A stretch of DNA of 64,000 bases, from assembly GCF_014642075.1 (NCBI RefSeq), contig NZ_BMIK01000001.1, forward strand, positions 558,001 to 622,000, given 5' to 3'. Origin of the DNA: Parapedobacter defluvii (GTDB lineage: Bacteria > Bacteroidota > Bacteroidia > Sphingobacteriales > Sphingobacteriaceae). Of this stretch, positions 1 through 64,000 are shown in pieces; the first letter of the stretch is position 1, and the number at the start of each line of letters is the position of its first letter. Below the pieces are notes generated by a model. The model was not told the origin of the DNA. It did not search any database and worked only from the letters and a program-made list of their open reading frames with translations. A program made the translations under genes and the position numbers.

Positions 1-197
1 GCGAAAAACGTTGTCAATTTTTATTGTAATAATTGGATTTTTTGATGGAAATGAAGCTTGCATGATTTATTTTTCACTTTTTGTTTTTTCTCAGCGGTGT
101 TCAAAAAATCATTTCGCTTCGTTTGTGCCTTTTTTAAAAGGGTAATTCATGCAGGTTTTAATGTTTTATCAATTTACAATTGCCGCGCTATCAAAAA
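1..197. other. left-edge non-coding stretch downstream of ccmC
   Basis: This AT-rich stretch follows the ccmC stop codon. No conserved ccm gene (CcmD or CcmE) can be read in it on the minus strand. An ATG on the minus strand at 63 opens 21 codons that run off the window edge without a stop. The peptide resembles nothing I recognise, so I do not call it a gene. A short palindromic run around 128-142 (CCTTTTTT/AAAAGG) could be a weak hairpin. Confidence 0.4.
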
Positions 198-866
198 TTA
201 GTCCGCTGCAGTATGGCTTTGGTACTCCAGTTTTCGAATGCGGAACCGCAAAGTCATTAACCAGGTGCCCACCAGTATCCAGCCCAGTGACGCCGGATAT
301 AAAACCGCTTTCATGGATCCATCCAAGTCAAAATCCCCGAATCCTGAGTTGCCGCCGGCACCTGGATGCAATGAGTCGGTATTTTTGGGAAGGATATACA
401 TAAGCACGATCATAATTGGGAAAGCGAATATGTTATAGATGGCGGATATTCTACCCCGTTTCTGTTCTTCCTCCAGCGCATTGCGGAGCACAAGGTAAGC
501 CAGGTACATGAGTGTAGCGATGGCTGATCCATTTGTTTTCGGGTCGTTTGGCCAGGGGGCCCCCCAAGTGAAATTTGCCCAAATCATGCCGGTTGCCAAA
601 CCCAGTAAACAAAAGACAATCCCAACATTGACACTTTCTACAGCTACAAGATCATGTTTGGGGTCATTTGACGATAAATATTTTATACTGTAAATAACCG
701 AAATCAGATAAAGGGTGAACATGGCAAACCACATGGGTACATGAAAATATACATTGCGGATTGTTTCATGCACAATAGGCAACGCCGGTACTTTGCCCAA
801 AATTCCCATAATGATACTGTACAACAATAATAGAATTGCCAGAATTTTCCACCAGTAATGTTTCAT
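198..866 (-). CDS. ccmC: CcmC/CcsA-type heme handling protein for cytochrome c biogenesis
   Basis: Inner-membrane protein of the cytochrome c maturation system; the family presents heme on the periplasmic face for transfer to the next chaperone. The 222-residue protein is hydrophobic throughout with about six membrane segments. It carries the tryptophan-rich WWD-type motif near residues 96-110 (W-A-N-F-T-W-G-A-P-W-P-N-D) and flanking histidines at H42 (Y-F-H-V-P) and H167 (S-L-H-P-G), as expected for heme ligation. An in-frame GTG at 878 would add four residues, but the ATG at 866 gives a normal N-terminus (M-K-H-Y-W-W). It is the last gene of the minus-strand block, directly behind ccmB across a 63-nt heptad repeat. 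The genes for CcmE and the heme lyase are not in the window. Confidence 0.9.
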   Translation of the reverse strand: MKHYWWKILAILLLLYSIIMGILGKVPALPIVHETIRNVYFHVPMWFAMFTLYLISVIYSIKYLSSNDPKHDLVAVESVNVGIVFCLLGLATGMIWANFTWGAPWPNDPKTNGSAIATLMYLAYLVLRNALEEEQKRGRISAIYNIFAFPIMIVLMYILPKNTDSLHPGAGGNSGFGDFDLDGSMKAVLYPASLGWILVGTWLMTLRFRIRKLEYQSHTAAD

Positions 867-869
867 TTT

Positions 870-932
870 ATTAGACACCAGACATTAGACATTAGACACC
901 GATCACTCATTACCCACCACCGATCACTAATC
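870..932 (-). repeat. nine-unit heptanucleotide array between ccmB and ccmC
   Basis: Read on the plus strand, the spacer divides without remainder into nine 7-mers: ATTAGAC, ACCAGAC, ATTAGAC, ATTAGAC, ACCGATC, ACTCATT, ACCCACC, ACCGATC, ACTAATC. Every unit starts with A and most end in C. The array begins at the ccmB stop codon (overlapping it by two bases) and ends three bases before the ccmC start codon. A period of seven does not keep a reading frame, so it is a non-coding spacer. Related arrays lie at 5735, 10505 and 45975. Confidence 0.85.
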
Positions 933-1590
933 AATCTCTCCAAAGGTAAGGAAATAACAACAAAGAAATGGCCACCGTGATGATATTGATTGCCAATAAT
1001 ACAACGAGTTCATCCGTGCTGACACTGCGATCCAGCCCGTCCATCGCATTTTTGGAAACCTTGATAAGAATGAGTAATAAGGGGATGACGATGGGGAAAC
1101 TGAGGATCGCCATTAATGTACTGTTGTTACCTGCTTTCGCACTGATACCAGACACCATGGTGAATACGGAGGCAAAACTCATACTCCCAAGAATTACCAC
1201 AAGGAAATAGAGTACCGGATCGCCCAACGGATTTCGAAAGATGATGGAATATACCAAATAAGCTATTGCAGAAAGCAGTAGCATAACCAGGATATTATAG
1301 CCAATTTTGGAAAGGATGACGGCCTTTGCACTGGAGATCGTATAATAATACAGCTGACGGCTACGGCTTTCCTGGACGAAGCTTTTATTGATCGCATTGA
1401 CCGACGCGAACAGAAGAATAATCCAAAATAGTGCATTCCAAGTAGTGGGATCCACGGATTTAAATGCCTGATAGCAAACAAAAACCGTAGATACCACATA
1501 AAGTAAAATCCCATTGATGGCATACTTAAAACGCCATTCAAGCAAAATCTCTTTGCGAATAAGGGAGGTAACTTCTTTGAGTAAGCTCAT
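931..1590 (-). CDS. ccmB: heme exporter protein CcmB
   Basis: Predicted permease subunit of the CcmAB heme-export ABC transporter in cytochrome c maturation. The 219-residue length and profile (six hydrophobic segments, short N-terminal cytoplasmic helix starting S-L-L-K-E-V-T-S-L-I-R-K-E) are typical of the family, including the early R-K-E-x-x-x-E-W-R motif. The ATG at 1590 is the only sensible start. The ATPase partner CcmA is not adjacent, which is usual in this phylum. It lies between a YtxH-like gene and ccmC on the same strand. Confidence 0.88.
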   Translation of the reverse strand: MSLLKEVTSLIRKEILLEWRFKYAINGILLYVVSTVFVCYQAFKSVDPTTWNALFWIILLFASVNAINKSFVQESRSRQLYYYTISSAKAVILSKIGYNILVMLLLSAIAYLVYSIIFRNPLGDPVLYFLVVILGSMSFASVFTMVSGISAKAGNNSTLMAILSFPIVIPLLLILIKVSKNAMDGLDRSVSTDELVVLLAINIITVAISLLLFPYLWRD

Positions 1591-1636
1591 CCCCGCAAAG
1601 ATACAATTCGCGCGTTATTGCAGACTAAGTAACTGC

Positions 1637-1981
1637 TTATATTTCTTCCTCTGCACGACGGGTAGCTGTTTTAACCGCATTGCTTGCCTTCGAAATACCT
1701 TCTTTGGCCAACCGATCTGCTTTGCTGATAGCTGACTGGCTTTTACTTTTGGCTTCTGTACGGAGATCGTCAATTTCTTTGGAGGCCCGGTCGACTAATT
1801 TTGAAGCTTTGTGTAGACCGTCTTTCGTATTCTTTCTAATGGATTTTGATAGCTCGCGTATGCCATCACTCGCGCGATCCAATTGTTTGCGGCCTTCCTT
1901 TGTACCCAATAGTAGCCACGCTACTGTACCAGCTGCAAGTCCAACCAATGCATACGTAACAATGCTGTTTTTCGTGTTCAT
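1637..1981 (-). CDS. YtxH-domain membrane-anchored coiled-coil protein
   Basis: Small protein of 114 residues. After a short polar start (M-N-T-K-N-S) comes one transmembrane segment (about residues 9-26) with a glycine-rich G-L-A-A-G-T core, then a long, highly charged, helix-forming tail rich in Lys, Arg, Ala and Ser. This is the layout of YtxH/general-stress-type proteins. The open frame extends upstream to 2017, but the upstream codons (K-K-V-I-T-K-K-K) are an A-rich leader, and the ATG at 1981 after an AGGACATTGAG stretch gives the usual N-terminus. No catalytic motif is visible. The function is probably envelope stress or structure, by family only. Confidence 0.7.
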   Translation of the reverse strand: MNTKNSIVTYALVGLAAGTVAWLLLGTKEGRKQLDRASDGIRELSKSIRKNTKDGLHKASKLVDRASKEIDDLRTEAKSKSQSAISKADRLAKEGISKASNAVKTATRRAEEEI

Positions 1982-2076
1982 CTCAATGTCCTTTTTTTTT
2001 GTTATAACTTTCTTCAACCACTCTTGGTTTTATAACGTAAGAACAAGGGATCTCAAAAAATGTTTGCGGCTATGGA

Positions 2077-2994
2077 TTAATTGGTTATATCCCAAACAAT
2101 CGCCTGTTTGTCGTCACCTACGGATATCAATTGATTTTTATACGTATTCCATGCGATGTCATTTACAGAAAGCCGGTGGCTGTCAAACCCTCTTTCAAGA
2201 CTGATGACCCGTAGCAGTCTGAAATCGTCTGCCGACCAGATTTTAATACTTTTATCCCGGCTGGCGGTCGCAAAGACCGGTAAAAAAGGGTGATACTTAA
2301 TGGCATATACCGTAAATAGATGTGGGGTAAACGTACTGACAATGGAAAAATCGGCTGTGTTTAGGATGTTCAGTTTTGCGTCCCGGCCTCCCGTAAGTAG
2401 ATATCGGCCATCGGGCGAAAAGCACAGTGAGGTAATGGGAAGGGTATGGGCGGGCAGTTCTTCGATAAAAGAATAGTCAAGTGCGCTATATAACTTGACT
2501 TTCCCATCCTTCGCTCCAAAGGCTACCCAATTTTCGTCGCTGCTTATGGCAATGGTGCGGACTGTTTGGTCAGACACTTTAAAATGATATAATAAACTGA
2601 ATGTATGCGTATTCCAAACGGATACCGTACCATCTTCCGACGCCAAAATAAGTTCGGGCTTGGTTTTAAAAGATTTAATTGAAAAGACCGGGCGCCGGTG
2701 ATGTTCAAGTTTTGCAATCAGCTCGCGGGTCTCCGTATGTACGATTCTGCCCATGCCATCGCGGGTACCGACTGCAAGCAGTGGGGTTCCGGATAACAGA
2801 TGCAGTGCATATACGGAAAACTGCACCGGATATATAATGCGTTCGAAGGCCATCTTCTCCAAATTCCACTCAACAACGCCTTTGTCGTTACCGCCGGTAT
2901 ATACAGTAGAAGCTGTGGCTCCGTTTTCAACCGTAAAAATCGGATTTTGGTGTCCGGATAACGTTCCTGCTTTATGGATCCTGAGTGTATTCAT
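2077..2994 (-). CDS. WD40-repeat protein
   Basis: A 305-residue protein with no signal peptide, built almost entirely of WD40 beta-propeller repeats. Recognisable GH...D/WD-like units include H-Q-N-P-I-F-T-V, H-R-R-P-V-F-S-I-K, I-T-S-L-C-F-S-P-D-G-R-Y-L-L-T-G-G, F-A-T-A-S-R-D-K-S-I-K-I-W and the closing K-Q-A-I-V-W-D-I. Seven blades fit this length. Such proteins are scaffolds; no enzyme domain is attached. It starts 15 nt after the hisIE stop and is probably co-transcribed with the histidine genes. Homologues beside hisIE or ccm genes are known to me in related genera, but their partner is not. Confidence 0.82.
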   Translation of the reverse strand: MNTLRIHKAGTLSGHQNPIFTVENGATASTVYTGGNDKGVVEWNLEKMAFERIIYPVQFSVYALHLLSGTPLLAVGTRDGMGRIVHTETRELIAKLEHHRRPVFSIKSFKTKPELILASEDGTVSVWNTHTFSLLYHFKVSDQTVRTIAISSDENWVAFGAKDGKVKLYSALDYSFIEELPAHTLPITSLCFSPDGRYLLTGGRDAKLNILNTADFSIVSTFTPHLFTVYAIKYHPFLPVFATASRDKSIKIWSADDFRLLRVISLERGFDSHRLSVNDIAWNTYKNQLISVGDDKQAIVWDITN

Positions 2995-3009
2995 GGTAGC
3001 CAGTCCTGT

Positions 3010-3594
3010 CTACCGATGCCTGCTTTCGAGGTTTTTGGCAATCGTCTCCAATGAAATACCCTTTTCTGTTAGCAACACCAATAGGTGAAATACAAGATCG
3101 GATGTTTCGTTGATAAAATCTTTATCCGCTTCGGCTAGCGCGGCAATCACAGTTTCCACAGCCTCTTCGCCCACTTTTTGAGCAATTTTATTCAGTCCGC
3201 GTTCACGGAGTCGATTCACATACGAATCTGTGGTCGGAAATTCGTAGCGATTCGCGATGATATTTGTTAGTTCAAAAATAAAATTCTGGTTGTAATCCGT
3301 GCTAAAACAGCTCCGGCTGCCGGTATGGCACGTTGGGCCCTTTGGCAGGGCCTTAATCAATATCGTATCCTGGTCGCAATCGATATGTGTACTGACAACA
3401 TTCAGAAAGTGGCCGCTTTCTTCGCCTTTTGTCCACAATCTGTTTTTGCTCCTTGAGAAAAACGTAACACGGCCCTCGGCTTGCGTTTTCTGCCAAGCTT
3501 CCTCATTCATATAGCCCAGCATTAATACCTCCAATGTCTGTGCATCCTGTATGATAGCCGGAACAAGTCCCCCGCTTTTTTCAAAATCTAACAT
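3010..3594 (-). CDS. hisIE: bifunctional phosphoribosyl-AMP cyclohydrolase / phosphoribosyl-ATP pyrophosphatase
   Basis: Catalyses the second and third steps of histidine synthesis. The N-terminal HisI half (about residues 1-105) has the metal-binding signature W-T-K-G-E-E-S-G-H, D-C-D-Q-D and the cysteines of G-P-T-C-H-T-G and R-S-C-F. The C-terminal HisE half has the pyrophosphohydrolase helix motif K-V-G-E-E-A-V-E-T and N-E-T-S-D-L-x-F-H-L. The open frame reaches 3630, inside hisF, but the ATG at 3594 follows an AGGAAACATAAAG stretch and matches the family start (M-L-D-F). This gives 194 residues. It lies downstream of hisF and upstream of the WD40 gene. Confidence 0.94.
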   Translation of the reverse strand: MLDFEKSGGLVPAIIQDAQTLEVLMLGYMNEEAWQKTQAEGRVTFFSRSKNRLWTKGEESGHFLNVVSTHIDCDQDTILIKALPKGPTCHTGSRSCFSTDYNQNFIFELTNIIANRYEFPTTDSYVNRLRERGLNKIAQKVGEEAVETVIAALAEADKDFINETSDLVFHLLVLLTEKGISLETIAKNLESRHR

Positions 3595-3610
3595 CTTTAT
3601 GTTTCCTGTG

Positions 3611-4363
3611 TTACCTGATTTCAATTCCATGTTGCCGCAACGTGTCTTTCAATTGGGGAATCAGTATTTCGCCGTAATGGAATACCGAAGCAGCTAAAGC
3701 AGCATCGACGTTGCTCTGTTGAAATACATCTACAAAATGCTGTTCATTGCCGGCTCCGCCCGAAGCAATCAGCGGGATGGATAAACGGTCGTTGATTTTT
3801 TTTAGCAACGAACAGTCAAAGCCGTTTTTGGTTCCATCATGGTCCATGGAAGTCAATAAAATTTCTCCGGCCCCCCGGCTTTCCGCTTCCTTAATCCAAT
3901 GTTCGGTTTCCAGGTCCGTTTTTAGTCGGCCACCGTTGAGATGTACGTAGTTTTTACCATCCACATAACGTGTATCCACAGCCACCACCACGAACTGTAT
4001 ACCGAAAGCATCTGCCAATTGGTTAATCAGGTCAGGATTACGCACCGCCGCTGAATTGATGGAGATTTTATCAGCACCAGCATGTAACAGTACATCAGCG
4101 TCAGCCAATTCATTGATGCCACCGCCAATGGTAAACGGGATGTTTACCTGCCTCGCCACCGCTTTCACTAACGCTACCGTAGTTTTGCGTCTTTCATGCG
4201 TTGCCGTGATGTCTAAAAAAACCAATTCGTCTGCACCCTGCCTGGAGTACTGCCAGGCTAACTCAACAGGGTCTCCTGCATCGCGGAGGTCCACGAAATT
4301 TACACCTTTTACCGTACGCCCATCTTTGACGTCTAAGCAGGGAATGATGCGCTTAGCCAGCAT
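3611..4363 (-). CDS. hisF: imidazole glycerol phosphate synthase cyclase subunit HisF
   Basis: TIM-barrel cyclase that, with HisH, converts PRFAR and ammonia to imidazole glycerol phosphate and AICAR. The 250-residue length is standard. The start [15 protein letters not shown] contains the catalytic Asp in the family position (D11). The second catalytic Asp is in V-V-V-A-V-D-T-R, and the phosphate sites G-G-G-I and A-S-G-G-A-G-N are present. It sits 6 nt after hisA. Confidence 0.97.
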
Positions 4364-4369
4364 GACAAT

Positions 4370-5119
4370 TTAAAAACGGATGAGGGACTTCAGATTCCAC
4401 TCTTTGATTTGTTCAATGGTAATGCGATTCTCATAAATGGCTTTTCCTACTACACACGCCTCAACTTTGATTGCGTCTAACGCGTGAATATCGTCCATTG
4501 AGCTGATACCCCCGGATGCAATGAGTTTAATGATGGGAGAGTGATCCAACAATTTTTTGTATAGTTCCACGCCCGCACCGCCCAATTTGCCATCTTTATT
4601 GATATCTGTACATAAGAATCGGAAAAAACCTAAGGAAAGACAGCGGTCAATATAGTCAAGTAATTTGACCGGGGAGCTTTCCATCCATCCGGAATATTTA
4701 ATGACTTCGTCCAACACATCAATGGCGATCACCACCTGATCTGCATATTTGTGTTTGCCCCGGTTCAGCTTGCTGAGTTCATCCAAAAATGAAGGGTTGG
4801 TAATGGCCTGTGTACCCACTACCACCCGGTGTATTCCCGCATCGACTAATTCCATTACCTTTTCAATGCTGCGCACCCCGCCACCATACTGCACCTTCAT
4901 GTCGGTATGGCGGACAATATCAAACAAGTACGACTGATTTGAAAAGTCTCCCTTGGCGCCGTTGAGGTCAACGATATGCACAAATTCGGTGCCGTTGAAT
5001 TGATACTTTTCGATCATCTCTTCAAGGCTGACCTCATAAACAGTTGCATCATCGTAATTGCCCTCACGCAGGCGGACAACTTTCTTATCCAATACATCTA
5101 TTGCCGGAATGATATACAT
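4370..5119 (-). CDS. hisA: phosphoribosylformimino-AICAR ribotide isomerase HisA
   Basis: Amadori-type isomerase of the histidine pathway, a TIM barrel related to HisF. The 249 residues begin M-Y-I-I-P-A-I-D-V-L-D, with the catalytic Asp in I-D (residue 8). The paired Asp is in L-C-T-D-I-N-K-D-G and the phosphate-binding loop is A-S-G-G-I-S-S. The N-terminal glycine-rich loop Q-Y-G-G-G-V-R is also present. It lies between hisH and hisF, 19 nt after hisH and 6 nt before hisF. Confidence 0.96.
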   Translation of the reverse strand: MYIIPAIDVLDKKVVRLREGNYDDATVYEVSLEEMIEKYQFNGTEFVHIVDLNGAKGDFSNQSYLFDIVRHTDMKVQYGGGVRSIEKVMELVDAGIHRVVVGTQAITNPSFLDELSKLNRGKHKYADQVVIAIDVLDEVIKYSGWMESSPVKLLDYIDRCLSLGFFRFLCTDINKDGKLGGAGVELYKKLLDHSPIIKLIASGGISSMDDIHALDAIKVEACVVGKAIYENRITIEQIKEWNLKSLIRF

Positions 5120-5138
5120 ATCTTCTGAAAGGTTGATT

Positions 5139-5732
5139 TTAATGTAAGTTTGAAAAATTCAATAATAACTGTTCTCCCGCTTCCCCCGATTTTTCTGGAT
5201 GAAACTGAACCCCATAGAAGTTTCGATCCTGTAATGAAGCCGAAAACTTCAATCCATATTCGGTAAAAGCGGCCGTAAAAGTAGCATTATATTCAATAAA
5301 ATAAGAGTGTACAAAGTAAAAGTAGGCATCTTTTTTTATATCTGCGAACAATGCACACCGATTTTCGTGGAAAACCTTATTCCATCCCATATGCGGAACT
5401 TTTTCCGCAATCCGGTTTTCGAAGTGTAGTGTTTTTAACGGAACGATATCCAATAGCGGACTGTTGCCCTCCTCTGAATGTGAGGTAAGTAATTGCATAC
5501 CTACACAAATTCCCAAAACGGGTTTTTTCAGTTGCCTAATCGGTTCAGCCAGCCCCGATGCCTGTAACTTTCGCATGGCTGTACCTGCATGCCCCACTCC
5601 CGGAATGACAATGCGGTCGTACGCCGCTAATTCATCCTGTGTATTGACCATACCATACGGAATGTGTAAACGCTCCAGCGCTGCCGTCAGCGAGAAAATA
5701 TTGCCTGCCCCGTAATTGATGATTCCTGTCAT
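5139..5732 (-). CDS. hisH: imidazole glycerol phosphate synthase glutaminase subunit HisH
   Basis: Class I glutamine amidotransferase that delivers ammonia to HisF. The 197 residues include G-A-G-N-I near the start, the nucleophile Cys in L-G-I-C-V-G-M-Q, and the His/Glu pair in G-V-Q-F-H-P-E-K-S. Its start codon lies two bases beyond an 84-nt heptad array that fills the hisB-hisH spacer, so its translation start lacks a visible Shine-Dalgarno sequence. Confidence 0.96.
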   Translation of the reverse strand: MTGIINYGAGNIFSLTAALERLHIPYGMVNTQDELAAYDRIVIPGVGHAGTAMRKLQASGLAEPIRQLKKPVLGICVGMQLLTSHSEEGNSPLLDIVPLKTLHFENRIAEKVPHMGWNKVFHENRCALFADIKKDAYFYFVHSYFIEYNATFTAAFTEYGLKFSASLQDRNFYGVQFHPEKSGEAGEQLLLNFSNLH

Positions 5733-5734
5733 AT

Positions 5735-5818
5735 TCAGCTGTCAGCTGTCAGCTTTCGGCTTTCGGCCGTCGGCTTCACTTTCTACTTATTAACTTCTAA
5801 CTTCGTATCTCGTACTTA
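5735..5818 (-). repeat. twelve-unit heptanucleotide array between hisB and hisH
   Basis: On the plus strand the 84 nt read as exactly twelve 7-mers: TCAGCTG, TCAGCTG, TCAGCTT, TCGGCTT, TCGGCCG, TCGGCTT, CACTTTC, TACTTAT, TAACTTC, TAACTTC, GTATCTC, GTACTTA. The last unit touches the hisB stop codon (5819-5821) and the first is two bases from the hisH start codon. The array drifts from an AGCTGA-like word to a TAACTTC-like word, as if grown by stepwise duplication and mutation. It interrupts an otherwise compact his operon. Confidence 0.85.
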
Positions 5819-6958
5819 TCAAAGAATTCCTTTCGTACTCGGAAGCTCCATACGTTCTGCATCCCTTCTTACCGCCCTTTTGATTGATTTGGCAAATGCT
5901 TTGAATATGGCTTCTATCTTATGGTGTTCGTTCTCGCCTTCCGCTTTAATATTCAGGTTGCATCGGGCGCCATCCGAAAAGGATTTAAAAAAATGGAAGA
6001 ACATTTCTGTAGGCATGTCACCTATTTTTTCCCGTTTGAATGCTGCATCCCATACGATCCAGGATCTGCCTCCGAAATCGATGGCAACCTGTGCGAGACA
6101 ATCGTCCATCGGAAGCGTAAAGGCATAGCGTTCGATACCCCGTTTATCCCCCAGGGTTTTGGCTATAATTTCGCCCAAAGCAATCCCCGTATCTTCAATC
6201 GTGTGGTGTTCATCAATATGCAAATCGCCGGTTGCCTGTATGGTAAGGTCAATACTTCCGTGCCGGGCTATTTGATCAAGCATGTGATCAAAAAAGGGAA
6301 GTCCGGTATGGATATCCGCCTTTCCTTTACCGTCCAGATTTAACCGGATATAAATGTCGGTTTCGTTGGTTTTGCGGCGGTGCTCACCTACCCGGTCTCC
6401 CAGTTTGAGAAACTCGTAAATCGTCTTCCAATCGGAGGTCTCCAAAGCGACCACAGCATCGTCGATTTCGTGTGCTTCGGCAGCGCCAAGGGAATCGTTA
6501 TTCCGCAACCAAATGGCTTTCGCACCTAAATTCTGCGCCAATTTTACGTCGTTGACACGATCGCCGATGACAAAAGAATGGGCGAGGTCATATTTCTCAG
6601 CATCGAAATACGAGGTCAGCAGTGCCGTTCCCGGTTTGCGTGTGGGTGCAAGTTCATGCGGAAATGTACGGTCTATATGTTCTGCGGCAAATACGACACC
6701 CTCGCCGGCAAATGTGTCGATGATAAACCGGTGTACAGGCCAAAAATTAGCTTCGGGATGCGAATCTGTGCCCAATCCATCCTGGTTGGATACGAGTACC
6801 AGCTCAAAGTCCAGCTCGTTGGCAATGCGTGGCAGATACTGCAAGGCACCGGGATAAAATTTTAATTTAGCAAATGAGTCAATCTGCTCGTCTTCCGGTT
6901 CGATAATCAGCGTACCGTCCCGGTCTATGAAAAGTAATCGTTTAATCGCGTCAGGCAT
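5819..6958 (-). CDS. hisB: bifunctional histidinol-phosphatase / imidazoleglycerol-phosphate dehydratase HisB
   Basis: A fusion of two histidine-pathway enzymes. The N-terminal HAD phosphatase (about residues 1-165) has the nucleophile motif [14 protein letters not shown] and a downstream G-D-R-V-N-D. The C-terminal IGP dehydratase (about 180-379) has the metal-binding repeats D-E-H-H-T-I-E-D and N-E-H-H-K-I-E. The 379-residue length is normal for the fused form. It lies 59 nt after hisC and upstream of the heptad array before hisH. Confidence 0.96.
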
Positions 6959-7017
6959 TGATTGTTTTTAATTGCCTCAATTTTATGGTTGAGTTGAAAC
7001 GGTCAAATTTAGCTAAA

Positions 7018-8082
7018 TTAATGCGCAAAAGCAAATTCGTCCAGCGCCTCCAATAGCAACTTGTTTTCGTCGGGAGTTCCTACCGTAATGCGCAGGCAAC
7101 CCTCACATAATTCCACTTTGGAACGGTCGCGCACGATAATACTTTTTTCGACTAAATAATCATATAGCTGTCGCGGGTTGGTAGTTTTAGCCAGTATAAA
7201 GTTGGCGTCAGACGGATACACGCGCAACACAAACGCCAGTGAACTTAATTTGGTGGAGAGTTTTTCCCGTTCGGACACCGTTTCCCGTATCCATTCATTT
7301 ACCTTATCCACATTATCCAGGGCTTTTAAGGCAAGTTCCTGTGTCGCCTGGTTAATGTTATAGGGTGGCTTTATTTTGTTGAATACTTCGATAATTTCCT
7401 CACTCGCAAAGGCCATTCCCAAGCGTAACCCTGCTAGTCCCCAAGCTTTGGAAAGGGTTTGCAGGACTACGAGATTGCTATACTCCGTCAGTTCTTGGAT
7501 AAATGTCTTTTGCCGTGCGTAGTTGATATATGCTTCATCAATGACCACCAACCCCTTAAAGTTGGCCAAAATGGTTTCTACATCTTCGCGGTGCAATGAA
7601 TTTCCGGTTGGGTTGTTGGGCGAACACAAAAAGATAATTCGGGTATTGGCATCGATGGCTTCCGCAATACCCTCCAGGTTCAGTTGAAAATCTTCCGTTA
7701 AGTTTACTTTTTTAACAGCTGCATCGTTGATATGGGCGGATACTTCGTACATTCCATAGGTGGGTGGTACAAGGATTACGTTATCCACCCCCGGCCGGCA
7801 AAAAGCCCGATAGAGGATATCAATGGCCTCATCGCTGCCATTGCCAAGGAAAATATTCCGTGGGGGAACCCCTTTGATACCGCTTAACTTTACTTTCAGT
7901 TGTTGCTGTAAAGGGTCGGGATAGCGATTGTAATTGCCGTCCAATGGAGAGCCGTAGGCATTCTCATTGGCGTCCAAAAGTACAGATGCTTCTCCTTTAA
8001 ACTCATCACGGGCCGATGAGTAAGGGATTAAATTCCGGATGTTGTCTCTTAATATACCGGTCAAATCAAACGAATTAGCCAT
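7018..8082 (-). CDS. hisC: histidinol-phosphate aminotransferase HisC
   Basis: PLP-dependent class I/II aminotransferase making histidinol phosphate from imidazole acetol phosphate. The PLP lysine is in T-L-S-K-A-W-G-L-A-G-L-R-L-G. The cofactor-anchoring motifs C-S-P-N-N-P-T-G and V-I-D-E-A-Y are also clear. The ATG at 8082 is preferred over an in-frame TTG two codons upstream, giving 354 residues. It is the first his gene of the block. Its promoter-proximal neighbour is rnz, not hisD, so hisG and hisD must lie elsewhere. Confidence 0.94.
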   Translation of the reverse strand: MANSFDLTGILRDNIRNLIPYSSARDEFKGEASVLLDANENAYGSPLDGNYNRYPDPLQQQLKVKLSGIKGVPPRNIFLGNGSDEAIDILYRAFCRPGVDNVILVPPTYGMYEVSAHINDAAVKKVNLTEDFQLNLEGIAEAIDANTRIIFLCSPNNPTGNSLHREDVETILANFKGLVVIDEAYINYARQKTFIQELTEYSNLVVLQTLSKAWGLAGLRLGMAFASEEIIEVFNKIKPPYNINQATQELALKALDNVDKVNEWIRETVSEREKLSTKLSSLAFVLRVYPSDANFILAKTTNPRQLYDYLVEKSIIVRDRSKVELCEGCLRITVGTPDENKLLLEALDEFAFAH

Positions 8083-8107
8083 TGCCAATTTTACAGTTAT
8101 TATATAG

Positions 8108-9019
8108 TTATACGTTATACCAATTTCCCTCCAACGCCAAATCGGTATTCGGGAAAATGGATTTGCTTTCTTCCAGCAGCGGTTTCAGATCCTTGTACCT
8201 CGCAGAGTAATGTCCAATCAGTAATTTCCTCGCTTGTACCTTCGTTGCAATCTGCCCTGCTTGGCGTGCGGTGGTATGAAAGGTCTCCACGGCTCTATTC
8301 AACATGTCATGCAAAAATGTTGCCTCATGGTATAATAGGTCCACTCCTTGAATAAAAGGAAGGTACCGCTCCGTCATAACGGTGTCGGAACAATACGCAT
8401 AGCTTCGCGGTATAGGAGGGGGGAGGGTCAGTTCCTGCCAACGGTATACCGTTCCGTCGGAAGCCGTATAATCATTCCCGCGTTTAATCAATGGAAGATA
8501 AGCAGTAGGTATACCAATCGCCTCCGTTTTCGTGCGGTCAATCGTAGGCATTCGTTTCTTCTCATCAAACCGGAATCCCGTACAGGCAATTCGATGGTCT
8601 AACGGGAAACTACTAACTAAGATGTGTTCGTTTTCTAAGATTGACTCACCGGTTTGATCCTGCGTCGGATGAAAAAGCAACGGATAGCGCAATACGGTTT
8701 GCGAATGAAGAAAATGTAGGTCAATTATTTCCTGTAAAGCAGGTGGCCCATATATATGTAGTTCCTCTTTACGGCCTACTAAATGCATGGACGAAATAAG
8801 TCCGATCAAACCGAGGTAATGATCACCATGTAAATGGCTGATAAAAATATGTTTGATACGGTTACTTCGGATTCCGTATTTGATGAGTTGCACTTGCGTA
8901 CCTTCTCCGCAATCCAACAGATACAGTTGCTCGTTGATATTGATCAACTGTGCGGTTGGATGACGGCCATATATCGGTGTAGCAGAACTACTTCCTAATA
9001 TTAATACTTCAAACCTCAT
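8108..9019 (-). CDS. rnz: ribonuclease Z
   Basis: Metallo-beta-lactamase-fold endonuclease that trims tRNA 3' ends. The 303-residue length is that of the short RNase Z. The zinc motif is F-I-S-H-L-H-G-D-H, and the later ligands lie in Y-H-E-A-T-F and I-G-H-Y-S-A-R-Y. The N-terminus has the family S-S-S-A-T-P loop. Its start overlaps the STAS gene stop by four bases (ATGA), implying translational coupling. The 3' end runs into short repeats of a GTATAAC word. Confidence 0.94.
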   Translation of the reverse strand: MRFEVLILGSSSATPIYGRHPTAQLININEQLYLLDCGEGTQVQLIKYGIRSNRIKHIFISHLHGDHYLGLIGLISSMHLVGRKEELHIYGPPALQEIIDLHFLHSQTVLRYPLLFHPTQDQTGESILENEHILVSSFPLDHRIACTGFRFDEKKRMPTIDRTKTEAIGIPTAYLPLIKRGNDYTASDGTVYRWQELTLPPPIPRSYAYCSDTVMTERYLPFIQGVDLLYHEATFLHDMLNRAVETFHTTARQAGQIATKVQARKLLIGHYSARYKDLKPLLEESKSIFPNTDLALEGNWYNV

Positions 9020-9399
9020 TCTTTTTCTACCGCACCCTTCAGGTCTTTTTCAAGTTCCTGCGAAAATATCAGATCTTCAGCCTCGGCGGTGTTGTGTGCA
9101 AGCGTCAATACACCGCCCAGATTACATACCGAAATAAGGCTTTTGATCTGTTGATTTACACAGGCTAATATAAATATGCCGCCTGCAGCCTTGCAAAGAC
9201 GGTGTGCCATTAGGCCGGTTCGTAATCCGGATGAATCCGCTTCTTTTACCTGTGACAAATCGAGGATGATATTTCGTTGGCCACCGGTATTCCGCAAAAG
9301 AAATTCTGCCTTAATCTTTGGTGCCGATTCACCGTCCAGTATTTCTACGTGAGGCTGGATGATGACATATTTATCGTGTTTATCAATTGTGAATTTCAT
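9016..9399 (-). CDS. STAS-domain protein (anti-sigma factor antagonist-like)
   Basis: A single STAS domain of about 127 residues, the fold of SpoIIAA-type anti-anti-sigma factors. The phospho-acceptor region reads K-E-A-D-S-S-G-L-R, preserving the D-S-S-G signature with the Ser that partner-switch kinases modify. The open frame extends to 9453. The ATG at 9399 (M-K-F-T-I-D-K-H) gives the start I expect for the family; the extra 18 residues upstream are basic and unlike it. No cognate anti-sigma kinase or sigma factor is adjacent. It sits between purC and rnz. Confidence 0.82.
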   Translation of the reverse strand: MKFTIDKHDKYVIIQPHVEILDGESAPKIKAEFLLRNTGGQRNIILDLSQVKEADSSGLRTGLMAHRLCKAAGGIFILACVNQQIKSLISVCNLGGVLTLAHNTAEAEDLIFSQELEKDLKGAVEKE

Positions 9400-9534
9400 T
9401 CGAAAATAATAGTGATGGAGCTTGCGTTTGCCTTTGGCTTCCGCAGGTTTCATCTGTTTATTTTTTTTAGTTGTTCATTGCTTGCTTGTTTCTAACAGTG
9501 GCCACGCTGCCTTTGGCGGATAAGTGGTCGGTGC

Positions 9535-10497
9535 CTAACCCGTCTTCACGGGATGGAGCCTTTCAAGAGCCGTTACGGTATTACGTTGTATCCGTTCCAA
9601 TACAGCTGTATCATCCGGATACTCGAAACGCTCACCCGTAATATGCTCAAAGAGTTCAATGTATCTTTCGGAAATCGACCAAACAATCTCATCGGTCATT
9701 TCTGGTATATTTTGTCCTTCCTTCCCCTGAAAACCATTTTCAATCAGCCATTTCCGGACGAACTCTTTGGATAACTGCCGTTGAGGTTTGCCTTCATCCT
9801 GCAGTTGCGCATAAGTATCCGCATAGAAGTAACGCGACGAATCCGGTGTGTGGATTTCATCTATCAAAAATATGTCGTCGTCTATTTTGCCAAATTCATA
9901 TTTGGTGTCTACCAAGATCAAGCCTCTTTCGGCAGCTAAGTCGGTGCCCCGTTTGAACAGCGCGAGGGTATAGGCCGCTAGCTGCCGGTAGTCGGCTTCG
10001 GACACAATGCCCTGTTCCAGTATCGCTGCACGTGAAATATCCGCGTCGTGTCCGATGGTGGCTTTTGTGGTCGGAGTAATAATGGGCTGGGGCAAACGGT
10101 CGTTTTCTTTTAGTCCATCAGGAAGCGGCTCCCCGCATATTTCGCGTTTGCCCGATTGGTATTCGCGCCACGCATGTCCAGCTAAGTATCCACGGACAAC
10201 CATCTCCACTTTAAAGGGTTGGCATAGCCGACCGATCGTTACACTGGGATCGGGTACGGCTATTACCCAATTGGGTACGATATCTTCTGTCGCCTTTAAA
10301 AATTTGGCGGCAATTTGATTGAGTACCTGCCCTTTGTAGGGAATAGCCCGAGGAAGTACAACATCAAATGCGGAGATACGGTCTGTGGCGACCATGGCCA
10401 AATAAGTATCGGCGATGGTATATACATCCCGTACTTTACCCCGATAAAAGGCAGTCTGACCTTCGAAATGGAAATTTGTTTCTTTTACTGTATTCAT
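9535..10497 (-). CDS. purC: phosphoribosylaminoimidazole-succinocarboxamide synthase (SAICAR synthetase)
   Basis: Purine biosynthesis enzyme joining CAIR and aspartate with ATP. The 320-residue form has the family motifs Y-R-G-K-V-R-D-V-Y near the start, [26 protein letters not shown] and [10 protein letters not shown]. The ATG at 10497 is preceded by an A-rich run and an eight-unit heptad array that separates it from phoH. Confidence 0.96.
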
Positions 10498-10504
10498 TTT
10501 TTTT

Positions 10505-10560
10505 AGCTTTCAGCGATCAGCTCACCTCTCACTTCGTACTTCTAACCTCGTACTTCAATT
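10505..10560 (-). repeat. eight-unit heptanucleotide array between phoH and purC
   Basis: On the plus strand: AGCTTTC, AGCGATC, AGCTCAC, CTCTCAC, TTCGTAC, TTCTAAC, CTCGTAC, TTCAATT. The last unit overlaps the first base of the phoH stop codon. The words CTCGTAC and TTCTAAC recur exactly or with one change in the array at 45975, 35 kb away, and resemble units in the his array. The remaining bases to the purC start are an A-run on the coding strand. Confidence 0.85.
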
Positions 10561-11528
10561 TATATATCCCCGTATGCTTCCAGTATTCTTCTTACCAATT
10601 TGTGCCGCACCACATCTCCGCCACTTAGATAAATCATGTCAATACCCTCAATTCCATCCAGAAGTTTTAGTGCAGTTTGTAAACCGGACTGCTGTTTTTT
10701 GGGTAAGTCAATCTGCGTAACGTCTCCCGTTACGATGAATTTGGCAGTGGGCCCCATTCTTGTCAGAAACATCTTCATCTGCATGTCAGTGGCATTTTGA
10801 GCCTCATCCAAAATAACAAAACAGTTGTCAAGTGTGCGCCCCCGCATAAAAGCTAAAGGCGCAACTTCTATGGTACGGTTCTCCAAAAATACTTTTAGTT
10901 TTTCCGCGGGAATCATGTCGTCAAGTGCATCATACAGGGGGCGTAAATATGGATCTACTTTTTCTTTAAGATCCCCCGGTAAAAAACCTAGATTTTCTCC
11001 GGCTTCCACCGCGGGCCGGGTCAATATAATGCGCCTCACCTCCTTGTTCCGCAGCGCTCGCACAGCGAGCGCAACAGCGGTATAGGTCTTACCCGTTCCA
11101 GCCGGACCGATTGCAAACAAAATATCGTTTTTCAGGATGCTTTCCACCATCCGCCGCTGATTCGGTGTACGTGCCTTTACAACGATGCCATTAGGGCCGA
11201 AAACAATTGGCTCTCCACCCCCGGAAGGGGTTGCCTCTGTCTTTTCTGCCTTTTTAGCGGGTACACCATTGGATGTTTTTATGTCCAAAATGTTCTCTAC
11301 ATCATTGGCAGTTAAATTGTTGTATTGTTCAACATGTGCAACTATCCGATCGAAAGACGATTTGAATACCGAAATTTCCTGTTCATCCCCCAATACTTTT
11401 ACTTCATTGCCGCGAGCCACGATTTTTAATTTTGGAAACTGTCTTTTAAACAATTCGAAATGCTCATTGTGTGCGCCCCACAGCACCGCAGGATTCACAT
11501 ATTCTAACGTAAGATTTAATTCGTTCAA
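10560..11528 (-). CDS. PhoH family ATPase
   Basis: Cytoplasmic P-loop ATPase of the PhoH/YbeZ family, usually linked to RNA metabolism. The C-terminal two thirds carry Walker A G-P-A-G-T-G-K-T, Walker B V-I-L-D-E-A-Q-N and the late motif L-T-R-M-G-P-T-A-K, with an N-terminal KH-like region. No in-frame ATG exists near the N-terminus. Either TTG at 11528 (L-N-E-L-N-L-T-L-E, where related proteins begin, with GAAAGA upstream) or TTG at 11555 must be used; I chose 11528. It is the promoter-proximal gene of the minus block and diverges from the SAM-hydrolase-like gene. Confidence 0.9.
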   Translation of the reverse strand: MNELNLTLEYVNPAVLWGAHNEHFELFKRQFPKLKIVARGNEVKVLGDEQEISVFKSSFDRIVAHVEQYNNLTANDVENILDIKTSNGVPAKKAEKTEATPSGGGEPIVFGPNGIVVKARTPNQRRMVESILKNDILFAIGPAGTGKTYTAVALAVRALRNKEVRRIILTRPAVEAGENLGFLPGDLKEKVDPYLRPLYDALDDMIPAEKLKVFLENRTIEVAPLAFMRGRTLDNCFVILDEAQNATDMQMKMFLTRMGPTAKFIVTGDVTQIDLPKKQQSGLQTALKLLDGIEGIDMIYLSGGDVVRHKLVRRILEAYGDI

Positions 11529-11707
11529 ATTCGATCTTTCACTATTGACTGTCAACTATTTAATTTTAATGTTTCTTGCCTTTTTTATGATACAGCTTTC
11601 TGTATGGGCTGTCATACGACTGTCGTCTCGCAGCTTTCAAAGATAGCGATAAATTACGATTCGTATTGGCTAAATAAAAAATCTGCTTTTCCCGCAAAGT
11701 TGAATAA

Positions 11708-11738
11708 TTGGATATGATGGCAACTTTATCTAAGTTTG
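11708..11738 (+). promoter_or_regulatory. Bacteroidota-type promoter for the SAM-hydrolase-like gene
   Basis: TTG at 11708-11710, a 20-nt spacer, then TAAGTTTG at 11731-11738 match the -33 TTG / -7 TAnnTTTG consensus. Transcription would start near 11745, just before the ATG at 11762, after a GAGGCGGG ribosome-binding stretch. The open frame that runs through this promoter (starting with the same TTG) is therefore not coding here. Confidence 0.65.
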
Positions 11739-11761
11739 CATCCATTGCAATCGAGGCGGGT

Positions 11762-12541
11762 ATGGGTATTATTACCTTAACAACAGATTTAGGACATAAA
11801 GATTTTTATCAAGCAGCATTAAAAGGCAGTATTATCAGCCAATTTCCCGCTGTGCAACTGGTTGATGTATCCCACGAGATTCCTCCTTTTGATATTCAGT
11901 ATGCAGCGTTTGTGGTAAAAAACGCGTATCCTTATTTCCCGCCCAAAACGGTTCATCTCATCGGTATTGATTCCGTGTTTAACCAAAACACCCGGTATCT
12001 TGCTTTACAATACAACAATCACTATTTCATCGGTACGGATAACGGTCTGTTTTCACTGATATTGGACGGCCCTCCAGCAGAAGCCGTAGAAATTAACATC
12101 ATCCAGGATTTAAAATATTTACATTTCCCACTGACCGATATTTTTGCCAAGGCGGCATGCCACCTTGCCAAGGGAGGCAAATTGACGGATATAGGAGATC
12201 CGGTAGACGGTGTAGTAGACCGGACACTGGTACAACCGGTGGTCGAAAAGGATAGCTTACGCGGCAGTGTCGTATTTGTGGATTCATTTGGTAATGTGAT
12301 TAGCAATATCAGCAAAGAACTATTTAACAAGGTACAGCGCGGCCGTAACTTTGTATTGTATTTCCGGCGCAATGAGACAATCGATCAGATGAGCTGGCAT
12401 TATAACGAGGTGCCCGAAGGTGAAAAGCTTTGTCTCTTTGGCATCACCAACTATTTAGAGATTGCGATAAACAAAGGAAATGCCAGTGGGCTATTGGGGC
12501 TCAACAAAGGAGACATCATCCGGGTGGAATTCAAAAAATAA
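11762..12541 (+). CDS. divergent SAM hydroxide adenosyltransferase (DUF62) family protein
   Basis: Belongs to the family that hydrolyses S-adenosylmethionine to adenosine and methionine and includes chlorinases and fluorinases. The N-terminal domain shows L-T-T-D-L-G-H-K-D-F-Y, V-D-V-S-H-E-I and G-T-D-N-G-L-F-S. The C-terminal beta domain shows F-V-D-S-F-G-N-V-I-S-N-I. The usual V-D-P-G-V-G loop is replaced by I-D-S-V-F-N, and the segment normally reading F-H-G-R-D reads F-P-L-T-D, so the family's catalytic His appears absent. The activity is uncertain. It has 259 residues from the ATG at 11762, which a promoter and ribosome-binding site support. Confidence 0.8.
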   Translation: MGIITLTTDLGHKDFYQAALKGSIISQFPAVQLVDVSHEIPPFDIQYAAFVVKNAYPYFPPKTVHLIGIDSVFNQNTRYLALQYNNHYFIGTDNGLFSLILDGPPAEAVEINIIQDLKYLHFPLTDIFAKAACHLAKGGKLTDIGDPVDGVVDRTLVQPVVEKDSLRGSVVFVDSFGNVISNISKELFNKVQRGRNFVLYFRRNETIDQMSWHYNEVPEGEKLCLFGITNYLEIAINKGNASGLLGLNKGDIIRVEFKK

Positions 12542-12553
12542 TGGTTTTTTATC

Positions 12554-13093
12554 ATGCGACCTTATCAGTTTAACTGCATTTACATCGTATTATTTTTTTT
12601 GTTAAGTTGTGTGTCGTTTTCGTTTGCTCAGGAAACGTCAGACACGACCGGCTATGAAAATCAGCGCCAAAAAGTCAATAAGCTGTTGACTGAACGCAGC
12701 CAACGATTTGGACAATTTAATGAAAGCCTTCAAAAGCGCACCGGCATTTTCGGACTAAAGACCAAAAAGGATATGCAGTCGTCTATCGATATCCTGAAGC
12801 AGATTGTCCTTACTGATAACGACATATTTCAGGAAACCAAAGCCCTGCTGGATTATAAGGATTTTGAGAAGTCGCAGATCGCCGAAAGGGCTTCGGAATT
12901 TGATGGGCGCATTAACGGATATATCAGGACCATCAGCAAACTGCAACGCGAACACGAAAGAATGACCAACGAGATCAATGCGTTAGAAAAGGCAAACCAT
13001 TTTTATCAGGGGTTAGTGATATTTTTCGGTTTGGTGATATTGGGCGCCGGGGTCTTTTTTGTTATGAAACGCCAAAAATTGACGAAGGCGTGA
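12554..13093 (+). CDS. secreted/membrane coiled-coil protein of unknown function
   Basis: Not recognised as a named family. The 179 residues begin with a signal peptide (hydrophobic core I-V-L-F-F-L-L-S-C-V-S-F-S-F-A, cleavage near A-Q-E). A charged helical, probably coiled-coil, periplasmic region follows (about 35-150). One transmembrane segment lies near the C-terminus (G-L-V-I-F-F-G-L-V-I-L-G-A-G-V-F-F-V), with a short basic tail. It starts 12 nt after the preceding gene and is likely co-transcribed. Homologues of similar size occur in related genera, but I know of no assigned role. Confidence 0.7.
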   Translation: MRPYQFNCIYIVLFFLLSCVSFSFAQETSDTTGYENQRQKVNKLLTERSQRFGQFNESLQKRTGIFGLKTKKDMQSSIDILKQIVLTDNDIFQETKALLDYKDFEKSQIAERASEFDGRINGYIRTISKLQREHERMTNEINALEKANHFYQGLVIFFGLVILGAGVFFVMKRQKLTKA

Positions 13094-13115
13094 TATGTGC
13101 CCCGGTTATTGTCAT

Positions 13116-13123
13116 TACTTTTG
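13116..13123 (+). promoter_or_regulatory. candidate -7 element for the ABC transporter gene
   Basis: TACTTTTG matches TAnnTTTG and would start transcription about 19 nt before the ATG at 13149. No good TTG is placed at -33, so support is partial. An inverted repeat CCTATA (13126-13131) / TATAGG (13141-13146) covers the ribosome-binding region and could fold in the leader. Confidence 0.4.
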
Positions 13124-13148
13124 CGCCTATAGTTTTTAATTATAGGAC

Positions 13149-14978
13149 ATGGCAAGACAACGGTTAAATAGCGGGGATAAGCCATCGGAGGACCTGCCCA
13201 AACCGAAACTTACAAAAACAACACTTCGGAAAGCTGCCAAATTGCTGGGATATCTTCGGCCGTATCGGGTGAAGTTTATCGTCGGAATGGTGTTTTTGTT
13301 CTTGTCTAGCCTGACTGCGCTGACCTTCCCTGCACTTTTGGGGGCTATGATCGATGCCGCACAGGGTAAAGTGAAGTATGAATGGCTTGCTGTGGATATC
13401 CATACCATCGGAGCCATTTCTTTCGTTATCCTTTTTATCCAGTCCGCCGTTTCCTTCTTCCGGATTCGTCTTTTTGTAGAAGTTGCCGAAAAGTCGCTGG
13501 CTGACATCCGCAGGGATTCCTATTACAAACTTATCACATTTCCACTTGATTTTTTTGCCAACCGTAGGGTGGGTGAATTGAATAGCCGCTTATCTGCAGA
13601 TTTGGCTCAGATACAGGATACAATGACCACCACATTGGCAGAAATCATCCGGCAGGTTATTTTGCTAATTGGTGGTGTGTGTTGGCTGTTCATTGTATCT
13701 TCAAAACTCACCCTGCTCAATCTCAGTATCCTACCCGTATTGGTAGTGGTTGCAGTGATTTTTGGTAGGTTTATCCGGAAACTTTCGCGCAAAGCGCAGG
13801 ATAAACTCGCTGAGTCCAACACCGTAGTCCAAGAAACGTTGCAGGGTATCAGTAATGTGAAGGCGTTTGTCAATGAAGCCTATGAAGCATCTCGTTATTC
13901 CCGTACACTCGACGCGGTTGTTAAAATTGCTGTCAAGGGCGCAACGTATCGTGGTGTCTTTGCTTCATTTATCATCTTCTGTCTCTTCGGCGCTGTGGTT
14001 GCTGTCATTTGGTATGGGTCGTCGCTGGTTTCCGCTGGCGACATTTCCGTAGGGGATTTGACTACCTATATCCTATACTCTATATTCGTAGCAGGCTCTA
14101 TGGGTACTTTCCCCGAGCTATATGCAAATATCCAAAAGGCAATTGGCGCGAGTGAACGTGTCATTGAAATACTGGATGAGCAACAAGAAGATGTGGGATT
14201 GTTGCAGGAAGAAAAAGTTATTTCCTATCCCATCAAAGGCAGTATCGCGTTTGATAATGTTACATTTGCGTATCCTTCCCGTCCGGAAATCACCGTGCTG
14301 AAAAATGTGTCTTTTGCCGCGCCGGCCGGTGATAAAATTGCAATCGTGGGTCCAAGCGGTACAGGCAAATCAACCATTGCTGCATTGGTACTGCAATTTT
14401 ATAAGCCGGATAGTGGCCGTATTCTGTTTGATGGCCGTGAGGCCAGCAGTTACCCGTTGACGGATATTCGCAGTCAGGTTGCCATCGTACCTCAGGACGT
14501 ATTGCTTTTTGGAGGTACCATTCGGGAAAACATCGCTTATGGCCGGCTTTCAGCCGATGCAGAAGAAATTATTACGGCGGCCAAGCGGGCCAATGCCCAT
14601 AACTTTATCATGGATTTTCCTGAAGGGTACGATACCGTGGTAGGTGAACGCGGTGTCAAATTGTCGGGCGGGCAACGCCAGCGCATCGCCATTGCACGGG
14701 CCCTGCTTAAAGATCCTGCTATTTTAATTCTTGACGAAGCAACTTCTTCACTGGATTCCGAATCCGAACGTCAGGTACAACAAGCGCTGGAAGAGTTGAT
14801 GAAGAATCGCACATCTATTATCATCGCTCACCGGCTTTCTACCATTCGCGAAGCCAACCAAATCGTGGTGGTCGAATGCGGGCAGGTGGTGGCTTCCGGT
14901 ACCCATGACGAGTTGATGGATCAGGGAGACGGGCTATACCACCATTTGTACAAACTCCAATTAGATACCGCGCGTTAG
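13149..14978 (+). CDS. ABC half-transporter (MsbA/multidrug type)
   Basis: Inner-membrane exporter with a fused permease and ATPase, 609 residues. Six transmembrane helices occupy about residues 35-330. The nucleotide-binding domain (about 365-609) has Walker A G-P-S-G-T-G-K-S-T, Q-loop V-P-Q-D, signature L-S-G-G-Q-R-Q-R, Walker B I-L-I-L-D-E-A-T-S-S-L-D and the H-loop A-H-R-L-S. It probably acts as a homodimer. The substrate (lipid A, lipids or drugs) cannot be told from sequence. Its 3' end overlaps the convergent methionine-sulfoxide reductase gene by 18 nt. Confidence 0.93.
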   Translation: MARQRLNSGDKPSEDLPKPKLTKTTLRKAAKLLGYLRPYRVKFIVGMVFLFLSSLTALTFPALLGAMIDAAQGKVKYEWLAVDIHTIGAISFVILFIQSAVSFFRIRLFVEVAEKSLADIRRDSYYKLITFPLDFFANRRVGELNSRLSADLAQIQDTMTTTLAEIIRQVILLIGGVCWLFIVSSKLTLLNLSILPVLVVVAVIFGRFIRKLSRKAQDKLAESNTVVQETLQGISNVKAFVNEAYEASRYSRTLDAVVKIAVKGATYRGVFASFIIFCLFGAVVAVIWYGSSLVSAGDISVGDLTTYILYSIFVAGSMGTFPELYANIQKAIGASERVIEILDEQQEDVGLLQEEKVISYPIKGSIAFDNVTFAYPSRPEITVLKNVSFAAPAGDKIAIVGPSGTGKSTIAALVLQFYKPDSGRILFDGREASSYPLTDIRSQVAIVPQDVLLFGGTIRENIAYGRLSADAEEIITAAKRANAHNFIMDFPEGYDTVVGERGVKLSGGQRQRIAIARALLKDPAILILDEATSSLDSESERQVQQALEELMKNRTSIIIAHRLSTIREANQIVVVECGQVVASGTHDELMDQGDGLYHHLYKLQLDTAR

Positions 14979-15440
14979 TAACCGGGTAACTTCTTGAAGG
15001 TAATGTACATCCACTGCATCAAAGTAGTTCAGGTATTCACTGTCCACATCCAATACAGCAATCACTTCGCTTTGCTTAAATATAGGCACGACAATTTCCG
15101 ATTTGGATACCGAACTGCAAGCGATATGGCCGGGGAAGGCGTCCACATCCGGTACAGTACATGTTTTCCGCTGGGCCCACGCCTGGCCGCATACGCCTTT
15201 GCCCTTTCTGATACGGGTACAGGCTAATGGGCCTTGGAAGGGGCCAAGAACAAGCTCATCGGTGTTAACCAGGTAAAAACCTACCCAAAAGAAATCGAAC
15301 TGAGCCTTAAGTACTGCGGATATATTGGCCATGTTGGCAATCAGATTATCTTCTCCGGCAATCAATGTATCTAGTTGAGGTAGCAATGCCTGATACTGCA
15401 TTTCTTTGGTGCCCTGGGCAATGTAAAGTTCTTCTGCCAT
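14961..15440 (-). CDS. GAF-domain free methionine-(R)-sulfoxide reductase
   Basis: A 159-residue stand-alone GAF domain of the fRMsr type, which reduces free L-methionine-(R)-sulfoxide. The three conserved cysteines are in L-A-C-T-R, G-V-C-G-Q-A-W and H-I-A-C-S-S, and D-V-D-S-E lies at the substrate pocket. An in-frame GTG at 15455 adds five residues; the ATG at 15440 (M-A-E-E-L) is the likelier start. The gene converges on the ABC transporter. Confidence 0.9.
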   Translation of the reverse strand: MAEELYIAQGTKEMQYQALLPQLDTLIAGEDNLIANMANISAVLKAQFDFFWVGFYLVNTDELVLGPFQGPLACTRIRKGKGVCGQAWAQRKTCTVPDVDAFPGHIACSSVSKSEIVVPIFKQSEVIAVLDVDSEYLNYFDAVDVHYLQEVTRLLTRGI

Positions 15441-15597
15441 TTTCTTACAATCCACTCCAATGATTAGAAATCAAATGTACATGAAGTTTTTGGAATTGCG
15501 TATGCGCATCTCACGCCGGAAAGAGCACTGCAATTGGGTAGGTAACAGAAAATCCTGAGAACTTTTTCTAATGGGCTTCTTATCCAACAAGCTTTCT

Positions 15598-15663
15598 ACA
15601 GTCTTTGTCTGGTAGTTATGCATTAGATATACAGTATTTGTCCAGTAGTTATTCAGTAGTAAC
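15598..15663. repeat. two-copy 33-nt tandem repeat
   Basis: Copy one (15598-15630) and copy two (15631-15663) share ACAGT-N-TTTGTC-N-N-GTAGTTAT-N-CA-N-TAG with about eight differences. On the minus strand the open frame turns this into two 11-residue units (N-N-Y-W-T-N-T-V and H-N-Y-Q-T-K-T-V). It sits in the junk-like stretch between the transposase remnant and the reductase gene, so it is more likely spacer sequence than protein. Confidence 0.6.
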
Positions 15664-15767
15664 CCAGATTCTTCATACTTCATTGATACTGGATATCTAA
15701 TGAATGCCCATTGGATATAGAGGGGATGAAAAATAACTGTCCCCCAGCTTCCGTTCGTATCCATATC

Positions 15768-15890
15768 CTTCCCGAAATGGCCATAGGACCTTATGTCCTC
15801 CCATGTCTCACATCCGCAGATAACTGCCGGTATGGTAATGAAAACGATATCCGTCAAAAGGTGCTCTTCGGTCCGTTCTACACGCGGGTC
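15768..15890 (-). pseudogene. N-terminal remnant of an ISAs1-type transposase
   Basis: On the minus strand about 40 codons read D-P-R-V-E-R-T, then D-I-V-F-I-T-I-P-A-V-I-C-G-C-E-T-W-E-D-I, then H-F-G-K. This is the N-terminal region of ISAs1-family DDE transposases. The family likeness stops after the G-K, where the catalytic domain should begin. The open frame (15471-15938) continues as unrelated sequence, and it has no clear start or inverted repeats. It is a dead fragment. The 15456-16000 gap otherwise holds only the 33-nt repeat and a short three-unit heptad run near 15941-15961. Confidence 0.7.
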
Positions 15891-16000
15891 GCATCTTCTT
15901 TTTCTGCACAGGAAAACGATTAATCCCATGTCCTGCAAATACTAATTCCTAACTTCCTAACATTTTTGATGCGTTTACCCCTGCAAGCATTATTCGCAAA

Positions 16001-16031
16001 TTTCGGAAATTCCACAAATCAACTATTTTTG
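16001..16031 (+). promoter_or_regulatory. Bacteroidota-type promoter for the LacI-type regulator
   Basis: TTTCG at 16001-16005, about 18-20 nt spacer, and a consensus TATTTTTG at 16024-16031. The start point would be near 16038, which rules out the long open-frame start at 15966 and leaves the ATG at 16062 with a short leader; an ATG at 16041 would be almost leaderless. Confidence 0.55.
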
Positions 16032-16061
16032 ACACCAATTATGAGTTTGAGAAATGAACAA

Positions 16062-17120
16062 ATGGCAGGCCGTCTTTCTGGCGTAAAAGAAATAGCGAGA
16101 AGAGCGAACGTTTCAATTGCTACTGTGGATCGTGTTATCCATAATCGGAAAGGCGTTTCGGAAACGACTCGACAGAAAATCAATGAAATCATTCAGGAAA
16201 TAGGGTTTCAACCCAATATTTTAGCTAGCCGTCTCGCTTCGAAGAAGACCAATCGTTTTGCTGTTTTAATTCCCGATGCAAGGGAAACCGATTATTGGAA
16301 GGCATCGTTAGACGGAATCGAGCGGGCCTATCAAGAGATCAAGCAATACGGTGTCTTCTTGGATCGGTATTTATTTGATCTCAACGATAAAAGTACGTTT
16401 GTCAAATATGTGAATGATATGCTCAAAGGCAGCTACGACGGTGTCGTTATGGCTCCTTCGTTTATCGAAGAAGCGGCCAGCTTCGCTTCGGCCTGTGCCG
16501 ATAGACAGATTCCATACGTATTTATCAATTCTGACGTGCCAAACCGGGATAGCCTGACCTATATCGGCCCCCATTTGTATCAGAGTGGCTATCAGGCCGG
16601 GCAGCTCATCCGCTTCGGATTAAAGCAGGGAAAAGTGCTGATTGTTAATATATCGAAGGAAATCGATGCGTATCATCATTTGCTCCGAAAGGAAGAAGGG
16701 TTTCGCCAATACATGGAAAACACCAACACTCCCGAAGCCCCTATCAGGGTTGAGAAGATTGATATTACCAATACAACAGATGAAGCGATACAGGATGCGC
16801 TTGACACATTCTTGAAAGAGCATACCGATATAGATGCTTTTTTTGTAACCAACTCAAGGGTAAAGAGTGTTGCAAAATACCTTCGCAATACTGCACGGCA
16901 ACATCGCATCTTGATCGGATATGATTTATCGGAAGAAAACATCGAGTACCTAAAAGATGGAACCATCGATTTCCTGATTGGCCAAAAGCCCGAAGAGCAG
17001 GGATATTTGGGTGTAATGTCGTTATTCCAACACGTAGTGGCGGATAAGAAAATAGCGAAGGAACAGTATATGCCGATTGACATTATTACCAAAGAAAATT
17101 TCGAATTTTATAAAAATTAA
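16062..17120 (+). CDS. LacI-family transcriptional regulator
   Basis: DNA-binding repressor with a periplasmic-binding-protein-like effector domain. The HTH and hinge are at the N-terminus (V-K-E-I-A-R-R-A-N-V-S-I-A-T-V-D-R-V, then the hinge N-I-L-A-S-R-L-A-S). A substrate-binding fold of about 280 residues follows, with F-A-V-L-I-P-D and I-L-I-G-Y-D-L-S. From the ATG at 16062 it is 352 residues; 16041 is the alternative. It is transcribed toward the Gfo/Idh-permease-NagA operon. Two palindromic sites in the gap behind it make it the probable local regulator. Confidence 0.88.
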   Translation: MAGRLSGVKEIARRANVSIATVDRVIHNRKGVSETTRQKINEIIQEIGFQPNILASRLASKKTNRFAVLIPDARETDYWKASLDGIERAYQEIKQYGVFLDRYLFDLNDKSTFVKYVNDMLKGSYDGVVMAPSFIEEAASFASACADRQIPYVFINSDVPNRDSLTYIGPHLYQSGYQAGQLIRFGLKQGKVLIVNISKEIDAYHHLLRKEEGFRQYMENTNTPEAPIRVEKIDITNTTDEAIQDALDTFLKEHTDIDAFFVTNSRVKSVAKYLRNTARQHRILIGYDLSEENIEYLKDGTIDFLIGQKPEEQGYLGVMSLFQHVVADKKIAKEQYMPIDIITKENFEFYKN

Positions 17121-17170
17121 CCGCTGATTTATAAAAATTTTGCAAATTTAAAATCTATTCAGTTACTTAG

Positions 17171-17183
17171 CGGGTACGTTACC
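17171..17183. promoter_or_regulatory. upstream candidate LacI-type operator
   Basis: CGGGTACGTTACC is an imperfect inverted repeat (GGTA-CGT-TACC). It repeats the first nine bases of the perfect palindrome 95 nt downstream. That distance is close to nine helical turns, which would suit DNA looping by a tetrameric or dimer-of-dimer repressor. Confidence 0.5.
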
Positions 17184-17265
17184 ATTTGTGAATTTAGCAA
17201 TAAATCTGAGGTTTTAGGAAGATAGCATAGGTAGTTGACGGCTACTCATTTGGATTTTATAGTTT

Positions 17266-17279
17266 CGGGTACGTACCCG
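17266..17279. promoter_or_regulatory. main candidate LacI-type operator
   Basis: CGGGTACGTACCCG is a perfect 14-bp palindrome with the central CG-like symmetry of LacI-family sites, 38 nt before the first oxidoreductase start. It directly follows a weak -7-like TAGTTTCG (17260-17267) with TTG at 17235, so bound repressor would block initiation. The order of the genes supports it as the target of the upstream LacI-type protein. Confidence 0.6.
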
Positions 17280-17316
17280 TAATGGTGTTGGCAAGTTTTG
17301 ATTTATAAAAAATGAC

Positions 17317-18309
17317 ATGGATAGAAGAAAATTCATTGCAAATGTTACCTGCGCTGCTGCAGGAATAGGAATGGGATTTCCTGCAGTTGAGGCTGTTGGT
17401 AAGCACATACTGTCACCGCTAAAGCGCGTGGGAATCATCGGGTTGGATACATCGCACAGCTTGGCATTTACTAAGGGCTTAAACGACCCTTCCAGCGCAT
17501 TGAGCACTTCCGGCTACCGGGTTACAGCTGCATATCCATATGGGAGTACAATTGAAGTCAGTACGAGCCGTATTCCGGGTTACATTAAAGACATTCAGCC
17601 GTACGGGGTGAAGATCGTGGAATCAATCCCTGCTTTGATGGCCGAGGTTGACTATGTACTGTTAGAGACCAACGACGGCAATCCGCGGCTCATGCAGGCC
17701 AAAGAGGTTATTGAGGCAGGGAAACCTATTTTTATCGATAAGCCTGTGGCGGCATCCTTCACAGATGTCCAAAAAATCTATGCACTGGCAGCCCAAAAAC
17801 AGGTACCTGTTTTCTCTGCCTCGTCGCTGCGGTATATGGACACCATTCAGGATGCCATCAACGGTAAAATCGGTAAAATTTTAGGGGCAGACACCTATAG
17901 CCCGGCAGCATTGGAACCGCATCATCCCGATCTTTTCTGGTACGGAATTCATGGTGTAGAGTCTCTCATTGCGTTAATGGGGGTAGGGTGCAAGGATGTA
18001 ATACGTATCTATACCGAAGGGACAGATGTGGTGGTGGGAACCTGGTCAGATGGCCGTATAGGTACCTTCCGCGGTACACGTACGGGCAAGCACACGTACG
18101 GTGGTACAGCGTATGGAGAGAAGGGCGATCTGACTTTGGGACCGTATAACGGTTACGATACATTACTAACCAAGATCATCCAGTTTTTCGATACCGGGAA
18201 GTCGCCGGTAGACACTCAAGAAACCTTAGAAATCTATCGGTTTATGGCTGCGGCCGATATCAGTAAGTCGCGCGGCGGTGCTAAGGTGGCATTAGCGGAG
18301 GTTGGTTAA
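17317..18309 (+). CDS. Tat-exported Gfo/Idh/MocA-family oxidoreductase (short form)
   Basis: NAD(P)-dependent sugar oxidoreductase family, 330 residues. The N-terminus has a twin-arginine signal (M-D-R-R-K-F-I-A-N-V, then an Ala/Gly-rich core), so it probably acts in the periplasm. The Rossmann region starts V-G-I-I-G-L-D-T-S-H, a degenerate glycine motif. The usual E-K-P is replaced by D-K-P (I-D-K-P-V-A-A-S). A conserved His follows in I-H-G-V-E-S-L. The substrate is unknown. It is the first gene behind the operator sites, 27 nt from the second oxidoreductase's open frame. Confidence 0.8.
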   Translation: MDRRKFIANVTCAAAGIGMGFPAVEAVGKHILSPLKRVGIIGLDTSHSLAFTKGLNDPSSALSTSGYRVTAAYPYGSTIEVSTSRIPGYIKDIQPYGVKIVESIPALMAEVDYVLLETNDGNPRLMQAKEVIEAGKPIFIDKPVAASFTDVQKIYALAAQKQVPVFSASSLRYMDTIQDAINGKIGKILGADTYSPAALEPHHPDLFWYGIHGVESLIALMGVGCKDVIRIYTEGTDVVVGTWSDGRIGTFRGTRTGKHTYGGTAYGEKGDLTLGPYNGYDTLLTKIIQFFDTGKSPVDTQETLEIYRFMAAADISKSRGGAKVALAEVG

Positions 18310-18351
18310 GTGATACATTACTCTTTTATTAACTAAATGATCGAAAGCAAA

Positions 18352-19692
18352 ATGAACGCAAGAAGGGATTTTATTAAAAAAACAACAATAGGCACCGCGG
18401 CTTTGTCAGTTGGCGGATTTTTTTCCGGCTTTGGCACACGGGCTTATGCGGGTATTATCGGAGCTAACGATCGCATCCGTGTAGCCATGATGGGCGTTAA
18501 TTCGCGTGGCCTTGCGTTGGCTAACAACTTTTCATCACAATCCAATTGTGAAGTTGTTTATATCTGCGATGTAGATTCCCGCGCAGCCGATAAGTGTGCC
18601 GGAGCCGTGGAAGGCAAACAAGGTTCACGGCCTAAAATTGAAGCGGACATCCGGAAATTACTGGAGAAAAAGGATTTTGATGCATTGGTGGTCGCCGCGC
18701 CGGATCACTGGCATGCGCCGGCTGCGATCATGGCTTCACAAGCCGGAAAACACGTATATCTTGAAAAGCCAGCCAGCCATAACCCAAGGGAAGGAGAGCT
18801 CTTGATTGCCACACAGAAAAAATATGGAAACGTAATCCAGATGGGGAACCAGCGGCGGTCATGGCCTAACGTTGCCCAGGCTATCCAGGAACTCCATAAC
18901 GGTATTATCGGTAAGGCCTATCTCGCTAAAACGTGGTACACCAATAACAGACCATCTATCGGTGTCGGTAAAACCGCGGCGGTACCCGGTTGGCTGAATT
19001 ACGATTTGTGGCAGGGTCCTGCTCCGCGCCGCACCTTTAAAGATAACCTGATCCATTACAACTGGCATTGGTTCTGGCATTGGGGAACGGGCGAAGCATT
19101 AAACAACGGAACACATATGGTCGATTTGGCCCGTTGGGGTTTACAGGTAGACTATCCGACGAAAGTGACATCGGCCGGTGGCCGCTACCGGTATCAGGAC
19201 GATTGGGAAACACCCGATACCCAGATCATTAACCTGGAGTTTTCTGACAAAAGCATGATCACCTGGGAAGGCAGAAGCTGTAACGGTACACCGGTAGAAG
19301 GATCTACGGTCGGCGTTATCTTCTACGGAGAAAATGGCTCGTTGCAAATTGAAGGAGGTAATGCGTATAAGGTGTATGACCTGAAAGGTAAACTGATGAA
19401 AGAAGTTAAAAACGATGTAACCATTGACGCACGAAATCTGACGGATCCGTCACAGGCTTTGGATGCCATCCATATCCAAAACTTTTTCGAAGGGATCAAA
19501 AACGGGCAGAAATTGGCGTCCGATATCGGAAGTGGCCACGTCAGCACCTTACTGGTGCAATTGGGTAACATCGCACAGCGCAGCGGTGGGCTTTTGGAAA
19601 CGGATCCGTCGAATGGCCATATCCTGAATAACAAAGAAGCACAGAAACTTTGGGGGCGTGAATATGAAAAGGGCTGGGAACCGAAGGTTTAA
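18352..19692 (+). CDS. Tat-exported Gfo/Idh/MocA-family oxidoreductase (long form)
   Basis: 446 residues from the ATG at 18352 (a further ATG at 18337 is in frame). A Tat signal opens the protein (M-N-A-R-R-D-F-I-K-K, then T-A-A-L-S-V-G-G-F). The Rossmann domain has V-A-M-M-G-V-N-S-R-G, D-H-W-H-A-P and the catalytic E-K-P (L-E-K-P-A-S-H). The C-terminal domain has an aromatic patch (Y-N-W-H-W-F-W-H-W-G-T-G-E) and G-T-H-M-V-D-L-A-R-W. Relatives include periplasmic glycoside-modifying members such as GH109-type enzymes. A sugar or glycoside oxidoreductase is likely, the exact substrate unknown. Confidence 0.85.
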   Translation: MNARRDFIKKTTIGTAALSVGGFFSGFGTRAYAGIIGANDRIRVAMMGVNSRGLALANNFSSQSNCEVVYICDVDSRAADKCAGAVEGKQGSRPKIEADIRKLLEKKDFDALVVAAPDHWHAPAAIMASQAGKHVYLEKPASHNPREGELLIATQKKYGNVIQMGNQRRSWPNVAQAIQELHNGIIGKAYLAKTWYTNNRPSIGVGKTAAVPGWLNYDLWQGPAPRRTFKDNLIHYNWHWFWHWGTGEALNNGTHMVDLARWGLQVDYPTKVTSAGGRYRYQDDWETPDTQIINLEFSDKSMITWEGRSCNGTPVEGSTVGVIFYGENGSLQIEGGNAYKVYDLKGKLMKEVKNDVTIDARNLTDPSQALDAIHIQNFFEGIKNGQKLASDIGSGHVSTLLVQLGNIAQRSGGLLETDPSNGHILNNKEAQKLWGREYEKGWEPKV

Positions 19693-19718
19693 GCGTAGCA
19701 CGCATAGGTGGTAACTAA

Positions 19719-21038
19719 ATGGCAGCATCGGCAAATTCGACGGTCAGCGTAGCATCGCTGTCGCGCCGCGATACGATCGTATCTATCCTCATCATCGCCG
19801 GGATGTTCTTCATCTTCGGATTCCTCTCCTGGATCAATGCGATACTCATCCCGTATTTCAAAATTGCATGCGAGCTTACCCACTTTCAGTCTTATCTTGT
19901 AGCATTCGCGTTTTACATCGCTTATTTCGTGATGTCTGTACCCTCATCCTACTTACTGAAGGCGGTCGGATTTAAGAAGGGTATGATGATCGGTTTTTTT
20001 GCACTTAGTTTGGGCGCATTCATCTTTGTCCCAGCCGCGATGACGCGTACGTATGGCTTGTTTCTCCTGGGGCTTTTTACGATAGGCGTAGGGCTGGCAA
20101 TTCTGCAGACTGCCGCCAATCCATATATCACTATTCTGGGTCCAAAGGAACGTGCGGCACAACGTATCAGCATCATGGGCATCTGCAACAAATTTGCCGG
20201 GATTGTGGCACCGTTGCTGTTTGCCGCAGCGGTTTTGCGCCCCACAGATCAAGCGTTGTTTGATAGCCTGGCATCCATGGCCGATGATGCGCGTGCCGCG
20301 GCGCTCGATGAATTGGTACGAAGGGTTATCGTTCCTTATTCGGTGGTAGGTGCGGTATTGTTGCTCGTGGGCATCGGTGTACGCTATTCACCCTTGCCGG
20401 AAATTGATACCGGTGAAGAGGAGGGAGATATTGCCCAGGCGAATACCGGAAAGACGAATATATTCCAGTTTCCCCATTTGGTTCTCGGGGCGGTGGCAAT
20501 CTTTATCCATGTGGGAGCACAGGTAATATCCATCGATACCGTTATCAATTATGCAGGTTCGATGGGTATCTCCTTGGTTGAGGCAAAAGTATTTCCCTCG
20601 TACACGTTGAGCATGGCTATTGTAGGTTATTTTTTAGGAATTTCGGTTATTCCGAGGTGGATCAGCCAGAAAAATATGCTGCGTCTCGTGACCTTTATGG
20701 GTGCGGTGCTTTCCGTATTGATTGTTTTTACCCGCGGCGAGGTGACGCTTTTTGGGCACCAAACGGATGTATCCATTTGGTTTATTGTCTTATTGGGAAT
20801 CCCTAATTCGCTCACTTGGGCCGGCATTTGGCCGCTGGCGATAGACGGTCTTGGCCGTTTTACCAAGATAGGCGCTTCCCTCATGATTATGGGGTTGTGT
20901 GGAAATGCCATACTGCCGTTGGTATATGGTTACTTTGCCGATAAAATCGGCCTGCGGGAGGCGTATTGGGTACTGCTGCCGTGTTATCTGTATTTGATTT
21001 ATTATGCGATGTGGGGTCACAAGCTTCGGAGGTGGTAA
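19719..21038 (+). CDS. FucP-like sugar:H+ symporter (MFS)
   Basis: 439-residue major facilitator with 12 predicted membrane segments, of the fucose/glucose/galactose permease branch. The hallmark L-Q-T-A-A-N-P-Y-I-T-I-L-G-P and the following A-A-Q-R-I-S-I-M-G-I-C-N-K-F-A-G of this branch are clear. In this phylum such permeases often import N-acetylglucosamine or other monosaccharides. Placement just ahead of a NagA-type deacetylase suggests an N-acetyl amino sugar. The ATG at 19719 lies 26 nt after the oxidoreductase stop. Confidence 0.88.
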   Translation: MAASANSTVSVASLSRRDTIVSILIIAGMFFIFGFLSWINAILIPYFKIACELTHFQSYLVAFAFYIAYFVMSVPSSYLLKAVGFKKGMMIGFFALSLGAFIFVPAAMTRTYGLFLLGLFTIGVGLAILQTAANPYITILGPKERAAQRISIMGICNKFAGIVAPLLFAAAVLRPTDQALFDSLASMADDARAAALDELVRRVIVPYSVVGAVLLLVGIGVRYSPLPEIDTGEEEGDIAQANTGKTNIFQFPHLVLGAVAIFIHVGAQVISIDTVINYAGSMGISLVEAKVFPSYTLSMAIVGYFLGISVIPRWISQKNMLRLVTFMGAVLSVLIVFTRGEVTLFGHQTDVSIWFIVLLGIPNSLTWAGIWPLAIDGLGRFTKIGASLMIMGLCGNAILPLVYGYFADKIGLREAYWVLLPCYLYLIYYAMWGHKLRRW

Positions 21039-21074
21039 AGAAGGTCCGTTGCATCAAAATTGGTGAAAATACAC

Positions 21075-22307
21075 ATGTCAAAAAGTGATATAAAGATTAT
21101 AAACGGTGAGATTATCACCCCATACCGTATCGTCAGGAACGGACAGTTATTTATACGGAATGGTAGGATTGAAGCGATAAGCGAACGCGACATAGACGTG
21201 CCGGACGCCCGGGTTATTGATGCCGGCGGGCATTACGTTGCACCCGGGTTTATCGACATCCATGTGCACGGTGGAGGTGGGAGTGACTTTATGGACGATA
21301 ACGTTGAGTCCTTTCTAGCAGTGGCCGAAACACACGCCCGTTATGGTACCACTGCCATGCTGCCTACTGTACTTACGAATACCAAAGTGGAAATTATCCG
21401 GTCGCTCAAACGGTATGAACAGGCGGCGGCAAGCAACATGCGTGGCTCGCGGTTTCTGGGTGTGCACATTGAAGGGCCCTATTTTTCCATGGAACAACGT
21501 GGTGCCCAGGATCCACGCTATATCCGGGATCCCGATCCGGCTGAATATTTCGAGATTCTGGACAGCTCGTCGTCCATCAAACGGTGGAGCGTTGCACCGG
21601 AAAAAAAGGGAGCGGTTCCGTTCGGAAGCATACTGCGTGAACGTGGCATCTTACCTTCCATCGCCCACTCCGATGCATTGTATAGCGATGTTGCCCACGC
21701 ATTCGAAAATGGATATTCGCTCGTAACTCATCTGTATTCCGCCATGTCCGGTGTTACACGTCGGAATGCTTTCCGCTACGGAGGTATCATTGAAAGTGCG
21801 TACCTAATTGACGAACTGGATGTGGAGATTATTGCCGATGGCAGACACCTGCCGCCGGAATTGCTTAAGTTGGTTTATAAGATCAAGGGCCCTGACCGTA
21901 CCGCGCTGATTACCGATGCAATGCGCGCCGCAGCCATGCCGGAAGGAAATAGTATACTTGGGAGTCTGACCGACGGCATAGAAGTACTTGTTGAAGACGG
22001 TGTGGCAAAATTGCCTGATCGTTCGGCGTTTGCGGGTAGCACTGCCACGGCCGACCGGTTAATACGCACCATGCGGGATATGGCCGATATACCCCTTATC
22101 GACGCCGTGCGTATGGCTACCACCACCCCCGCTCGCATACTGGGCCTTCAAGGGTCCATAGGTGCGCTCGCTCCCCGGATGGATGCAGATGTGATTATCT
22201 TTGATAACGACGTCAACATAAAAATGACGATGATTCAAGGCTGCATTGTTTACGAACCCGATTCGGAAACGACAAACTTCAGTGAAAACAATGAATACGA
22301 CAGTTAA
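21075..22307 (+). CDS. nagA: N-acetylglucosamine-6-phosphate deacetylase (NagA type)
   Basis: Amidohydrolase that deacetylates GlcNAc-6-phosphate. The 410-residue protein has the metal motif F-I-D-I-H-V-H-G-G-G-G. The Glu is in H-I-E-G-P-Y, the histidines are in I-A-H-S-D-A and V-T-H-L-Y-S-A-M, and the catalytic Asp is in L-I-T-D-A-M. The open frame begins with TTG at 21060, but the ATG at 21075 (M-S-K-S-D-I-K-I-I-N-G) is the natural start. No glucosamine-6-phosphate deaminase or kinase is in this operon, so those steps must be elsewhere or the substrate differs. Confidence 0.9.
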   Translation: MSKSDIKIINGEIITPYRIVRNGQLFIRNGRIEAISERDIDVPDARVIDAGGHYVAPGFIDIHVHGGGGSDFMDDNVESFLAVAETHARYGTTAMLPTVLTNTKVEIIRSLKRYEQAAASNMRGSRFLGVHIEGPYFSMEQRGAQDPRYIRDPDPAEYFEILDSSSSIKRWSVAPEKKGAVPFGSILRERGILPSIAHSDALYSDVAHAFENGYSLVTHLYSAMSGVTRRNAFRYGGIIESAYLIDELDVEIIADGRHLPPELLKLVYKIKGPDRTALITDAMRAAAMPEGNSILGSLTDGIEVLVEDGVAKLPDRSAFAGSTATADRLIRTMRDMADIPLIDAVRMATTTPARILGLQGSIGALAPRMDADVIIFDNDVNIKMTMIQGCIVYEPDSETTNFSENNEYDS

Positions 22308-22466
22308 TACTGCAAGACCACGGAGACACTGCTTTTTTCAGAAATATTAAAATTAGAAAGTTGAATTAATTGGAATTCATTATTCATTGTGCTTATCCAT
22401 AAATAATCTTACTTTAGCGCGTTAACATTTTTTAGATAGCTGCTAATACTGTTATAAACCGAGTTT

Positions 22467-23972
22467 ATGGACGAAAATTCTGTTGGAGGCGTTGCTGCTT
22501 CCTCCAAAAAAACCTTGTGGAAAGTCATCGGTGCCTCCTCCTTGGGCACATTGATCGAATGGTATGATTTTTACATCTTTGGCAGTCTTGCCATCGTGAT
22601 CTCTACCAAATTTTTTCCACCCGATAACCCCACGGCCGCGTTTCTGTCTACTTTGGCTACATTTGCCGCCGGCTTTGTCGTGAGGCCTTTTGGAGCGCTT
22701 TTTTTTGGCCGTTTAGGAGATATCATCGGCCGCAAGTACACGTTTATGGTTACGTTATTGTTGATGGGTTTGTCAACGTGCGCCATCGGGCTTGTGCCGG
22801 GATATCAGACGATCGGTTTCGTCGCCCCTGTATTGGTGTTGGTATTACGCTTGTTGCAAGGACTGGCACTTGGGGGAGAATACGGCGGAGCAGCCACGTA
22901 TGTAGCCGAACATTCGGAACCGCATAAGCGGGGGTTCCGTACTTCCTGGATACAGACGACCGCAACGGTTGGGTTGTTTATTTCCCTCGCGGTTATTATG
23001 CTCACCAAAAGCAGCATGTCTGCCGAGTCATTCGATGACTGGGGATGGCGTGTACCCTTCCTGATCTCCTCCGTTATGGTAGTCGTGTCCTATTTTATCC
23101 GGCGCAACATGGATGAGTCGCCATTGTTCAAAAAGGCCAAAAGCGAAGGAAAAACGTCCAGCAATCCGCTGAAGGAATCCTTCGGAAACAAGTATAATTT
23201 CAAATTTGTCCTGCTTGCACTGTTCGGTGCAACGATGGGGCAGGGGGTTATCTGGTATACCGGCCAGTTTTATGCACTGTCATTCCTGCAGAACGTGTGT
23301 CATGTAGACTTTGATCAGACCAACTTTATCATTGGTACAGCGTTGTTGGCCGGTACCGGTTTTTTTGTCTTTTTCGGCTGGCTGTCTGATCGCATTGGGC
23401 GCAAGCCCGTGATGCTCGCGGGTATGTTGCTGGCTATCCTGACGTACCGGCCCATATATGACCGGATGTACCAGCTAACGGATGTTACCGTTAAGCAGGA
23501 ATTGGTAGATCAACAACGTACAGAAGGAAATATCCTTATGAAGGCATACGATGATGGGAGTACCGCCACTTGGGTAAGTGAAGGCGAATCAGTAAAGCAG
23601 ACCGTACATGTGGGCAAGGGAGCCTTTTTTTCAATCGCACTGCTGGTATTTATTCAGGTACTGTATGTAACGATGGTGTATGGTCCGATCGCGGCGTTTC
23701 TGGTAGAGATGTTTCCGGTTCGGATTCGTTATACGTCCATGTCCTTACCTTACCATGTGGGGAATGGCATATTCGGCGGTCTACTGCCTGCGGTGGCAAC
23801 TTATCTGGTTACAAAAGCACAGATGGCGAATACCGCTGCCCAGCAGATTTCGGGAAATGCGCCCTATGAAAAGCCGCATTTGGAAGGGCTTTGGTATCCC
23901 ATTCTGATCGCCGGTGTGAGTTTTGTCATCGGCCTGCTTTATCTTAAAAATAAAAATCAAAATGTCCAATAA
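22467..23972 (+). CDS. MHS-family (ProP/ShiA-like) MFS permease with an enlarged loop
   Basis: 501-residue proton symporter of the metabolite:H+ branch. It begins with the branch signature G-T-L-I-E-W-Y-D-F-Y, then R-P-F-G-A-L-F-F-G-R-L-G-D-I-I-G-R-K-Y and L-A-L-G-G-E-Y-G-G-A. A polar insertion of about 50 residues (around 325-380, with E-L-V-D-Q-Q-R-T-E-G and W-V-S-E-G-E-S) separates two helices in the second half. The substrate is probably an organic acid or betaine-like compound, unproven. It lies 159 nt after nagA (that gap shows nothing clear) and 3 nt before a small membrane protein gene. Confidence 0.87.
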   Translation: MDENSVGGVAASSKKTLWKVIGASSLGTLIEWYDFYIFGSLAIVISTKFFPPDNPTAAFLSTLATFAAGFVVRPFGALFFGRLGDIIGRKYTFMVTLLLMGLSTCAIGLVPGYQTIGFVAPVLVLVLRLLQGLALGGEYGGAATYVAEHSEPHKRGFRTSWIQTTATVGLFISLAVIMLTKSSMSAESFDDWGWRVPFLISSVMVVVSYFIRRNMDESPLFKKAKSEGKTSSNPLKESFGNKYNFKFVLLALFGATMGQGVIWYTGQFYALSFLQNVCHVDFDQTNFIIGTALLAGTGFFVFFGWLSDRIGRKPVMLAGMLLAILTYRPIYDRMYQLTDVTVKQELVDQQRTEGNILMKAYDDGSTATWVSEGESVKQTVHVGKGAFFSIALLVFIQVLYVTMVYGPIAAFLVEMFPVRIRYTSMSLPYHVGNGIFGGLLPAVATYLVTKAQMANTAAQQISGNAPYEKPHLEGLWYPILIAGVSFVIGLLYLKNKNQNVQ

Positions 23973-23975
23973 GCC

Positions 23976-24200
23976 ATGAATACGATCAAGCGCATATTAG
24001 GTGTGGTTTGGATTCTGCTCGGACTGGCAGCAGGTTATTACCTGATCGTCAGCCAAGCCATCCCCCAGTTTACCAGTGGAAAAACGGAGGACTTGGTGCC
24101 CGCTATTATCTATACATTTATTCTGATGCCCATCATAACCGGGGGGCTGTGTATTTTTGGCTGGTATGCATTGCAGGGCGAGTACAACACAGTTGAATAG
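23976..24200 (+). CDS. small two-helix membrane protein next to the MHS permease (DUF6814-like)
   Basis: 74 residues, with two transmembrane segments (about 8-26 and 42-66) joined by a short loop with I-P-Q-F-T-S-G-K-T-E-D. No motif of known enzymes is present. It starts 3 nt after the permease stop, so the two are translated together. I recall the same small protein beside MHS permeases in other Bacteroidota (DUF6814), which suggests an accessory subunit. That role is inference. Confidence 0.75.
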   Translation: MNTIKRILGVVWILLGLAAGYYLIVSQAIPQFTSGKTEDLVPAIIYTFILMPIITGGLCIFGWYALQGEYNTVE

Positions 24201-24233
24201 CCGGTACGCGGTTGCTGCTACGGCTCTGTAAAG

Positions 24234-24251
24234 GCTGCATCCGCTTGCAGC
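24234..24251 (+). terminator. weak stem-loop after the permease operon
   Basis: GCTGCA / TGCAGC form a 6-bp stem with a 6-nt loop, 34 nt after the small protein's stop. There is no strong U-run, so it is only a candidate transcription end. Confidence 0.3.
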
Positions 24252-24317
24252 TGTCAAAATGATTCATTACGTTTAGGCAGGATTCAGTATTTTAGTAGTT
24301 CCTGTAATTCGACGTAT

Positions 24318-25829
24318 ATGGATATCCAGGTTAGAAAATTATCACTCAAGGATTACAACGATTTGATTGATTCCATGAACCAGGCCTACGGCGGGGTGGG
24401 CAGTCTCTGGACGCGTAATCATATCAAGGACTTAATCGGCATGTTCCCCGATGGGCAGCTATGTGTAGAGGTCGACGGCCGTGTGGTTGCCTGTGCATTG
24501 GCCATCGTGATTGATACACAAAAAACGGACATTACCCATCCGTACCGGGAAATCATTGCCGAAGGGACGTTTTCCACCCACGACCCGGAAGGGAATGTAC
24601 TGTATGGGATTGAGGTATTCGTTCATCCTGAATTCCGCGACTTGCGGTTGGGAAGAAGGCTATACGATGCCCGTAAGGAATTGTGTGAACACTGGAACCT
24701 GAAAGGTATTCTCGCGGGCGGGCGGCTACCAAAATACCATGAACATGCGGACGAACTTACGCCCAGACAGTATATTGAGAAAGTGAAACGAAAGGAAATT
24801 TATGATCCTGCGCTCACTTTCCAACTGGCCAACGACTTCCATGTCAAAAAAATATTGAAAAACTACTTGCCGGGAGATACGGAATCCCGGGAATATGCGA
24901 CCTTGTTGGAGTGGAACAATATCTATTACGAGCCGAAAACCCGGGCAGCGTCGCCCACCAAAAAGAACATCAGACTGGGATTGGTGCAATGGCAGATGCG
25001 TACCTTCCGGGATGTCCAAGCGTTTCATGAGCAGGTTGAATTTTTTGTGGATGCCGTAAGTGGATACGGCGCAGATTTTGTGCTGTTTCCGGAATTTTTT
25101 AATACACCGTTAATGGAGCCATATAACCACCTGCCTACCACGGAGGCGATGCGGGAACTGGCCAAACTCACCGAACAGACACAGCAGCAAATCCAGCAAT
25201 TAGCGGTTTCGTACAACGTGAATATCATCGCGGGGTCCATGCCTTTTGTGGATGAGGTAAATAAGCTATATAATGTCTCGTATCTCTGCCATCGGAATGG
25301 CAAGACGGAGGAATACAGGAAAGTGCACATTACACCTAATGAAACGAAATATTATGGAATGTATGGCGGAGACGAGGTCCGCGTGTTTGATACCGATTGC
25401 GGAAAGGTAGGCATACTGATTTGTTACGATGTGGAGTTTCCCGAGCTGGGAAGAATATTGGCCGATCAGGGAATGCAGATTTTGTTTGTGCCTTTTCTCA
25501 CCGATACCCAAAACGGATACATCCGGGTTCGGAACTGCGCGCAGGCGCGCGCAATCGAAAATGAGTGCTACGTAGCCATTGCCGGTTCGGTAGGTAATTT
25601 GCCCAAGGTAAACAATATGGATATCCAATATGCCCAGTCGGCGGTATTCACACCTTCTGATTTTGCATTTCCCAACAATGCTGTCAAGGCAGAAGCCACA
25701 CCCAATACCGAAATGGTGTTGGTGGTGGACGTCGATCTGAATTTATTAAAAGAGCTGAATCAATACGGTACGGTAAAAAATCTGTTTGATCGACGAAAAG
25801 ATTTATATCGCGTGTCGTTGAATAAATAG
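24318..25829 (+). CDS. fusion of GNAT acetyltransferase and nitrilase-superfamily amidohydrolase
   Basis: 503 residues in two domains. Residues 1-210 are a GNAT fold (Y-G-I-E-V-F-V-H-P-E-F-R-D-L-R-L-G-R-R-L-Y with the acetyl-CoA loop R-x-x-R-L-G-R-R). Residues 220-500 are a carbon-nitrogen hydrolase with the triad Glu in L-F-P-E-F-F, Lys in Y-R-K-V-H-I-T-P and Cys in L-I-C-Y-D-V-E-F-P-E. Both active sites look intact. The natural reaction is unknown; nitrilase-superfamily branches act on amides. It appears to be its own transcription unit, starting 117 nt after the permease operon. Confidence 0.9.
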   Translation: MDIQVRKLSLKDYNDLIDSMNQAYGGVGSLWTRNHIKDLIGMFPDGQLCVEVDGRVVACALAIVIDTQKTDITHPYREIIAEGTFSTHDPEGNVLYGIEVFVHPEFRDLRLGRRLYDARKELCEHWNLKGILAGGRLPKYHEHADELTPRQYIEKVKRKEIYDPALTFQLANDFHVKKILKNYLPGDTESREYATLLEWNNIYYEPKTRAASPTKKNIRLGLVQWQMRTFRDVQAFHEQVEFFVDAVSGYGADFVLFPEFFNTPLMEPYNHLPTTEAMRELAKLTEQTQQQIQQLAVSYNVNIIAGSMPFVDEVNKLYNVSYLCHRNGKTEEYRKVHITPNETKYYGMYGGDEVRVFDTDCGKVGILICYDVEFPELGRILADQGMQILFVPFLTDTQNGYIRVRNCAQARAIENECYVAIAGSVGNLPKVNNMDIQYAQSAVFTPSDFAFPNNAVKAEATPNTEMVLVVDVDLNLLKELNQYGTVKNLFDRRKDLYRVSLNK

Positions 25830-25968
25830 CTAGTTTTCCCATAGGTATGGAGGCAGGATGCGGCAGGATAGTTTTTCGGGTCGTTTTAAATACAATTGTG
25901 TGGCAGATGACGCAATGGGAGATTCCTGTTTGTGCCGGGCTAACCATGAAAGTAAATCGATTTTGCAA

Positions 25969-26496
25969 ATGTTGTCTAACAAAACAGGAATCTCTAAACG
26001 TACCTTTAACGAGCTATTTGAGCGTTACTATAGGCCTATTTGCTATTTTGTACTCCAACTAACGAATGATGAGCAGCAGGCCGAGGATATTGCTTCCGAG
26101 TGTTTCCAAAAGGTTTGGACGAATCGAATGAGCTTCGATGGATTAGCATCTGTGAAGGCGTTTTTATACAAAGCGGCCAAAAATGCAGCGCTTAACTATT
26201 TGAAGTCAATGAAAGTCCGCTCAACAGCACATAGTGAAATCCTATACTTATCTGAACATACCGAAGATTTCATCCTGGCCAAAATTATGCAGACCCAGCT
26301 CCTGACCTATATCTACGATAAAGTTGAAAAGATGCCCCCCAAGATAAAGGAGGTCTTCAACCTGATTTATCAAGATGGTCTCTCTACCAAAGAAATTTCA
26401 GAAAAATTGAATACGTCTGAGCAGAATGTTCGTAACGCCAAAACCCGGGCACTTAACCTGCTCAAGAAAACGCTGGCGACAAAGACTCCCGCATAG
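25969..26496 (+). CDS. ECF sigma factor (FecI-like)
   Basis: Sigma-70 family extracytoplasmic-function factor of about 175 residues. Region 2 reads F-N-E-L-F-E-R-Y-Y-R-P-I-C-Y-F and A-E-D-I-A-S-E-C-F-Q-K-V-W. Region 4 has the HTH G-L-S-T-K-E-I-S-E-K-L-N-T-S-E-Q-N-V. The open frame extends to 25858, but the upstream codons are Cys-rich and unlike the family; the ATG at 25969 (M-L-S-N-K) is the better start. It is followed by a FecR anti-sigma factor and an STN-containing SusC, a classic surface-signalling trio. Confidence 0.88.
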   Translation: MLSNKTGISKRTFNELFERYYRPICYFVLQLTNDEQQAEDIASECFQKVWTNRMSFDGLASVKAFLYKAAKNAALNYLKSMKVRSTAHSEILYLSEHTEDFILAKIMQTQLLTYIYDKVEKMPPKIKEVFNLIYQDGLSTKEISEKLNTSEQNVRNAKTRALNLLKKTLATKTPA

Positions 26497-26595
26497 CTAT
26501 AGCTGCGTAGGTACCTTTCTTCTTCCGAAAAAATATTTTTCAATTCGATGGGTTGAATTTTTGTGTCAGTTGTTATAATACTGAAACAAACTAAT

Positions 26596-27774
26596 ATGAA
26601 CCCAGAATCAGAACGAATAGAAGAATTGTTCAGGTTGTTTATCGACGGCGATCTCACCGAATTGCAACGGATCGAATTGGAAGGGTATTTACGAAAATAC
26701 CCTGAATTGAATGCGTTGTATACTGAACTTTGTGACGATGATTCGTTTTTGATTCGTGAATGGAAAACTTTTACCGCGATCGAAGGGGCCGAGGCCCCAA
26801 GACATTACCGCGGTGGGCGTACTTATTTTTTGTTTTCTCCGATTCGGCTGGTTGCGGGTATAGCGGTGTTCCTCGTGGCGTTGGCTGCTGTATGGCTTTA
26901 TAGGAATTATCCGGTAAAAGCAGATTTGCTAACCCGGAAAGAGCGGTACAAGAACGACGTTATTGCAGGGTCAAATAGGGCAGTTGCTACATTTGCAGAC
27001 GGTAACTTGTTGTTTCTTGGCGATACGGTATCCGTATACGGGCAAGGGAGTGCCCGGGCTAACGGAGTAGAATTTTCCGAGGGTCAAATCAAATATTTAC
27101 CTTCAAAAAACGATAATTCAGGCAGTTCTGGCTTTAATACGGTTACCACGCCGCAGGGCGGACAGTATTGCATTGTTTTACCCGATGGTAGCACTGCGAA
27201 ATTAAATGCAGCATCAAGTATCCGTTTTCCGAAAGCTTTTGATCGGAAGCAGCGTGTGGTAGAAATACAAGGAGAGGTCTATTTCGATATCGCCCCGGAT
27301 AAAAAACGCCCATTTATTGTGAACTTACCCAATGGTGCACAAATTGAAGTATTAGGTACCTCGTTTAATGTAAAGGCTTATCCGGATGATCCAACGATAA
27401 AAACAACTTTAGATAAGGGCAGTGTAAAATTCAAAGCAGGTCAGGATGCGCTGTTGATGAAATCAGGGGAGCAGGTTCAACTCGCTACCCATGCTTCAAA
27501 TCCGGTGTTATTAAAACAAAAGGTGGGATTGAATACCGAAACTTCCTGGAAAGACGGCTACTTTAACTTTGAAAATGCGGATTTGAAGACAATTATGAAA
27601 GAAGTCGCCCGGTGGTACGATGTGGATGTCGAATACAAAACACAGATTACCGAGCAATTCAGCATACTCATGCTTCCCCGGAGCTTTTCTATTTCCAGGC
27701 TGCTGGAGTTGCTGGAATTAACAGGTCACGTCAAATTTATAATCGATGGGAGGAGGATTACCGTTATGACATAA
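26596..27774 (+). CDS. FecR-type anti-sigma factor
   Basis: Single-pass inner-membrane regulator that relays a signal from the outer-membrane transporter to the ECF sigma factor. The cytoplasmic N-terminus (M-N-P-E-S-E-R-I-E-E-L) is followed by one transmembrane helix (about residues 83-103, R-L-V-A-G-I-A-V-F-L-V-A-L). The periplasmic FecR domain has T-P-Q-G-G-Q-Y, L-P-D-G-S-T-A-K-L-N-A-A-S and E-I-Q-G-E-V-Y-F-D. The C-terminal region (W-K-D-G-Y-F-N-F, then Y-D-V-D-V-E-Y) is typical. The open frame begins with GTG at 26563, but the ATG at 26596 is the family start. 392 residues. Confidence 0.92.
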   Translation: MNPESERIEELFRLFIDGDLTELQRIELEGYLRKYPELNALYTELCDDDSFLIREWKTFTAIEGAEAPRHYRGGRTYFLFSPIRLVAGIAVFLVALAAVWLYRNYPVKADLLTRKERYKNDVIAGSNRAVATFADGNLLFLGDTVSVYGQGSARANGVEFSEGQIKYLPSKNDNSGSSGFNTVTTPQGGQYCIVLPDGSTAKLNAASSIRFPKAFDRKQRVVEIQGEVYFDIAPDKKRPFIVNLPNGAQIEVLGTSFNVKAYPDDPTIKTTLDKGSVKFKAGQDALLMKSGEQVQLATHASNPVLLKQKVGLNTETSWKDGYFNFENADLKTIMKEVARWYDVDVEYKTQITEQFSILMLPRSFSISRLLELLELTGHVKFIIDGRRITVMT

Positions 27775-27801
27775 AGAATACTACCCTATAAATCTGGAGA
27801 A

Positions 27802-27827
27802 GCCACACCGGCTGCAACCGATGTGGC
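27802..27827 (+). terminator. stem-loop between fecR-type gene and susC-type gene
   Basis: GCCACACCGG and CCGATGTGGC pair with one mismatch around a 6-nt loop (CTGCAA). No U-run follows. It could act as an attenuator or processing site that separates the low-abundance regulators from the abundant transporter message. Confidence 0.4.
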
Positions 27828-27910
27828 AGATTCGTCCAGTTCAGTAACACCTATAAAGCTTTGCGATCACTTTTAGGTTATGTGTTATATAGCTAAACGA
27901 AATCAAAATT

Positions 27911-30900
27911 ATGCAATTTTTTTCTTTTATGGGGAGAAATATATACGTATCCCCTGTCACTAAGTTTTTATTGTATTTGAAAATCACCGCGTTTTTTATC
28001 GTATTCGCTTCCCTTCAAATCCATGCAAAGGGAGTGGCGCAAACTGTCCGCCTGGACATGTCCAACGGTAGTGTAACTGCATTGATTAAAGATATACAAC
28101 GGCAAACCGGATACGCCTTTTTGTATAACCTCAACGATATCAAAGAACTCGATGCAATCAGTATTTCCATCGAATCCGATAATATCCGTGAGGTGCTTGC
28201 CGAAAGCTTGAAGGATCTTCCCCTCGATTTTCTGGTGAAGGAAGACGAGAAGGTGGTTATTCTAAAAAGAAGCACCAAAAAAATAAATCGGGAGCGGCTT
28301 CTTGCCAGCCTGCGGCAACAATCCACTGTTCAGGGAATTGTCGTCGATACGTCCGGCACCCCGCTCACCGGGGTGACTGTGTCGGTGAAAAATCGGGCGA
28401 GTATGGCAACAAGTACCGACGTAAACGGGCGGTATGTGCTGCAGGTGCCGGAAGATGCCGTTTTGGTATTTACGATGGTCGGGTACCACACCCACGAAGT
28501 GATTGTAGGTAACCAGCGAGAAATCGATGTGGTACTTGAAATGTCGGCTTCATTACTAGACGACGTTGTTGTGGTTGGCTTCGGCACGCAGAAACGGACG
28601 AATTTGGTCGCCTCGGTCACGTCCGTTAGTCCCGGCAACCTGAAAGTGCCTTCCAGTAACCTAACCACTGCATTGGCGGGTCAGGCGGCGGGTATTATCG
28701 CGTATCAGCGAAGCGGGGAACCCGGGCAGGATAATGCGGATTTCTTTGTCCGAGGGATCACGACTTTTGGGACAAATACCAACCCATTGATCTTAATTGA
28801 CGGTATCGAACTCACATCAAACGATCTTGCTCGCCTTCGCCCCGACGACATCCAGAGTTTCTCCATCCTGAAAGATGCTACTGCAACAGCTTTGTACGGT
28901 TCCCGCGGTGCAAACGGGGTGATTTTAGTTGTTACGAAACAGGGTAAAGAAGGTCCTGCGAAATTTTCATTCCGCGTAGAAAATTCGATATCGGCTCCCA
29001 CGCAAACGGTTGATGTTGCGGATCCCGTGACGTATATGAGGATGCATAACGAAGCGATCCTTACCCGGGATCCTTTGGGAACCATTCTGTATTCGCAGGA
29101 AAAGATTGAAATGACGGAGGCAGGCAGGTATCCGCTTATTTATCCCGCAAACGACTGGAAAAGTATGTTGTTCAAGAATTATACGATGAATCAGCGCAGT
29201 AACTTGAATGTCAGCGGAGGTGGAGGAGTTGCGCGTTACTATGTTGCCGGCTCATTCAATCGCGACAATGGTATCCTGAACGTGGATAAACGCAATAATT
29301 TCAATAACAACATCGCCATTAATAATTACGATTTGCGTTCGACTGTCAATATAGACCTTACCAAATGGACCGAATTAATTGTACGTTTGAGTGCCAATTT
29401 CGAAGAATACAAAGGTCCTTTGCGCGGAGGAGCGGATATGTATAATTTAATGGTACATTCCAATCCGGTGCTGTTCCCTGCTTATTACCCTGCAGACGAA
29501 GATTTCCAATATGCACAACATATTTTGTTCGGCAACTTCAACAACAGTAAAATCAACCCCTATGCAGAAATGGTTCGCGGTTACAAAGAGAAATCGCGCT
29601 CGCAGATATTGGCTCAGTTAGAATTGAAGCAGGATTTGGAGTTCATTACTAAAGGGCTGACTGGCAGGGGAATGTTAAATATCAGCCGCTTATCGCAATT
29701 TGCGGTCAACCGGTCATATAATCCGTTTTATTATGAACTTAGCAGATATAACAGGCTGACGGGAGATTACAACTTAGTAGAAACGGAGATTGGTACTGAA
29801 TATTTAGGATATGGAGAATTGCCTAACGATAGGGAACAATATTCCTCGTTTTATTTTGAAGGAAGCTTAAACCATGTTCGTGATTTCGGGAAACATAGCA
29901 TCAGCAATATGTTGGTGTTTCAGGCACGGGAGACGTTGACCGCCAACGCAGGTTCGCTGCAATTGTCGCTCCCTTCCAGAAATGTAGGTTTGGTGGGGCG
30001 GTCAACCTATTCGTATGACTCGCGTTATATTGCCGAATTTAATTTTGGATATAACGGAAGCGAACGTTTCGATAAAAATAACCGTTTCGGTTTTTTCCCA
30101 TCGGCAGGCGCGGCATGGATCATATCCAACGAAAAGTTCTGGGAAGATATAAAACCCGTTGTTAGCAATCTGAAACTGCGCTATACGTATGGCTTAATCG
30201 GGAACGATCAGATTGGTAGAGCCGAAGACCGATTTTTTTATCTTTCCGAGGTGAATATGGATAACGACGGAAGACGGGCCATTTTCGGATCGGAATATAA
30301 TACGGTTTATAACGGCATCACGATTAGCCGATACGCCAATCCCTATATATCCTGGGAAAAATCATATAAACAGAATTTTGCGCTTGAATTAGGTTTTTGG
30401 AATGAACTGAATATCGTTGCGGAATATTTTACTGAAAAAAGAGACAATATCCTGATGGATCGGGCTAGTATTCCCAATACGATGGGCTTGACTGCAACAC
30501 CAAGAGCAAATGTAGGTGAAGCATCGGGCAAAGGTGTAGATATGATGTTGGAATACCAGAAAAACTGGAATAGCAACTTCTGGTCTTCGGCGCGCGCAAA
30601 CTTTACGTATGCGACCAGCCGATTTGATGTGTATGAAGAACCGGAATACAACGAACCTTGGCGCTCAAGAGTAGGCATGTCATTAAATCAGGCAATCGGG
30701 TATATTGCCGAACGGCTTTTTGTTGATGATGAAGAAGCTGCCAGTTCGCCACCGCAAAATGTCGGTACTTCTCAATATGGCGGCGGAGATATCAAATACC
30801 TGGATGTAAACCGTGATGGTAAGATTACCGAAGCGGATAAAGTTCCCTTAGGTTATCCTGAAGTTCCTGAAATTGTTTATGGATTTGGGATTTCAACCGG

Positions 30901-31393
30901 ATTTAAAGGATTTGATTTTTCGGTATTTTTTCAAGGGGCAGCCCGGCAATCGTTTTGGATCAATGCACATAGTACAGCTCCTTTTCTTGCTGAGGCCCAG
31001 ATTCTTCAAGCCTATGCCGACAGTTATTGGTCTGAAGAAAATCAAAATTTATATGCTACCTGGCCCCGGCTGGATACAAGGATCAATACAAACAATGTAC
31101 CGGGAGCCTATATTGACTCAAATGGTGCATATCAATGGCCCTCAGACCAACGAAATACCTGGTTTATGCGCAATGGCAGTTTTCTGCGCGTTAAGCAGGC
31201 GGAGTTGGGCTATACAGTACCCGATCGGTTAATTGAGCGGATAAAAATGAATAATCTCCGGATCTATCTCAGCGGAACCAACCTGCTTGTTTTCAGTAAA
31301 TTTAAAATGTGGGATGTGGAAATGGCCGGTAATGGATTGGGCTATCCGAATCAGCGGGTATTTAACATTGGGGTAAATTTTAATTTTAACTAG
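27911..31393 (+). CDS. SusC/RagA-family TonB-linked outer-membrane transporter with STN signalling domain
   Basis: 1160-residue outer-membrane transporter. A signal peptide (about 1-42) precedes an STN domain (about 45-115, V-T-A-L-I-K-D-I-Q-R-Q-T-G-Y-A-F-L-Y), the part that contacts FecR. A carboxypeptidase-like domain follows (about 135-215, V-Q-G-I-V-V-D-T-S-G-T-P-L-T-G-V). Then come the D-D-V-V-V-V-G-F-G-T-Q motif, the plug (L-I-L-I-D-G-I-E, G-S-R-G-A-N-G-V-I) and a large beta-barrel ending in V-N-F-N-F-N. The STN domain ties it to the sigma/anti-sigma genes upstream. The ligand is unknown. Confidence 0.95.
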   Translation: MQFFSFMGRNIYVSPVTKFLLYLKITAFFIVFASLQIHAKGVAQTVRLDMSNGSVTALIKDIQRQTGYAFLYNLNDIKELDAISISIESDNIREVLAESLKDLPLDFLVKEDEKVVILKRSTKKINRERLLASLRQQSTVQGIVVDTSGTPLTGVTVSVKNRASMATSTDVNGRYVLQVPEDAVLVFTMVGYHTHEVIVGNQREIDVVLEMSASLLDDVVVVGFGTQKRTNLVASVTSVSPGNLKVPSSNLTTALAGQAAGIIAYQRSGEPGQDNADFFVRGITTFGTNTNPLILIDGIELTSNDLARLRPDDIQSFSILKDATATALYGSRGANGVILVVTKQGKEGPAKFSFRVENSISAPTQTVDVADPVTYMRMHNEAILTRDPLGTILYSQEKIEMTEAGRYPLIYPANDWKSMLFKNYTMNQRSNLNVSGGGGVARYYVAGSFNRDNGILNVDKRNNFNNNIAINNYDLRSTVNIDLTKWTELIVRLSANFEEYKGPLRGGADMYNLMVHSNPVLFPAYYPADEDFQYAQHILFGNFNNSKINPYAEMVRGYKEKSRSQILAQLELKQDLEFITKGLTGRGMLNISRLSQFAVNRSYNPFYYELSRYNRLTGDYNLVETEIGTEYLGYGELPNDREQYSSFYFEGSLNHVRDFGKHSISNMLVFQARETLTANAGSLQLSLPSRNVGLVGRSTYSYDSRYIAEFNFGYNGSERFDKNNRFGFFPSAGAAWIISNEKFWEDIKPVVSNLKLRYTYGLIGNDQIGRAEDRFFYLSEVNMDNDGRRAIFGSEYNTVYNGITISRYANPYISWEKSYKQNFALELGFWNELNIVAEYFTEKRDNILMDRASIPNTMGLTATPRANVGEASGKGVDMMLEYQKNWNSNFWSSARANFTYATSRFDVYEEPEYNEPWRSRVGMSLNQAIGYIAERLFVDDEEAASSPPQNVGTSQYGGGDIKYLDVNRDGKITEADKVPLGYPEVPEIVYGFGISTGFKGFDFSVFFQGAARQSFWINAHSTAPFLAEAQILQAYADSYWSEENQNLYATWPRLDTRINTNNVPGAYIDSNGAYQWPSDQRNTWFMRNGSFLRVKQAELGYTVPDRLIERIKMNNLRIYLSGTNLLVFSKFKMWDVEMAGNGLGYPNQRVFNIGVNFNFN

Positions 31394-31408
31394 TTAAGTG
31401 TAAGCGAT

Positions 31409-33343
31409 ATGAAAAGATTTAAAATTATAATAGTTGCCGCTGTAATGAGCTTAACCGCGTGCAGCAATTGGCTGGACGTAGTACCCGACGGTATTGCTAC
31501 CTTGGATATGGCATTCAATTCGAGAACGCAAGCCCGTAAATATTTGGCGACCTGTTATTCGTATATGCCAAAAAATGGAGGATCCGGCGATCCGACCACA
31601 TTAGGGGGCGACGATATATGGACGAGAAGAACCACCCATTTTTCCGGTCGTTTTTCACTTGCCGGTTTGGATATAGGTGAGGGATTGCAAAACGCTACCA
31701 ATCCCATCCTTGCAAGATGGAGCACGATGTATGAGGCATTACGTGTTTGCAATACGTTTTTGGAAAATGTCGATTTAGTCCCCGACTTACCTGCTTGGGA
31801 ACGAGAGCAGTGGGCCGCTGAGGCAAAAGTTTTGAAGGCGTATTATCATTTCAGTTTGGTACAGATGTACGGTCCGATACCCCTGATCCGGGAAAATATG
31901 CCCGTGGATGCGGATGTGTATGCGGTGAAAGTAGAACGGGAACCGGTAGACGAATGTTTCAATTATATCGTGCAATTATTGGATGAAGCATCTGAAGGTG
32001 ACATGCTACCCACGATTATATTGGATCCGGCAAGCGATTATGGACGTATTACCAAACCCATCGCGCTTTCGCTGAAGGCAAAAGTGTTGGTAACAGCGGC
32101 AAGTCCGTTGTTCAACGGTAATAACGATCAGGCAACGTTGAAAAATCACGACGGCACGCTCCTGTTCGATGCAGCTTTCAAAGCCGAGAAATGGGAAGCG
32201 GCAGTGGCCGCATGCAAAGAAGCGATTGATATTTGCCATGAAGCTGGGATCCGGTTATATGCGTTTGACGATGCGGCCAACCGATACAACGATACGACCG
32301 TCTTAAATATAACCCTCCGGAATGCTTTTAACCTACGTTCAAACAGTGAAATTATCTGGGCAAATACGCAAATGATTTCAATTCCCACGAGTGGGGGAAT
32401 GATCCATGCATCCATGCCTAAACTCAATCCGGATTATGTCAATAGCAACGATATTTGCCAGTGGTTGGGTATGCCGATCAAAGTTGCCGAAATGTTTTAT
32501 ACCGAAAATGGTGTACCGCTTGAGGAGGATAAAACGAGAAATATCGGAGATCTGTATAACCTGAGAACCGCACAGGCAGCCGATAAACTTTACATCCGGC
32601 AGGGAAGAACCACGATTGATATGCATTTCGACCGTGAACCCCGTTTTTATGCATGGGTAGGCTTCGATGGCGGTGTGTGGTTCGGAGCAGGGCAATACAA
32701 TGACAAAGATGCATCGTCGTTACGATACCTTGCCTTTAAAATGGGCGAAACAGACGGTACGCAGGGACAGGGTAACTGGACCGGCTATCTCCCCAAAAAA
32801 TTCATCCCTTATGAGGCACAGCTGAATGCAATCAACAGTATATCTTCACCCAGTTATGCCTGGCCTGTCATGCGGTTAAGCGATCTGTATCTGTTATATG
32901 CCGAAGCGATAAACGAAGCCGAAGGTCCCAACGGAGCCAATAGCGCTGAACTGTTTCGATACATCGATCTGGTTCGCGCCCGCGCCGGTTTAAAAGGCGT
33001 GAAGGAATCGTGGGATAGATATACCAATAATCAGAAGTACAATACCCAGGCTGGTATGCGTGGAATTGTACAACAGGAACGCTTGATCGAACTTTCGTTC
33101 GAAGGACAACGTTTTTGGGATATACGGCGGTGGAAAACCGCGCCGACTGAATACCATACCCCGCTGCAAGGGTGGAACATGATGGTGTCTACCGTTGATG
33201 GGACAGAAGAAGAAGTCAACCGGTTGATGTACCAACCGCAGCTTTTGTTAAAACAAGAATTTGGCGTCCGCGATTATTTTTGGCCGATCAGAACCGCAGA
33301 TATTGAAGTGAATCCAAACTTGGTACAAAATATTGGGTGGTAA
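31409..33343 (+). CDS. RagB/SusD-family surface glycan-binding lipoprotein
   Basis: Partner lipoprotein that caps the SusC channel. The 644 residues start with a lipoprotein signal (M-S-L-T-A-C-S-N), lipidated Cys at residue 18. The family's helical TPR-like framework is visible, with L-K-A-Y-Y-H-F-S-L-V-Q-M-Y-G-P-I-P-L-I and the C-terminal R-L-S-D-L-Y-L-L-Y-A-E-A-I-N-E and L-S-F-E-G-Q-R-F-W-D-I-R-R-W. It starts 15 nt after the SusC stop. Confidence 0.94.
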   Translation: MKRFKIIIVAAVMSLTACSNWLDVVPDGIATLDMAFNSRTQARKYLATCYSYMPKNGGSGDPTTLGGDDIWTRRTTHFSGRFSLAGLDIGEGLQNATNPILARWSTMYEALRVCNTFLENVDLVPDLPAWEREQWAAEAKVLKAYYHFSLVQMYGPIPLIRENMPVDADVYAVKVEREPVDECFNYIVQLLDEASEGDMLPTIILDPASDYGRITKPIALSLKAKVLVTAASPLFNGNNDQATLKNHDGTLLFDAAFKAEKWEAAVAACKEAIDICHEAGIRLYAFDDAANRYNDTTVLNITLRNAFNLRSNSEIIWANTQMISIPTSGGMIHASMPKLNPDYVNSNDICQWLGMPIKVAEMFYTENGVPLEEDKTRNIGDLYNLRTAQAADKLYIRQGRTTIDMHFDREPRFYAWVGFDGGVWFGAGQYNDKDASSLRYLAFKMGETDGTQGQGNWTGYLPKKFIPYEAQLNAINSISSPSYAWPVMRLSDLYLLYAEAINEAEGPNGANSAELFRYIDLVRARAGLKGVKESWDRYTNNQKYNTQAGMRGIVQQERLIELSFEGQRFWDIRRWKTAPTEYHTPLQGWNMMVSTVDGTEEEVNRLMYQPQLLLKQEFGVRDYFWPIRTADIEVNPNLVQNIGW

Positions 33344-33358
33344 CGATTAAAATATTAC

Positions 33359-34573
33359 ATGATGAAAAATAGAATTATAGCTATCATTACCTTACTAATG
33401 CCGATTCTATGGATCAGTTGCAAGGAAGAAGGTCGTATTGATTTTATCGACGATACCGCCGCAGCTCCTGGTCAGGTGACCAATGTAACCGTAGAAAACA
33501 GACCGGGAGGCGCCGTATTGAAATATGCATTGCCTATAGATAAAAATTTGCTTTACGTCCGTGCTGAATATGAAATCAAACCCGGGGTAATACGCGAAAC
33601 AAAATCTTCGTATTTCAAAGATTCCTTAGTGCTGGAAGGATTCGGTACCCCGGATACTTACGACGTCAAACTATATTCCGTAGGGAAAAATGAAAAAGAA
33701 TCAGCACCTTATATTGTCCAAATTAACCCAACGACGGCTCCCGTACAACTGGCAACGAAAAAGTTCCGGGATACGTTCGGAGGAGTAGCGATCGATTTTG
33801 AAAATCCGGAAGAAGCAAATTTGGCAATCGTATTGATGGCGGATACGGCGAATTTGGGGTATATGAGTGAGCTAATCACGTACTATACGGCTACGCCAAA
33901 AGGAACGTTTACATATCGCGGTGTTGACGGATTAGATCCCGTAGAACAGGAATTTGCGGTGTACATCCGCGATCGATGGGGTAATTTTTCCGATACCTTG
34001 ACCGCTACAGTGACACCGTGGTTTGAGGAGTTTATTCCCAAATCTACATGGAACGCTTATACGTTGCCGGGTGATATACCTCCGGTTAATTCAGGTTACC
34101 CAACGACAAGAATCTGGGATGAGAATTATGACCAGGATGGATTTCATGGCTTGGAAACCCAGATGCTTCCGCACAACATCACATGGGACCTGGGAAGGAC
34201 CGTCAAATTAAGTCGTTTGAAATATTGGCCTCGTAAGCATTCAGACGACAGATGGAAGAGAGGACATGCGAAAGTATTTGAAATATGGGGTTCTGTTTCG
34301 CCCAACCCTACCGGAGAACTTGACGACAGTTGGATACCGCTCGGACGATTTGAGAGTTTGAAACCATCCGGGCCCGGCTCGCAAATTACCCAGGAAGACA
34401 TTTCGTTTGCAGACGAAGGCATCGAATTTGAATTTGGCGTGACTGATTTTGCCCCGAATCCATTCACCCCGGTCAGGTATATTAGGTTCAGGACCGTATC
34501 TACCTATGCCAATGCGTCATTTTCGACCGTTCACATTTTGGAATTGAGCTTTTGGGGAGAATTAATCAATTAA
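33359..34573 (+). CDS. surface lipoprotein with DUF4959-, DUF5126- and DUF5000-like domains
   Basis: 404 residues with a lipoprotein signal (I-L-W-I-S-C-K-E-E, Cys 21). The N-terminal region (about 35-215) looks like two beta-sandwich modules of the DUF4959/DUF5126 kind. The C-terminal 150 residues form a discoidin/F5-8-like module with I-T-W-D-L-G-R, R-W-K-R-G-H, V-F-E-I-W-G-S and the end V-R-Y-I-R-F-R. It is probably a surface glycan-binding protein of the SusCD system; the binding role is inferred from position and fold. It has a paralogue immediately downstream. Confidence 0.82.
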   Translation: MMKNRIIAIITLLMPILWISCKEEGRIDFIDDTAAAPGQVTNVTVENRPGGAVLKYALPIDKNLLYVRAEYEIKPGVIRETKSSYFKDSLVLEGFGTPDTYDVKLYSVGKNEKESAPYIVQINPTTAPVQLATKKFRDTFGGVAIDFENPEEANLAIVLMADTANLGYMSELITYYTATPKGTFTYRGVDGLDPVEQEFAVYIRDRWGNFSDTLTATVTPWFEEFIPKSTWNAYTLPGDIPPVNSGYPTTRIWDENYDQDGFHGLETQMLPHNITWDLGRTVKLSRLKYWPRKHSDDRWKRGHAKVFEIWGSVSPNPTGELDDSWIPLGRFESLKPSGPGSQITQEDISFADEGIEFEFGVTDFAPNPFTPVRYIRFRTVSTYANASFSTVHILELSFWGELIN

Positions 34574-34596
34574 ACTTAGATCATTAAAAATCATTT

Positions 34597-35826
34597 ATGA
34601 TGAAGAATACACTATTTGTCATCTTTATTGGGGTCATTTTGGGATTCTCTTCATGCGATAGCGAAACGGATATTTACGAGGGCTATGTTGTTCCAAACGG
34701 ATTGGTATATCCGGGGCCGGCACATACCCCGGTTGCGCATCCCGGCGATAATCGCATCAAAATATCGTGGCTGAGGGGTACCGATCCCAGGGTACAGAAA
34801 GCAAGAATATTCTGGAATAATTACACCGACTCGGTTGAACTGCCTGTGGCCGCCGACGTAGATACGGTCAGCTATATTATCGACCCGATTAGCGAAGGCA
34901 CCTATTCATTTATGATTCACACCTATGACGACGAAGGGAATAAGTCTATTCCCATTGAAATGATGGGTGCCGTGTATGGCGATAGTTACCGGAGCTTGCT
35001 GACTAATCGTTTGTTGAAGAGCACCTATTACGATGGACAGGATCTTAAACTGAATTGGGGAACAGCCGAAAGCTCTGAAGTAGGTATCCATCTGAACTGG
35101 ACGGATATAAACGGTGTCAGCCAGACCATGGATGTCGATACATTGGAGACCGAAACGCTGATTCCAAACTTCAACATCGATAAGCCTTTATCCTACAGTA
35201 CGACCTATAAACCAGACTCGCTGGCAATAGATGTATTTCAGGCAACAACGGTTGAAACAATGATTGATCCGGTGGTATTGATCCCGCAGGCTAACTGGGT
35301 TGAAAAGCCTATGCCGGGTGATGTGGGGATTAATGGTAGTTATCCCTTAACGAATTTGTGGGACGGAAATACAACCAATTTCATGCACTCGGATGATCCT
35401 GCAACTTTACCAAGTACAATTACATGGGATTTAGGTCTGAAAACAAAACTGAGTAGGATGAAGCTGTGGCCACGGAACAATAATGACGACCGTTGGAACA
35501 GAGGTCATCCGAGGGTATTTGAAATATACGGATCATTAGAACCAAATCCGGATGGCAGTCTGGACGGTAGTTGGACGCTTTTGGGTAAATTTGAATGTGT
35601 TCAACCGTCAGGTAATGGAACTGCCGATCCTTGGCAGGCTCCTACAAGTGAAGATATTGCGCTTTCTGATAATGGTTTAGAATTTGAATTTGTGCCGGGC
35701 GACTCGGTCAATCCCGATGCAACGGTAAGGTACATCCGGTTCAGAAGCATTGAACATTTCAATCCTACTCAACCCCCTCGTATTTTACTTGCTGAAATCA
35801 GTTTTTGGGGAACGTTGGTGAAATAG
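34597..35826 (+). CDS. surface lipoprotein with DUF4998- and DUF5000-like domains
   Basis: 409 residues with a lipoprotein signal (L-G-F-S-S-C-D-S, Cys 20). The N-terminal half matches the DUF4998 pattern (I-S-W-L-R-G-T-D-P-R-V, then S-F-M-I-H-T-Y-D-D-E-G-N-K-S). The last 150 residues repeat the discoidin-like module of the previous gene almost motif for motif (I-T-W-D-L-G, R-W-N-R-G-H, V-F-E-I-Y-G-S-L-E-P-N-P, V-R-Y-I-R-F-R, S-F-W-G). It is the last gene of the SusCD operon, facing sprA. Confidence 0.82.
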   Translation: MMKNTLFVIFIGVILGFSSCDSETDIYEGYVVPNGLVYPGPAHTPVAHPGDNRIKISWLRGTDPRVQKARIFWNNYTDSVELPVAADVDTVSYIIDPISEGTYSFMIHTYDDEGNKSIPIEMMGAVYGDSYRSLLTNRLLKSTYYDGQDLKLNWGTAESSEVGIHLNWTDINGVSQTMDVDTLETETLIPNFNIDKPLSYSTTYKPDSLAIDVFQATTVETMIDPVVLIPQANWVEKPMPGDVGINGSYPLTNLWDGNTTNFMHSDDPATLPSTITWDLGLKTKLSRMKLWPRNNNDDRWNRGHPRVFEIYGSLEPNPDGSLDGSWTLLGKFECVQPSGNGTADPWQAPTSEDIALSDNGLEFEFVPGDSVNPDATVRYIRFRSIEHFNPTQPPRILLAEISFWGTLVK

Positions 35827-35846
35827 CACCGATTCTTTCTCAAGCA

Positions 35847-35918
35847 AGTTAGAAAGTCCAAAAGGAACCTAGTGGCGTGAACGAAGTGAGCGTTACAGTT
35901 CCGTTGGGCTTTCTAACT
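35847..35918. terminator. 72-nt long hairpin between convergent operons
   Basis: AGTTAGAAAG TCCAA at the left pairs with TTGGG CTTTCTAACT at the right (15 bp including one G-U). GGAAC/GTTCC extend the stem, and the apex is about 29 nt (with AACG/CGTT). It lies between the last SusCD-operon lipoprotein and the sprA stop, where a two-way terminator is expected. Neither side has a clear U-run, so a small inverted-repeat element is an alternative. A second small hairpin, GTAGTT-CTA-AACTAC (35926-35940), follows. Confidence 0.6.
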
Positions 35919-35943
35919 GCCTATTGTAGTTCTAAACTACCTA

Positions 35944-38900
35944 TTATTGCAACATCAACCTCAAATTAAATCCAAAGTTCGCATAAGAGGTCGCAAACGT
36001 CTGCGAAGTATATGGTCTTACCGAATTGCTATCGAAGAAAAGGCGGATGTTGAACCGTTGGTTGATGACATAGTCGACAGCCGGGCGGTACGAAATACTT
36101 TTGTTGCCCGCTGATACTTCCGATTCGTTGATGTCCGAACGATAAACGAGTGTTTTCAGGTCGTTTAGTGATACATCTAATCGGAAATTGAGGTCGTTAC
36201 TCATTTTGAAATTGCTGAACCATCCGAAAGGCATCCGGAATCCCGTTGCCCGGTACCCGGCGCCAAAAACAAATGACTGATCGTTAAGAAGCGCCAGCTG
36301 ACTGTTTTGCAGGCTTAGGTTCAGCGTACGTGCACGACGGTATTCTGCATTGGCAGTCAGGTTATTTTTGAAACGGGCGTCAAAGCCCAGTAGGGGGGCG
36401 AACTGCTCAAAAATGGAAATCTGCTGAAACTGGAATTCCGGAAGGAAATTTTGATTGACATCCCGTTCCGAAGGGAATCCGTTGTTCTCCGCATAACGGA
36501 TCAGCGAATTGTATCCATTGATGGAATAGCGGGTATTGTACCCATGGCGCAGGGTAAGCGATGTGATAAATTCGCTGAACAATGGAATCCTGTTTAACCC
36601 ATTATAGGTCACATTCCAGTTTGGGATCGGGATATTCGGGAAACTGCCGAGCTTCATGCGTTCGGCATCTTTGCCCCGATAGGCGGCAAGAAACGAGTTT
36701 ACGACCACATCCTGGGCCGTTTTTCCATACCCGTCTGCAAAGCCGTCCGTCTGTCCGGACGAGTTGGGATTCAACCGGCCGAAACGCTGGGAAACTACTT
36801 GTCGGTTTCGTTCAAACGTACGGAACAGGGCCTCGTGGTCTTTGAAGGATGTTCCGATGGTCAGGTAGGAAATGCTGTAATTACCCGTCGTAACGGGCGT
36901 TAGGCTTTCAAAAGCACGCGTCTGTCCGGAATATTGAAACGATGTCGTATAATTTTGGTTGTTCAGCTTCACCGCTGTTAGCTCAATACTCAAATCACGC
37001 AAGGGTTCCAATATGGCACGCATGGACAGGTCTTCCGTCAGCGATGTCATGTAAAGCTGGGTTTGCAGCGTATCCGTAGTAATCCACCCATTGTTGGCTG
37101 CACGTTCGCGGATATCACGCTGACTTCCGAAGAGGAAGCCCCATCCCGGCGCATGCCGGTCAAAGTCGTAACCCAGGATGTTTGTTTGGGGTGTATACCC
37201 GGGCAGGAAAGTGTTTTGCACCCTTGTATAAGCAGCATTAACATTTTTGATGCTGGTCAGCAATCCGGTAAAAAACGCTGCGGTGCCACTGGCATCTAAG
37301 CCGGTGTTATTGCGGATAAAGCCGAATTTGTTGTACAGTCCCGCCATGTTAAAGGTCGGGTTCACCTGAATGGTACGCGAATTCTGGATGCTATTGCCCA
37401 TGCTGATATCCGGGCTAAGCATCGATAGGAGGGGCTCGGTCTGCCAGTTGAACTGCGTGCCGTAACGGGCATCCACGTTTACCCAATCCAGGCCCGGTAG
37501 CTTATGGATAGGCAGTGTATACGTGATATTCATCATGTGGCTATAGTCCGTAGTCCGTCCCAACCGCCAGAAATTCTCCCAAAGCGTATCCCGTTTCAGG
37601 CCATTCATGCGTCCATCCGGTTCATCCACGATGGCATAATTAGTTGCATTGAAGTCGAGTTTCAACGATTTGGAAAGATTCCAGCTGATGCCGTAGATAC
37701 GGTTCATCGTGAAATTCTTGTTATACAACGTTCCCATGCTGGGAAGGAAATTGTCTGCCGAATTATTCTCCCTCAGCGTGTTCTCGTTATAAATCCGGTT
37801 CACATCGATGCGGAAGTTAAGGAGCGATGGCATGAGGTTGAAGTTGAAATCGCTCAGAATACCCAGGTGTTTGTTTTTGATGAATTTCTTGAGTGGCTCG
37901 AACGTCAGGTCATCGCTGCTTGCGAACGTATAATCGAATGCGGCCCGGTAGTTTTTCTGCAAAGCGACTTCCGTCAGGTAATCGCGGTGGTAGTTTTGCG
38001 AATATGCATACGTGGCACTGAAGTTTTCGATATCCCAGGGGCGTACCGGCTTTTCGATGTTGGTGCGTATCTTGCGTACATTGGTCAGATTGAAACTCCG
38101 GCGTATGGTAAAATCCTGTGTTACGCGGAGCAATGAATCCCGTTGGTTACGGGAAAGATTGGCCAAGGCACTGTTCAATTCGATATCGGGTACCAGCGGG
38201 TTGTATTCGGGTGTGCCTACCTGCCGTGTGTAGCTGAAAAATAACGGTATCCGCAATCCATAATTGACGGGGAAAAATTTGCCCAATTCAGCATTGGTCA
38301 CCAGGTCTAAATACAAATCATCACTACGGCTCCGCTCACCGATGCGCTGTTCGATGGAACCGAAACCCACCGTACTTTTGCTTCCCGAGACAGTTACATT
38401 GGCGAAATCCGCCAATTGGGCATTTACACGCGCTGTCACAGCCCATCCTCCCTTATCATCAAAATCGGTGAGCCGCATTTCGTTGAACCAAAACAGCCCC
38501 GATTTGTCTAACCCATCGTCGTTGGCGATGCTGGCTTCGCTGCCCCGTAATGGATTCATGACGCCAAGCATGTAAAAGCGAACTTTGCTGATATCCGGTT
38601 GACCCACGATGGTTACACGGTTTTCGCCGTCAAAGAAGGTAAACGGCTCATTAATGGGCCATGGCTGGCCATCACGCATTGCACGGTTTCGGGCCTCTTT
38701 TGCCTCCTGAAAAATAGCGATGCGGATATTCATCCGGTTTTCCTGTGGCCAGATTAATTCCGCATCCCGGGTACCCGGCTGGGTAATTTTCAGCGGCATA
38801 TCGTATTGATAGTAATTGTACTGATCGTCTGTACCTATGCGGACAAAAGCCCGGAAGTCGCCGTCTTGCAGGTACAGACCCTCTGCGTGAATAAACATCT

Positions 38901-41900
38901 GCAGGCGACCATAAGCCCGGAAATCATTGGTTGCCGTACGGTAGGCGGCACGGCCATAGCCATCGCGTAGATCTTTCACATCCAGTGAGAGCGACTGTTC
39001 ATTAAGCTGTACGTTGTTATTCAGATTACCCCAATCCAGTTGCCGTTCGATACCCGGTGGAACGACATAGGGGATGGGTTGACGGTTGCCGTTCTGCTCG
39101 ATGTTCACGGCCGCCACCTCCACGGTCGAATTGTCCAGTGGTACGTTGCCCATGGATGGCTCGGCTATTACTTTCGCATTGTTATTCTCCGAATTATAGC
39201 GGCGCCATTCGCCGCGTACCAGTTGCAGTTGAGCGAGCCTTACTACAGCTGTATCCGCAAAATTTGTCATAAACATCCGTACAAACCGAATGGATTTAAA
39301 ATCGCGGATGTCGCCCACGCGTTCCTGATATTGCGAGAGCGGGATGCGGAACTGGTACCATTTTACCTGGGTTTTGCGTCCATCGCGCAATTCCACATCG
39401 GCCGTGTGCATGTCCGAAATGTAATTCTGTCCTACTTGCATATCCTGGGGCCGCAACGAAATCCGGTATTGGTAGTACTCTTCGGCCTCGTTCATGTTGT
39501 TGTCGCGGTTGATGTCTTCCCCATCGGGAAGCAGGGTAGAAGCGGATGTCTCCACCCCAACGGACTGTTCGGGTGTTTTGGAGTTTCCTTCGGGGCCATT
39601 AAACCGTTCGTACCGTTTAAGGATACCTGCCTGTTGGTTGTCGAGTTCCGGGCCACGGAAATACTGGAAGTTGTCGCCCGACGGGTCGTTCGCCAACTCC
39701 TGTGCGGCGGTGGGGTTCAGCAGCCCCTGCATCCGGCTCAGAAAGTCGCCATGGAACCCCCGTTCGTCGGCATCACCCAGCCCATCCAGACCGATGTCCT
39801 GCCGCGCACGTGCAGCCGGGTCGTTGTCAAATGCCTGGATGACGGGCTGGTTCCGTGGCACCCTTCCCCAATTGGTCTCATCAATTTGGGACAAGTCGCC
39901 TGAAGGGGACATACCGTTTTCCATCGCTTTCCGCCCGTCTTTCAGAATATCTTCAGAAATGTTGCCCAGGTTAAAATACAGATCTCCACCTTGAGACCCC
40001 GGGTTGGTCAGGAACGGATCCATCATCCATATTTCGACAAACTCGATGTTCTGTGCTTCAAAATCAGGTGCATCGATTTTGCGGAACATACCCCCCCAAC
40101 GGCTTCGGGGATTGGCCAGGGTACCGTCCGGATTGACCCCGCTGGTGGTATAGTTATATGGGCCGCGCACCGTGGGATAGAAGGCCAAATCCAACGTAGA
40201 CAGGAAGATGGGCAAGCCCGTCGTGGATTCACGGTAAGGGAATACTTCCTGTTCGAGTACCTCACGTACACGGTGGTTGGAAAGCTCTGCGCTGTTGATG
40301 TTTTTGGGAGTCAGGTTAATGTTCCGGTAAAATATCGGATCGATGTTATAGAACGCCAGTCGGGCGCGGTTAAATCCATATTCCAGGTTATCCATCAGCT
40401 CGGATTCAGGAAATAGCTGGGGGGTGCCGGATAGCTGCCAGTTATAGGCACCTTTTATATCGATGAATGAGCGGCTGTTTTCAAAGTCGTCGATGTAGGT
40501 AATGCCGCTGCGCGTACCCGCAAAGTCGAGTGCACGCGGATGGCCGGGAAGCAGTTGTGCAAACTCACCATAAAACGAAATAGAAGAAGGTTCTTTGGTA
40601 TCCAGAAACGGAATCTTATCCACCATCCGGGTTAGCCAGCGTGAGGGCGAATTGTAGGTGAGGTCTAATCCCCACATCGTATTGGAAATGGGTTCTTCGC
40701 CGATGTTTACCTTTTGGGTAAGTGGCCGCTCCGTGAGGTTCATGATGGTACCGCCCAGTTGCAACTTATCATTCACCAGGTAATCGAGCCTTCCTCCTAA
40801 CATCGTACGCTGCTGCAAACCGAATAATTGGTTATTCTCCATCTTGATGCGGATGGGTTGCCCCGACTGCAGCAATGCCTGATTGAGAATACGCACACGG
40901 CCGATGTCGTAGTCGACCATGAAATCCACACCTTCCTGGAGCGGTGCCGGACCCGCAAAGACCTGTACTGATCCGCGGGGAACATTGATGGCACCCAGTT
41001 GAAATTCGGTGCCCACTTCCGATTCATAGGAACCTTTGATCAGGTAGCGGTTTTGATTGGGAAAATATTGTTGTGCAATGACTTTGGTTGAGTCATATAG
41101 CGCCTGGTACGTATATTTATCGATCAGTGCCTGTTCGGCACCGGGCATGAATTGGCGGGCGAGATCACTGCCAAAAGGTTCTACCAACGGAAACATGATT
41201 CGCCCACGTTCGGGGTCAATGGTAATCCCGGGCAGAAAGTCGAAGAAACCGTCAGGCTGCTGGGCATTCTGAGGATTGAGCCGATCCAGTCCGGTCAGCT
41301 GTATCCACAGTTTGTTTTGCGTATTCTGCCCCTCGTACATAGCAGGACGTTCCACGCCGCTTTCATCTTCGATACGGAAAATATTGAACCGGAAATTATT
41401 CTGTCCCACCCCATATGCACCGATGGAATAGATGTTTTTCATCATCAGATCCCAGATCGGTAAGTTGGTTTTCAGGATTTCATTTTTAAGCAACTTAGCC
41501 ACGAGCATCCGGGGTTCGGAAGGCGTAACGGGTACATCGGTAGAAAACTCACCCACCTGGTATTCGCGGCCACCGGCGGTGTACCGATAAGCAACCGCCA
41601 GAATTTGGTCGTTGTTGAGCGGCATGTTGAGGGAGATGAATCCCAGTCGCCTGTTTACGGTATATTCCGTGCCCTCGCGGAGTTTACGGGCGTAGGTAAG
41701 TTTGGCGTAGTTGTCGTTGGCCCCCGGTCCGCTAAACAGTGTCTGGATCGCATTGGATTGCGTAAGACGGGCATCGGGGGGAAGTATTTCCAGCAGGTTG
41801 TTGGATATTTGTTGTCCTGTCTGCCCGGGGATCCCTGTAGAAGGATAACGGCTGCCCCGCTGTGCAATGGCCGGGTGGTATGGATTAAATTCCCCCAAAT

Positions 41901-42975
41901 CCATCAGTGCCAGCACATCCCGTGAATCATCCACCGAGTTGCTCCGATTGCTGACCCACACCTCAATCTGTGTGATGTTTACATCCGTTGTTAAAATAGG
42001 GGCAAGGGCCATTGCCCGGTTGAAGTTATCCCGGAAATATTGGGCAAGGAAATAGTGCTGGTTGTCCTCATATTCGTCGGCTTTTAGCGCAAATTCACTT
42101 TCCTGTGCACCGTTTTTGATGGTGATTTCCCGTTGCTGAGAACGCTGTTGGGAAAATATGCCGGTTACGTTCAGCTTGCCGAACTGCAACTGTGTTTTAA
42201 GACCGAAGAGCGCCTGCGTGCCGTTGATCAGCGTGGTATTAAGCGGCATGCTTACATTACCCAATTCGATCCGTTTGATGATGTCGTCGTCTTTCCCTGT
42301 ATAATCGAGCCGGATTTGGTTTTCGAAATCAAATTGGGCTTCCGTGTTGTAGTTGGTGGTTAATTTCAGCCGGTCACCGATTTGCCCGGTCATATTCATC
42401 TGGATGCGTTGGTCAAAATCAAAACCCCACTGCCTGCGCTGCCGTTCGTTAAACATCGGATTGGCGTTTTTGTTGTGCTGCGCCATGATACTGATATCCG
42501 CGCTTCCACGGGGAATGATGTCAATGGTGTTTCCGCCAAAGATTTTTTCAAACGCTTCACTCTGTACATAAATAGTGGGAATCAGCCGGTCCTGCCGGTA
42601 ATCTGTCAGCTGTTTATCCGAGAGTTCACGCCAATAACTGCGTTTCTGTAACGTACTTTCATACGCCTGATACTCATCGATGGTAAGGTATTGCGGAGGG
42701 CGGTACAGACGGCTTCCTAGTTTTTCGCGGATGATGTACTGCCGGGTCAGCGGATCAAAGATCACTTCCCGGTCGATATTCGATGGAATACCGAGATCAA
42801 GCGCATTCTTTTTCTGATATAGATTCAGAAAGGGGAGATCTTTAAGCGGATATTTCAGTTTCACACTATCCCGTCGGAGTGAATCGGCCACGGTCTGCGC
42901 ATGCGCATTGCCCATAGCGACCACTGCAAGAAGCAACACAAACAAACAACAGCGTAGCGAGAACGTCTTGTCCAA
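35944..42975 (-). CDS. sprA: SprA, outer-membrane translocon protein of type IX secretion
   Basis: 2343 residues, the size of SprA (SOV), the giant beta-barrel through which T9SS substrates leave the cell and which gliding requires. The N-terminus is a signal peptide (L-F-V-L-L-L-A-V-V-A-M-G-N-A-H-A). Family sequence occurs throughout: K-K-N-A-L-D-L-G-I-P-S-N near the start, T-G-Q-I-G-D-R-L-K-L-T-T-N-Y-N-T, G-L-D-L-T-Y and many beta-strand-rich segments. No ATG is available upstream of the signal peptide. A stop lies just before, so the gene starts with TTG at 42975. ruvA and maeB lie upstream, a linkage common in the phylum. Confidence 0.95.
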   Translation of the reverse strand: MDKTFSLRCCLFVLLLAVVAMGNAHAQTVADSLRRDSVKLKYPLKDLPFLNLYQKKNALDLGIPSNIDREVIFDPLTRQYIIREKLGSRLYRPPQYLTIDEYQAYESTLQKRSYWRELSDKQLTDYRQDRLIPTIYVQSEAFEKIFGGNTIDIIPRGSADISIMAQHNKNANPMFNERQRRQWGFDFDQRIQMNMTGQIGDRLKLTTNYNTEAQFDFENQIRLDYTGKDDDIIKRIELGNVSMPLNTTLINGTQALFGLKTQLQFGKLNVTGIFSQQRSQQREITIKNGAQESEFALKADEYEDNQHYFLAQYFRDNFNRAMALAPILTTDVNITQIEVWVSNRSNSVDDSRDVLALMDLGEFNPYHPAIAQRGSRYPSTGIPGQTGQQISNNLLEILPPDARLTQSNAIQTLFSGPGANDNYAKLTYARKLREGTEYTVNRRLGFISLNMPLNNDQILAVAYRYTAGGREYQVGEFSTDVPVTPSEPRMLVAKLLKNEILKTNLPIWDLMMKNIYSIGAYGVGQNNFRFNIFRIEDESGVERPAMYEGQNTQNKLWIQLTGLDRLNPQNAQQPDGFFDFLPGITIDPERGRIMFPLVEPFGSDLARQFMPGAEQALIDKYTYQALYDSTKVIAQQYFPNQNRYLIKGSYESEVGTEFQLGAINVPRGSVQVFAGPAPLQEGVDFMVDYDIGRVRILNQALLQSGQPIRIKMENNQLFGLQQRTMLGGRLDYLVNDKLQLGGTIMNLTERPLTQKVNIGEEPISNTMWGLDLTYNSPSRWLTRMVDKIPFLDTKEPSSISFYGEFAQLLPGHPRALDFAGTRSGITYIDDFENSRSFIDIKGAYNWQLSGTPQLFPESELMDNLEYGFNRARLAFYNIDPIFYRNINLTPKNINSAELSNHRVREVLEQEVFPYRESTTGLPIFLSTLDLAFYPTVRGPYNYTTSGVNPDGTLANPRSRWGGMFRKIDAPDFEAQNIEFVEIWMMDPFLTNPGSQGGDLYFNLGNISEDILKDGRKAMENGMSPSGDLSQIDETNWGRVPRNQPVIQAFDNDPAARARQDIGLDGLGDADERGFHGDFLSRMQGLLNPTAAQELANDPSGDNFQYFRGPELDNQQAGILKRYERFNGPEGNSKTPEQSVGVETSASTLLPDGEDINRDNNMNEAEEYYQYRISLRPQDMQVGQNYISDMHTADVELRDGRKTQVKWYQFRIPLSQYQERVGDIRDFKSIRFVRMFMTNFADTAVVRLAQLQLVRGEWRRYNSENNNAKVIAEPSMGNVPLDNSTVEVAAVNIEQNGNRQPIPYVVPPGIERQLDWGNLNNNVQLNEQSLSLDVKDLRDGYGRAAYRTATNDFRAYGRLQMFIHAEGLYLQDGDFRAFVRIGTDDQYNYYQYDMPLKITQPGTRDAELIWPQENRMNIRIAIFQEAKEARNRAMRDGQPWPINEPFTFFDGENRVTIVGQPDISKVRFYMLGVMNPLRGSEASIANDDGLDKSGLFWFNEMRLTDFDDKGGWAVTARVNAQLADFANVTVSGSKSTVGFGSIEQRIGERSRSDDLYLDLVTNAELGKFFPVNYGLRIPLFFSYTRQVGTPEYNPLVPDIELNSALANLSRNQRDSLLRVTQDFTIRRSFNLTNVRKIRTNIEKPVRPWDIENFSATYAYSQNYHRDYLTEVALQKNYRAAFDYTFASSDDLTFEPLKKFIKNKHLGILSDFNFNLMPSLLNFRIDVNRIYNENTLRENNSADNFLPSMGTLYNKNFTMNRIYGISWNLSKSLKLDFNATNYAIVDEPDGRMNGLKRDTLWENFWRLGRTTDYSHMMNITYTLPIHKLPGLDWVNVDARYGTQFNWQTEPLLSMLSPDISMGNSIQNSRTIQVNPTFNMAGLYNKFGFIRNNTGLDASGTAAFFTGLLTSIKNVNAAYTRVQNTFLPGYTPQTNILGYDFDRHAPGWGFLFGSQRDIRERAANNGWITTDTLQTQLYMTSLTEDLSMRAILEPLRDLSIELTAVKLNNQNYTTSFQYSGQTRAFESLTPVTTGNYSISYLTIGTSFKDHEALFRTFERNRQVVSQRFGRLNPNSSGQTDGFADGYGKTAQDVVVNSFLAAYRGKDAERMKLGSFPNIPIPNWNVTYNGLNRIPLFSEFITSLTLRHGYNTRYSINGYNSLIRYAENNGFPSERDVNQNFLPEFQFQQISIFEQFAPLLGFDARFKNNLTANAEYRRARTLNLSLQNSQLALLNDQSFVFGAGYRATGFRMPFGWFSNFKMSNDLNFRLDVSLNDLKTLVYRSDINESEVSAGNKSISYRPAVDYVINQRFNIRLFFDSNSVRPYTSQTFATSYANFGFNLRLMLQ

Positions 42976-43045
42976 CTGGTAAATGTTTTAGTATAATAAG
43001 CCTTATTTTATGCCGCCAATTTAGTCAAAATTCCGAAAAGAACAC

Positions 43046-43627
43046 TCAAAGCTTTTTTAAGGCGCTCTTGATAAGTGCTTCCACGCTGAGGCCGGGGGCT
43101 GTCTGGATAATGCCAGCCAGCACTTTTTCGGCCTGTGCACGTGCGAATCCGAGCATCACCAGCGCGCTGAGAGCTTCTTCGGGCACGCTTTGTGGCGTAT
43201 GTACTGCAATCAACGCGTCAGGCCCTTGTTTTTTGAGTTTGTCCTGCAATTCAAGCACCAAGCGCTGGGCTGTTTTGGGCCCAATCCCTTTGATCCGCTG
43301 AATCAGTGGAACATTTCCTTGAATGATAGCGGATTGGATTTCTTCGGGCGTAATGGATGAAAGGATCATCCGTCCCGTATTGGGGCCGATTCCCGATACA
43401 GAGATTAAATGTTCAAATAAACTGCGTTCGCCTTCATCGGCAAAACCAAACAGGGTATGTGCATCTTCGCGCACCTGAAAACTGATGTACAGTTTGCACT
43501 GTTCGGTATCTTTGATTTGCGAGTAGGTATGCAGCGAGATGTGGACGTGATAACCCACTCCGCCCACATCCATGACTACATGTGTGGGGGCTTTATACGC
43601 GAGTCTACCCTTCAGATATGCATACAT
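43046..43627 (-). CDS. ruvA: Holliday junction branch-migration protein RuvA
   Basis: 193-residue DNA-binding subunit of the RuvAB complex. The OB-fold start (M-Y-A-Y-L-K-G-R-L), two helix-hairpin-helix motifs (S-G-I-G-P-N-T-G-R and K-G-I-G-P-K-T-A-Q-R-L) and the C-terminal RuvB-contact helices (A-L-S-A-L-V-M-L-G-F) are all present. It starts 8 nt after the maeB stop and precedes sprA. ruvB is not in the window. Confidence 0.96.
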   Translation of the reverse strand: MYAYLKGRLAYKAPTHVVMDVGGVGYHVHISLHTYSQIKDTEQCKLYISFQVREDAHTLFGFADEGERSLFEHLISVSGIGPNTGRMILSSITPEEIQSAIIQGNVPLIQRIKGIGPKTAQRLVLELQDKLKKQGPDALIAVHTPQSVPEEALSALVMLGFARAQAEKVLAGIIQTAPGLSVEALIKSALKKL

Positions 43628-43635
43628 GGCTGGTG

Positions 43636-45924
43636 TTATTTTTTCTTGCGGACAAGGGGGACCCTGGATTGTACATCTACGACAGCAATCGTGACCATAT
43701 TGACAATTTCACGTACGGAACTATCCAGCTGAAGTACGTGTACCGGCTTGTTCATTCCCAGTAAAATAGGGCCCACCGCTTCTGCATTGCCGATTTCCTG
43801 AAGCAATTTATAGGCGATGTTGCCTGATTCGAGATTAGGAAATACCAACGTGTTGGCCGGACTTCCATTCAGCGAACTGAACGGAAAATTGGCAGCCAAT
43901 AGGTCACTGTTCATCGCGAAATTGGCTTGCATTTCTCCGTCCACAACCAGTTCCGGATGCCGTTCATGGAGCAGACGCACCGCTTCGCGTACTTTGTTCG
44001 GTACATCCCCATCGTTCGAGCCGAAATTCGAGTAGGACAGAAGCGCAATACGCGGCGTAATGTTCATTTTTTTTACGGCTTCGTGCAACAATAAGGTAAT
44101 GTCGACCAATTCTTCGGCTGTGGGATCGGCATTGACGGTAGTATCTCCGAAAAATACCGGTCCTTTGGATGTGAGCATCATGTACATGCCCGCAACGCGG
44201 CTGCCGGGTTGGGAGCCGATTACGTGCAGAGCGGGGCGGACCGTCGTGGCATAGTTTTTTGTCAGTCCTGAAATCAGTGTATCCGCCTCCCCAAATTGTA
44301 CCATGCTTGCTCCGAAATAATTCCGGTCTAACATTAGCTTTTGCGCATCCAGGTATGAAATACCCCGACGCTGTCTTTTGGTGTAAAGAAAATCGACGTA
44401 TTTGAGAAAGCGTGGATTTCCTTTTTCTTCCAGGGGGTCGATGATCTCCACATTATCCAATTCCAGCAGATTTTCATCGATGAGTTGTTGGATTTTCTTC
44501 CTATTTCCCAACAGGATGGGGATAGCGATGCCCTCCTCCTTTACAATTTGGGCGGCACGGAGTGTTTTATAGTTGTCGGCTTCGGCAAAAACTACCCGCT
44601 TGGGATCACGTCTGGCGGCTTCGGTAAGGTTCCGCATAATCCGGTCATCCTGTCCAAGCCGTTGACGCAGCTCTTCCGCATATTTATCCCAGTCGGTAAT
44701 TTCTTTCCGCGCAACACCCGAATCCATAGCAGCTTTGGCTACGGCCAGTGACACCTCGGTGATCAATCGTGGATCTGTGGGTTTTGGAATGATGTATTCC
44801 GGACCGAATTTTAGGTTGTGTGTGTCGTATGCTTGGTTAACCGCTTCGGGTACCGGCTTCTTGGCCAATTCGGCAAGTGCCTGGACCGCTGCAATCTTCA
44901 TTTCTTCGTTAATCATGGTTGCCCGCACATCCAGCGCACCGCGGAAGATATAGGGGAAGCCCAAGACATTATTTACCTGATTGGGATAGTCGGAACGCCC
45001 AGTAGCCATGATGACGTCTTTGCGTGTTTTTACCGCCAGTGGATAGGCAATTTCCGGGTTGGGATTTGCCATGGCAAATACAATCGGGTTTTTAGCCATG
45101 CTTTTCAGCATTTCCGGGGTAACTACATCCGCAATCGAAAGACCGATGAATACATCTGCGCCCTTTAGCGCTTCATCCAACGAGTCGATGGCCTGTGTGG
45201 TGGCAAATTCTGCCTTCGTGCCGTCAAGACCAGCACGGTCCTGGCGGATACAGCCTTTGCTGTCTAACATCACAATATTTTCCTTGCGTGCCCCCAGCGC
45301 GATATACATCCGTGTACAGGAAATGGCAGCTGCTCCTGCGCCGTTCACCACAATTTTTACCTTTTCGAGCTTCTTTTTCTGCAAGGCACAGGCATTGATG
45401 AGTGCTGCACCCGAAATGATGGCTGTTCCATGTTGGTCATCGTGCATAACGGGTATATTCAACTCTTCCTTAAGTCGCCGTTCAATTTCAAAGCATTCGG
45501 GCGCTTTGATATCTTCCAGGTTGACACCGCCGAAGGTAGGTTCCAAGCATTTAACGATACGGACAAACTCATCGACGTTTTTTGTGTTCAGCTCGATGTC
45601 AAACACATCGATGTCTGCGAATATTTTAAATAATAATCCCTTGCCTTCCATTACCGGTTTGCCCGCCTCGGGACCAATGTCTCCCAAACCTAATACAGCG
45701 GTACCGTTGCTGATAACTGCTATTAGATTGCCTTTTGCAGTATATTTATACACATCTTCTGTATGATCTGCAATCCGAAGGCATGGTTCTGCCACACCGG
45801 GCGAATAGGCTAATGATAGATCCCGTTGTGAGTGAGTGGGTTTCGTAGGGATGACAGCAATCTTACCCGGTCTTCCGTTGGCATGGTAGTCCAGTGCATC
45901 TTGCTTACGATTGGTTTTATTCAT
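43636..45924 (-). CDS. maeB: NADP-dependent malic enzyme with phosphotransacetylase-like C-terminal domain
   Basis: 762-residue MaeB-type malic enzyme converting malate to pyruvate, CO2 and NADPH. The malic N-terminal domain (about 1-160) has Y-S-P-G-V-A-E-P-C and the metal-site M-H-D-D-Q-H-G-T-A. The nucleotide domain (about 160-420) has N-G-A-G-A-A-A-I-S-C. The last 330 residues are a phosphate-acetyltransferase-like regulatory domain (V-V-F-A-E-A-D-N, S-N-F-G-S-N-D-G-D, V-D-G-E-M-Q). It lies between dacB and ruvA; a heptad array separates it from dacB. Confidence 0.95.
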   Translation of the reverse strand: MNKTNRKQDALDYHANGRPGKIAVIPTKPTHSQRDLSLAYSPGVAEPCLRIADHTEDVYKYTAKGNLIAVISNGTAVLGLGDIGPEAGKPVMEGKGLLFKIFADIDVFDIELNTKNVDEFVRIVKCLEPTFGGVNLEDIKAPECFEIERRLKEELNIPVMHDDQHGTAIISGAALINACALQKKKLEKVKIVVNGAGAAAISCTRMYIALGARKENIVMLDSKGCIRQDRAGLDGTKAEFATTQAIDSLDEALKGADVFIGLSIADVVTPEMLKSMAKNPIVFAMANPNPEIAYPLAVKTRKDVIMATGRSDYPNQVNNVLGFPYIFRGALDVRATMINEEMKIAAVQALAELAKKPVPEAVNQAYDTHNLKFGPEYIIPKPTDPRLITEVSLAVAKAAMDSGVARKEITDWDKYAEELRQRLGQDDRIMRNLTEAARRDPKRVVFAEADNYKTLRAAQIVKEEGIAIPILLGNRKKIQQLIDENLLELDNVEIIDPLEEKGNPRFLKYVDFLYTKRQRRGISYLDAQKLMLDRNYFGASMVQFGEADTLISGLTKNYATTVRPALHVIGSQPGSRVAGMYMMLTSKGPVFFGDTTVNADPTAEELVDITLLLHEAVKKMNITPRIALLSYSNFGSNDGDVPNKVREAVRLLHERHPELVVDGEMQANFAMNSDLLAANFPFSSLNGSPANTLVFPNLESGNIAYKLLQEIGNAEAVGPILLGMNKPVHVLQLDSSVREIVNMVTIAVVDVQSRVPLVRKKK

Positions 45925-45974
45925 GATTCATTTGGTTTCTGCAGCCGCAATCCGGTGCAAAGGTAGGGTTTTTT

Positions 45975-46002
45975 TAGGTACTTCTAATCTCTAACCTCGT
46001 AC
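45975..46002 (-). repeat. four-unit heptanucleotide array between dacB-type gene and maeB
   Basis: On the plus strand: TAGGTAC, TTCTAAT, CTCTAAC, CTCGTAC. The last unit abuts the stop codon at 46003. CTCGTAC is identical to a unit of the phoH-purC array, and TTCTAAT/CTCTAAC differ by one base from its TTCTAAC. The remaining 50 nt to the maeB start show no repeat. Confidence 0.75.
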
Positions 46003-47418
46003 CTATTTCAGCGTATCCAGCAACCTGAACATCCGTTGCCGCATGGGTGTTGCTGTACCTTGATAATTATTGACCAGTAAGGCAAAGACAAGCGGAGTAC
46101 CTTCTTTACTGGTTTGATAACCTACATAACCCAACACACCACCTATGGTGCCACTTTTCATTTTCATGCCATTGTACACGGGAAGACTCTCGAAAAAGCT
46201 GGCAAACCAAGGTTCCTTTTTTGCAGCCAGGAGAATATGGGCCAGTACATGGGTTGTTACCCTATTTTCAGGAGAGAGACCGCTGCCATCCAGCATACGC
46301 AGTTCTCCCTCGGGGATACCGGTTTTATCGGTCCAGAACTTTTGGAGCAGTTCTGTCGCATCGCGTGTATCGGTTTTTCCGGCGAGCCGGTATGCAATGG
46401 CTTTCAGTAAGGCTTCACCATATAAGTTGATACTTTTCTGATTAAACCAATAAATTAACTCGCCGAGTGCAGGGGAATGATGTGTATAAAGGATTTTGCC
46501 ACCGCTGGGCACCTCACCTCCCGCGAGGAGCAGCAGATGGGCGGTAGTGGGCATATTTGTCTGTTCAATGGCTGCGGAGTCTAACGCATGGTGCAACTGA
46601 TAGGCAGCGTCGTAGGCGCCGTCTGGCACAGAAAGGTAAACTGTCTTCTTCAGGTCGAGGCCATAGGTGCCACGCAGGTAGATGCGTGATGAGTAAGGAG
46701 CACTGAATGCATATACCCGGTCACCCGTACCGCGCTCACCGGTTAATGTTTCGTTCACCAACTGCAGGTAACTTACATCGCTGGTGGTATGGGCAATTTG
46801 TGTGGCTGTACCGGCACTACGGCCAGCCTGGAAATTCACACCTACTGAATTTTCACGCCAATTGAGGGCAGACACACCCGCACCGTAATAATTACCCATG
46901 TCTTGCCAGGTCCATCCCCCCGGTGCCGTTTGCCCATGATACAGGCGATCATCTGCTAGGATTCTGCCGTCCACTTTACGGATGCCCGCAGCCTGGATGG
47001 CTTTCACCCATGCCGATAGAAGGATGGTATCTGCCGTCTGCGGAAAACGGTCGCTACCCAGGGAAGGATCTCCCGTTCCATGGATGACGATATCGCCCTT
47101 CAGCGTACCCGAATCATCAATCTGACCCGTATAGGAAAGTGTGGTTTCGAATGTATAATCGGCCCCCAATACCTGATAAGCCGCCGCAGCGGTAACTGTT
47201 TTGAGTGTAGAGGCGGGTGCCATGCCGAGTTTCTCGTTTTTTGCAAAAACTACCTGGCCCGTTCCGGCATTAAGGACAATGAGTGAAGCCATTCCATTGG
47301 CAAGGCTCTCATGCGTTTCAAAAGCCCGGAACGCCGTGGCAATCTTTTGTGCTAAGGGTTGGGCAGTTAGGTGATGGGTGAGAAAAAAGAATAGTAAAAA
47401 AGATAATGACTTCTGCAT
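46003..47418 (-). CDS. dacB: D-alanyl-D-alanine carboxypeptidase/endopeptidase (PBP4, DacB type)
   Basis: Class C low-molecular-weight penicillin-binding protein trimming peptidoglycan in the periplasm. A signal peptide (F-L-L-F-F-F-L-T-H-H-L-T-A) is followed by the S-x-x-K active site P-A-S-T-L-K, S-x-N in V-S-A-L-N-W-R-E-N and the K-S-G motif in M-K-S-G-T-I-G-G. The open frame begins at 47451, but the ATG at 47418 (M-Q-K-S-L) directly precedes the signal peptide, giving 471 residues. Confidence 0.93.
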   Translation of the reverse strand: MQKSLSFLLFFFLTHHLTAQPLAQKIATAFRAFETHESLANGMASLIVLNAGTGQVVFAKNEKLGMAPASTLKTVTAAAAYQVLGADYTFETTLSYTGQIDDSGTLKGDIVIHGTGDPSLGSDRFPQTADTILLSAWVKAIQAAGIRKVDGRILADDRLYHGQTAPGGWTWQDMGNYYGAGVSALNWRENSVGVNFQAGRSAGTATQIAHTTSDVSYLQLVNETLTGERGTGDRVYAFSAPYSSRIYLRGTYGLDLKKTVYLSVPDGAYDAAYQLHHALDSAAIEQTNMPTTAHLLLLAGGEVPSGGKILYTHHSPALGELIYWFNQKSINLYGEALLKAIAYRLAGKTDTRDATELLQKFWTDKTGIPEGELRMLDGSGLSPENRVTTHVLAHILLAAKKEPWFASFFESLPVYNGMKMKSGTIGGVLGYVGYQTSKEGTPLVFALLVNNYQGTATPMRQRMFRLLDTLK

Positions 47419-47464
47419 CTCGTAACTGTTTTCTGAAGCGAAGGTAACCAAAGTTGCCGAAACA

Positions 47465-47472
47465 CAAAGATA
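47465..47472 (-). promoter_or_regulatory. candidate -7 element for dacB
   Basis: On the minus strand TATCTTTG matches TAnnTTTG and would start transcription about 40 nt before the dacB ATG. The -33 TTG is poorly placed. The divergent GH3-type gene starts at 47535. Confidence 0.35.
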
Positions 47473-47534
47473 TGAGCAATAACCAACAAAAATGTAACTG
47501 TACTGTTGTCTTACAATAAGCAGGAAAGACAGCT

Positions 47535-49061
47535 ATGGCCATCATCGGTGAACTCATCAAACGGACAATTGACGTAACAGGATATATCAGCGGCGACCCC
47601 TCACCGGTAAAAGCCCAAATGAAGGTCTTGCGCGATTTGTTGGAAAAAGCTAAGTATACCGCATTTGGAAAGAAATATCACTTTGAAGCTATGCTATCTG
47701 AAGCGGATCCGATACCAGCCTTCCAGCAAGCGGTGCCTGTGTATGATTACGATACCTTGTATGCGGAATGGTGGCATTACCTGCATGAGGGCCATCAAAA
47801 CGTAACCTGGCCGGGAGGGCAGCGTTATTTTGCATTGAGCAGCGGTACCACGACCAACAGTAAGGCAATTCCCGTTACAGATGATATGCTGGACGCCATT
47901 AAGCGGTCAGGTATCCAACAGATTATGAGTCTTAGAAATTTCGACCTACCAGGCGATTTTTTTGAAAAACAGATCATGATGCTCGGCAGCAGTACGGCAT
48001 TGACACCCAACGGCGAGTTTCTGCAGGGAGAGATCAGTGGTATCAGTGCTGCGAATATACCCTTGTGGTTCAGGCGCTTTTATAAGCCTGGCGCTCGGAT
48101 TGCGGCTACTCCCTCCTGGGAAGAACGGGTACGTAAGATTGCCAAGTACGCGCCGAGATGGGACATCGGCAGCATGACCGGTATTCCTTCCTGGTCTGAG
48201 TTGTTGCTCAAAGAAATCATCCGCTACAACAAAGCAGATACCATACACGATATCTGGCCCAACCTGCAGGTGTATACATCGGGTGGTGTGGCATTTGAAC
48301 CCTATAAAAAGAGCTTTGAAACATTGCTTGCCAAGCCGCTGATCTATATGGATACTTACCTTGCTTCCGAAGGGTATTTGGCCACACAGAAAAGGCCGGA
48401 CACGCAGTCCATGGCTTTGATCGTAGACAACGGGGTGTTCTTTGAATTTGTTCCCTTTACGGAAGAAAATATGGACGAACACGGATGTGTCAGACAAGAT
48501 GCCCAGGTATTGACCCTGGAGGATGTGCAACCCAATGTGCAGTATGTACTGCTGATTTCAACCGTGGCAGGGGCGTGGCGCTATATGATAGGTGATACGG
48601 TCATGATTACCGACATAGAAAGAGCGGAGATTATTATCACGGGTAGGACAAAGCATTTCCTGAATGTAGTAGGCGAACAACTTTCGGTACACCAAATGAA
48701 TGCGGCCATGAAGAAACTCGCCGAGCAATTTGACGCAGAGGTGCTGGAATTTACCGTTGCCGCTGTCCGCAGGGGGCAAGATTACATTAACAAATGGTAT
48801 CTGGGTACCGACAAAGTGCTGGATGCGGCAGCTGCCACCTCATTTTTAGATCGCGAATTGGCTGAGCTTAATAAAAACTACAAAGTGGCCCGTAACAAGG
48901 CGCTCAAAGATGTAGCTGTGGAAATCGTGCCCGTGGATCACTTTTATCAATGGAGCAAGGCAACCAAAAAAATGGGTGGGCAGACCAAAATACCCCGCGT
49001 TATGAAAGAAGAAGATTTCAGGGAATTTGAAAATTTTCTAGCAAAGCTAACGCATCGTTAA
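47535..49061 (+). CDS. GH3 auxin-responsive-promoter family protein (acyl-adenylate-forming)
   Basis: 508 residues of the GH3 superfamily, whose plant members adenylate acidic hormones and join them to amino acids. The bacterial role is unknown. The ATP-binding motif is L-S-S-G-T-T-T-N-S-K. Further family blocks are Y-T-S-G-G-V-A-F-E-P-Y, Y-M-D-T-Y-L-A-S-E-G-Y, Y-R-Y-M-like W-R-Y-M-I-G-D-T-V and T-K-H-F-L-N-V-V-G-E-Q-L. An AGGAAAGA stretch precedes the ATG. It diverges from dacB, and its 3' end overlaps a convergent peptidase gene by four bases. Confidence 0.88.
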   Translation: MAIIGELIKRTIDVTGYISGDPSPVKAQMKVLRDLLEKAKYTAFGKKYHFEAMLSEADPIPAFQQAVPVYDYDTLYAEWWHYLHEGHQNVTWPGGQRYFALSSGTTTNSKAIPVTDDMLDAIKRSGIQQIMSLRNFDLPGDFFEKQIMMLGSSTALTPNGEFLQGEISGISAANIPLWFRRFYKPGARIAATPSWEERVRKIAKYAPRWDIGSMTGIPSWSELLLKEIIRYNKADTIHDIWPNLQVYTSGGVAFEPYKKSFETLLAKPLIYMDTYLASEGYLATQKRPDTQSMALIVDNGVFFEFVPFTEENMDEHGCVRQDAQVLTLEDVQPNVQYVLLISTVAGAWRYMIGDTVMITDIERAEIIITGRTKHFLNVVGEQLSVHQMNAAMKKLAEQFDAEVLEFTVAAVRRGQDYINKWYLGTDKVLDAAAATSFLDRELAELNKNYKVARNKALKDVAVEIVPVDHFYQWSKATKKMGGQTKIPRVMKEEDFREFENFLAKLTHR

Positions 49062-49726
49062 TGCTTCGATTCCGTTTCGGCTTCGCGTAGCACTTCTTCT
49101 TCTTCGGCCAGTATCTTCTCTTTTTCACGATCGTCCTCGTTTTCTAACTCCGACACCAGTTCAACGATGTCATCGGGAGATAAGTATAAGGCTGCAATTT
49201 TATCTTTATAGGCCTGCGGTAATTCCGTATGATCCAAAATGAATGATTTCGTGGCGAGTAAGTAGGGGCCCATGCCGTGGTTGACTGCAAAGGAGTCAGC
49301 AACGCGTTCGGCTTTGCGGATGTACTTTTTTGATAACCAATAGGAAATCCCAAACCCCATCAGTTCCCAGGTACTCTTACTTTCATAATCCATAATATGC
49401 CCCAGTTCGTGACCTATCCAGCCAATCATCACGCTATCGGGCACCTGCCGGATGGCTTCAAAGCTGTGTTCGAGTTTAAAAACGGGATTGATCAAAATCT
49501 CATAGACACGTTTTTCCCGCTTTTTAAACAGGGAGCCAACTACGGGGCGTGCCGCCATTACTGAACCTTTTAGTTTTTGCGTGAATGTAAAGCGGATGTT
49601 GGTATCTTTCAGTTCGGGGTAATGGGACAGGGCTGTCAACACCTGTTGTTCGATGACTGCCGGAATCGTCTTGTTGCATTTGTACGTGAAAAGTTCTGAA
49701 AATAGCGCTAAGCACAGTAAACCCAT
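49058..49726 (-). CDS. membrane-associated zinc metallopeptidase-like protein
   Basis: 222 residues with an N-terminal hydrophobic segment (L-L-C-L-A-L-F-S-E-L-F). The zinc-peptidase motif is H-E-L-G-H (I-G-H-E-L-G-H-I-M-D), with a likely third ligand Glu in K-A-E-R-V-A-D-S-F-A, the M48-like arrangement. The C-terminal 40 residues are a strongly acidic, helix-forming tail (E-L-E-N-E-D-D-R-E-K, E-E-E-E-V-L-R). No substrate is known. It overlaps the GH3-type gene tail to tail and diverges from pepP. Confidence 0.78.
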   Translation of the reverse strand: MGLLCLALFSELFTYKCNKTIPAVIEQQVLTALSHYPELKDTNIRFTFTQKLKGSVMAARPVVGSLFKKREKRVYEILINPVFKLEHSFEAIRQVPDSVMIGWIGHELGHIMDYESKSTWELMGFGISYWLSKKYIRKAERVADSFAVNHGMGPYLLATKSFILDHTELPQAYKDKIAALYLSPDDIVELVSELENEDDREKEKILAEEEEVLREAETESKH

Positions 49727-49836
49727 ATTGCTAATATAACACTTGCTTTATACAAATGTTTCAGTCATGACGTAACAATTCCATGGTATCAAATCCGCTA
49801 CATTTCTTAACTTGCACCCATCAAAGGAAAACGGAG

Positions 49837-51615
49837 ATGACACATGAAGAAAAGCTGGCCGCTATCCGCGGCCTGATGAAACAGCAACGTATTGACGCAT
49901 ATATCATTCCTTCATCAGACCCACATATCAGTGAGTATTTGCCTGACCGTTACAAATGTGTGGCTTGGGCTTCGGGATTTACCGGATCCGCCGGCACATT
50001 AGCCATTACCGAGGATTTTGCAGGGCTATGGACAGATTCACGGTATTTCGTGCAGGCCACCGAGCAATTGGATGGAAGCGGATATGCGCTGGTAAAGCTG
50101 CAGGTGCAACACGCACCGGAGTATGCCGACTGGCTCGCCGAAAATCTACCGGAAAATGCAGTGGTCGCTTTTGATGGAGAACTGACATCGGTAGCATTGG
50201 CAAACGCGCTGGCCAACAAACTGAGACCATTGGGTATAGAAGTGCGCGGAACTGTGGATTTGCTTACTCAACTGTGGCATAATCGCCCCATATTGCCCAC
50301 CGCGCCGGCCTATGTGTTGGAAGAAGCAATCACGGGGGAGACCACCGGCCTCAAGCTTCGGCGGCTGCGCGACGAGATGAAACGGAACCGCATAAATGCT
50401 CATTTTATTTCTTCATTGGATGACCTGGCGTGGCTATTCAATATTCGGGGAAGTGATGTGGCCTGCAATCCGGTGGTATTGGGATTCGGACTGATTACCG
50501 CCACGAAAGCAACCCTGTTTATTGACCGGCAAAAGCTGCAACGGGAAGACGTTGTTCAGTTAAATGAAGCCGGTGTCGATTTAGCCGACTATGCCGACGC
50601 GGAAAGCGCATTGAAGCAGCAGAATGGAGTTTCTTCCATGCTTATCGATCCAAAACGTACGTGTTTTGCCCGTTACGATGCCATACCAGACTCAATTTCT
50701 ATCCTTGAGCAAACCAACCCGACCACCTATTTTAAGGCGGTCAAAAATCGGGTGGAAATAGACCATACGCGGAATACCATGGTAAAAGACGGTGTGGCAT
50801 TGACCAAATTTTTTAAGTGGTTGGAAGAAACCGTTGGGAAGGAGCCCATTGCCGAAATTTCGTTGGCGGAGCGGCTATTCCAGTTCCGCGCCGAACAAGC
50901 GGACTTTGTAGGCGAGAGCTTTGATACCATTGCAGCCTATAAGGTACATGGTGCATTGCCCCATTATAAGGCTACACCGGTTAGCAGCAGCACATTGCAA
51001 CCCGATGGACTGCTATTGGTGGATTCAGGAGGACAGTATCGTACAGGCACCACAGACATCACACGTGTAATATCGTTGGGGCAAATAACGGATCCACAAC
51101 GGACGGATTATACCTTGGTGCTCAGGGGAATGATCGAAGGAAGTACCGCTATTTTTCCCAAGGGTACGCGCGGATATCAGGTGGATGCGATTACCCGTAA
51201 ACCCCTGTGGGATCACCTGCGTAACTACGGGCACGGTACGGGGCACGGGGTCGGCTTCTTTCTGAATGTACACGAAGGGCCGCATGTATTTAATACCGCT
51301 GCGGTGGATATACCGATCGCATCGGGTATGATTACTTCAATTGAACCGGGATTGTATCGTGAAGGGAATTATGGTATCCGTATTGAAAACCTTGTCTTAG
51401 CCGTCGATAACGAACAGACTGCGTTCGGTCCGTTCTTATCCTTTGAGACGCTAACCTTATGTTATATTGATACGGATTTAGTGGATAAAACATTACTGGA
51501 TACCAAACACATTGACTGGTTGAATCAATATCATGCAACCGTGTACCAAAGACTGGCACCACATTTGAATAAAGAAGAACAAAACTGGTTGGCAGAAAAG
51601 ACGAAAGCGATATAA
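49837..51615 (+). CDS. Xaa-Pro aminopeptidase (aminopeptidase P family, M24B)
   Basis: 592 residues, three-domain aminopeptidase P removing N-terminal residues ahead of proline. Two creatinase-type N-terminal domains (Y-I-I-P-S-S-D-P-H, then A-W-L-F-N-I-R-G-S-D) precede the M24 domain. Its dinuclear metal ligands are in V-D-S-G-G-Q-Y, T-T-D-I-T-R, G-H-G-T-G-H-G-V-G, S-I-E-P-G-L-Y and G-I-R-I-E-N. The open frame starts at 49783; the ATG at 49837 (M-T-H-E-E-K), with AAGGAAAA upstream, is preferred. Confidence 0.92.
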   Translation: MTHEEKLAAIRGLMKQQRIDAYIIPSSDPHISEYLPDRYKCVAWASGFTGSAGTLAITEDFAGLWTDSRYFVQATEQLDGSGYALVKLQVQHAPEYADWLAENLPENAVVAFDGELTSVALANALANKLRPLGIEVRGTVDLLTQLWHNRPILPTAPAYVLEEAITGETTGLKLRRLRDEMKRNRINAHFISSLDDLAWLFNIRGSDVACNPVVLGFGLITATKATLFIDRQKLQREDVVQLNEAGVDLADYADAESALKQQNGVSSMLIDPKRTCFARYDAIPDSISILEQTNPTTYFKAVKNRVEIDHTRNTMVKDGVALTKFFKWLEETVGKEPIAEISLAERLFQFRAEQADFVGESFDTIAAYKVHGALPHYKATPVSSSTLQPDGLLLVDSGGQYRTGTTDITRVISLGQITDPQRTDYTLVLRGMIEGSTAIFPKGTRGYQVDAITRKPLWDHLRNYGHGTGHGVGFFLNVHEGPHVFNTAAVDIPIASGMITSIEPGLYREGNYGIRIENLVLAVDNEQTAFGPFLSFETLTLCYIDTDLVDKTLLDTKHIDWLNQYHATVYQRLAPHLNKEEQNWLAEKTKAI

Positions 51616-51632
51616 ATTTGACTACATAGAAG

Positions 51633-51659
51633 CGCCGATTGCCGGGGAGGCAACCGGCG
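51633..51659 (+). terminator. stem-loop after the aminopeptidase P gene
   Basis: CGCCGATTGCC and GGCAACCGGCG pair with a single mismatch around a 5-nt loop (GGGGA), 17 nt after the stop. A short pyrimidine stretch follows. The next 170 nt up to the hexosaminidase stop are AT-rich, with one 16-nt inverted repeat AAGTTTG-TG-CAAACTT (51769-51784) and nothing else notable. Confidence 0.55.
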
Positions 51660-51829
51660 TCTTCCTACCTAATTAAAACAAACCAAAATCGTTATCTCGT
51701 GGCATGCCATACAATATGGTGCTTTTTCCGCTGAATTTTCAGTAAAAAAACCTCTTGCTAAAGGGTCGAAGTTTGTGCAAACTTACAATTTATAGATGAA
51801 TTGTGAGCGTTAAAAAATGTTAAAAAAAA

Positions 51830-54343
51830 TTATTTAAGGACCACGATCATCCGGCTGGACCGGGCAGTTCCTTTGTGGAATGCTTTAAACCGGTAGATTC
51901 CTTTCTCTTTCAAGGGACCATTAACTACCTTGTCTGTCGGGGTAGGAACCCCGCCATCTACCGTATAGCGTACTTCTAACGCTTCAGATTCTGTATTCAC
52001 ATGTATATGGTTATTGTCGATTTTGATGCCCGGAGTGGGAATCCGGTAAAGAATGTCTTTCCAGTACCGATCAAACCGTGGGAGTTCACGCTGCCACAAA
52101 ACAGTATTGAACCTGTTCCATGCCTCATTGTATTGCTTTTCGAACGTTTCGTTTGGAGCAGTTGCCCAGGCAGGGTGCGGAGCCCACGCCCGCTCAGCGA
52201 AGGCGATGAGCTTCGGATACAGCATGTAGTCGAAGTTTTCGTTATGGAGGATGGTCTCTGCCCATAGGGCACATTGCAATCCATTTACGTGTTTTCTTCC
52301 TTCTGCGCTCAGCCTTGCTTTGTCGCGCAGGGAAGCGGTGTCAATCGGTTGATCCAGGTCATCGCGCAAAAATGTGCGGTAGTAATTCTCCGGCATGAAG
52401 CCAAATATTTTTTCCGGGTTGACATATCCACCCCAATACATGCCCGGTTCATAAAAGCTCCGGGTTGATGCCAGGTCAAGGTACATATGGGTCACATTGG
52501 ATAGTACGATGTCGAATCCCTGGTTGGCCAACCGATAGGCCAGGTCTTCGGCCCCCGTACCGTATACATTATTCCATACATCCAACAAGTATCCGTTTTT
52601 TCGGAGTTCGGGAACGACTTCCATCTTTTTACGACCGTTTACATCCACACGTTTCATTCCGATTTCTTCCCATCCGTGCATGCGGATGTCTTTCTTTGCC
52701 AGAATCCCGCCAACCCGGTTGAAGAAATATTCCCAGAGGTCATCTACGGTTTTGAATGAGGGGTTCTCACGCAAGAGACGCTGTACGGCTTCAGATTGCT
52801 CCCATACCCCGGCGGGTACTTCGTCGCCCCCCATATGGACGATCTTCAGTTCCGTTCCGGCATCCTGGTACATCAGGGCCAATTCGGTGACTACCTTTTC
52901 AACAAAGCGATAGGTCGATTCCATCGCGGGGTTGATGGCATCGTCGGTCCAGCCCTGTACGGTGCTGTATTTCGATTTATCCTGCGGGTCACTGAGTAAG
53001 TATTCGGTTGCTTTATCGGCATCCGACTGCACATGGGTATGGTACCGATGTTCCATGGATTTGATGGCGGCCCGTGCGTGCCCGGGTGTTTCAAGTTCGG
53101 GGATTACGGTGATAAACCGGTCTTTAGCATACGTCAGTATATCGATAAAGTCTTTTCGGCTGTAGAATCCGCTGCCACGGGTAGCTGCTGAATCGGGTCC
53201 GGAGCCGTGCGACGGGGGGAGGTGATGGTTCCGATCTGACGTGTGCCCCCGGTATCCACCGAAGGAGGTCAACTCGGGTAACCCCGGAATGGCAATGCGC
53301 CAGCCTTCGTCGTCGTTGAAATGTAAATGCAAGACGTTGATTTTGTAGGCTGCCATCCGATCCAGCACCTGTAATAACTTCTCCTTGGGTAAAAAGTTAC
53401 GTGCAACATCCAGCATCAACGATCGATGTTTAAAGCGGGGCCGATCATCCACTTCCATACCCGGCAAGATACATTTGCCATCGCGGTAGTGATCGAGGAT
53501 CAGGCTCTTCAGGGTTTGTATACCGTAAAACATGCCCGAAGCAGTGCCTGCACTGATCTCAATACCAGTATTTTCGATGCGCAATTGATAGGCTTCTTCT
53601 TCGAGGTTCCAAAACTTCAGCTTAATTCCCCCTTTCGTGGGGTCATTGACCGTGCGAACGCCAAGTTGCGTGTATTTTTTAAGCTCATCCACCAAATAAG
53701 CCGCCTGGCCGGCAAACGGATTATCGGCAACGACCAGAAAGCCATCGGTAAGGGCGTATTGCTGCCCATTGGATTTTGCGGACTGCGGACTAGGGATGAG
53801 TTGGTGGGCTACGTCAACGGGTAACTCCGGTATCAGCCGTTTGTTGCGTTCGTAGATTTCTTCCGCAAGCGCATTCTCAGGGAGAACCAGTTGGTCGTAT
53901 TGCGGGTTTTCGTTGGTGAAGGAGTGGTATTGATCCGGTTGATCGTCGTATACCAAGTAGAATCCGGTTGGAAAATCGGAGATGTTCCGCAGCAGTGCCT
54001 GCCGGATGGGAATTACCAGCGTGTTGCCATCGATGTGAAAATCAGCGGTGGGCGCGATGTAATTTAGATCTCCATTGACGGGAATAAGGGTAAATTTCCC
54101 GCCATCGGAGCCATCAATCTGTGGATTTTTATATGAGTTGAAATAAAGCTTCCAGTTCTTTTGGTTTAAGTTGTGCGACTGCGGGAGCTGCAGGCTTACA
54201 TAGGAAACCGGTACCGGCTGTCCATTGGCATCGGTATGGATTCCGATCGAGTAAGTAAAATCATGCGAAGACCGTTTGCCTGTCATACAGGCCGACAGTA
54301 AAAAGCCAAAAACCAAAAGGATAACCGGTGTATTCATTTTCAT
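51830..54343 (-). CDS. GH20 beta-N-acetylhexosaminidase lipoprotein
   Basis: 837 residues from the ATG at 54343. A lipoprotein signal (F-L-L-S-A-C-M) is followed by a carbohydrate-binding N-terminal domain, the GH20b domain, the GH20 barrel and a chitobiase-type C-terminal domain. In the barrel, L-H-L-H-F-N-D-D-E-G-W-R and the catalytic pair D507-E508 in H-M-G-G-D-E-V-P are intact. It releases terminal GlcNAc or GalNAc in the periplasm or at the surface. The open frame runs 94 codons further upstream into the divergent promoter region with no signal peptide; that extension is not coding. It diverges from the SusC-sulfotransferase operon. Confidence 0.93.
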   Translation of the reverse strand: MKMNTPVILLVFGFLLSACMTGKRSSHDFTYSIGIHTDANGQPVPVSYVSLQLPQSHNLNQKNWKLYFNSYKNPQIDGSDGGKFTLIPVNGDLNYIAPTADFHIDGNTLVIPIRQALLRNISDFPTGFYLVYDDQPDQYHSFTNENPQYDQLVLPENALAEEIYERNKRLIPELPVDVAHQLIPSPQSAKSNGQQYALTDGFLVVADNPFAGQAAYLVDELKKYTQLGVRTVNDPTKGGIKLKFWNLEEEAYQLRIENTGIEISAGTASGMFYGIQTLKSLILDHYRDGKCILPGMEVDDRPRFKHRSLMLDVARNFLPKEKLLQVLDRMAAYKINVLHLHFNDDEGWRIAIPGLPELTSFGGYRGHTSDRNHHLPPSHGSGPDSAATRGSGFYSRKDFIDILTYAKDRFITVIPELETPGHARAAIKSMEHRYHTHVQSDADKATEYLLSDPQDKSKYSTVQGWTDDAINPAMESTYRFVEKVVTELALMYQDAGTELKIVHMGGDEVPAGVWEQSEAVQRLLRENPSFKTVDDLWEYFFNRVGGILAKKDIRMHGWEEIGMKRVDVNGRKKMEVVPELRKNGYLLDVWNNVYGTGAEDLAYRLANQGFDIVLSNVTHMYLDLASTRSFYEPGMYWGGYVNPEKIFGFMPENYYRTFLRDDLDQPIDTASLRDKARLSAEGRKHVNGLQCALWAETILHNENFDYMLYPKLIAFAERAWAPHPAWATAPNETFEKQYNEAWNRFNTVLWQRELPRFDRYWKDILYRIPTPGIKIDNNHIHVNTESEALEVRYTVDGGVPTPTDKVVNGPLKEKGIYRFKAFHKGTARSSRMIVVLK

Positions 54344-54460
54344 ATTGAAAACAAAACTAATCGCCTGCATTGAAATCTTTTTTACCATATTCCTGAAAAA
54401 TTGGGCTACAGTCCGGCAGCAAATCGGGATGAACGGACAAAAAATAAGGACTATAGGAAT

Positions 54461-54489
54461 TTTAGGTAAGCCCGGGTAGGGTAAATTTG
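54461..54489 (+). promoter_or_regulatory. promoter for the SusCD-sulfotransferase operon
   Basis: TAAATTTG at 54482-54489 is a perfect TAnnTTTG -7 element. TTTAG at 54461 is a poor but possible -33 box. The start point would be near 54496, and an AGGAAC sequence precedes the SusC ATG at 54530. It lies in the 186-nt gap shared with the divergent hexosaminidase gene. Confidence 0.5.
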
Positions 54490-54529
54490 TGATGAACTCC
54501 AATGTACAACGTAAATTAATAGGAACACT

Positions 54530-57500
54530 ATGGTAAATTGTAAACCCAAGGTTATCCGACTGACAAGCCTGCTGTTGTTTTTGTGGATGGGGGGAAGTAC
54601 CCTGTTGGCAAACGCTCAAACCCAAATCAATGTTTCCGGTACGGTCGTCGATGAAAATGGAACGGTGCTCAGCGATGTCAATATCGGTGTCGCGGATGGT
54701 GCCACCCTAACCAAGTCAACAGAAATGGGGACATTCACGCTTGTTGTGCCGGCAAACAGTCAGCTCGTATTTTCACGCGTAGGGTATGCCCGTCAAACCC
54801 ATCAGGCCGGAAGTACATCGGTCACCGGACTAACCATTACACTGGGAGCCGAGCAAAAGACACTCGATGAAGTGGTGGTGGTCGGCTATGGTACGCGCGA
54901 CCGGAGCTTGTTTGCAGGTTCAGCCGTTTCGCTAAACGCTGAGGACCTCAACAAATCGTCCATCTCGGTGGGAAATATGTTGCAGGGCCGTGCCGCCGGT
55001 GTGCAGGTAAGCCAAAATAACGGTACCCCCGGTGCCGGCTTATCGATCCGCATCCGGGGTACCAACTCCATCAATGCGGATAGCGAACCGCTGTACGTGA
55101 TCGATGGGTTCCCCGCATCCGAGGGAATCGGTATGACCCTCAAACCCGAGGATATCGAAAGCATCACCATCCTGAAAGACGCGGCTTCCACGTCCATCTA
55201 TGGAGCACGTGGAGCAAACGGTGTGGTGTTGGTCACGACCAAAAAGGGAACCGACAAAAAAAGTAACCTGAATGTCAACAGTTCGGTGGGGTACCAACGC
55301 GTTATCGACCGCTACGACCTGTTGGGTCCCTATGATTTCGCGTTGCGGCGCAACCGGATGTCAGAAGCAAATGGGGAGTTGCCTCCATATTCCTCCGGCC
55401 GTTTGGATTCACTGCAATCGGGGATATTAGGTACCGATTGGCAAAACGAGGTTTTCCGGGTAGGGCGTGTCAACGACCATTCCCTTAGCTTCATCGGCGG
55501 GACCAATAAAACCGGGGTGTACACCAGTTTTGATTACCTGGGACAGGAAGGGGTCGTCGTGCACTCCAAATACCGAAGGATCGGAGCACGTATCAATGTG
55601 GACCACCACGTGAGCGACCAATTTACGCTTTCAGGCCGTGTATTCGGAAACTATGGTGTCCAGAACGATCTTCCCTTGGCCCCTTCAACCATCAACGGAT
55701 TTCTGAAACAGGTGATGAGTGCGAATCCGGCATCAACATTTGATTCGGGTGTCCCTCCACGGCTGGATGCACAGAATCCATTGCACTTCGTGGAGGCCGA
55801 AGACCGCGAAAATACCAGCTATCGTACCAATGGCTATTTCTCCATGAAGTATGAGCCGGTCCGTGACCTCTTTTTGCAGGCAGATTTCGGTGCCGACATC
55901 AATAAAACGGAGCAATTTTATTTTGCACCGTCCACCGTGCCCAATGCATCGGCAACGAAGGGCAGAGGGTCCATCGTTTCGTTTGATTCAAAAGAGCTCA
56001 TCTTTAATCCCACCGCCCGCTACAACCGTACTTTTGACAAGCACAATATCGGATTGCTGGCCGGTTACAACTACCAAACGTATCTCTATTTTGAATATGG
56101 AACCAATGCAACCAATTTTGCCAGTGACAACCTGGGGTATAATAACCTGAGTACGGCGCAGAACTTTACCAGTTACTCCGCCCGTAACCGCACCAACCGG
56201 GCCAGCTGGTTTGGCCGGGTTGATTACGATTACGATACCCGCTATAGTTTGACGGCAACCTATCGCATCGACGGATCTTCGGTATTCGGTAAGTCAAATA
56301 AATTGGGGTATTTCCCTTCGGTAGCCGCGGCATGGAATGTAAAGAACGAAAGTTTTGCCGAAGACCTGACCTGGTTGTCGCAAGCCAAGCTGCGGGCCAG
56401 CTACGGCCTCACGGGCAACGACCGGATCAGTCCGGGTATTTCCCTGGCTACCTATGCCAGCAACAACTCCACCAAATACACGGAAGATGGCCTCACAACG
56501 GTCAACGGGATTGCCGTGACCCGGCTTTCAAATCAGAATTTAAAATGGGAAAGCACGAAGGCCCTGGATCTTGGGATTGATATCGGTTTTGCGGACGACC
56601 GGATCGTTTTCGTAGCCGACTATTACGACAAGTATACCGACAACCTGTTGTTAGACCGGAACATCGCGCCCTCCACGGGATTCTTGTTCCGGACGGGCAA
56701 TGCCGGGGCGGTATCCAACAAAGGATGGGAAGTTGCATTGCAGACCGTCAACATACGGAACGACCACGTTGAATGGAATACGTCCATCAATTATTCCCAC
56801 AACCGCAACCAAGTCCGCTCATTGGGAAGTAACAATGCCGATATCTATGTGGGATCTGTCAAACCCGATGGTGCCGCAAATTTTGAGGACCCTTTCATTA
56901 TCCGTGTAGGTGAACCCATCGGTTCCATTAACGGGTATGTGTACGACGGTATCCTGAAACCAGGTGATCCCGCATTGACAACTACGCATCCCAATGCTCA
57001 GGTGGGCGATCCCAAATATGTGGACACCAACGGGGATGGCATTCTCAACACGGACGACCGTGTGGTACTCGGTACCGGTGTGCCTACTTCCTTCTTCGGA
57101 ATGACCAATAGCGTGGGTTACAAAGGATTTAACTTAACCGTGGTGCTTCAGGGACAGGCTGGCGGTAAATTGGTGAATGTACAAAGCCTGGATATGATGG
57201 ATCCGTTATCGACCGGAAATGTGCTGGCGTTCACGGAACCGGAAACATGGACACCGGATAATCCAAACGGTACGTTACCCCAACGGGGTTTTTACGGCAC
57301 CAGCCACGGCGGGTGGGTCAATTCCCGGTTTGTGGAGAGTTCGGATTACCTGCGCCTGAAAAACGTTACACTGGCCTATCAACTTCCTTCTTCCCTCCTG
57401 TCAAAAATCCGGGTATCCCAGTTGCAGCTCTACGTCAATGCGCAAAACCTCCATACCTGGACACCCTATACGGGCTTGGATCCGGAAATCGGCAACCTGG

Positions 57501-57601
57501 TTTCGAATGATCAGCAAAATAGAAATGTGGGTAGGGGCCTTGATTTCAATGCCTATCCACTGGCCAAAATGTATATCTTTGGATTGAGGTTGACTTTTTA
57601 A
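54530..57601 (+). CDS. SusC/RagA-family TonB-linked outer-membrane transporter
   Basis: 1023 residues without an STN domain, so not a FecIR-signalling type. After a signal peptide (L-L-L-F-L-W-M-G-G-S-T-L-L-A-N-A) come the carboxypeptidase-like domain (about 32-105, V-S-G-T-V-V-D-E-N-G-T-V), the D-E-V-V-V-V-G-Y-G-T motif and the plug (Y-V-I-D-G-F, G-A-R-G-A-N-G-V-V-L-V-T). The barrel ends F-G-L-R-L-T-F. It is the first gene of a six-gene operon whose later genes handle sulfuryl groups. Its ligand is unknown. Confidence 0.95.
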   Translation: MVNCKPKVIRLTSLLLFLWMGGSTLLANAQTQINVSGTVVDENGTVLSDVNIGVADGATLTKSTEMGTFTLVVPANSQLVFSRVGYARQTHQAGSTSVTGLTITLGAEQKTLDEVVVVGYGTRDRSLFAGSAVSLNAEDLNKSSISVGNMLQGRAAGVQVSQNNGTPGAGLSIRIRGTNSINADSEPLYVIDGFPASEGIGMTLKPEDIESITILKDAASTSIYGARGANGVVLVTTKKGTDKKSNLNVNSSVGYQRVIDRYDLLGPYDFALRRNRMSEANGELPPYSSGRLDSLQSGILGTDWQNEVFRVGRVNDHSLSFIGGTNKTGVYTSFDYLGQEGVVVHSKYRRIGARINVDHHVSDQFTLSGRVFGNYGVQNDLPLAPSTINGFLKQVMSANPASTFDSGVPPRLDAQNPLHFVEAEDRENTSYRTNGYFSMKYEPVRDLFLQADFGADINKTEQFYFAPSTVPNASATKGRGSIVSFDSKELIFNPTARYNRTFDKHNIGLLAGYNYQTYLYFEYGTNATNFASDNLGYNNLSTAQNFTSYSARNRTNRASWFGRVDYDYDTRYSLTATYRIDGSSVFGKSNKLGYFPSVAAAWNVKNESFAEDLTWLSQAKLRASYGLTGNDRISPGISLATYASNNSTKYTEDGLTTVNGIAVTRLSNQNLKWESTKALDLGIDIGFADDRIVFVADYYDKYTDNLLLDRNIAPSTGFLFRTGNAGAVSNKGWEVALQTVNIRNDHVEWNTSINYSHNRNQVRSLGSNNADIYVGSVKPDGAANFEDPFIIRVGEPIGSINGYVYDGILKPGDPALTTTHPNAQVGDPKYVDTNGDGILNTDDRVVLGTGVPTSFFGMTNSVGYKGFNLTVVLQGQAGGKLVNVQSLDMMDPLSTGNVLAFTEPETWTPDNPNGTLPQRGFYGTSHGGWVNSRFVESSDYLRLKNVTLAYQLPSSLLSKIRVSQLQLYVNAQNLHTWTPYTGLDPEIGNLVSNDQQNRNVGRGLDFNAYPLAKMYIFGLRLTF

Positions 57602-57707
57602 CTATAAAAACCGAACAGTAATGAAACCTGCCATGTCAGCGGCTGACGCAAAAAAAGACGATGAAAATGCAGGTTCCATTAGGCTATTAAAAATAAATTA
57701 TTTTCTA

Positions 57708-59282
57708 ATGAACTACCAAGTAAAACCAACCTTATATATGTTCCTGCTCTGCTCATTGTTGCCAATCTCGTGCGAGAACGGCTTGCAGGAAGAATCGTAT
57801 TCTGTTTTCGATGAAACTACGCTGACCAAGCCCGAAAACGGTTTGCAGGGTGTGCGCGGTGTGTACGCTGCGCTCCGGGATAACGGTGGCAACGGGTATT
57901 ATGCCGGTTACCTGCACCAGTTAACGGAATATCCGTCTGATATTGTCACCACCAAACCCGACAGTCGGCAAGGAATCCAGCTGGATCAGTTGACCTACGA
58001 TGCCAGCAATTCCATCGTCAATGACGTATGGGCAAGTATCTTCCGGTTGATTTCGAGAGCCAACGAATCGGAATACCTCATCGGAAAAATCGACTACGTG
58101 GGCAACGGCGAGTCGGAGGAAGTTAAAATGCAGCATTTGGCAGAAGTACGTTTCCTGCGTGCCCTGGCCTATTACGATGCGACATCGCTGTGGGGAGATG
58201 TGCCGCTGAACCTGAAATCATCGGCTGATTTTACCGAAGCAGACGAGAACCCGCCGTTGGTGCCGCAGGCAACCATTGAAGAGCAGATCGTCGTTGACCT
58301 CCAATATGCCGAGGAACATCTTCCTTCCAGTTATCCCGCGGAACAGAACGGCCGGGCTACAAAGGGTGCGGCACAGGGGTTGCTGGCCAGGTTGTATCTG
58401 CGGCGTGGAGAATGGCAGAAAGTGGCAGATAAATGTGCCGAGGTGATTTCCGGTGGGGTCTACGATTTGCGTACCGCGGCCGAAGGTGGTGTCGTTGCGT
58501 TGTTTGACAACATGAACCGATCCGACAATGAATTCATTTTTGTGATGAAATCTTCCAGTGAACCGGGCTCCTACGGTATTTTGTCCAACAGCTTCGGCAT
58601 CCAGTCCGTTCCGTGGGACTACAACCGGGGTTGGGGTAATTTTCCGATTCACCGTGAATTTTATGCAAAGTTCAACCTGCAGGATCAACGGCGTCAGCTG
58701 TTGCTGGGTACCTATAAGGCACTGTACGGACAGATCATTACCTTACCGAAGGAGTTTGGCGGCGAAGGAGGTAGTTTGCCCGATACCGTACAGGCGCAAT
58801 ATACCTATGGGCTCAAATATCCCCACGTCAATAATTATAACTATGCCGGATACAATAATGTCAGTGTCATCCGGTATTCGGACATCCTGTTGATGCGGGC
58901 TGAAGCCCTCAACGAACTAAATGGCCCCAATAACGAATCGGTATCGTTGATCAACGACGTGAGAACACGCAGCAATGCGCCGGTTGTCCAATTATCGGAC
59001 TTCGGATCCAAGGAAGCGCTGCGGGATTTTATCTTTGACGAGCGCGGATTGGAATTGTTTATGGAGGGACGCCGTCGGGACGACCTGATCCGGTGGGGGC
59101 GCAGTGCCACCAACGGTACCGACCCGCTATCGAAGTTTAAGGAGAAGGTCAAACCCCTGCTTCGGGACCAAAACACCTATTCGGATGCGGTCAACTATGC
59201 ATTATACCCCTATCCGATCCAGGAGATACAGGCAAATACATCGCTGGATGTCAGTATTAACAAAGGCCGGGTAAGGCAATAG
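57708..59282 (+). CDS. RagB/SusD-family outer-membrane lipoprotein
   Basis: 524 residues from the ATG at 57708 with a lipoprotein signal (L-L-P-I-S-C-E-N). The open frame begins at 57621, but its first 29 residues are polar and precede the signal peptide. Family motifs include F-L-R-A-L-A-Y-Y-D, G-D-V-P-L, A-R-L-Y-L-R-R-G-E-W and the C-terminal R-Y-S-D-I-L-L-M-R-A-E-A-L-N-E and R-G-L-E-L-F-M-E-G-R-R-R-D-D-L-I-R-W. It is the partner of the SusC upstream. Its stop is only 3 nt from the sulfotransferase start. Confidence 0.93.
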   Translation: MNYQVKPTLYMFLLCSLLPISCENGLQEESYSVFDETTLTKPENGLQGVRGVYAALRDNGGNGYYAGYLHQLTEYPSDIVTTKPDSRQGIQLDQLTYDASNSIVNDVWASIFRLISRANESEYLIGKIDYVGNGESEEVKMQHLAEVRFLRALAYYDATSLWGDVPLNLKSSADFTEADENPPLVPQATIEEQIVVDLQYAEEHLPSSYPAEQNGRATKGAAQGLLARLYLRRGEWQKVADKCAEVISGGVYDLRTAAEGGVVALFDNMNRSDNEFIFVMKSSSEPGSYGILSNSFGIQSVPWDYNRGWGNFPIHREFYAKFNLQDQRRQLLLGTYKALYGQIITLPKEFGGEGGSLPDTVQAQYTYGLKYPHVNNYNYAGYNNVSVIRYSDILLMRAEALNELNGPNNESVSLINDVRTRSNAPVVQLSDFGSKEALRDFIFDERGLELFMEGRRRDDLIRWGRSATNGTDPLSKFKEKVKPLLRDQNTYSDAVNYALYPYPIQEIQANTSLDVSINKGRVRQ

Positions 59283-59285
59283 CGG

Positions 59286-60677
59286 ATGGTACGGAACCTT
59301 GCCCTGTATACGGTGGTTACGGCGCTGATCGTTATCGGCGCCTTTGCCCTTTATCGGGTTTGGCAACCGTTGAATATCGAAGCGATCGAGCTGCATTACC
59401 TGCCGGAAAACCGGTTGCGCGTGCGGGTGAACGTTGCCACAAATAAATCGGCTTCCGTACAGGTTAAGTACTGGCTGAAGGGCGGCATGGATACTCTATG
59501 GTCGGATGTGTATGCGGACCAATCCAGTCACGCGGTGATTCTCTATAACCTCCTGCCCCAGCGCCAATATGCCTATCAGGTAAAAGCGCGGCGTGGGGCG
59601 GATACCGACTGGAGCAACGTATATTCCATTGAAACCAAATCGATCTATCATACCACGCCCTATTTTACCTTAGACAGCATCGCCGGCTCCATCCGGGAGG
59701 ACATGCAAAACCGGTACTTCCTTACACAGATACTCACTGAACCCGGGGCTGCGGTGATCATCAATGGATTGGGCGATATGGTGTGGTATGAACCCTTTGC
59801 GAAGGGCGTGAAAGTTTCTTCCTGGACACCTGATCGTACCGTATTATGCATCATCGGATCGGAAGATATACCCGCTTCGGGCGGAGACGAGATCGTAGAG
59901 GTAAACCTCAAGGGTGAGTATGTGAAGCATTTCAAGGTGGGGGAGGGGGATATGGATAAACGGGTGCATCACGAGGTACGTAAGGATGCGGAAGGTAATA
60001 TTTACGCGATTACCTTTGACCATAAATTGTTTGACCTGAGCACGGTGGGTGGGGGGTCTGCCGATACCGTCAGGGCCGATGGCATCGTGGTCTTCGATCC
60101 CGACGGGAAGAAAATCTGGGAATGGTCGGTGCTGGATCACCTGGATGTGCTGCATTATCCAACGATATTGAAAGATAAGAACGATCTCGTGCATGGCAAT
60201 GCCCTGTACGACGACGGAAACGGATATTTCCTGATGTCGTTCCGCGATTTGAACCAGATTTGGAAAATCCACAAAAAGACCGGGGAGGTATTATGGAAGT
60301 TTGGTCAGGGCGGCGATTTTCCCATGCAGGAGGACGACTTGTTTTTCGCCCAGCATTACGTCCATATAAATCGTCGTGGCGAGCTGATGATTTTGGATAA
60401 CGGGATCAAACGCAAGCAGTCGAGGGCGTTGTCTTTTAAATTGGATGAGCCCAACAGACAGTATCGGCGTACGCTGGAAGTCAAGTACCCGCCCGCTTTT
60501 TTTTCGTCCGTAAAAGGCAATTCGGCGCTATTGGGTGAAGGCAATGTGCTGACTTGTTTGACAGACCCCCGGCTGTTTGTGCTTTCCGACGATGCGGGCA
60601 ACCTGCTCTGGAAAATCAGCATGGGGGGCGATCCCTACCGCATTGAAGAAATTCCGTTAGTAGCCGCAACGCCATGA
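59286..60677 (+). CDS. arylsulfate sulfotransferase (ASST) family protein
   Basis: 463 residues. An N-terminal signal anchor (about 5-24, A-L-Y-T-V-V-T-A-L-I-V-I-G-A-F) places it on the periplasmic side. A beta-sandwich (about 30-118) comes before a six-bladed ASST propeller. Family residues are visible: H228-H229 (V-H-H-E), H303 (V-H-G-N-A), S318-F-R320, H357/H360 (Q-H-Y-V-H) and D371-N-G. Known ASSTs move a sulfuryl group from a phenolic sulfate to another phenol through a sulfo-histidine, without PAPS. Here the gene sits in an operon with a SusCD pair and PAPS-linked genes. The donor and acceptor are unknown. Confidence 0.85.
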   Translation: MVRNLALYTVVTALIVIGAFALYRVWQPLNIEAIELHYLPENRLRVRVNVATNKSASVQVKYWLKGGMDTLWSDVYADQSSHAVILYNLLPQRQYAYQVKARRGADTDWSNVYSIETKSIYHTTPYFTLDSIAGSIREDMQNRYFLTQILTEPGAAVIINGLGDMVWYEPFAKGVKVSSWTPDRTVLCIIGSEDIPASGGDEIVEVNLKGEYVKHFKVGEGDMDKRVHHEVRKDAEGNIYAITFDHKLFDLSTVGGGSADTVRADGIVVFDPDGKKIWEWSVLDHLDVLHYPTILKDKNDLVHGNALYDDGNGYFLMSFRDLNQIWKIHKKTGEVLWKFGQGGDFPMQEDDLFFAQHYVHINRRGELMILDNGIKRKQSRALSFKLDEPNRQYRRTLEVKYPPAFFSSVKGNSALLGEGNVLTCLTDPRLFVLSDDAGNLLWKISMGGDPYRIEEIPLVAATP

Positions 60678-61882
60678 ACAGCCAGCTGATGACCCATAAT
60701 CCGGCACGTACGGCCATGGATTCACTCCTGCGGCTTTCCTGGGGTATCTTTAAAGTGGGTGCCGTGGCTTTTGGCGGTCACGCTGCCCTGGTGGTCATGG
60801 TCGAACGTTTTTTGGTTACCGAGAAAAAACTGTTGAGCAGCGAAGAGGTCCTAAATGCCATGAGTCTGGCCACGCTTCTGCCGGGGCCGTTGGCGGTTAA
60901 CGTGGTTTGCTATTTGGGGTACCGGCTGCATGGCTGGCTGGGAGCATGTGCATTTTTCATGGCCATCACTGCTCCTCCCACCCTCTTGATGGTGGCGATT
61001 GCTGCGTGGTATTACCAGGCAGCAGACCAAGCCGGAGCGGGCGGTTCGAATCGGTTTGTGCTGTTAGCGGTTGCCGCCGTGATCTTATCTACGGGCGCTG
61101 CCCTGTACAAAAAGCAGGTTGGTAAGGATGTGACCGGATTGTTTCTGAGTATACTGGCGTTTGCGACGACGCTCTTATACCGCGGTTTTACCGGCTCAGT
61201 TGTATTGATTCTGGTGGGTGCGGCGGTGGGCTATATCGCCTACCGAGAGGAACCCGAGCCGACAATCCGGGTACCCCATACGGCTTCCCGGTCGGTGGCC
61301 GGGCCTGTTATCCTTACCTTGCTGGCGATAGTTCTCATCGGGTATTTATTGGGGGGATACCGGCTGGTACCGTACGGATCCTGGCAGGTACTGTCGGTTT
61401 TCAGTGGCATGAGCCTCACGCTTTTCGGCGGAGGCATGGTCATTATACCGTATATGCAATCCATTTTGGTCGATGAACTGCATTGGCTTCCGGTAAAGGA
61501 ATATGTGGATGCCATTGCATTCGGACAGGTTACGCCGGGGCCCATTCTCGTCAGCGTCACATTTATCGGGTATAAGATTGCAGGCATCGTGGGCGCCCTA
61601 TTGGCCACACTGGCAATTTTTGTTCCTTCTGCCAGCTTGATGATTGTACTTGCACAGTATATCAACTATCGGCATGCCGGCATCAAGGCGGTGTTCAAGG
61701 GGATCCGTCCGGTCGTGATCGGGATGATCCTGGCGGCGGGTGTTCAGCTGGTCCTGGCCATGCCTCATTTTTCGTGGGCCGCTGTTTTATTTGGGTTGGC
61801 CGGATTAGCCGGGTTGTCTTTCGGGCGGCTGAATCCGATTTATCTGATTCTTTTGGGATTTATGATCGACTTTATTTTTTGA
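60674..61882 (+). CDS. ChrA-type (CHR family) oxyanion transporter
   Basis: 402-residue membrane protein with two CHR domains, the long bidomain form. Domain one has V-A-F-G-G-H-A-A-L and L-L-P-G-P-L-A-V-N. Domain two has L-F-G-G-G-M-V-I-I-P and T-P-G-P-I-L-V-S. Known members export chromate, a sulfate analogue. The four-base ATGA overlap with the ASST gene and the surrounding sulfur genes suggest that here it moves sulfate or a related oxyanion. That is inference; a chromate-resistance role is the alternative. Confidence 0.88.
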   Translation: MNSQLMTHNPARTAMDSLLRLSWGIFKVGAVAFGGHAALVVMVERFLVTEKKLLSSEEVLNAMSLATLLPGPLAVNVVCYLGYRLHGWLGACAFFMAITAPPTLLMVAIAAWYYQAADQAGAGGSNRFVLLAVAAVILSTGAALYKKQVGKDVTGLFLSILAFATTLLYRGFTGSVVLILVGAAVGYIAYREEPEPTIRVPHTASRSVAGPVILTLLAIVLIGYLLGGYRLVPYGSWQVLSVFSGMSLTLFGGGMVIIPYMQSILVDELHWLPVKEYVDAIAFGQVTPGPILVSVTFIGYKIAGIVGALLATLAIFVPSASLMIVLAQYINYRHAGIKAVFKGIRPVVIGMILAAGVQLVLAMPHFSWAAVLFGLAGLAGLSFGRLNPIYLILLGFMIDFIF

Positions 61883-61885
61883 AAT

Positions 61886-62893
61886 ATGGAGATACAAGGC
61901 ATACAAATCATCGGTACCCAGCGTTCGGGTTCCAACCTGCTCCGGGTGATACTTAATCAGTCCGAGCAATTGGTTTCACCGCATCCCGCGCATCTGTTGG
62001 CTAATTTTGTGCCCTTGATGCCCTATTACGGCACATTGGATGCCATTTCTTACAGGCGCCTGGTGGAAGATGCGGTCGACTATATCCACGTGAATCCCGT
62101 CGACTGGGGTGTGCGCCTGGATAAAGATGAAATTTACCGGATGGCCGGTCAATTCAGTCTTTTCGAGCTGAATAAAAATATCTACGAATTCCTTGCGCGC
62201 CGATGCGGCGCGGGGTATTGGTGTTGCAAAAGCATGGGCAATATGTACTTTTCCGACGAGCTGGAGAAGGTATCTGCCGGTCTCAAATACATTTACCTCT
62301 ACCGCGATGGGCGTGATGTCGCCCTGTCGTTTCAGAAGGCCATCGTCGGTGAAAAGCACAGTTACCACATTGCCAAGCAGTGGCATAACGATCAGCAGGC
62401 CTGTTTGCAACTGCGGGATCGGGTGCCCGCCGAACGGTTCTTTATGTTGAATTACGAGCGGCTTATCCTGCATCCCGAGCAAACCATCCGGCAACTGTGT
62501 GAATTTTTGGGTATCGAATTTCAGGATGCCATGCTGCACTATTACACTTCGGATGAATCCCGGCGGACCGCCGAAGGGGGTGCAATGTGGACAAACCTGA
62601 CAAAGCCGGTCATGCAGGACAATGCCAATAAATACCTGCGGGAAATGTCGGCAGAGGATATCCGTATCTTTGAATCGGTAGCGTTTGATAGTTTGGTGGC
62701 GTTGGGATACGAACCCATTACCCCGCGTGCGGATCTTCTCAGTTTTACCTGGGAAGACGTAGCGGCTTTCAATGTGAGAAACGATCAGTTAAAGCGTGCG
62801 TTCAAGGCATCCGAAGACGATAAAAAAAGGAGGCAGCCGCAGCTTAACTTAATTAGTCGCATCAGGGAAACCGAACTGAGTGTGTATGGATAA
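61886..62893 (+). CDS. PAPS-dependent sulfotransferase family protein
   Basis: 335-residue soluble enzyme with the 5'-phosphosulfate-binding loop near the N-terminus (I-G-T-Q-R-S-G-S-N-L-L, residues 9-19) and the 3'-phosphate-binding motif Y-R-D-G-R-D-V-A-L-S (about 139-148). These are the two PAPS-contact signatures. No signal peptide, so it acts in the cytoplasm. It starts 3 nt after chrA and overlaps cysQ by 8 nt. CysQ would remove the PAP it produces. The acceptor (lipid, glycan or small phenol) cannot be read from the sequence. Confidence 0.9.
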   Translation: MEIQGIQIIGTQRSGSNLLRVILNQSEQLVSPHPAHLLANFVPLMPYYGTLDAISYRRLVEDAVDYIHVNPVDWGVRLDKDEIYRMAGQFSLFELNKNIYEFLARRCGAGYWCCKSMGNMYFSDELEKVSAGLKYIYLYRDGRDVALSFQKAIVGEKHSYHIAKQWHNDQQACLQLRDRVPAERFFMLNYERLILHPEQTIRQLCEFLGIEFQDAMLHYYTSDESRRTAEGGAMWTNLTKPVMQDNANKYLREMSAEDIRIFESVAFDSLVALGYEPITPRADLLSFTWEDVAAFNVRNDQLKRAFKASEDDKKRRQPQLNLISRIRETELSVYG

Positions 62894-63686
62894 AAAACGA
62901 GATATCCCGGCTATCGCCGATATCGCGCGGAAGGCTGGAGAGGCAATTCTGGATGTATATCACACGGATACGGACCAATGGGAAATCCAACAGAAGCATG
63001 ATAATTCGCCCCTTACCCTGGCGGATACCGTATCCCACCGGATCATCGCGGATGGCCTGAAAAGTATTTTCCCGGCAATCCCCATGCTGTCGGAAGAAGG
63101 CAAGGACATTCCTTACGAGAAGCGGAAGAAGATGGACCGTTACTGGTGTGTGGATCCTTTGGACGGTACGAAGGAATTTATTTCCCGCAACGGAGAGTTT
63201 ACGGTGAACATTGCGCTGATTGCGGGAAATGAACCTGTTTTTGGCGTGATTTATGTGCCCGTAACCGGTGTGTTGTATTACGGCCTGAAAGACGAAGGAA
63301 GTTTCAAGACCGAAGGTGGGGAAACCCGGCGTATACAGGCGAGCCCGTCCCATAATCCGGTAGCCGTGGGCAGCAAGTCACACAAGACTGCCGAAGAGGA
63401 GGCTTTTTTATCGTCCCTGGATATCCGGGACGTGGTCAGCATCGGAAGTTCCCTGAAATTCTGCCTGATTGCCGAGGGGAAAGCGCAGGTATACTACCGG
63501 CATGGCCCCACCATGGAGTGGGATACGGCTGCGGGCCATGCCATAGCCGTTGCCAGTGGCGCCCGGATGACACAAGCGGATGGCAGCGCATTTGTATATA
63601 ACAAACCCAGCTTGGTAAACGGAAGTTTCATCTGCTACTCGGTCAACTTACACCACAAAATAGCTGCGCTTTCTTCCGGTGTATGA
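62886..63686 (+). CDS. cysQ: 3'(2'),5'-bisphosphate nucleotidase CysQ
   Basis: Inositol-phosphatase-fold enzyme that hydrolyses PAP (and PAPS) to AMP and phosphate. The metal motifs are S-E-E-G (68-71), D-P-L-D-G-T-K-E-F (90-98) and the late E-W-D-T-A-A-G-H-A. The ATG at 62886 gives 266 residues; the open frame starts with GTG two codons earlier. The start lies inside the sulfotransferase 3' end, so the two are co-translated. The 3' end overlaps the convergent cysC by 52 nt. Confidence 0.95.
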   Translation: MDKKRDIPAIADIARKAGEAILDVYHTDTDQWEIQQKHDNSPLTLADTVSHRIIADGLKSIFPAIPMLSEEGKDIPYEKRKKMDRYWCVDPLDGTKEFISRNGEFTVNIALIAGNEPVFGVIYVPVTGVLYYGLKDEGSFKTEGGETRRIQASPSHNPVAVGSKSHKTAEEEAFLSSLDIRDVVSIGSSLKFCLIAEGKAQVYYRHGPTMEWDTAAGHAIAVASGARMTQADGSAFVYNKPSLVNGSFICYSVNLHHKIAALSSGV

Positions 63687-64000
63687 TGCCGCGTATCAAT
63701 GGATAAAACACGTGCATCCGGCAGCTCAAAGGAAGCGGATACGCCGGTAAAATCGGGAATACGACGTTCCCTGGCTTTCCGGTAAAGCCCTTTTACATCC
63801 CGGCGCTCACATTCGGATGCGGGGCAATCCAGGTAAACCAAAAGCAGTTCTTCCCCTACGATCCCGGATACCAATTGCCGGTGGGCATCCATGGGTGTGA
63901 TAAAACTGCCGATGCAAACGATGTTCTGTTTCACCAACAGATCGGCGATGTGGCTGGCACGCCGGATATTCTCCGCACGGTCCTCGTTGGAGAACCCCAG
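63635..64000 (-). CDS. cysC: adenylylsulfate kinase CysC, 3' part (runs off the window)
   Basis: APS kinase making PAPS from APS and ATP. Only the last 121 residues are inside the window, and the frame stays open to the edge. Family sequence is clear: L-G-F-S-N-E-D-R-A-E-N-I-R-R at the edge, V-Y-L-D-C-P, the substrate loop D-V-K-G-L-Y-R-K-A-R and F-T-G-V-S-A-S-F-E-L-P. The P-loop N-terminus is outside. The 3' end overlaps cysQ tail to tail. A PAPS-supplying operon (cysD/cysN) probably continues to the right. Confidence 0.92.
   Translation of the reverse strand: MGFSNEDRAENIRRASHIADLLVKQNIVCIGSFITPMDAHRQLVSGIVGEELLLVYLDCPASECERRDVKGLYRKARERRIPDFTGVSASFELPDARVLSIDTRHHTPEESAAILWCKLTE

Follow-up and report, generated by a model that had tools for sequence, protein, structure and literature searches.

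Attachment of sulfate in two steps has been described for caprazamycin in Streptomyces where, in the parts of the papers available, the PAPS enzyme Cpz8 makes an aryl sulfate, with a triketide pyrone as the carrier, that serves as donor for Cpz4, the second enzyme of the pathway and of the ASST type (PMC6731281, PMC4257720). According to an excerpt of a review, Cpz4 prefers sugar hydroxyls. In Bacteroides, BT_0411-BT_0416 is described as a PAPS and cholesterol sulfotransferase cluster, and the accessible text names no ASST, SusCD or ChrA there (PMC9417993). SusCD polysaccharide utilization loci are a further point of comparison, with a SusC/SusD pair, a glycoside hydrolase gene and a hybrid two-component regulator nearby. 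The sequence-only reading of the locus reported here had named no described system with its composition. We found no paper on the combination of SusCD, ASST, ChrA and a PAPS-type sulfotransferase (ST) among the openly licensed literature; the statement thus holds for the combination, but not for the chemistry of a relay, which has its precedent in Streptomyces as far as those partial sources go.

The window, i.e. the whole stretch of DNA analysed, comprises 64,000 nt of Parapedobacter defluvii, with the block of interest at 54530..64000. Judged from its gene families, the block is an outer-membrane importer combined with a putative sulfate-moving enzyme outside the inner membrane and a predicted cytosolic sulfate-activation set:

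51830..54625, - strand: GH20-type hexosaminidase, divergent from SusC (PF00728, 304 bits)
54530..57601, + strand: SusC/RagA-type TonB-dependent outer-membrane transporter (TIGR04056, 820 bits, cut-off 368; Plug and barrel in Pfam)
57621..59282, + strand: SusD-type lipoprotein (SusD_RagB PF07980, 118 bits)
59286..60677, + strand: ASST-like propeller (PF05935, PF14269; H229, H303, N305, R320, H357)
60674..61882, + strand: ChrA-type membrane transporter, two-domain, CHR superfamily (PF02417, TIGR00937, tree)
61886..62893, + strand: PAPS-type sulfotransferase, ST, TPST/CurM-like by fold (PF13469, 101 bits)
62880..63686, + strand: CysQ, 3'(2'),5'-bisphosphate nucleotidase, which clears PAP (TIGR01331, 288 bits, cut-off 229)
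63635..64000, on to 64150, - strand: cysC, adenylylsulfate kinase, which makes PAPS (TIGR00455, 172 bits, cut-off 139)

Open frames were found at these positions for all six tandem genes, and each gene of the block matched its family model above the curated cut-off in Pfam/NCBIfam profile searches. SusC, SusD, ASST, ChrA, ST and CysQ follow one another head to tail on one strand, with cysC converging on them, as the sequence-only reading had it; frames, family models and spacing all bear this out. The gap between SusC and SusD is 19 nt as listed and becomes 106 nt if SusD starts at 57708, which on its sequence (MNYQVK..., a lipoprotein-type signal) is likely the true start. SusD and ASST are separated by 3 nt, ASST and ChrA overlap by 4 nt, and 3 nt lie between ChrA and ST. 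The overlap of ST and CysQ is 14 nt with a GTG start or 8 nt with the ATG at 62886, and cysC, whose full frame is L002:9636-10151 and extends beyond the window, shares 52 nt with the end of cysQ; since the ORF maps take the longest non-overlapping frames, overlaps are upper bounds. The tandem genes are presumably co-transcribed. Scans for promoters (20 vs. 27.1 in shuffles) and terminators (24 vs. 23.1) stayed at about shuffle level.

As in SusCD utilization loci, SusC and SusD are adjacent, and a glycan-active enzyme (GH20) and a hybrid two-component regulator lie nearby; here, by contrast, a sulfation module stands directly behind SusD. The regulator gene (Reg_prop, HisKA, receiver and HTH_18 domains in Pfam) lies outside the window on the cysC strand and ends 1 nt before the start of cysC. 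Beyond it there are a GH16-like gene and a second SusD/SusC pair; the former has no Pfam match, and its NCBIfam matches, to ExoK/BglS, are weak and fall far short of the cut-off. The GH20 gene adjoins the block in the window's locus and in three congeneric loci, and is outside the sulfation core. Neighbours were labelled by BLAST matches to one representative each, the representatives being scanned in Pfam.

The ASST scored 82.3 bits with PF05935 (cut-off 24.2) and 77.6 bits with PF14269 (cut-off 27). It is built of an N-terminal helix of the membrane type (residues 2-26), a beta-sandwich domain and a propeller whose predicted fold is that of 3ELQ and Cpz4. The mapping covered five active-site residues of E. 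coli ASST, T501 lying outside the set, and all five are present: H229, H303, N305, R320 and H357 of the window ASST correspond to H252, H356, N358, R374 and H436, and the sulfuryl-carrying histidine is therefore retained. On the basis of these residues, degeneration of the window ASST was rejected. The nearest solved relatives are Cpz4 and E. coli ASST; Cpz4 is the nearer by sequence and also by Z (35.5, 2.7 A, 327 residues), whereas the Foldseek E-value ranks the E. coli enzyme first. With respect to E. coli CFT073 AssT (3ELQ), the window ASST differs in having the N-terminal membrane-type helix and shares 17-18% identity.

The ST model shows neither a signal nor a membrane helix, and for this reason the protein is presumably cytosolic. 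Its nearest folds are tyrosylprotein sulfotransferases, the fold being nearer TPST than SULTs, and its identity to these enzymes and to CurM/olefin-synthase sulfotransferase domains is about 19-24%. The product of a tyrosylprotein sulfotransferase is an aryl sulfate. Steroid sulfation on the Bacteroides pattern was also considered and, with this fold, is not the favoured role of ST. ChrA contains two Chromate_transp stretches (PF02417, 218.9 bits) and is above cut-off with TIGR00937 (191 bits), whereas the ChrB and ChrA equivalog models gave 84.5 and 83.5 bits with a cut-off of 250. In a tree of 34 module and 8 other rows, from which L164, L172, L176 and L183 (wrong frames) and second copies of module genes were left out, ChrA proteins beside ST, including that of the window, split cleanly from the others (96/96, with long-branch warnings). 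CHR proteins are known for chromate, and we know of none that carries sulfate esters. SrpC, a ChrA homolog considered as a sulfate-transporter lead, was dropped, as it was not mentioned among the literature matches listed. Either direction is conceivable for ChrA, inward transport of sulfate or outward transport of a sulfate ester.

The PAPS sulfotransferase and the ASST-type propeller are encoded together as in the caprazamycin system, ST being comparable to Cpz8 by enzyme type, but here the cell is Gram-negative and the pair is accompanied by SusC/SusD, ChrA, CysC and CysQ, and the stretch read showed no antibiotic genes. In Streptomyces the carrier is reportedly made by a type III polyketide synthase, presumably the one named Cpz6. 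In the window's genome no such synthase, Cpz6-like or other, was over cut-off (PF00195, 26.2 vs. 27 bits), so that nothing corresponding to the Streptomyces carrier source was found. The likeness to BT_0411-BT_0416, by gene content in the partly available source, is that a PAPS sulfotransferase gene has genes for sulfate activation next to it. Here, however, not all PAPS-synthesis genes are within the cluster: CysN, needed for APS, gave one match over cut-off, on contig C6, while the block is on contig C1.

Conservation was followed in 301 genomes of the family. An ST ortholog (E 1e-40 or better) was present in 26, all of which (26/26) also have ASST, so the co-occurrence that the sequence-only reading proposed to look for in Bacteroidota was found. 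A strong ASST match (E 4.5e-79 or better) occurred in 33 genomes, seven of them without ST, and no ST ortholog was detected in the other 268 (Fisher p = 1.9e-31, kinship uncorrected). ST and ASST, the pair that characterizes the two-step pathway, are at most 10 kb apart in the window and in 24 of the 26 ST genomes; in the two unlinked ones ChrA-ST-CysQ with convergent CysC is still whole. The gene order is not peculiar to one strain, as had been considered: three congeners keep the block, and further genera and families have it in part or rearranged. This conservation rules out chance neighbours or a strain accident. Plasmid spread of ASST was set aside, with only 8 distant matches.

A set of named loci was retrieved with two short patterns, one spanning the Arg/Tyr/Pro site, and the best 80 of 217 were compared; proportions in this set are therefore not natural frequencies, genes beyond the flanks of about 10 kb are missed, and the named and G-handle loci overlap in source (e.g. 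L079-L081, L033-L035) and so are not independent. Among these best 80 of 217, ChrA and ST were both present in 34 and both absent in 46, and ST was directly behind ChrA in 34/34, before or after SusCD-ASST in several gene orders. CysC and CysQ were both found in 20 of these 34 ST loci. ASST directly followed SusD in 79/80. The residues matching H229, H303, N305 and H357 were kept in 80/80 and all five in 22/80; in the remaining 58 the equivalent of E. coli R374 is Tyr or Phe, and a degenerate ASST stays as a rival explanation for this group. Fourteen of the 58 carry ST, and therefore partnership with ST needs no full catalytic set. A lipobox-like pattern, called by a simple pattern, occurred in 51/58 Arg-lacking as compared to 4/22 Arg-bearing ASSTs. 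In a wider ASST set, 3/31 (L062, L063, L065) had no residue matching H356. A genome of another family (G348) has the order ChrA-ST-ASST, with a 4-nt overlap of ST and ASST and the five catalytic residues kept.

In a phylum sample of 395 genomes, ASST stood without ST in 23/25, or in 7/9 when E was below 1e-60; the other 16 matches, weak and in larger proteins, may be other relatives. ST-like matches (E 1e-30) were found in 6 of the 395 genomes, two with ASST. In the other four (26-33% identity) no ChrA- or ASST-like gene was seen within 16 kb, where neighbours are unannotated; dependence of ST on ASST across the phylum thus holds for the ortholog only.

These data are consistent with a relay in which sulfation proceeds in two steps, one on either side of the inner membrane, and is linked to uptake by SusCD; we give it somewhat less than an even chance. 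In the cytosol, CysC would convert APS to PAPS. ST would then load the sulfuryl group onto a small carrier, most probably one that offers a phenol, tyrosyl or comparable group, to yield an aryl sulfate, and CysQ would remove PAP. The sulfated carrier would then reach the periplasm, probably via ChrA, where the membrane-anchored ASST would take the sulfuryl group onto His357 and pass it to an acceptor imported by SusC/SusD, most likely a glycan or glycoside hydroxyl. The relay is favoured because the ST ortholog is confined to family genomes with a strong ASST (26/33 vs. 0/268), because ST lies directly behind ChrA in a linkage that recurs, up to the overlap in G348, because the window ASST keeps its catalytic residues with Cpz4 as nearest solved relative, and because CysN is present in the genome and the ST fold is nearest to tyrosylprotein sulfotransferases. 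The passage from Cpz8 to Cpz4, with its sugar hydroxyl preference, is a further argument, within what the partial sources describe. Against it stand the frequency of ASST without ST (46 of the best 80 of 217), the loss of Arg in 58 of the same 80 and of the H356 match in 3/31, the lack of a type III polyketide synthase over cut-off, the E. coli enzyme ranking first by Foldseek E-value and the association of CHR proteins with chromate, not sulfate esters. Of the relay as the sequence-only reading had outlined it, co-occurrence, gene order beyond one strain, catalytic residues and the Cpz4 precedent thus stood; the remaining steps we still only infer. That a CHR transporter exports a PAPS-derived sulfated carrier, and that a Cpz4-type enzyme then sulfates SusCD-imported molecules, is unlikely to hold in this specific form.

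Somewhat unlikely, too, is that two sulfotransferases serve one pathway with no relay, ChrA importing sulfate, CysC, CysQ and ST sulfating a cytosolic substrate, and ASST using outside aryl sulfates or sulfating another site, with the genes grouped by one regulon. In fact, ChrA stays with ST and not with ASST in the two unlinked genomes, a cohesion compatible both with ChrA supplying sulfate for PAPS and with ChrA exporting the carrier, and the B. thetaiotaomicron cluster, as described in the accessible text, has a proposed importer (BT_0412), PAPS genes and a sulfotransferase, with no relay (PMC9417993). However, this explanation predicts neither the absence of the ST ortholog from 268 genomes without strong ASST nor the overlap of ST and ASST in G348.

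The position of the propeller behind SusD in 79 of the best 80 of 217 loci, which is where operons of this kind usually carry their accessory lipoproteins, could also mean that it is a non-enzymatic SusCD binding or accessory protein, with ChrA-ST-CysQ-CysC as a separate, co-regulated sulfation unit. The Arg-lacking group (58 of these 80), with its lipobox-like pattern in 51, points the same way, but all five residues are kept in the window and in 22 of the 80, and the other four in 80/80, with 3/31 exceptions in the wider set; we consider this explanation quite improbable. Very improbable is a scavenging route in reverse, in which SusCD would import sulfated aromatics or glycosides, ASST strip off the sulfuryl group and load it onto an acceptor, ChrA carry this acceptor inwards and ST charge PAP from it, the resulting PAPS feeding sulfur assimilation. 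ASST transfer can run both ways, since in the part of a review table available the Bacteroides vulgatus enzyme has acetaminophen sulfate as donor and acetaminophen as acceptor; the formation of PAPS by CysC and the destruction of PAP by CysQ would oppose this direction, and both genes occur in 20 of the 34 ST loci among the best 80 of 217.

The block may represent a novel route for sulfating molecules that the cell has imported. If the relay is true in its specific form, with export of the carrier by a CHR transporter, it would provide Gram-negative bacteria with a periplasmic source of activated sulfate. CHR proteins would gain a substrate class new to them, and the ASSTs of this kind a natural endogenous donor. 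Here the ASST family is accompanied in its gene neighbourhood by a PAPS enzyme, an importer and a transporter, and therefore donor and acceptor can be sought genetically and with labelled sulfate. How a bacterium would sulfate a molecule beyond its inner membrane, on the side where no PAPS is produced, is a testable question.

The window (bases 558001-622000 of contig 1 of the 5.80-Mb genome) contains SusC, SusD, ASST (an arylsulfate-sulfotransferase-like propeller), ChrA (a CHR-type transporter), ST (a PAPS-type sulfotransferase) and CysQ in the order given by the sequence-only reading, all six as intact open frames scoring above a family cut-off. SusD probably starts at 57708 rather than at 57621. 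This block is flanked by the following genes:

cysC, convergent with the block, extending beyond the window to 64150
a hybrid two-component regulator gene (Reg_prop, HisKA, receiver, HTH_18), on the same strand as cysC and ending 1 nt upstream of it
before the regulator gene, a GH16-like gene plus another SusD/SusC pair
a GH20 hexosaminidase gene, divergent from SusC

Elsewhere in the window, within 31409-42975, DUF4959/DUF5126/DUF5000 and DUF4998/DUF5000 proteins come after a SusD gene, and a 2343-aa protein with SprA_N domains adjoins them on the opposite strand. The protein at 47535-49061 matches the Pfam family GH3 (PF03321, 101 bits), of the acyl-acid amido synthetase type. Contig 11 of the same genome carries a second two-gene ST-CysC pair (locus L077, 9295-10678), with no ASST-, ChrA- or CysQ-like gene in the 20 kb covered there. 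On contig 12 (about 162759-163796) there is a second ChrA-type gene, with a TAA inside one of its two domain matches, which in the tree (as L175) does not group with the ChrA proteins of sulfation loci.

The block proved to be real and conserved, being common to three congeners in the genome set; the closest named loci, among the best 80 of 217, are those of Parapedobacter indicus, P. pyrenivorans and P. koreensis. An ASST match was found in 54 of 301 family genomes and was strong (E 4.5e-79 or better) in 33. The window's ST was matched in 26 of the 301 (E 1e-40 or better), and the co-occurrence check was positive, all 26 being among the 33 (p = 1.9e-31 for the association, kinship ignored). 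At genus level, ST occurs in 6 of 25 genera, the same six that hold strong ASST matches; within Parapedobacter, ASST is present in four of nine genomes, and these four are also those with ST and the only ones with a ChrA match. The start-to-start distance between ST and ASST is below 10 kb in 24 of the 26 genomes. In the other two (G283 and G295) ST lies far from ASST, while ChrA, ST, CysQ and a convergent CysC remain one unit, so that ST tracks ASST at the genome level, beyond the locus.

Gene order was compared in the best 80 of the 217 loci. SusD directly precedes ASST in 79 of these 80; 34 contain ChrA together with ST, and 46 contain neither. In all 34 ST loci ChrA stands immediately before ST, with a median overlap of 4 nt, and CysQ and CysC are both found in 20, one of them in six and neither in eight. 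One order is SusC-SusD-ASST-ChrA-ST-CysQ, with CysC convergent or co-directional; Pedobacter loci (L107, L108, L109, L158) show ChrA-ST-CysQ-CysC-SusC-SusD-ASST, and Mucilaginibacter loci (L127, L148) ChrA-ST-M1 peptidase-CysC-SusC-SusD-ASST-cytochrome. Genome G348, from another family of the same class, has ChrA-ST-ASST with a 4-nt ST/ASST overlap. The strongest argument for a shared function is that these parts recur joined in differing orders. An M1-family peptidase-like protein adjoins the PAPS unit in the Mucilaginibacter loci L050, L051, L056, L102, L127, L140, L141 and L148, some of which represent the same genome twice; the carrier or substrate might therefore be a peptide.

In a 31-relative profile, H252, H356, N358, R374 and H436 of E. 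coli AssT, whose active-site roles are described in the review PMC13426309, align to H229, H303, N305, R320 and H357 of the window ASST; at the last of these positions, the aligned entries 4p04 and 4p05, titled as H436N mutants, have Asn. The G348 ASST keeps all five residues. In a 31-row set separate from the best 80 of 217 loci, the H303 match is missing in three rows and Pro occupies the Arg site in four. Residues 2-26 of the window ASST are helical in its AF2 model (pLDDT 92.5), which also has a beta-sandwich part and a propeller. Cpz4, the ASST-type enzyme of caprazamycin sulfation, is its first-ranked relative by sequence and also by Z (9kf6, 35.5, 2.7 A over 327 residues; 9kf4, 34.5), followed by E. 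coli AssT (31.4-32.0) and then by an entry at 23.8; ranking by Foldseek E-value puts E. coli AssT (4p05) first and Cpz4 second and third.

Among the best 80 of 217 loci, the active-site Arg is kept in 22 and replaced by Tyr/Phe in 58. The tree splits the 58 Tyr/Phe rows from the 23 Arg rows (window included) by one branch (100/99), so that among these rows a single event suffices to explain the change. It does not track ST exactly: 20 of the 22 Arg-type loci contain ST, as do 14 of the 58 Tyr/Phe loci, and the two Arg-type loci without it (L083, L084) come from genomes in which another ASST locus (L103, L156) carries ST. L083 and L103 lie about 20 kb apart on one contig of Dyadobacter bucti; one of these SusCD-ASST loci is of the Arg type with CysQ and CysC and without ST, the other of the Tyr type with ChrA-ST, and combined they make one full set. 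A SoxA/TsdA-like cytochrome c accompanies SusC-SusD-ASST in 40 of the best 80 loci (e.g. L113, L118, L134), all 40 of the Tyr/Phe type and only three with the ST unit; in many of them GH123-type and DUF5107-TPR proteins come after the cytochrome.

According to PMC6731281 and PMC4257720, caprazamycin synthesis in Streptomyces includes a PAPS-dependent sulfation of a triketide pyrone by Cpz8; from this sulfated pyrone Cpz4 then sulfates an aminoribose. The block holds both matching enzyme types and, beyond them, CysC for PAPS supply, CysQ for PAP removal, a transporter and an outer-membrane importer. The sequence-only reading knew of no described system of this composition, and the combination was indeed not found in open-licence papers, but the chemistry has this one precedent.

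PAPS is cytosolic, and ASST, judging from its membrane-type helix, should face the periplasm; a carrier crossing the inner membrane would be the simplest link between the ST and ASST steps. A two-step relay is the favoured, though still tentative, reading of the block. Its candidate carrier transporter is ChrA, which adjoins ST in all 34 ST loci of the best 80, although export of a sulfated carrier by ChrA seems rather unlikely in itself. Nearly as likely, ChrA may instead import sulfate, by analogy with BT_0412 of Bacteroides, a proposed importer according to PMC9417993. Against the relay as a whole stand the absence of ST from 46 of the best 80 of 217 ASST loci, from 7 of the 33 strong-ASST family genomes and, in the phylum sample, from 23 of 25 ASST genomes (7 of 9 strong ones). 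These ASSTs, if active, take donors from elsewhere or have a different role. A type III polyketide synthase above cut-off was also not found in the window's genome. As to the acceptor of the relay, Cpz4 prefers sugars according to a review, and this preference, together with SusCD, GH16 and GH20, would point to a glycan or glycoside.
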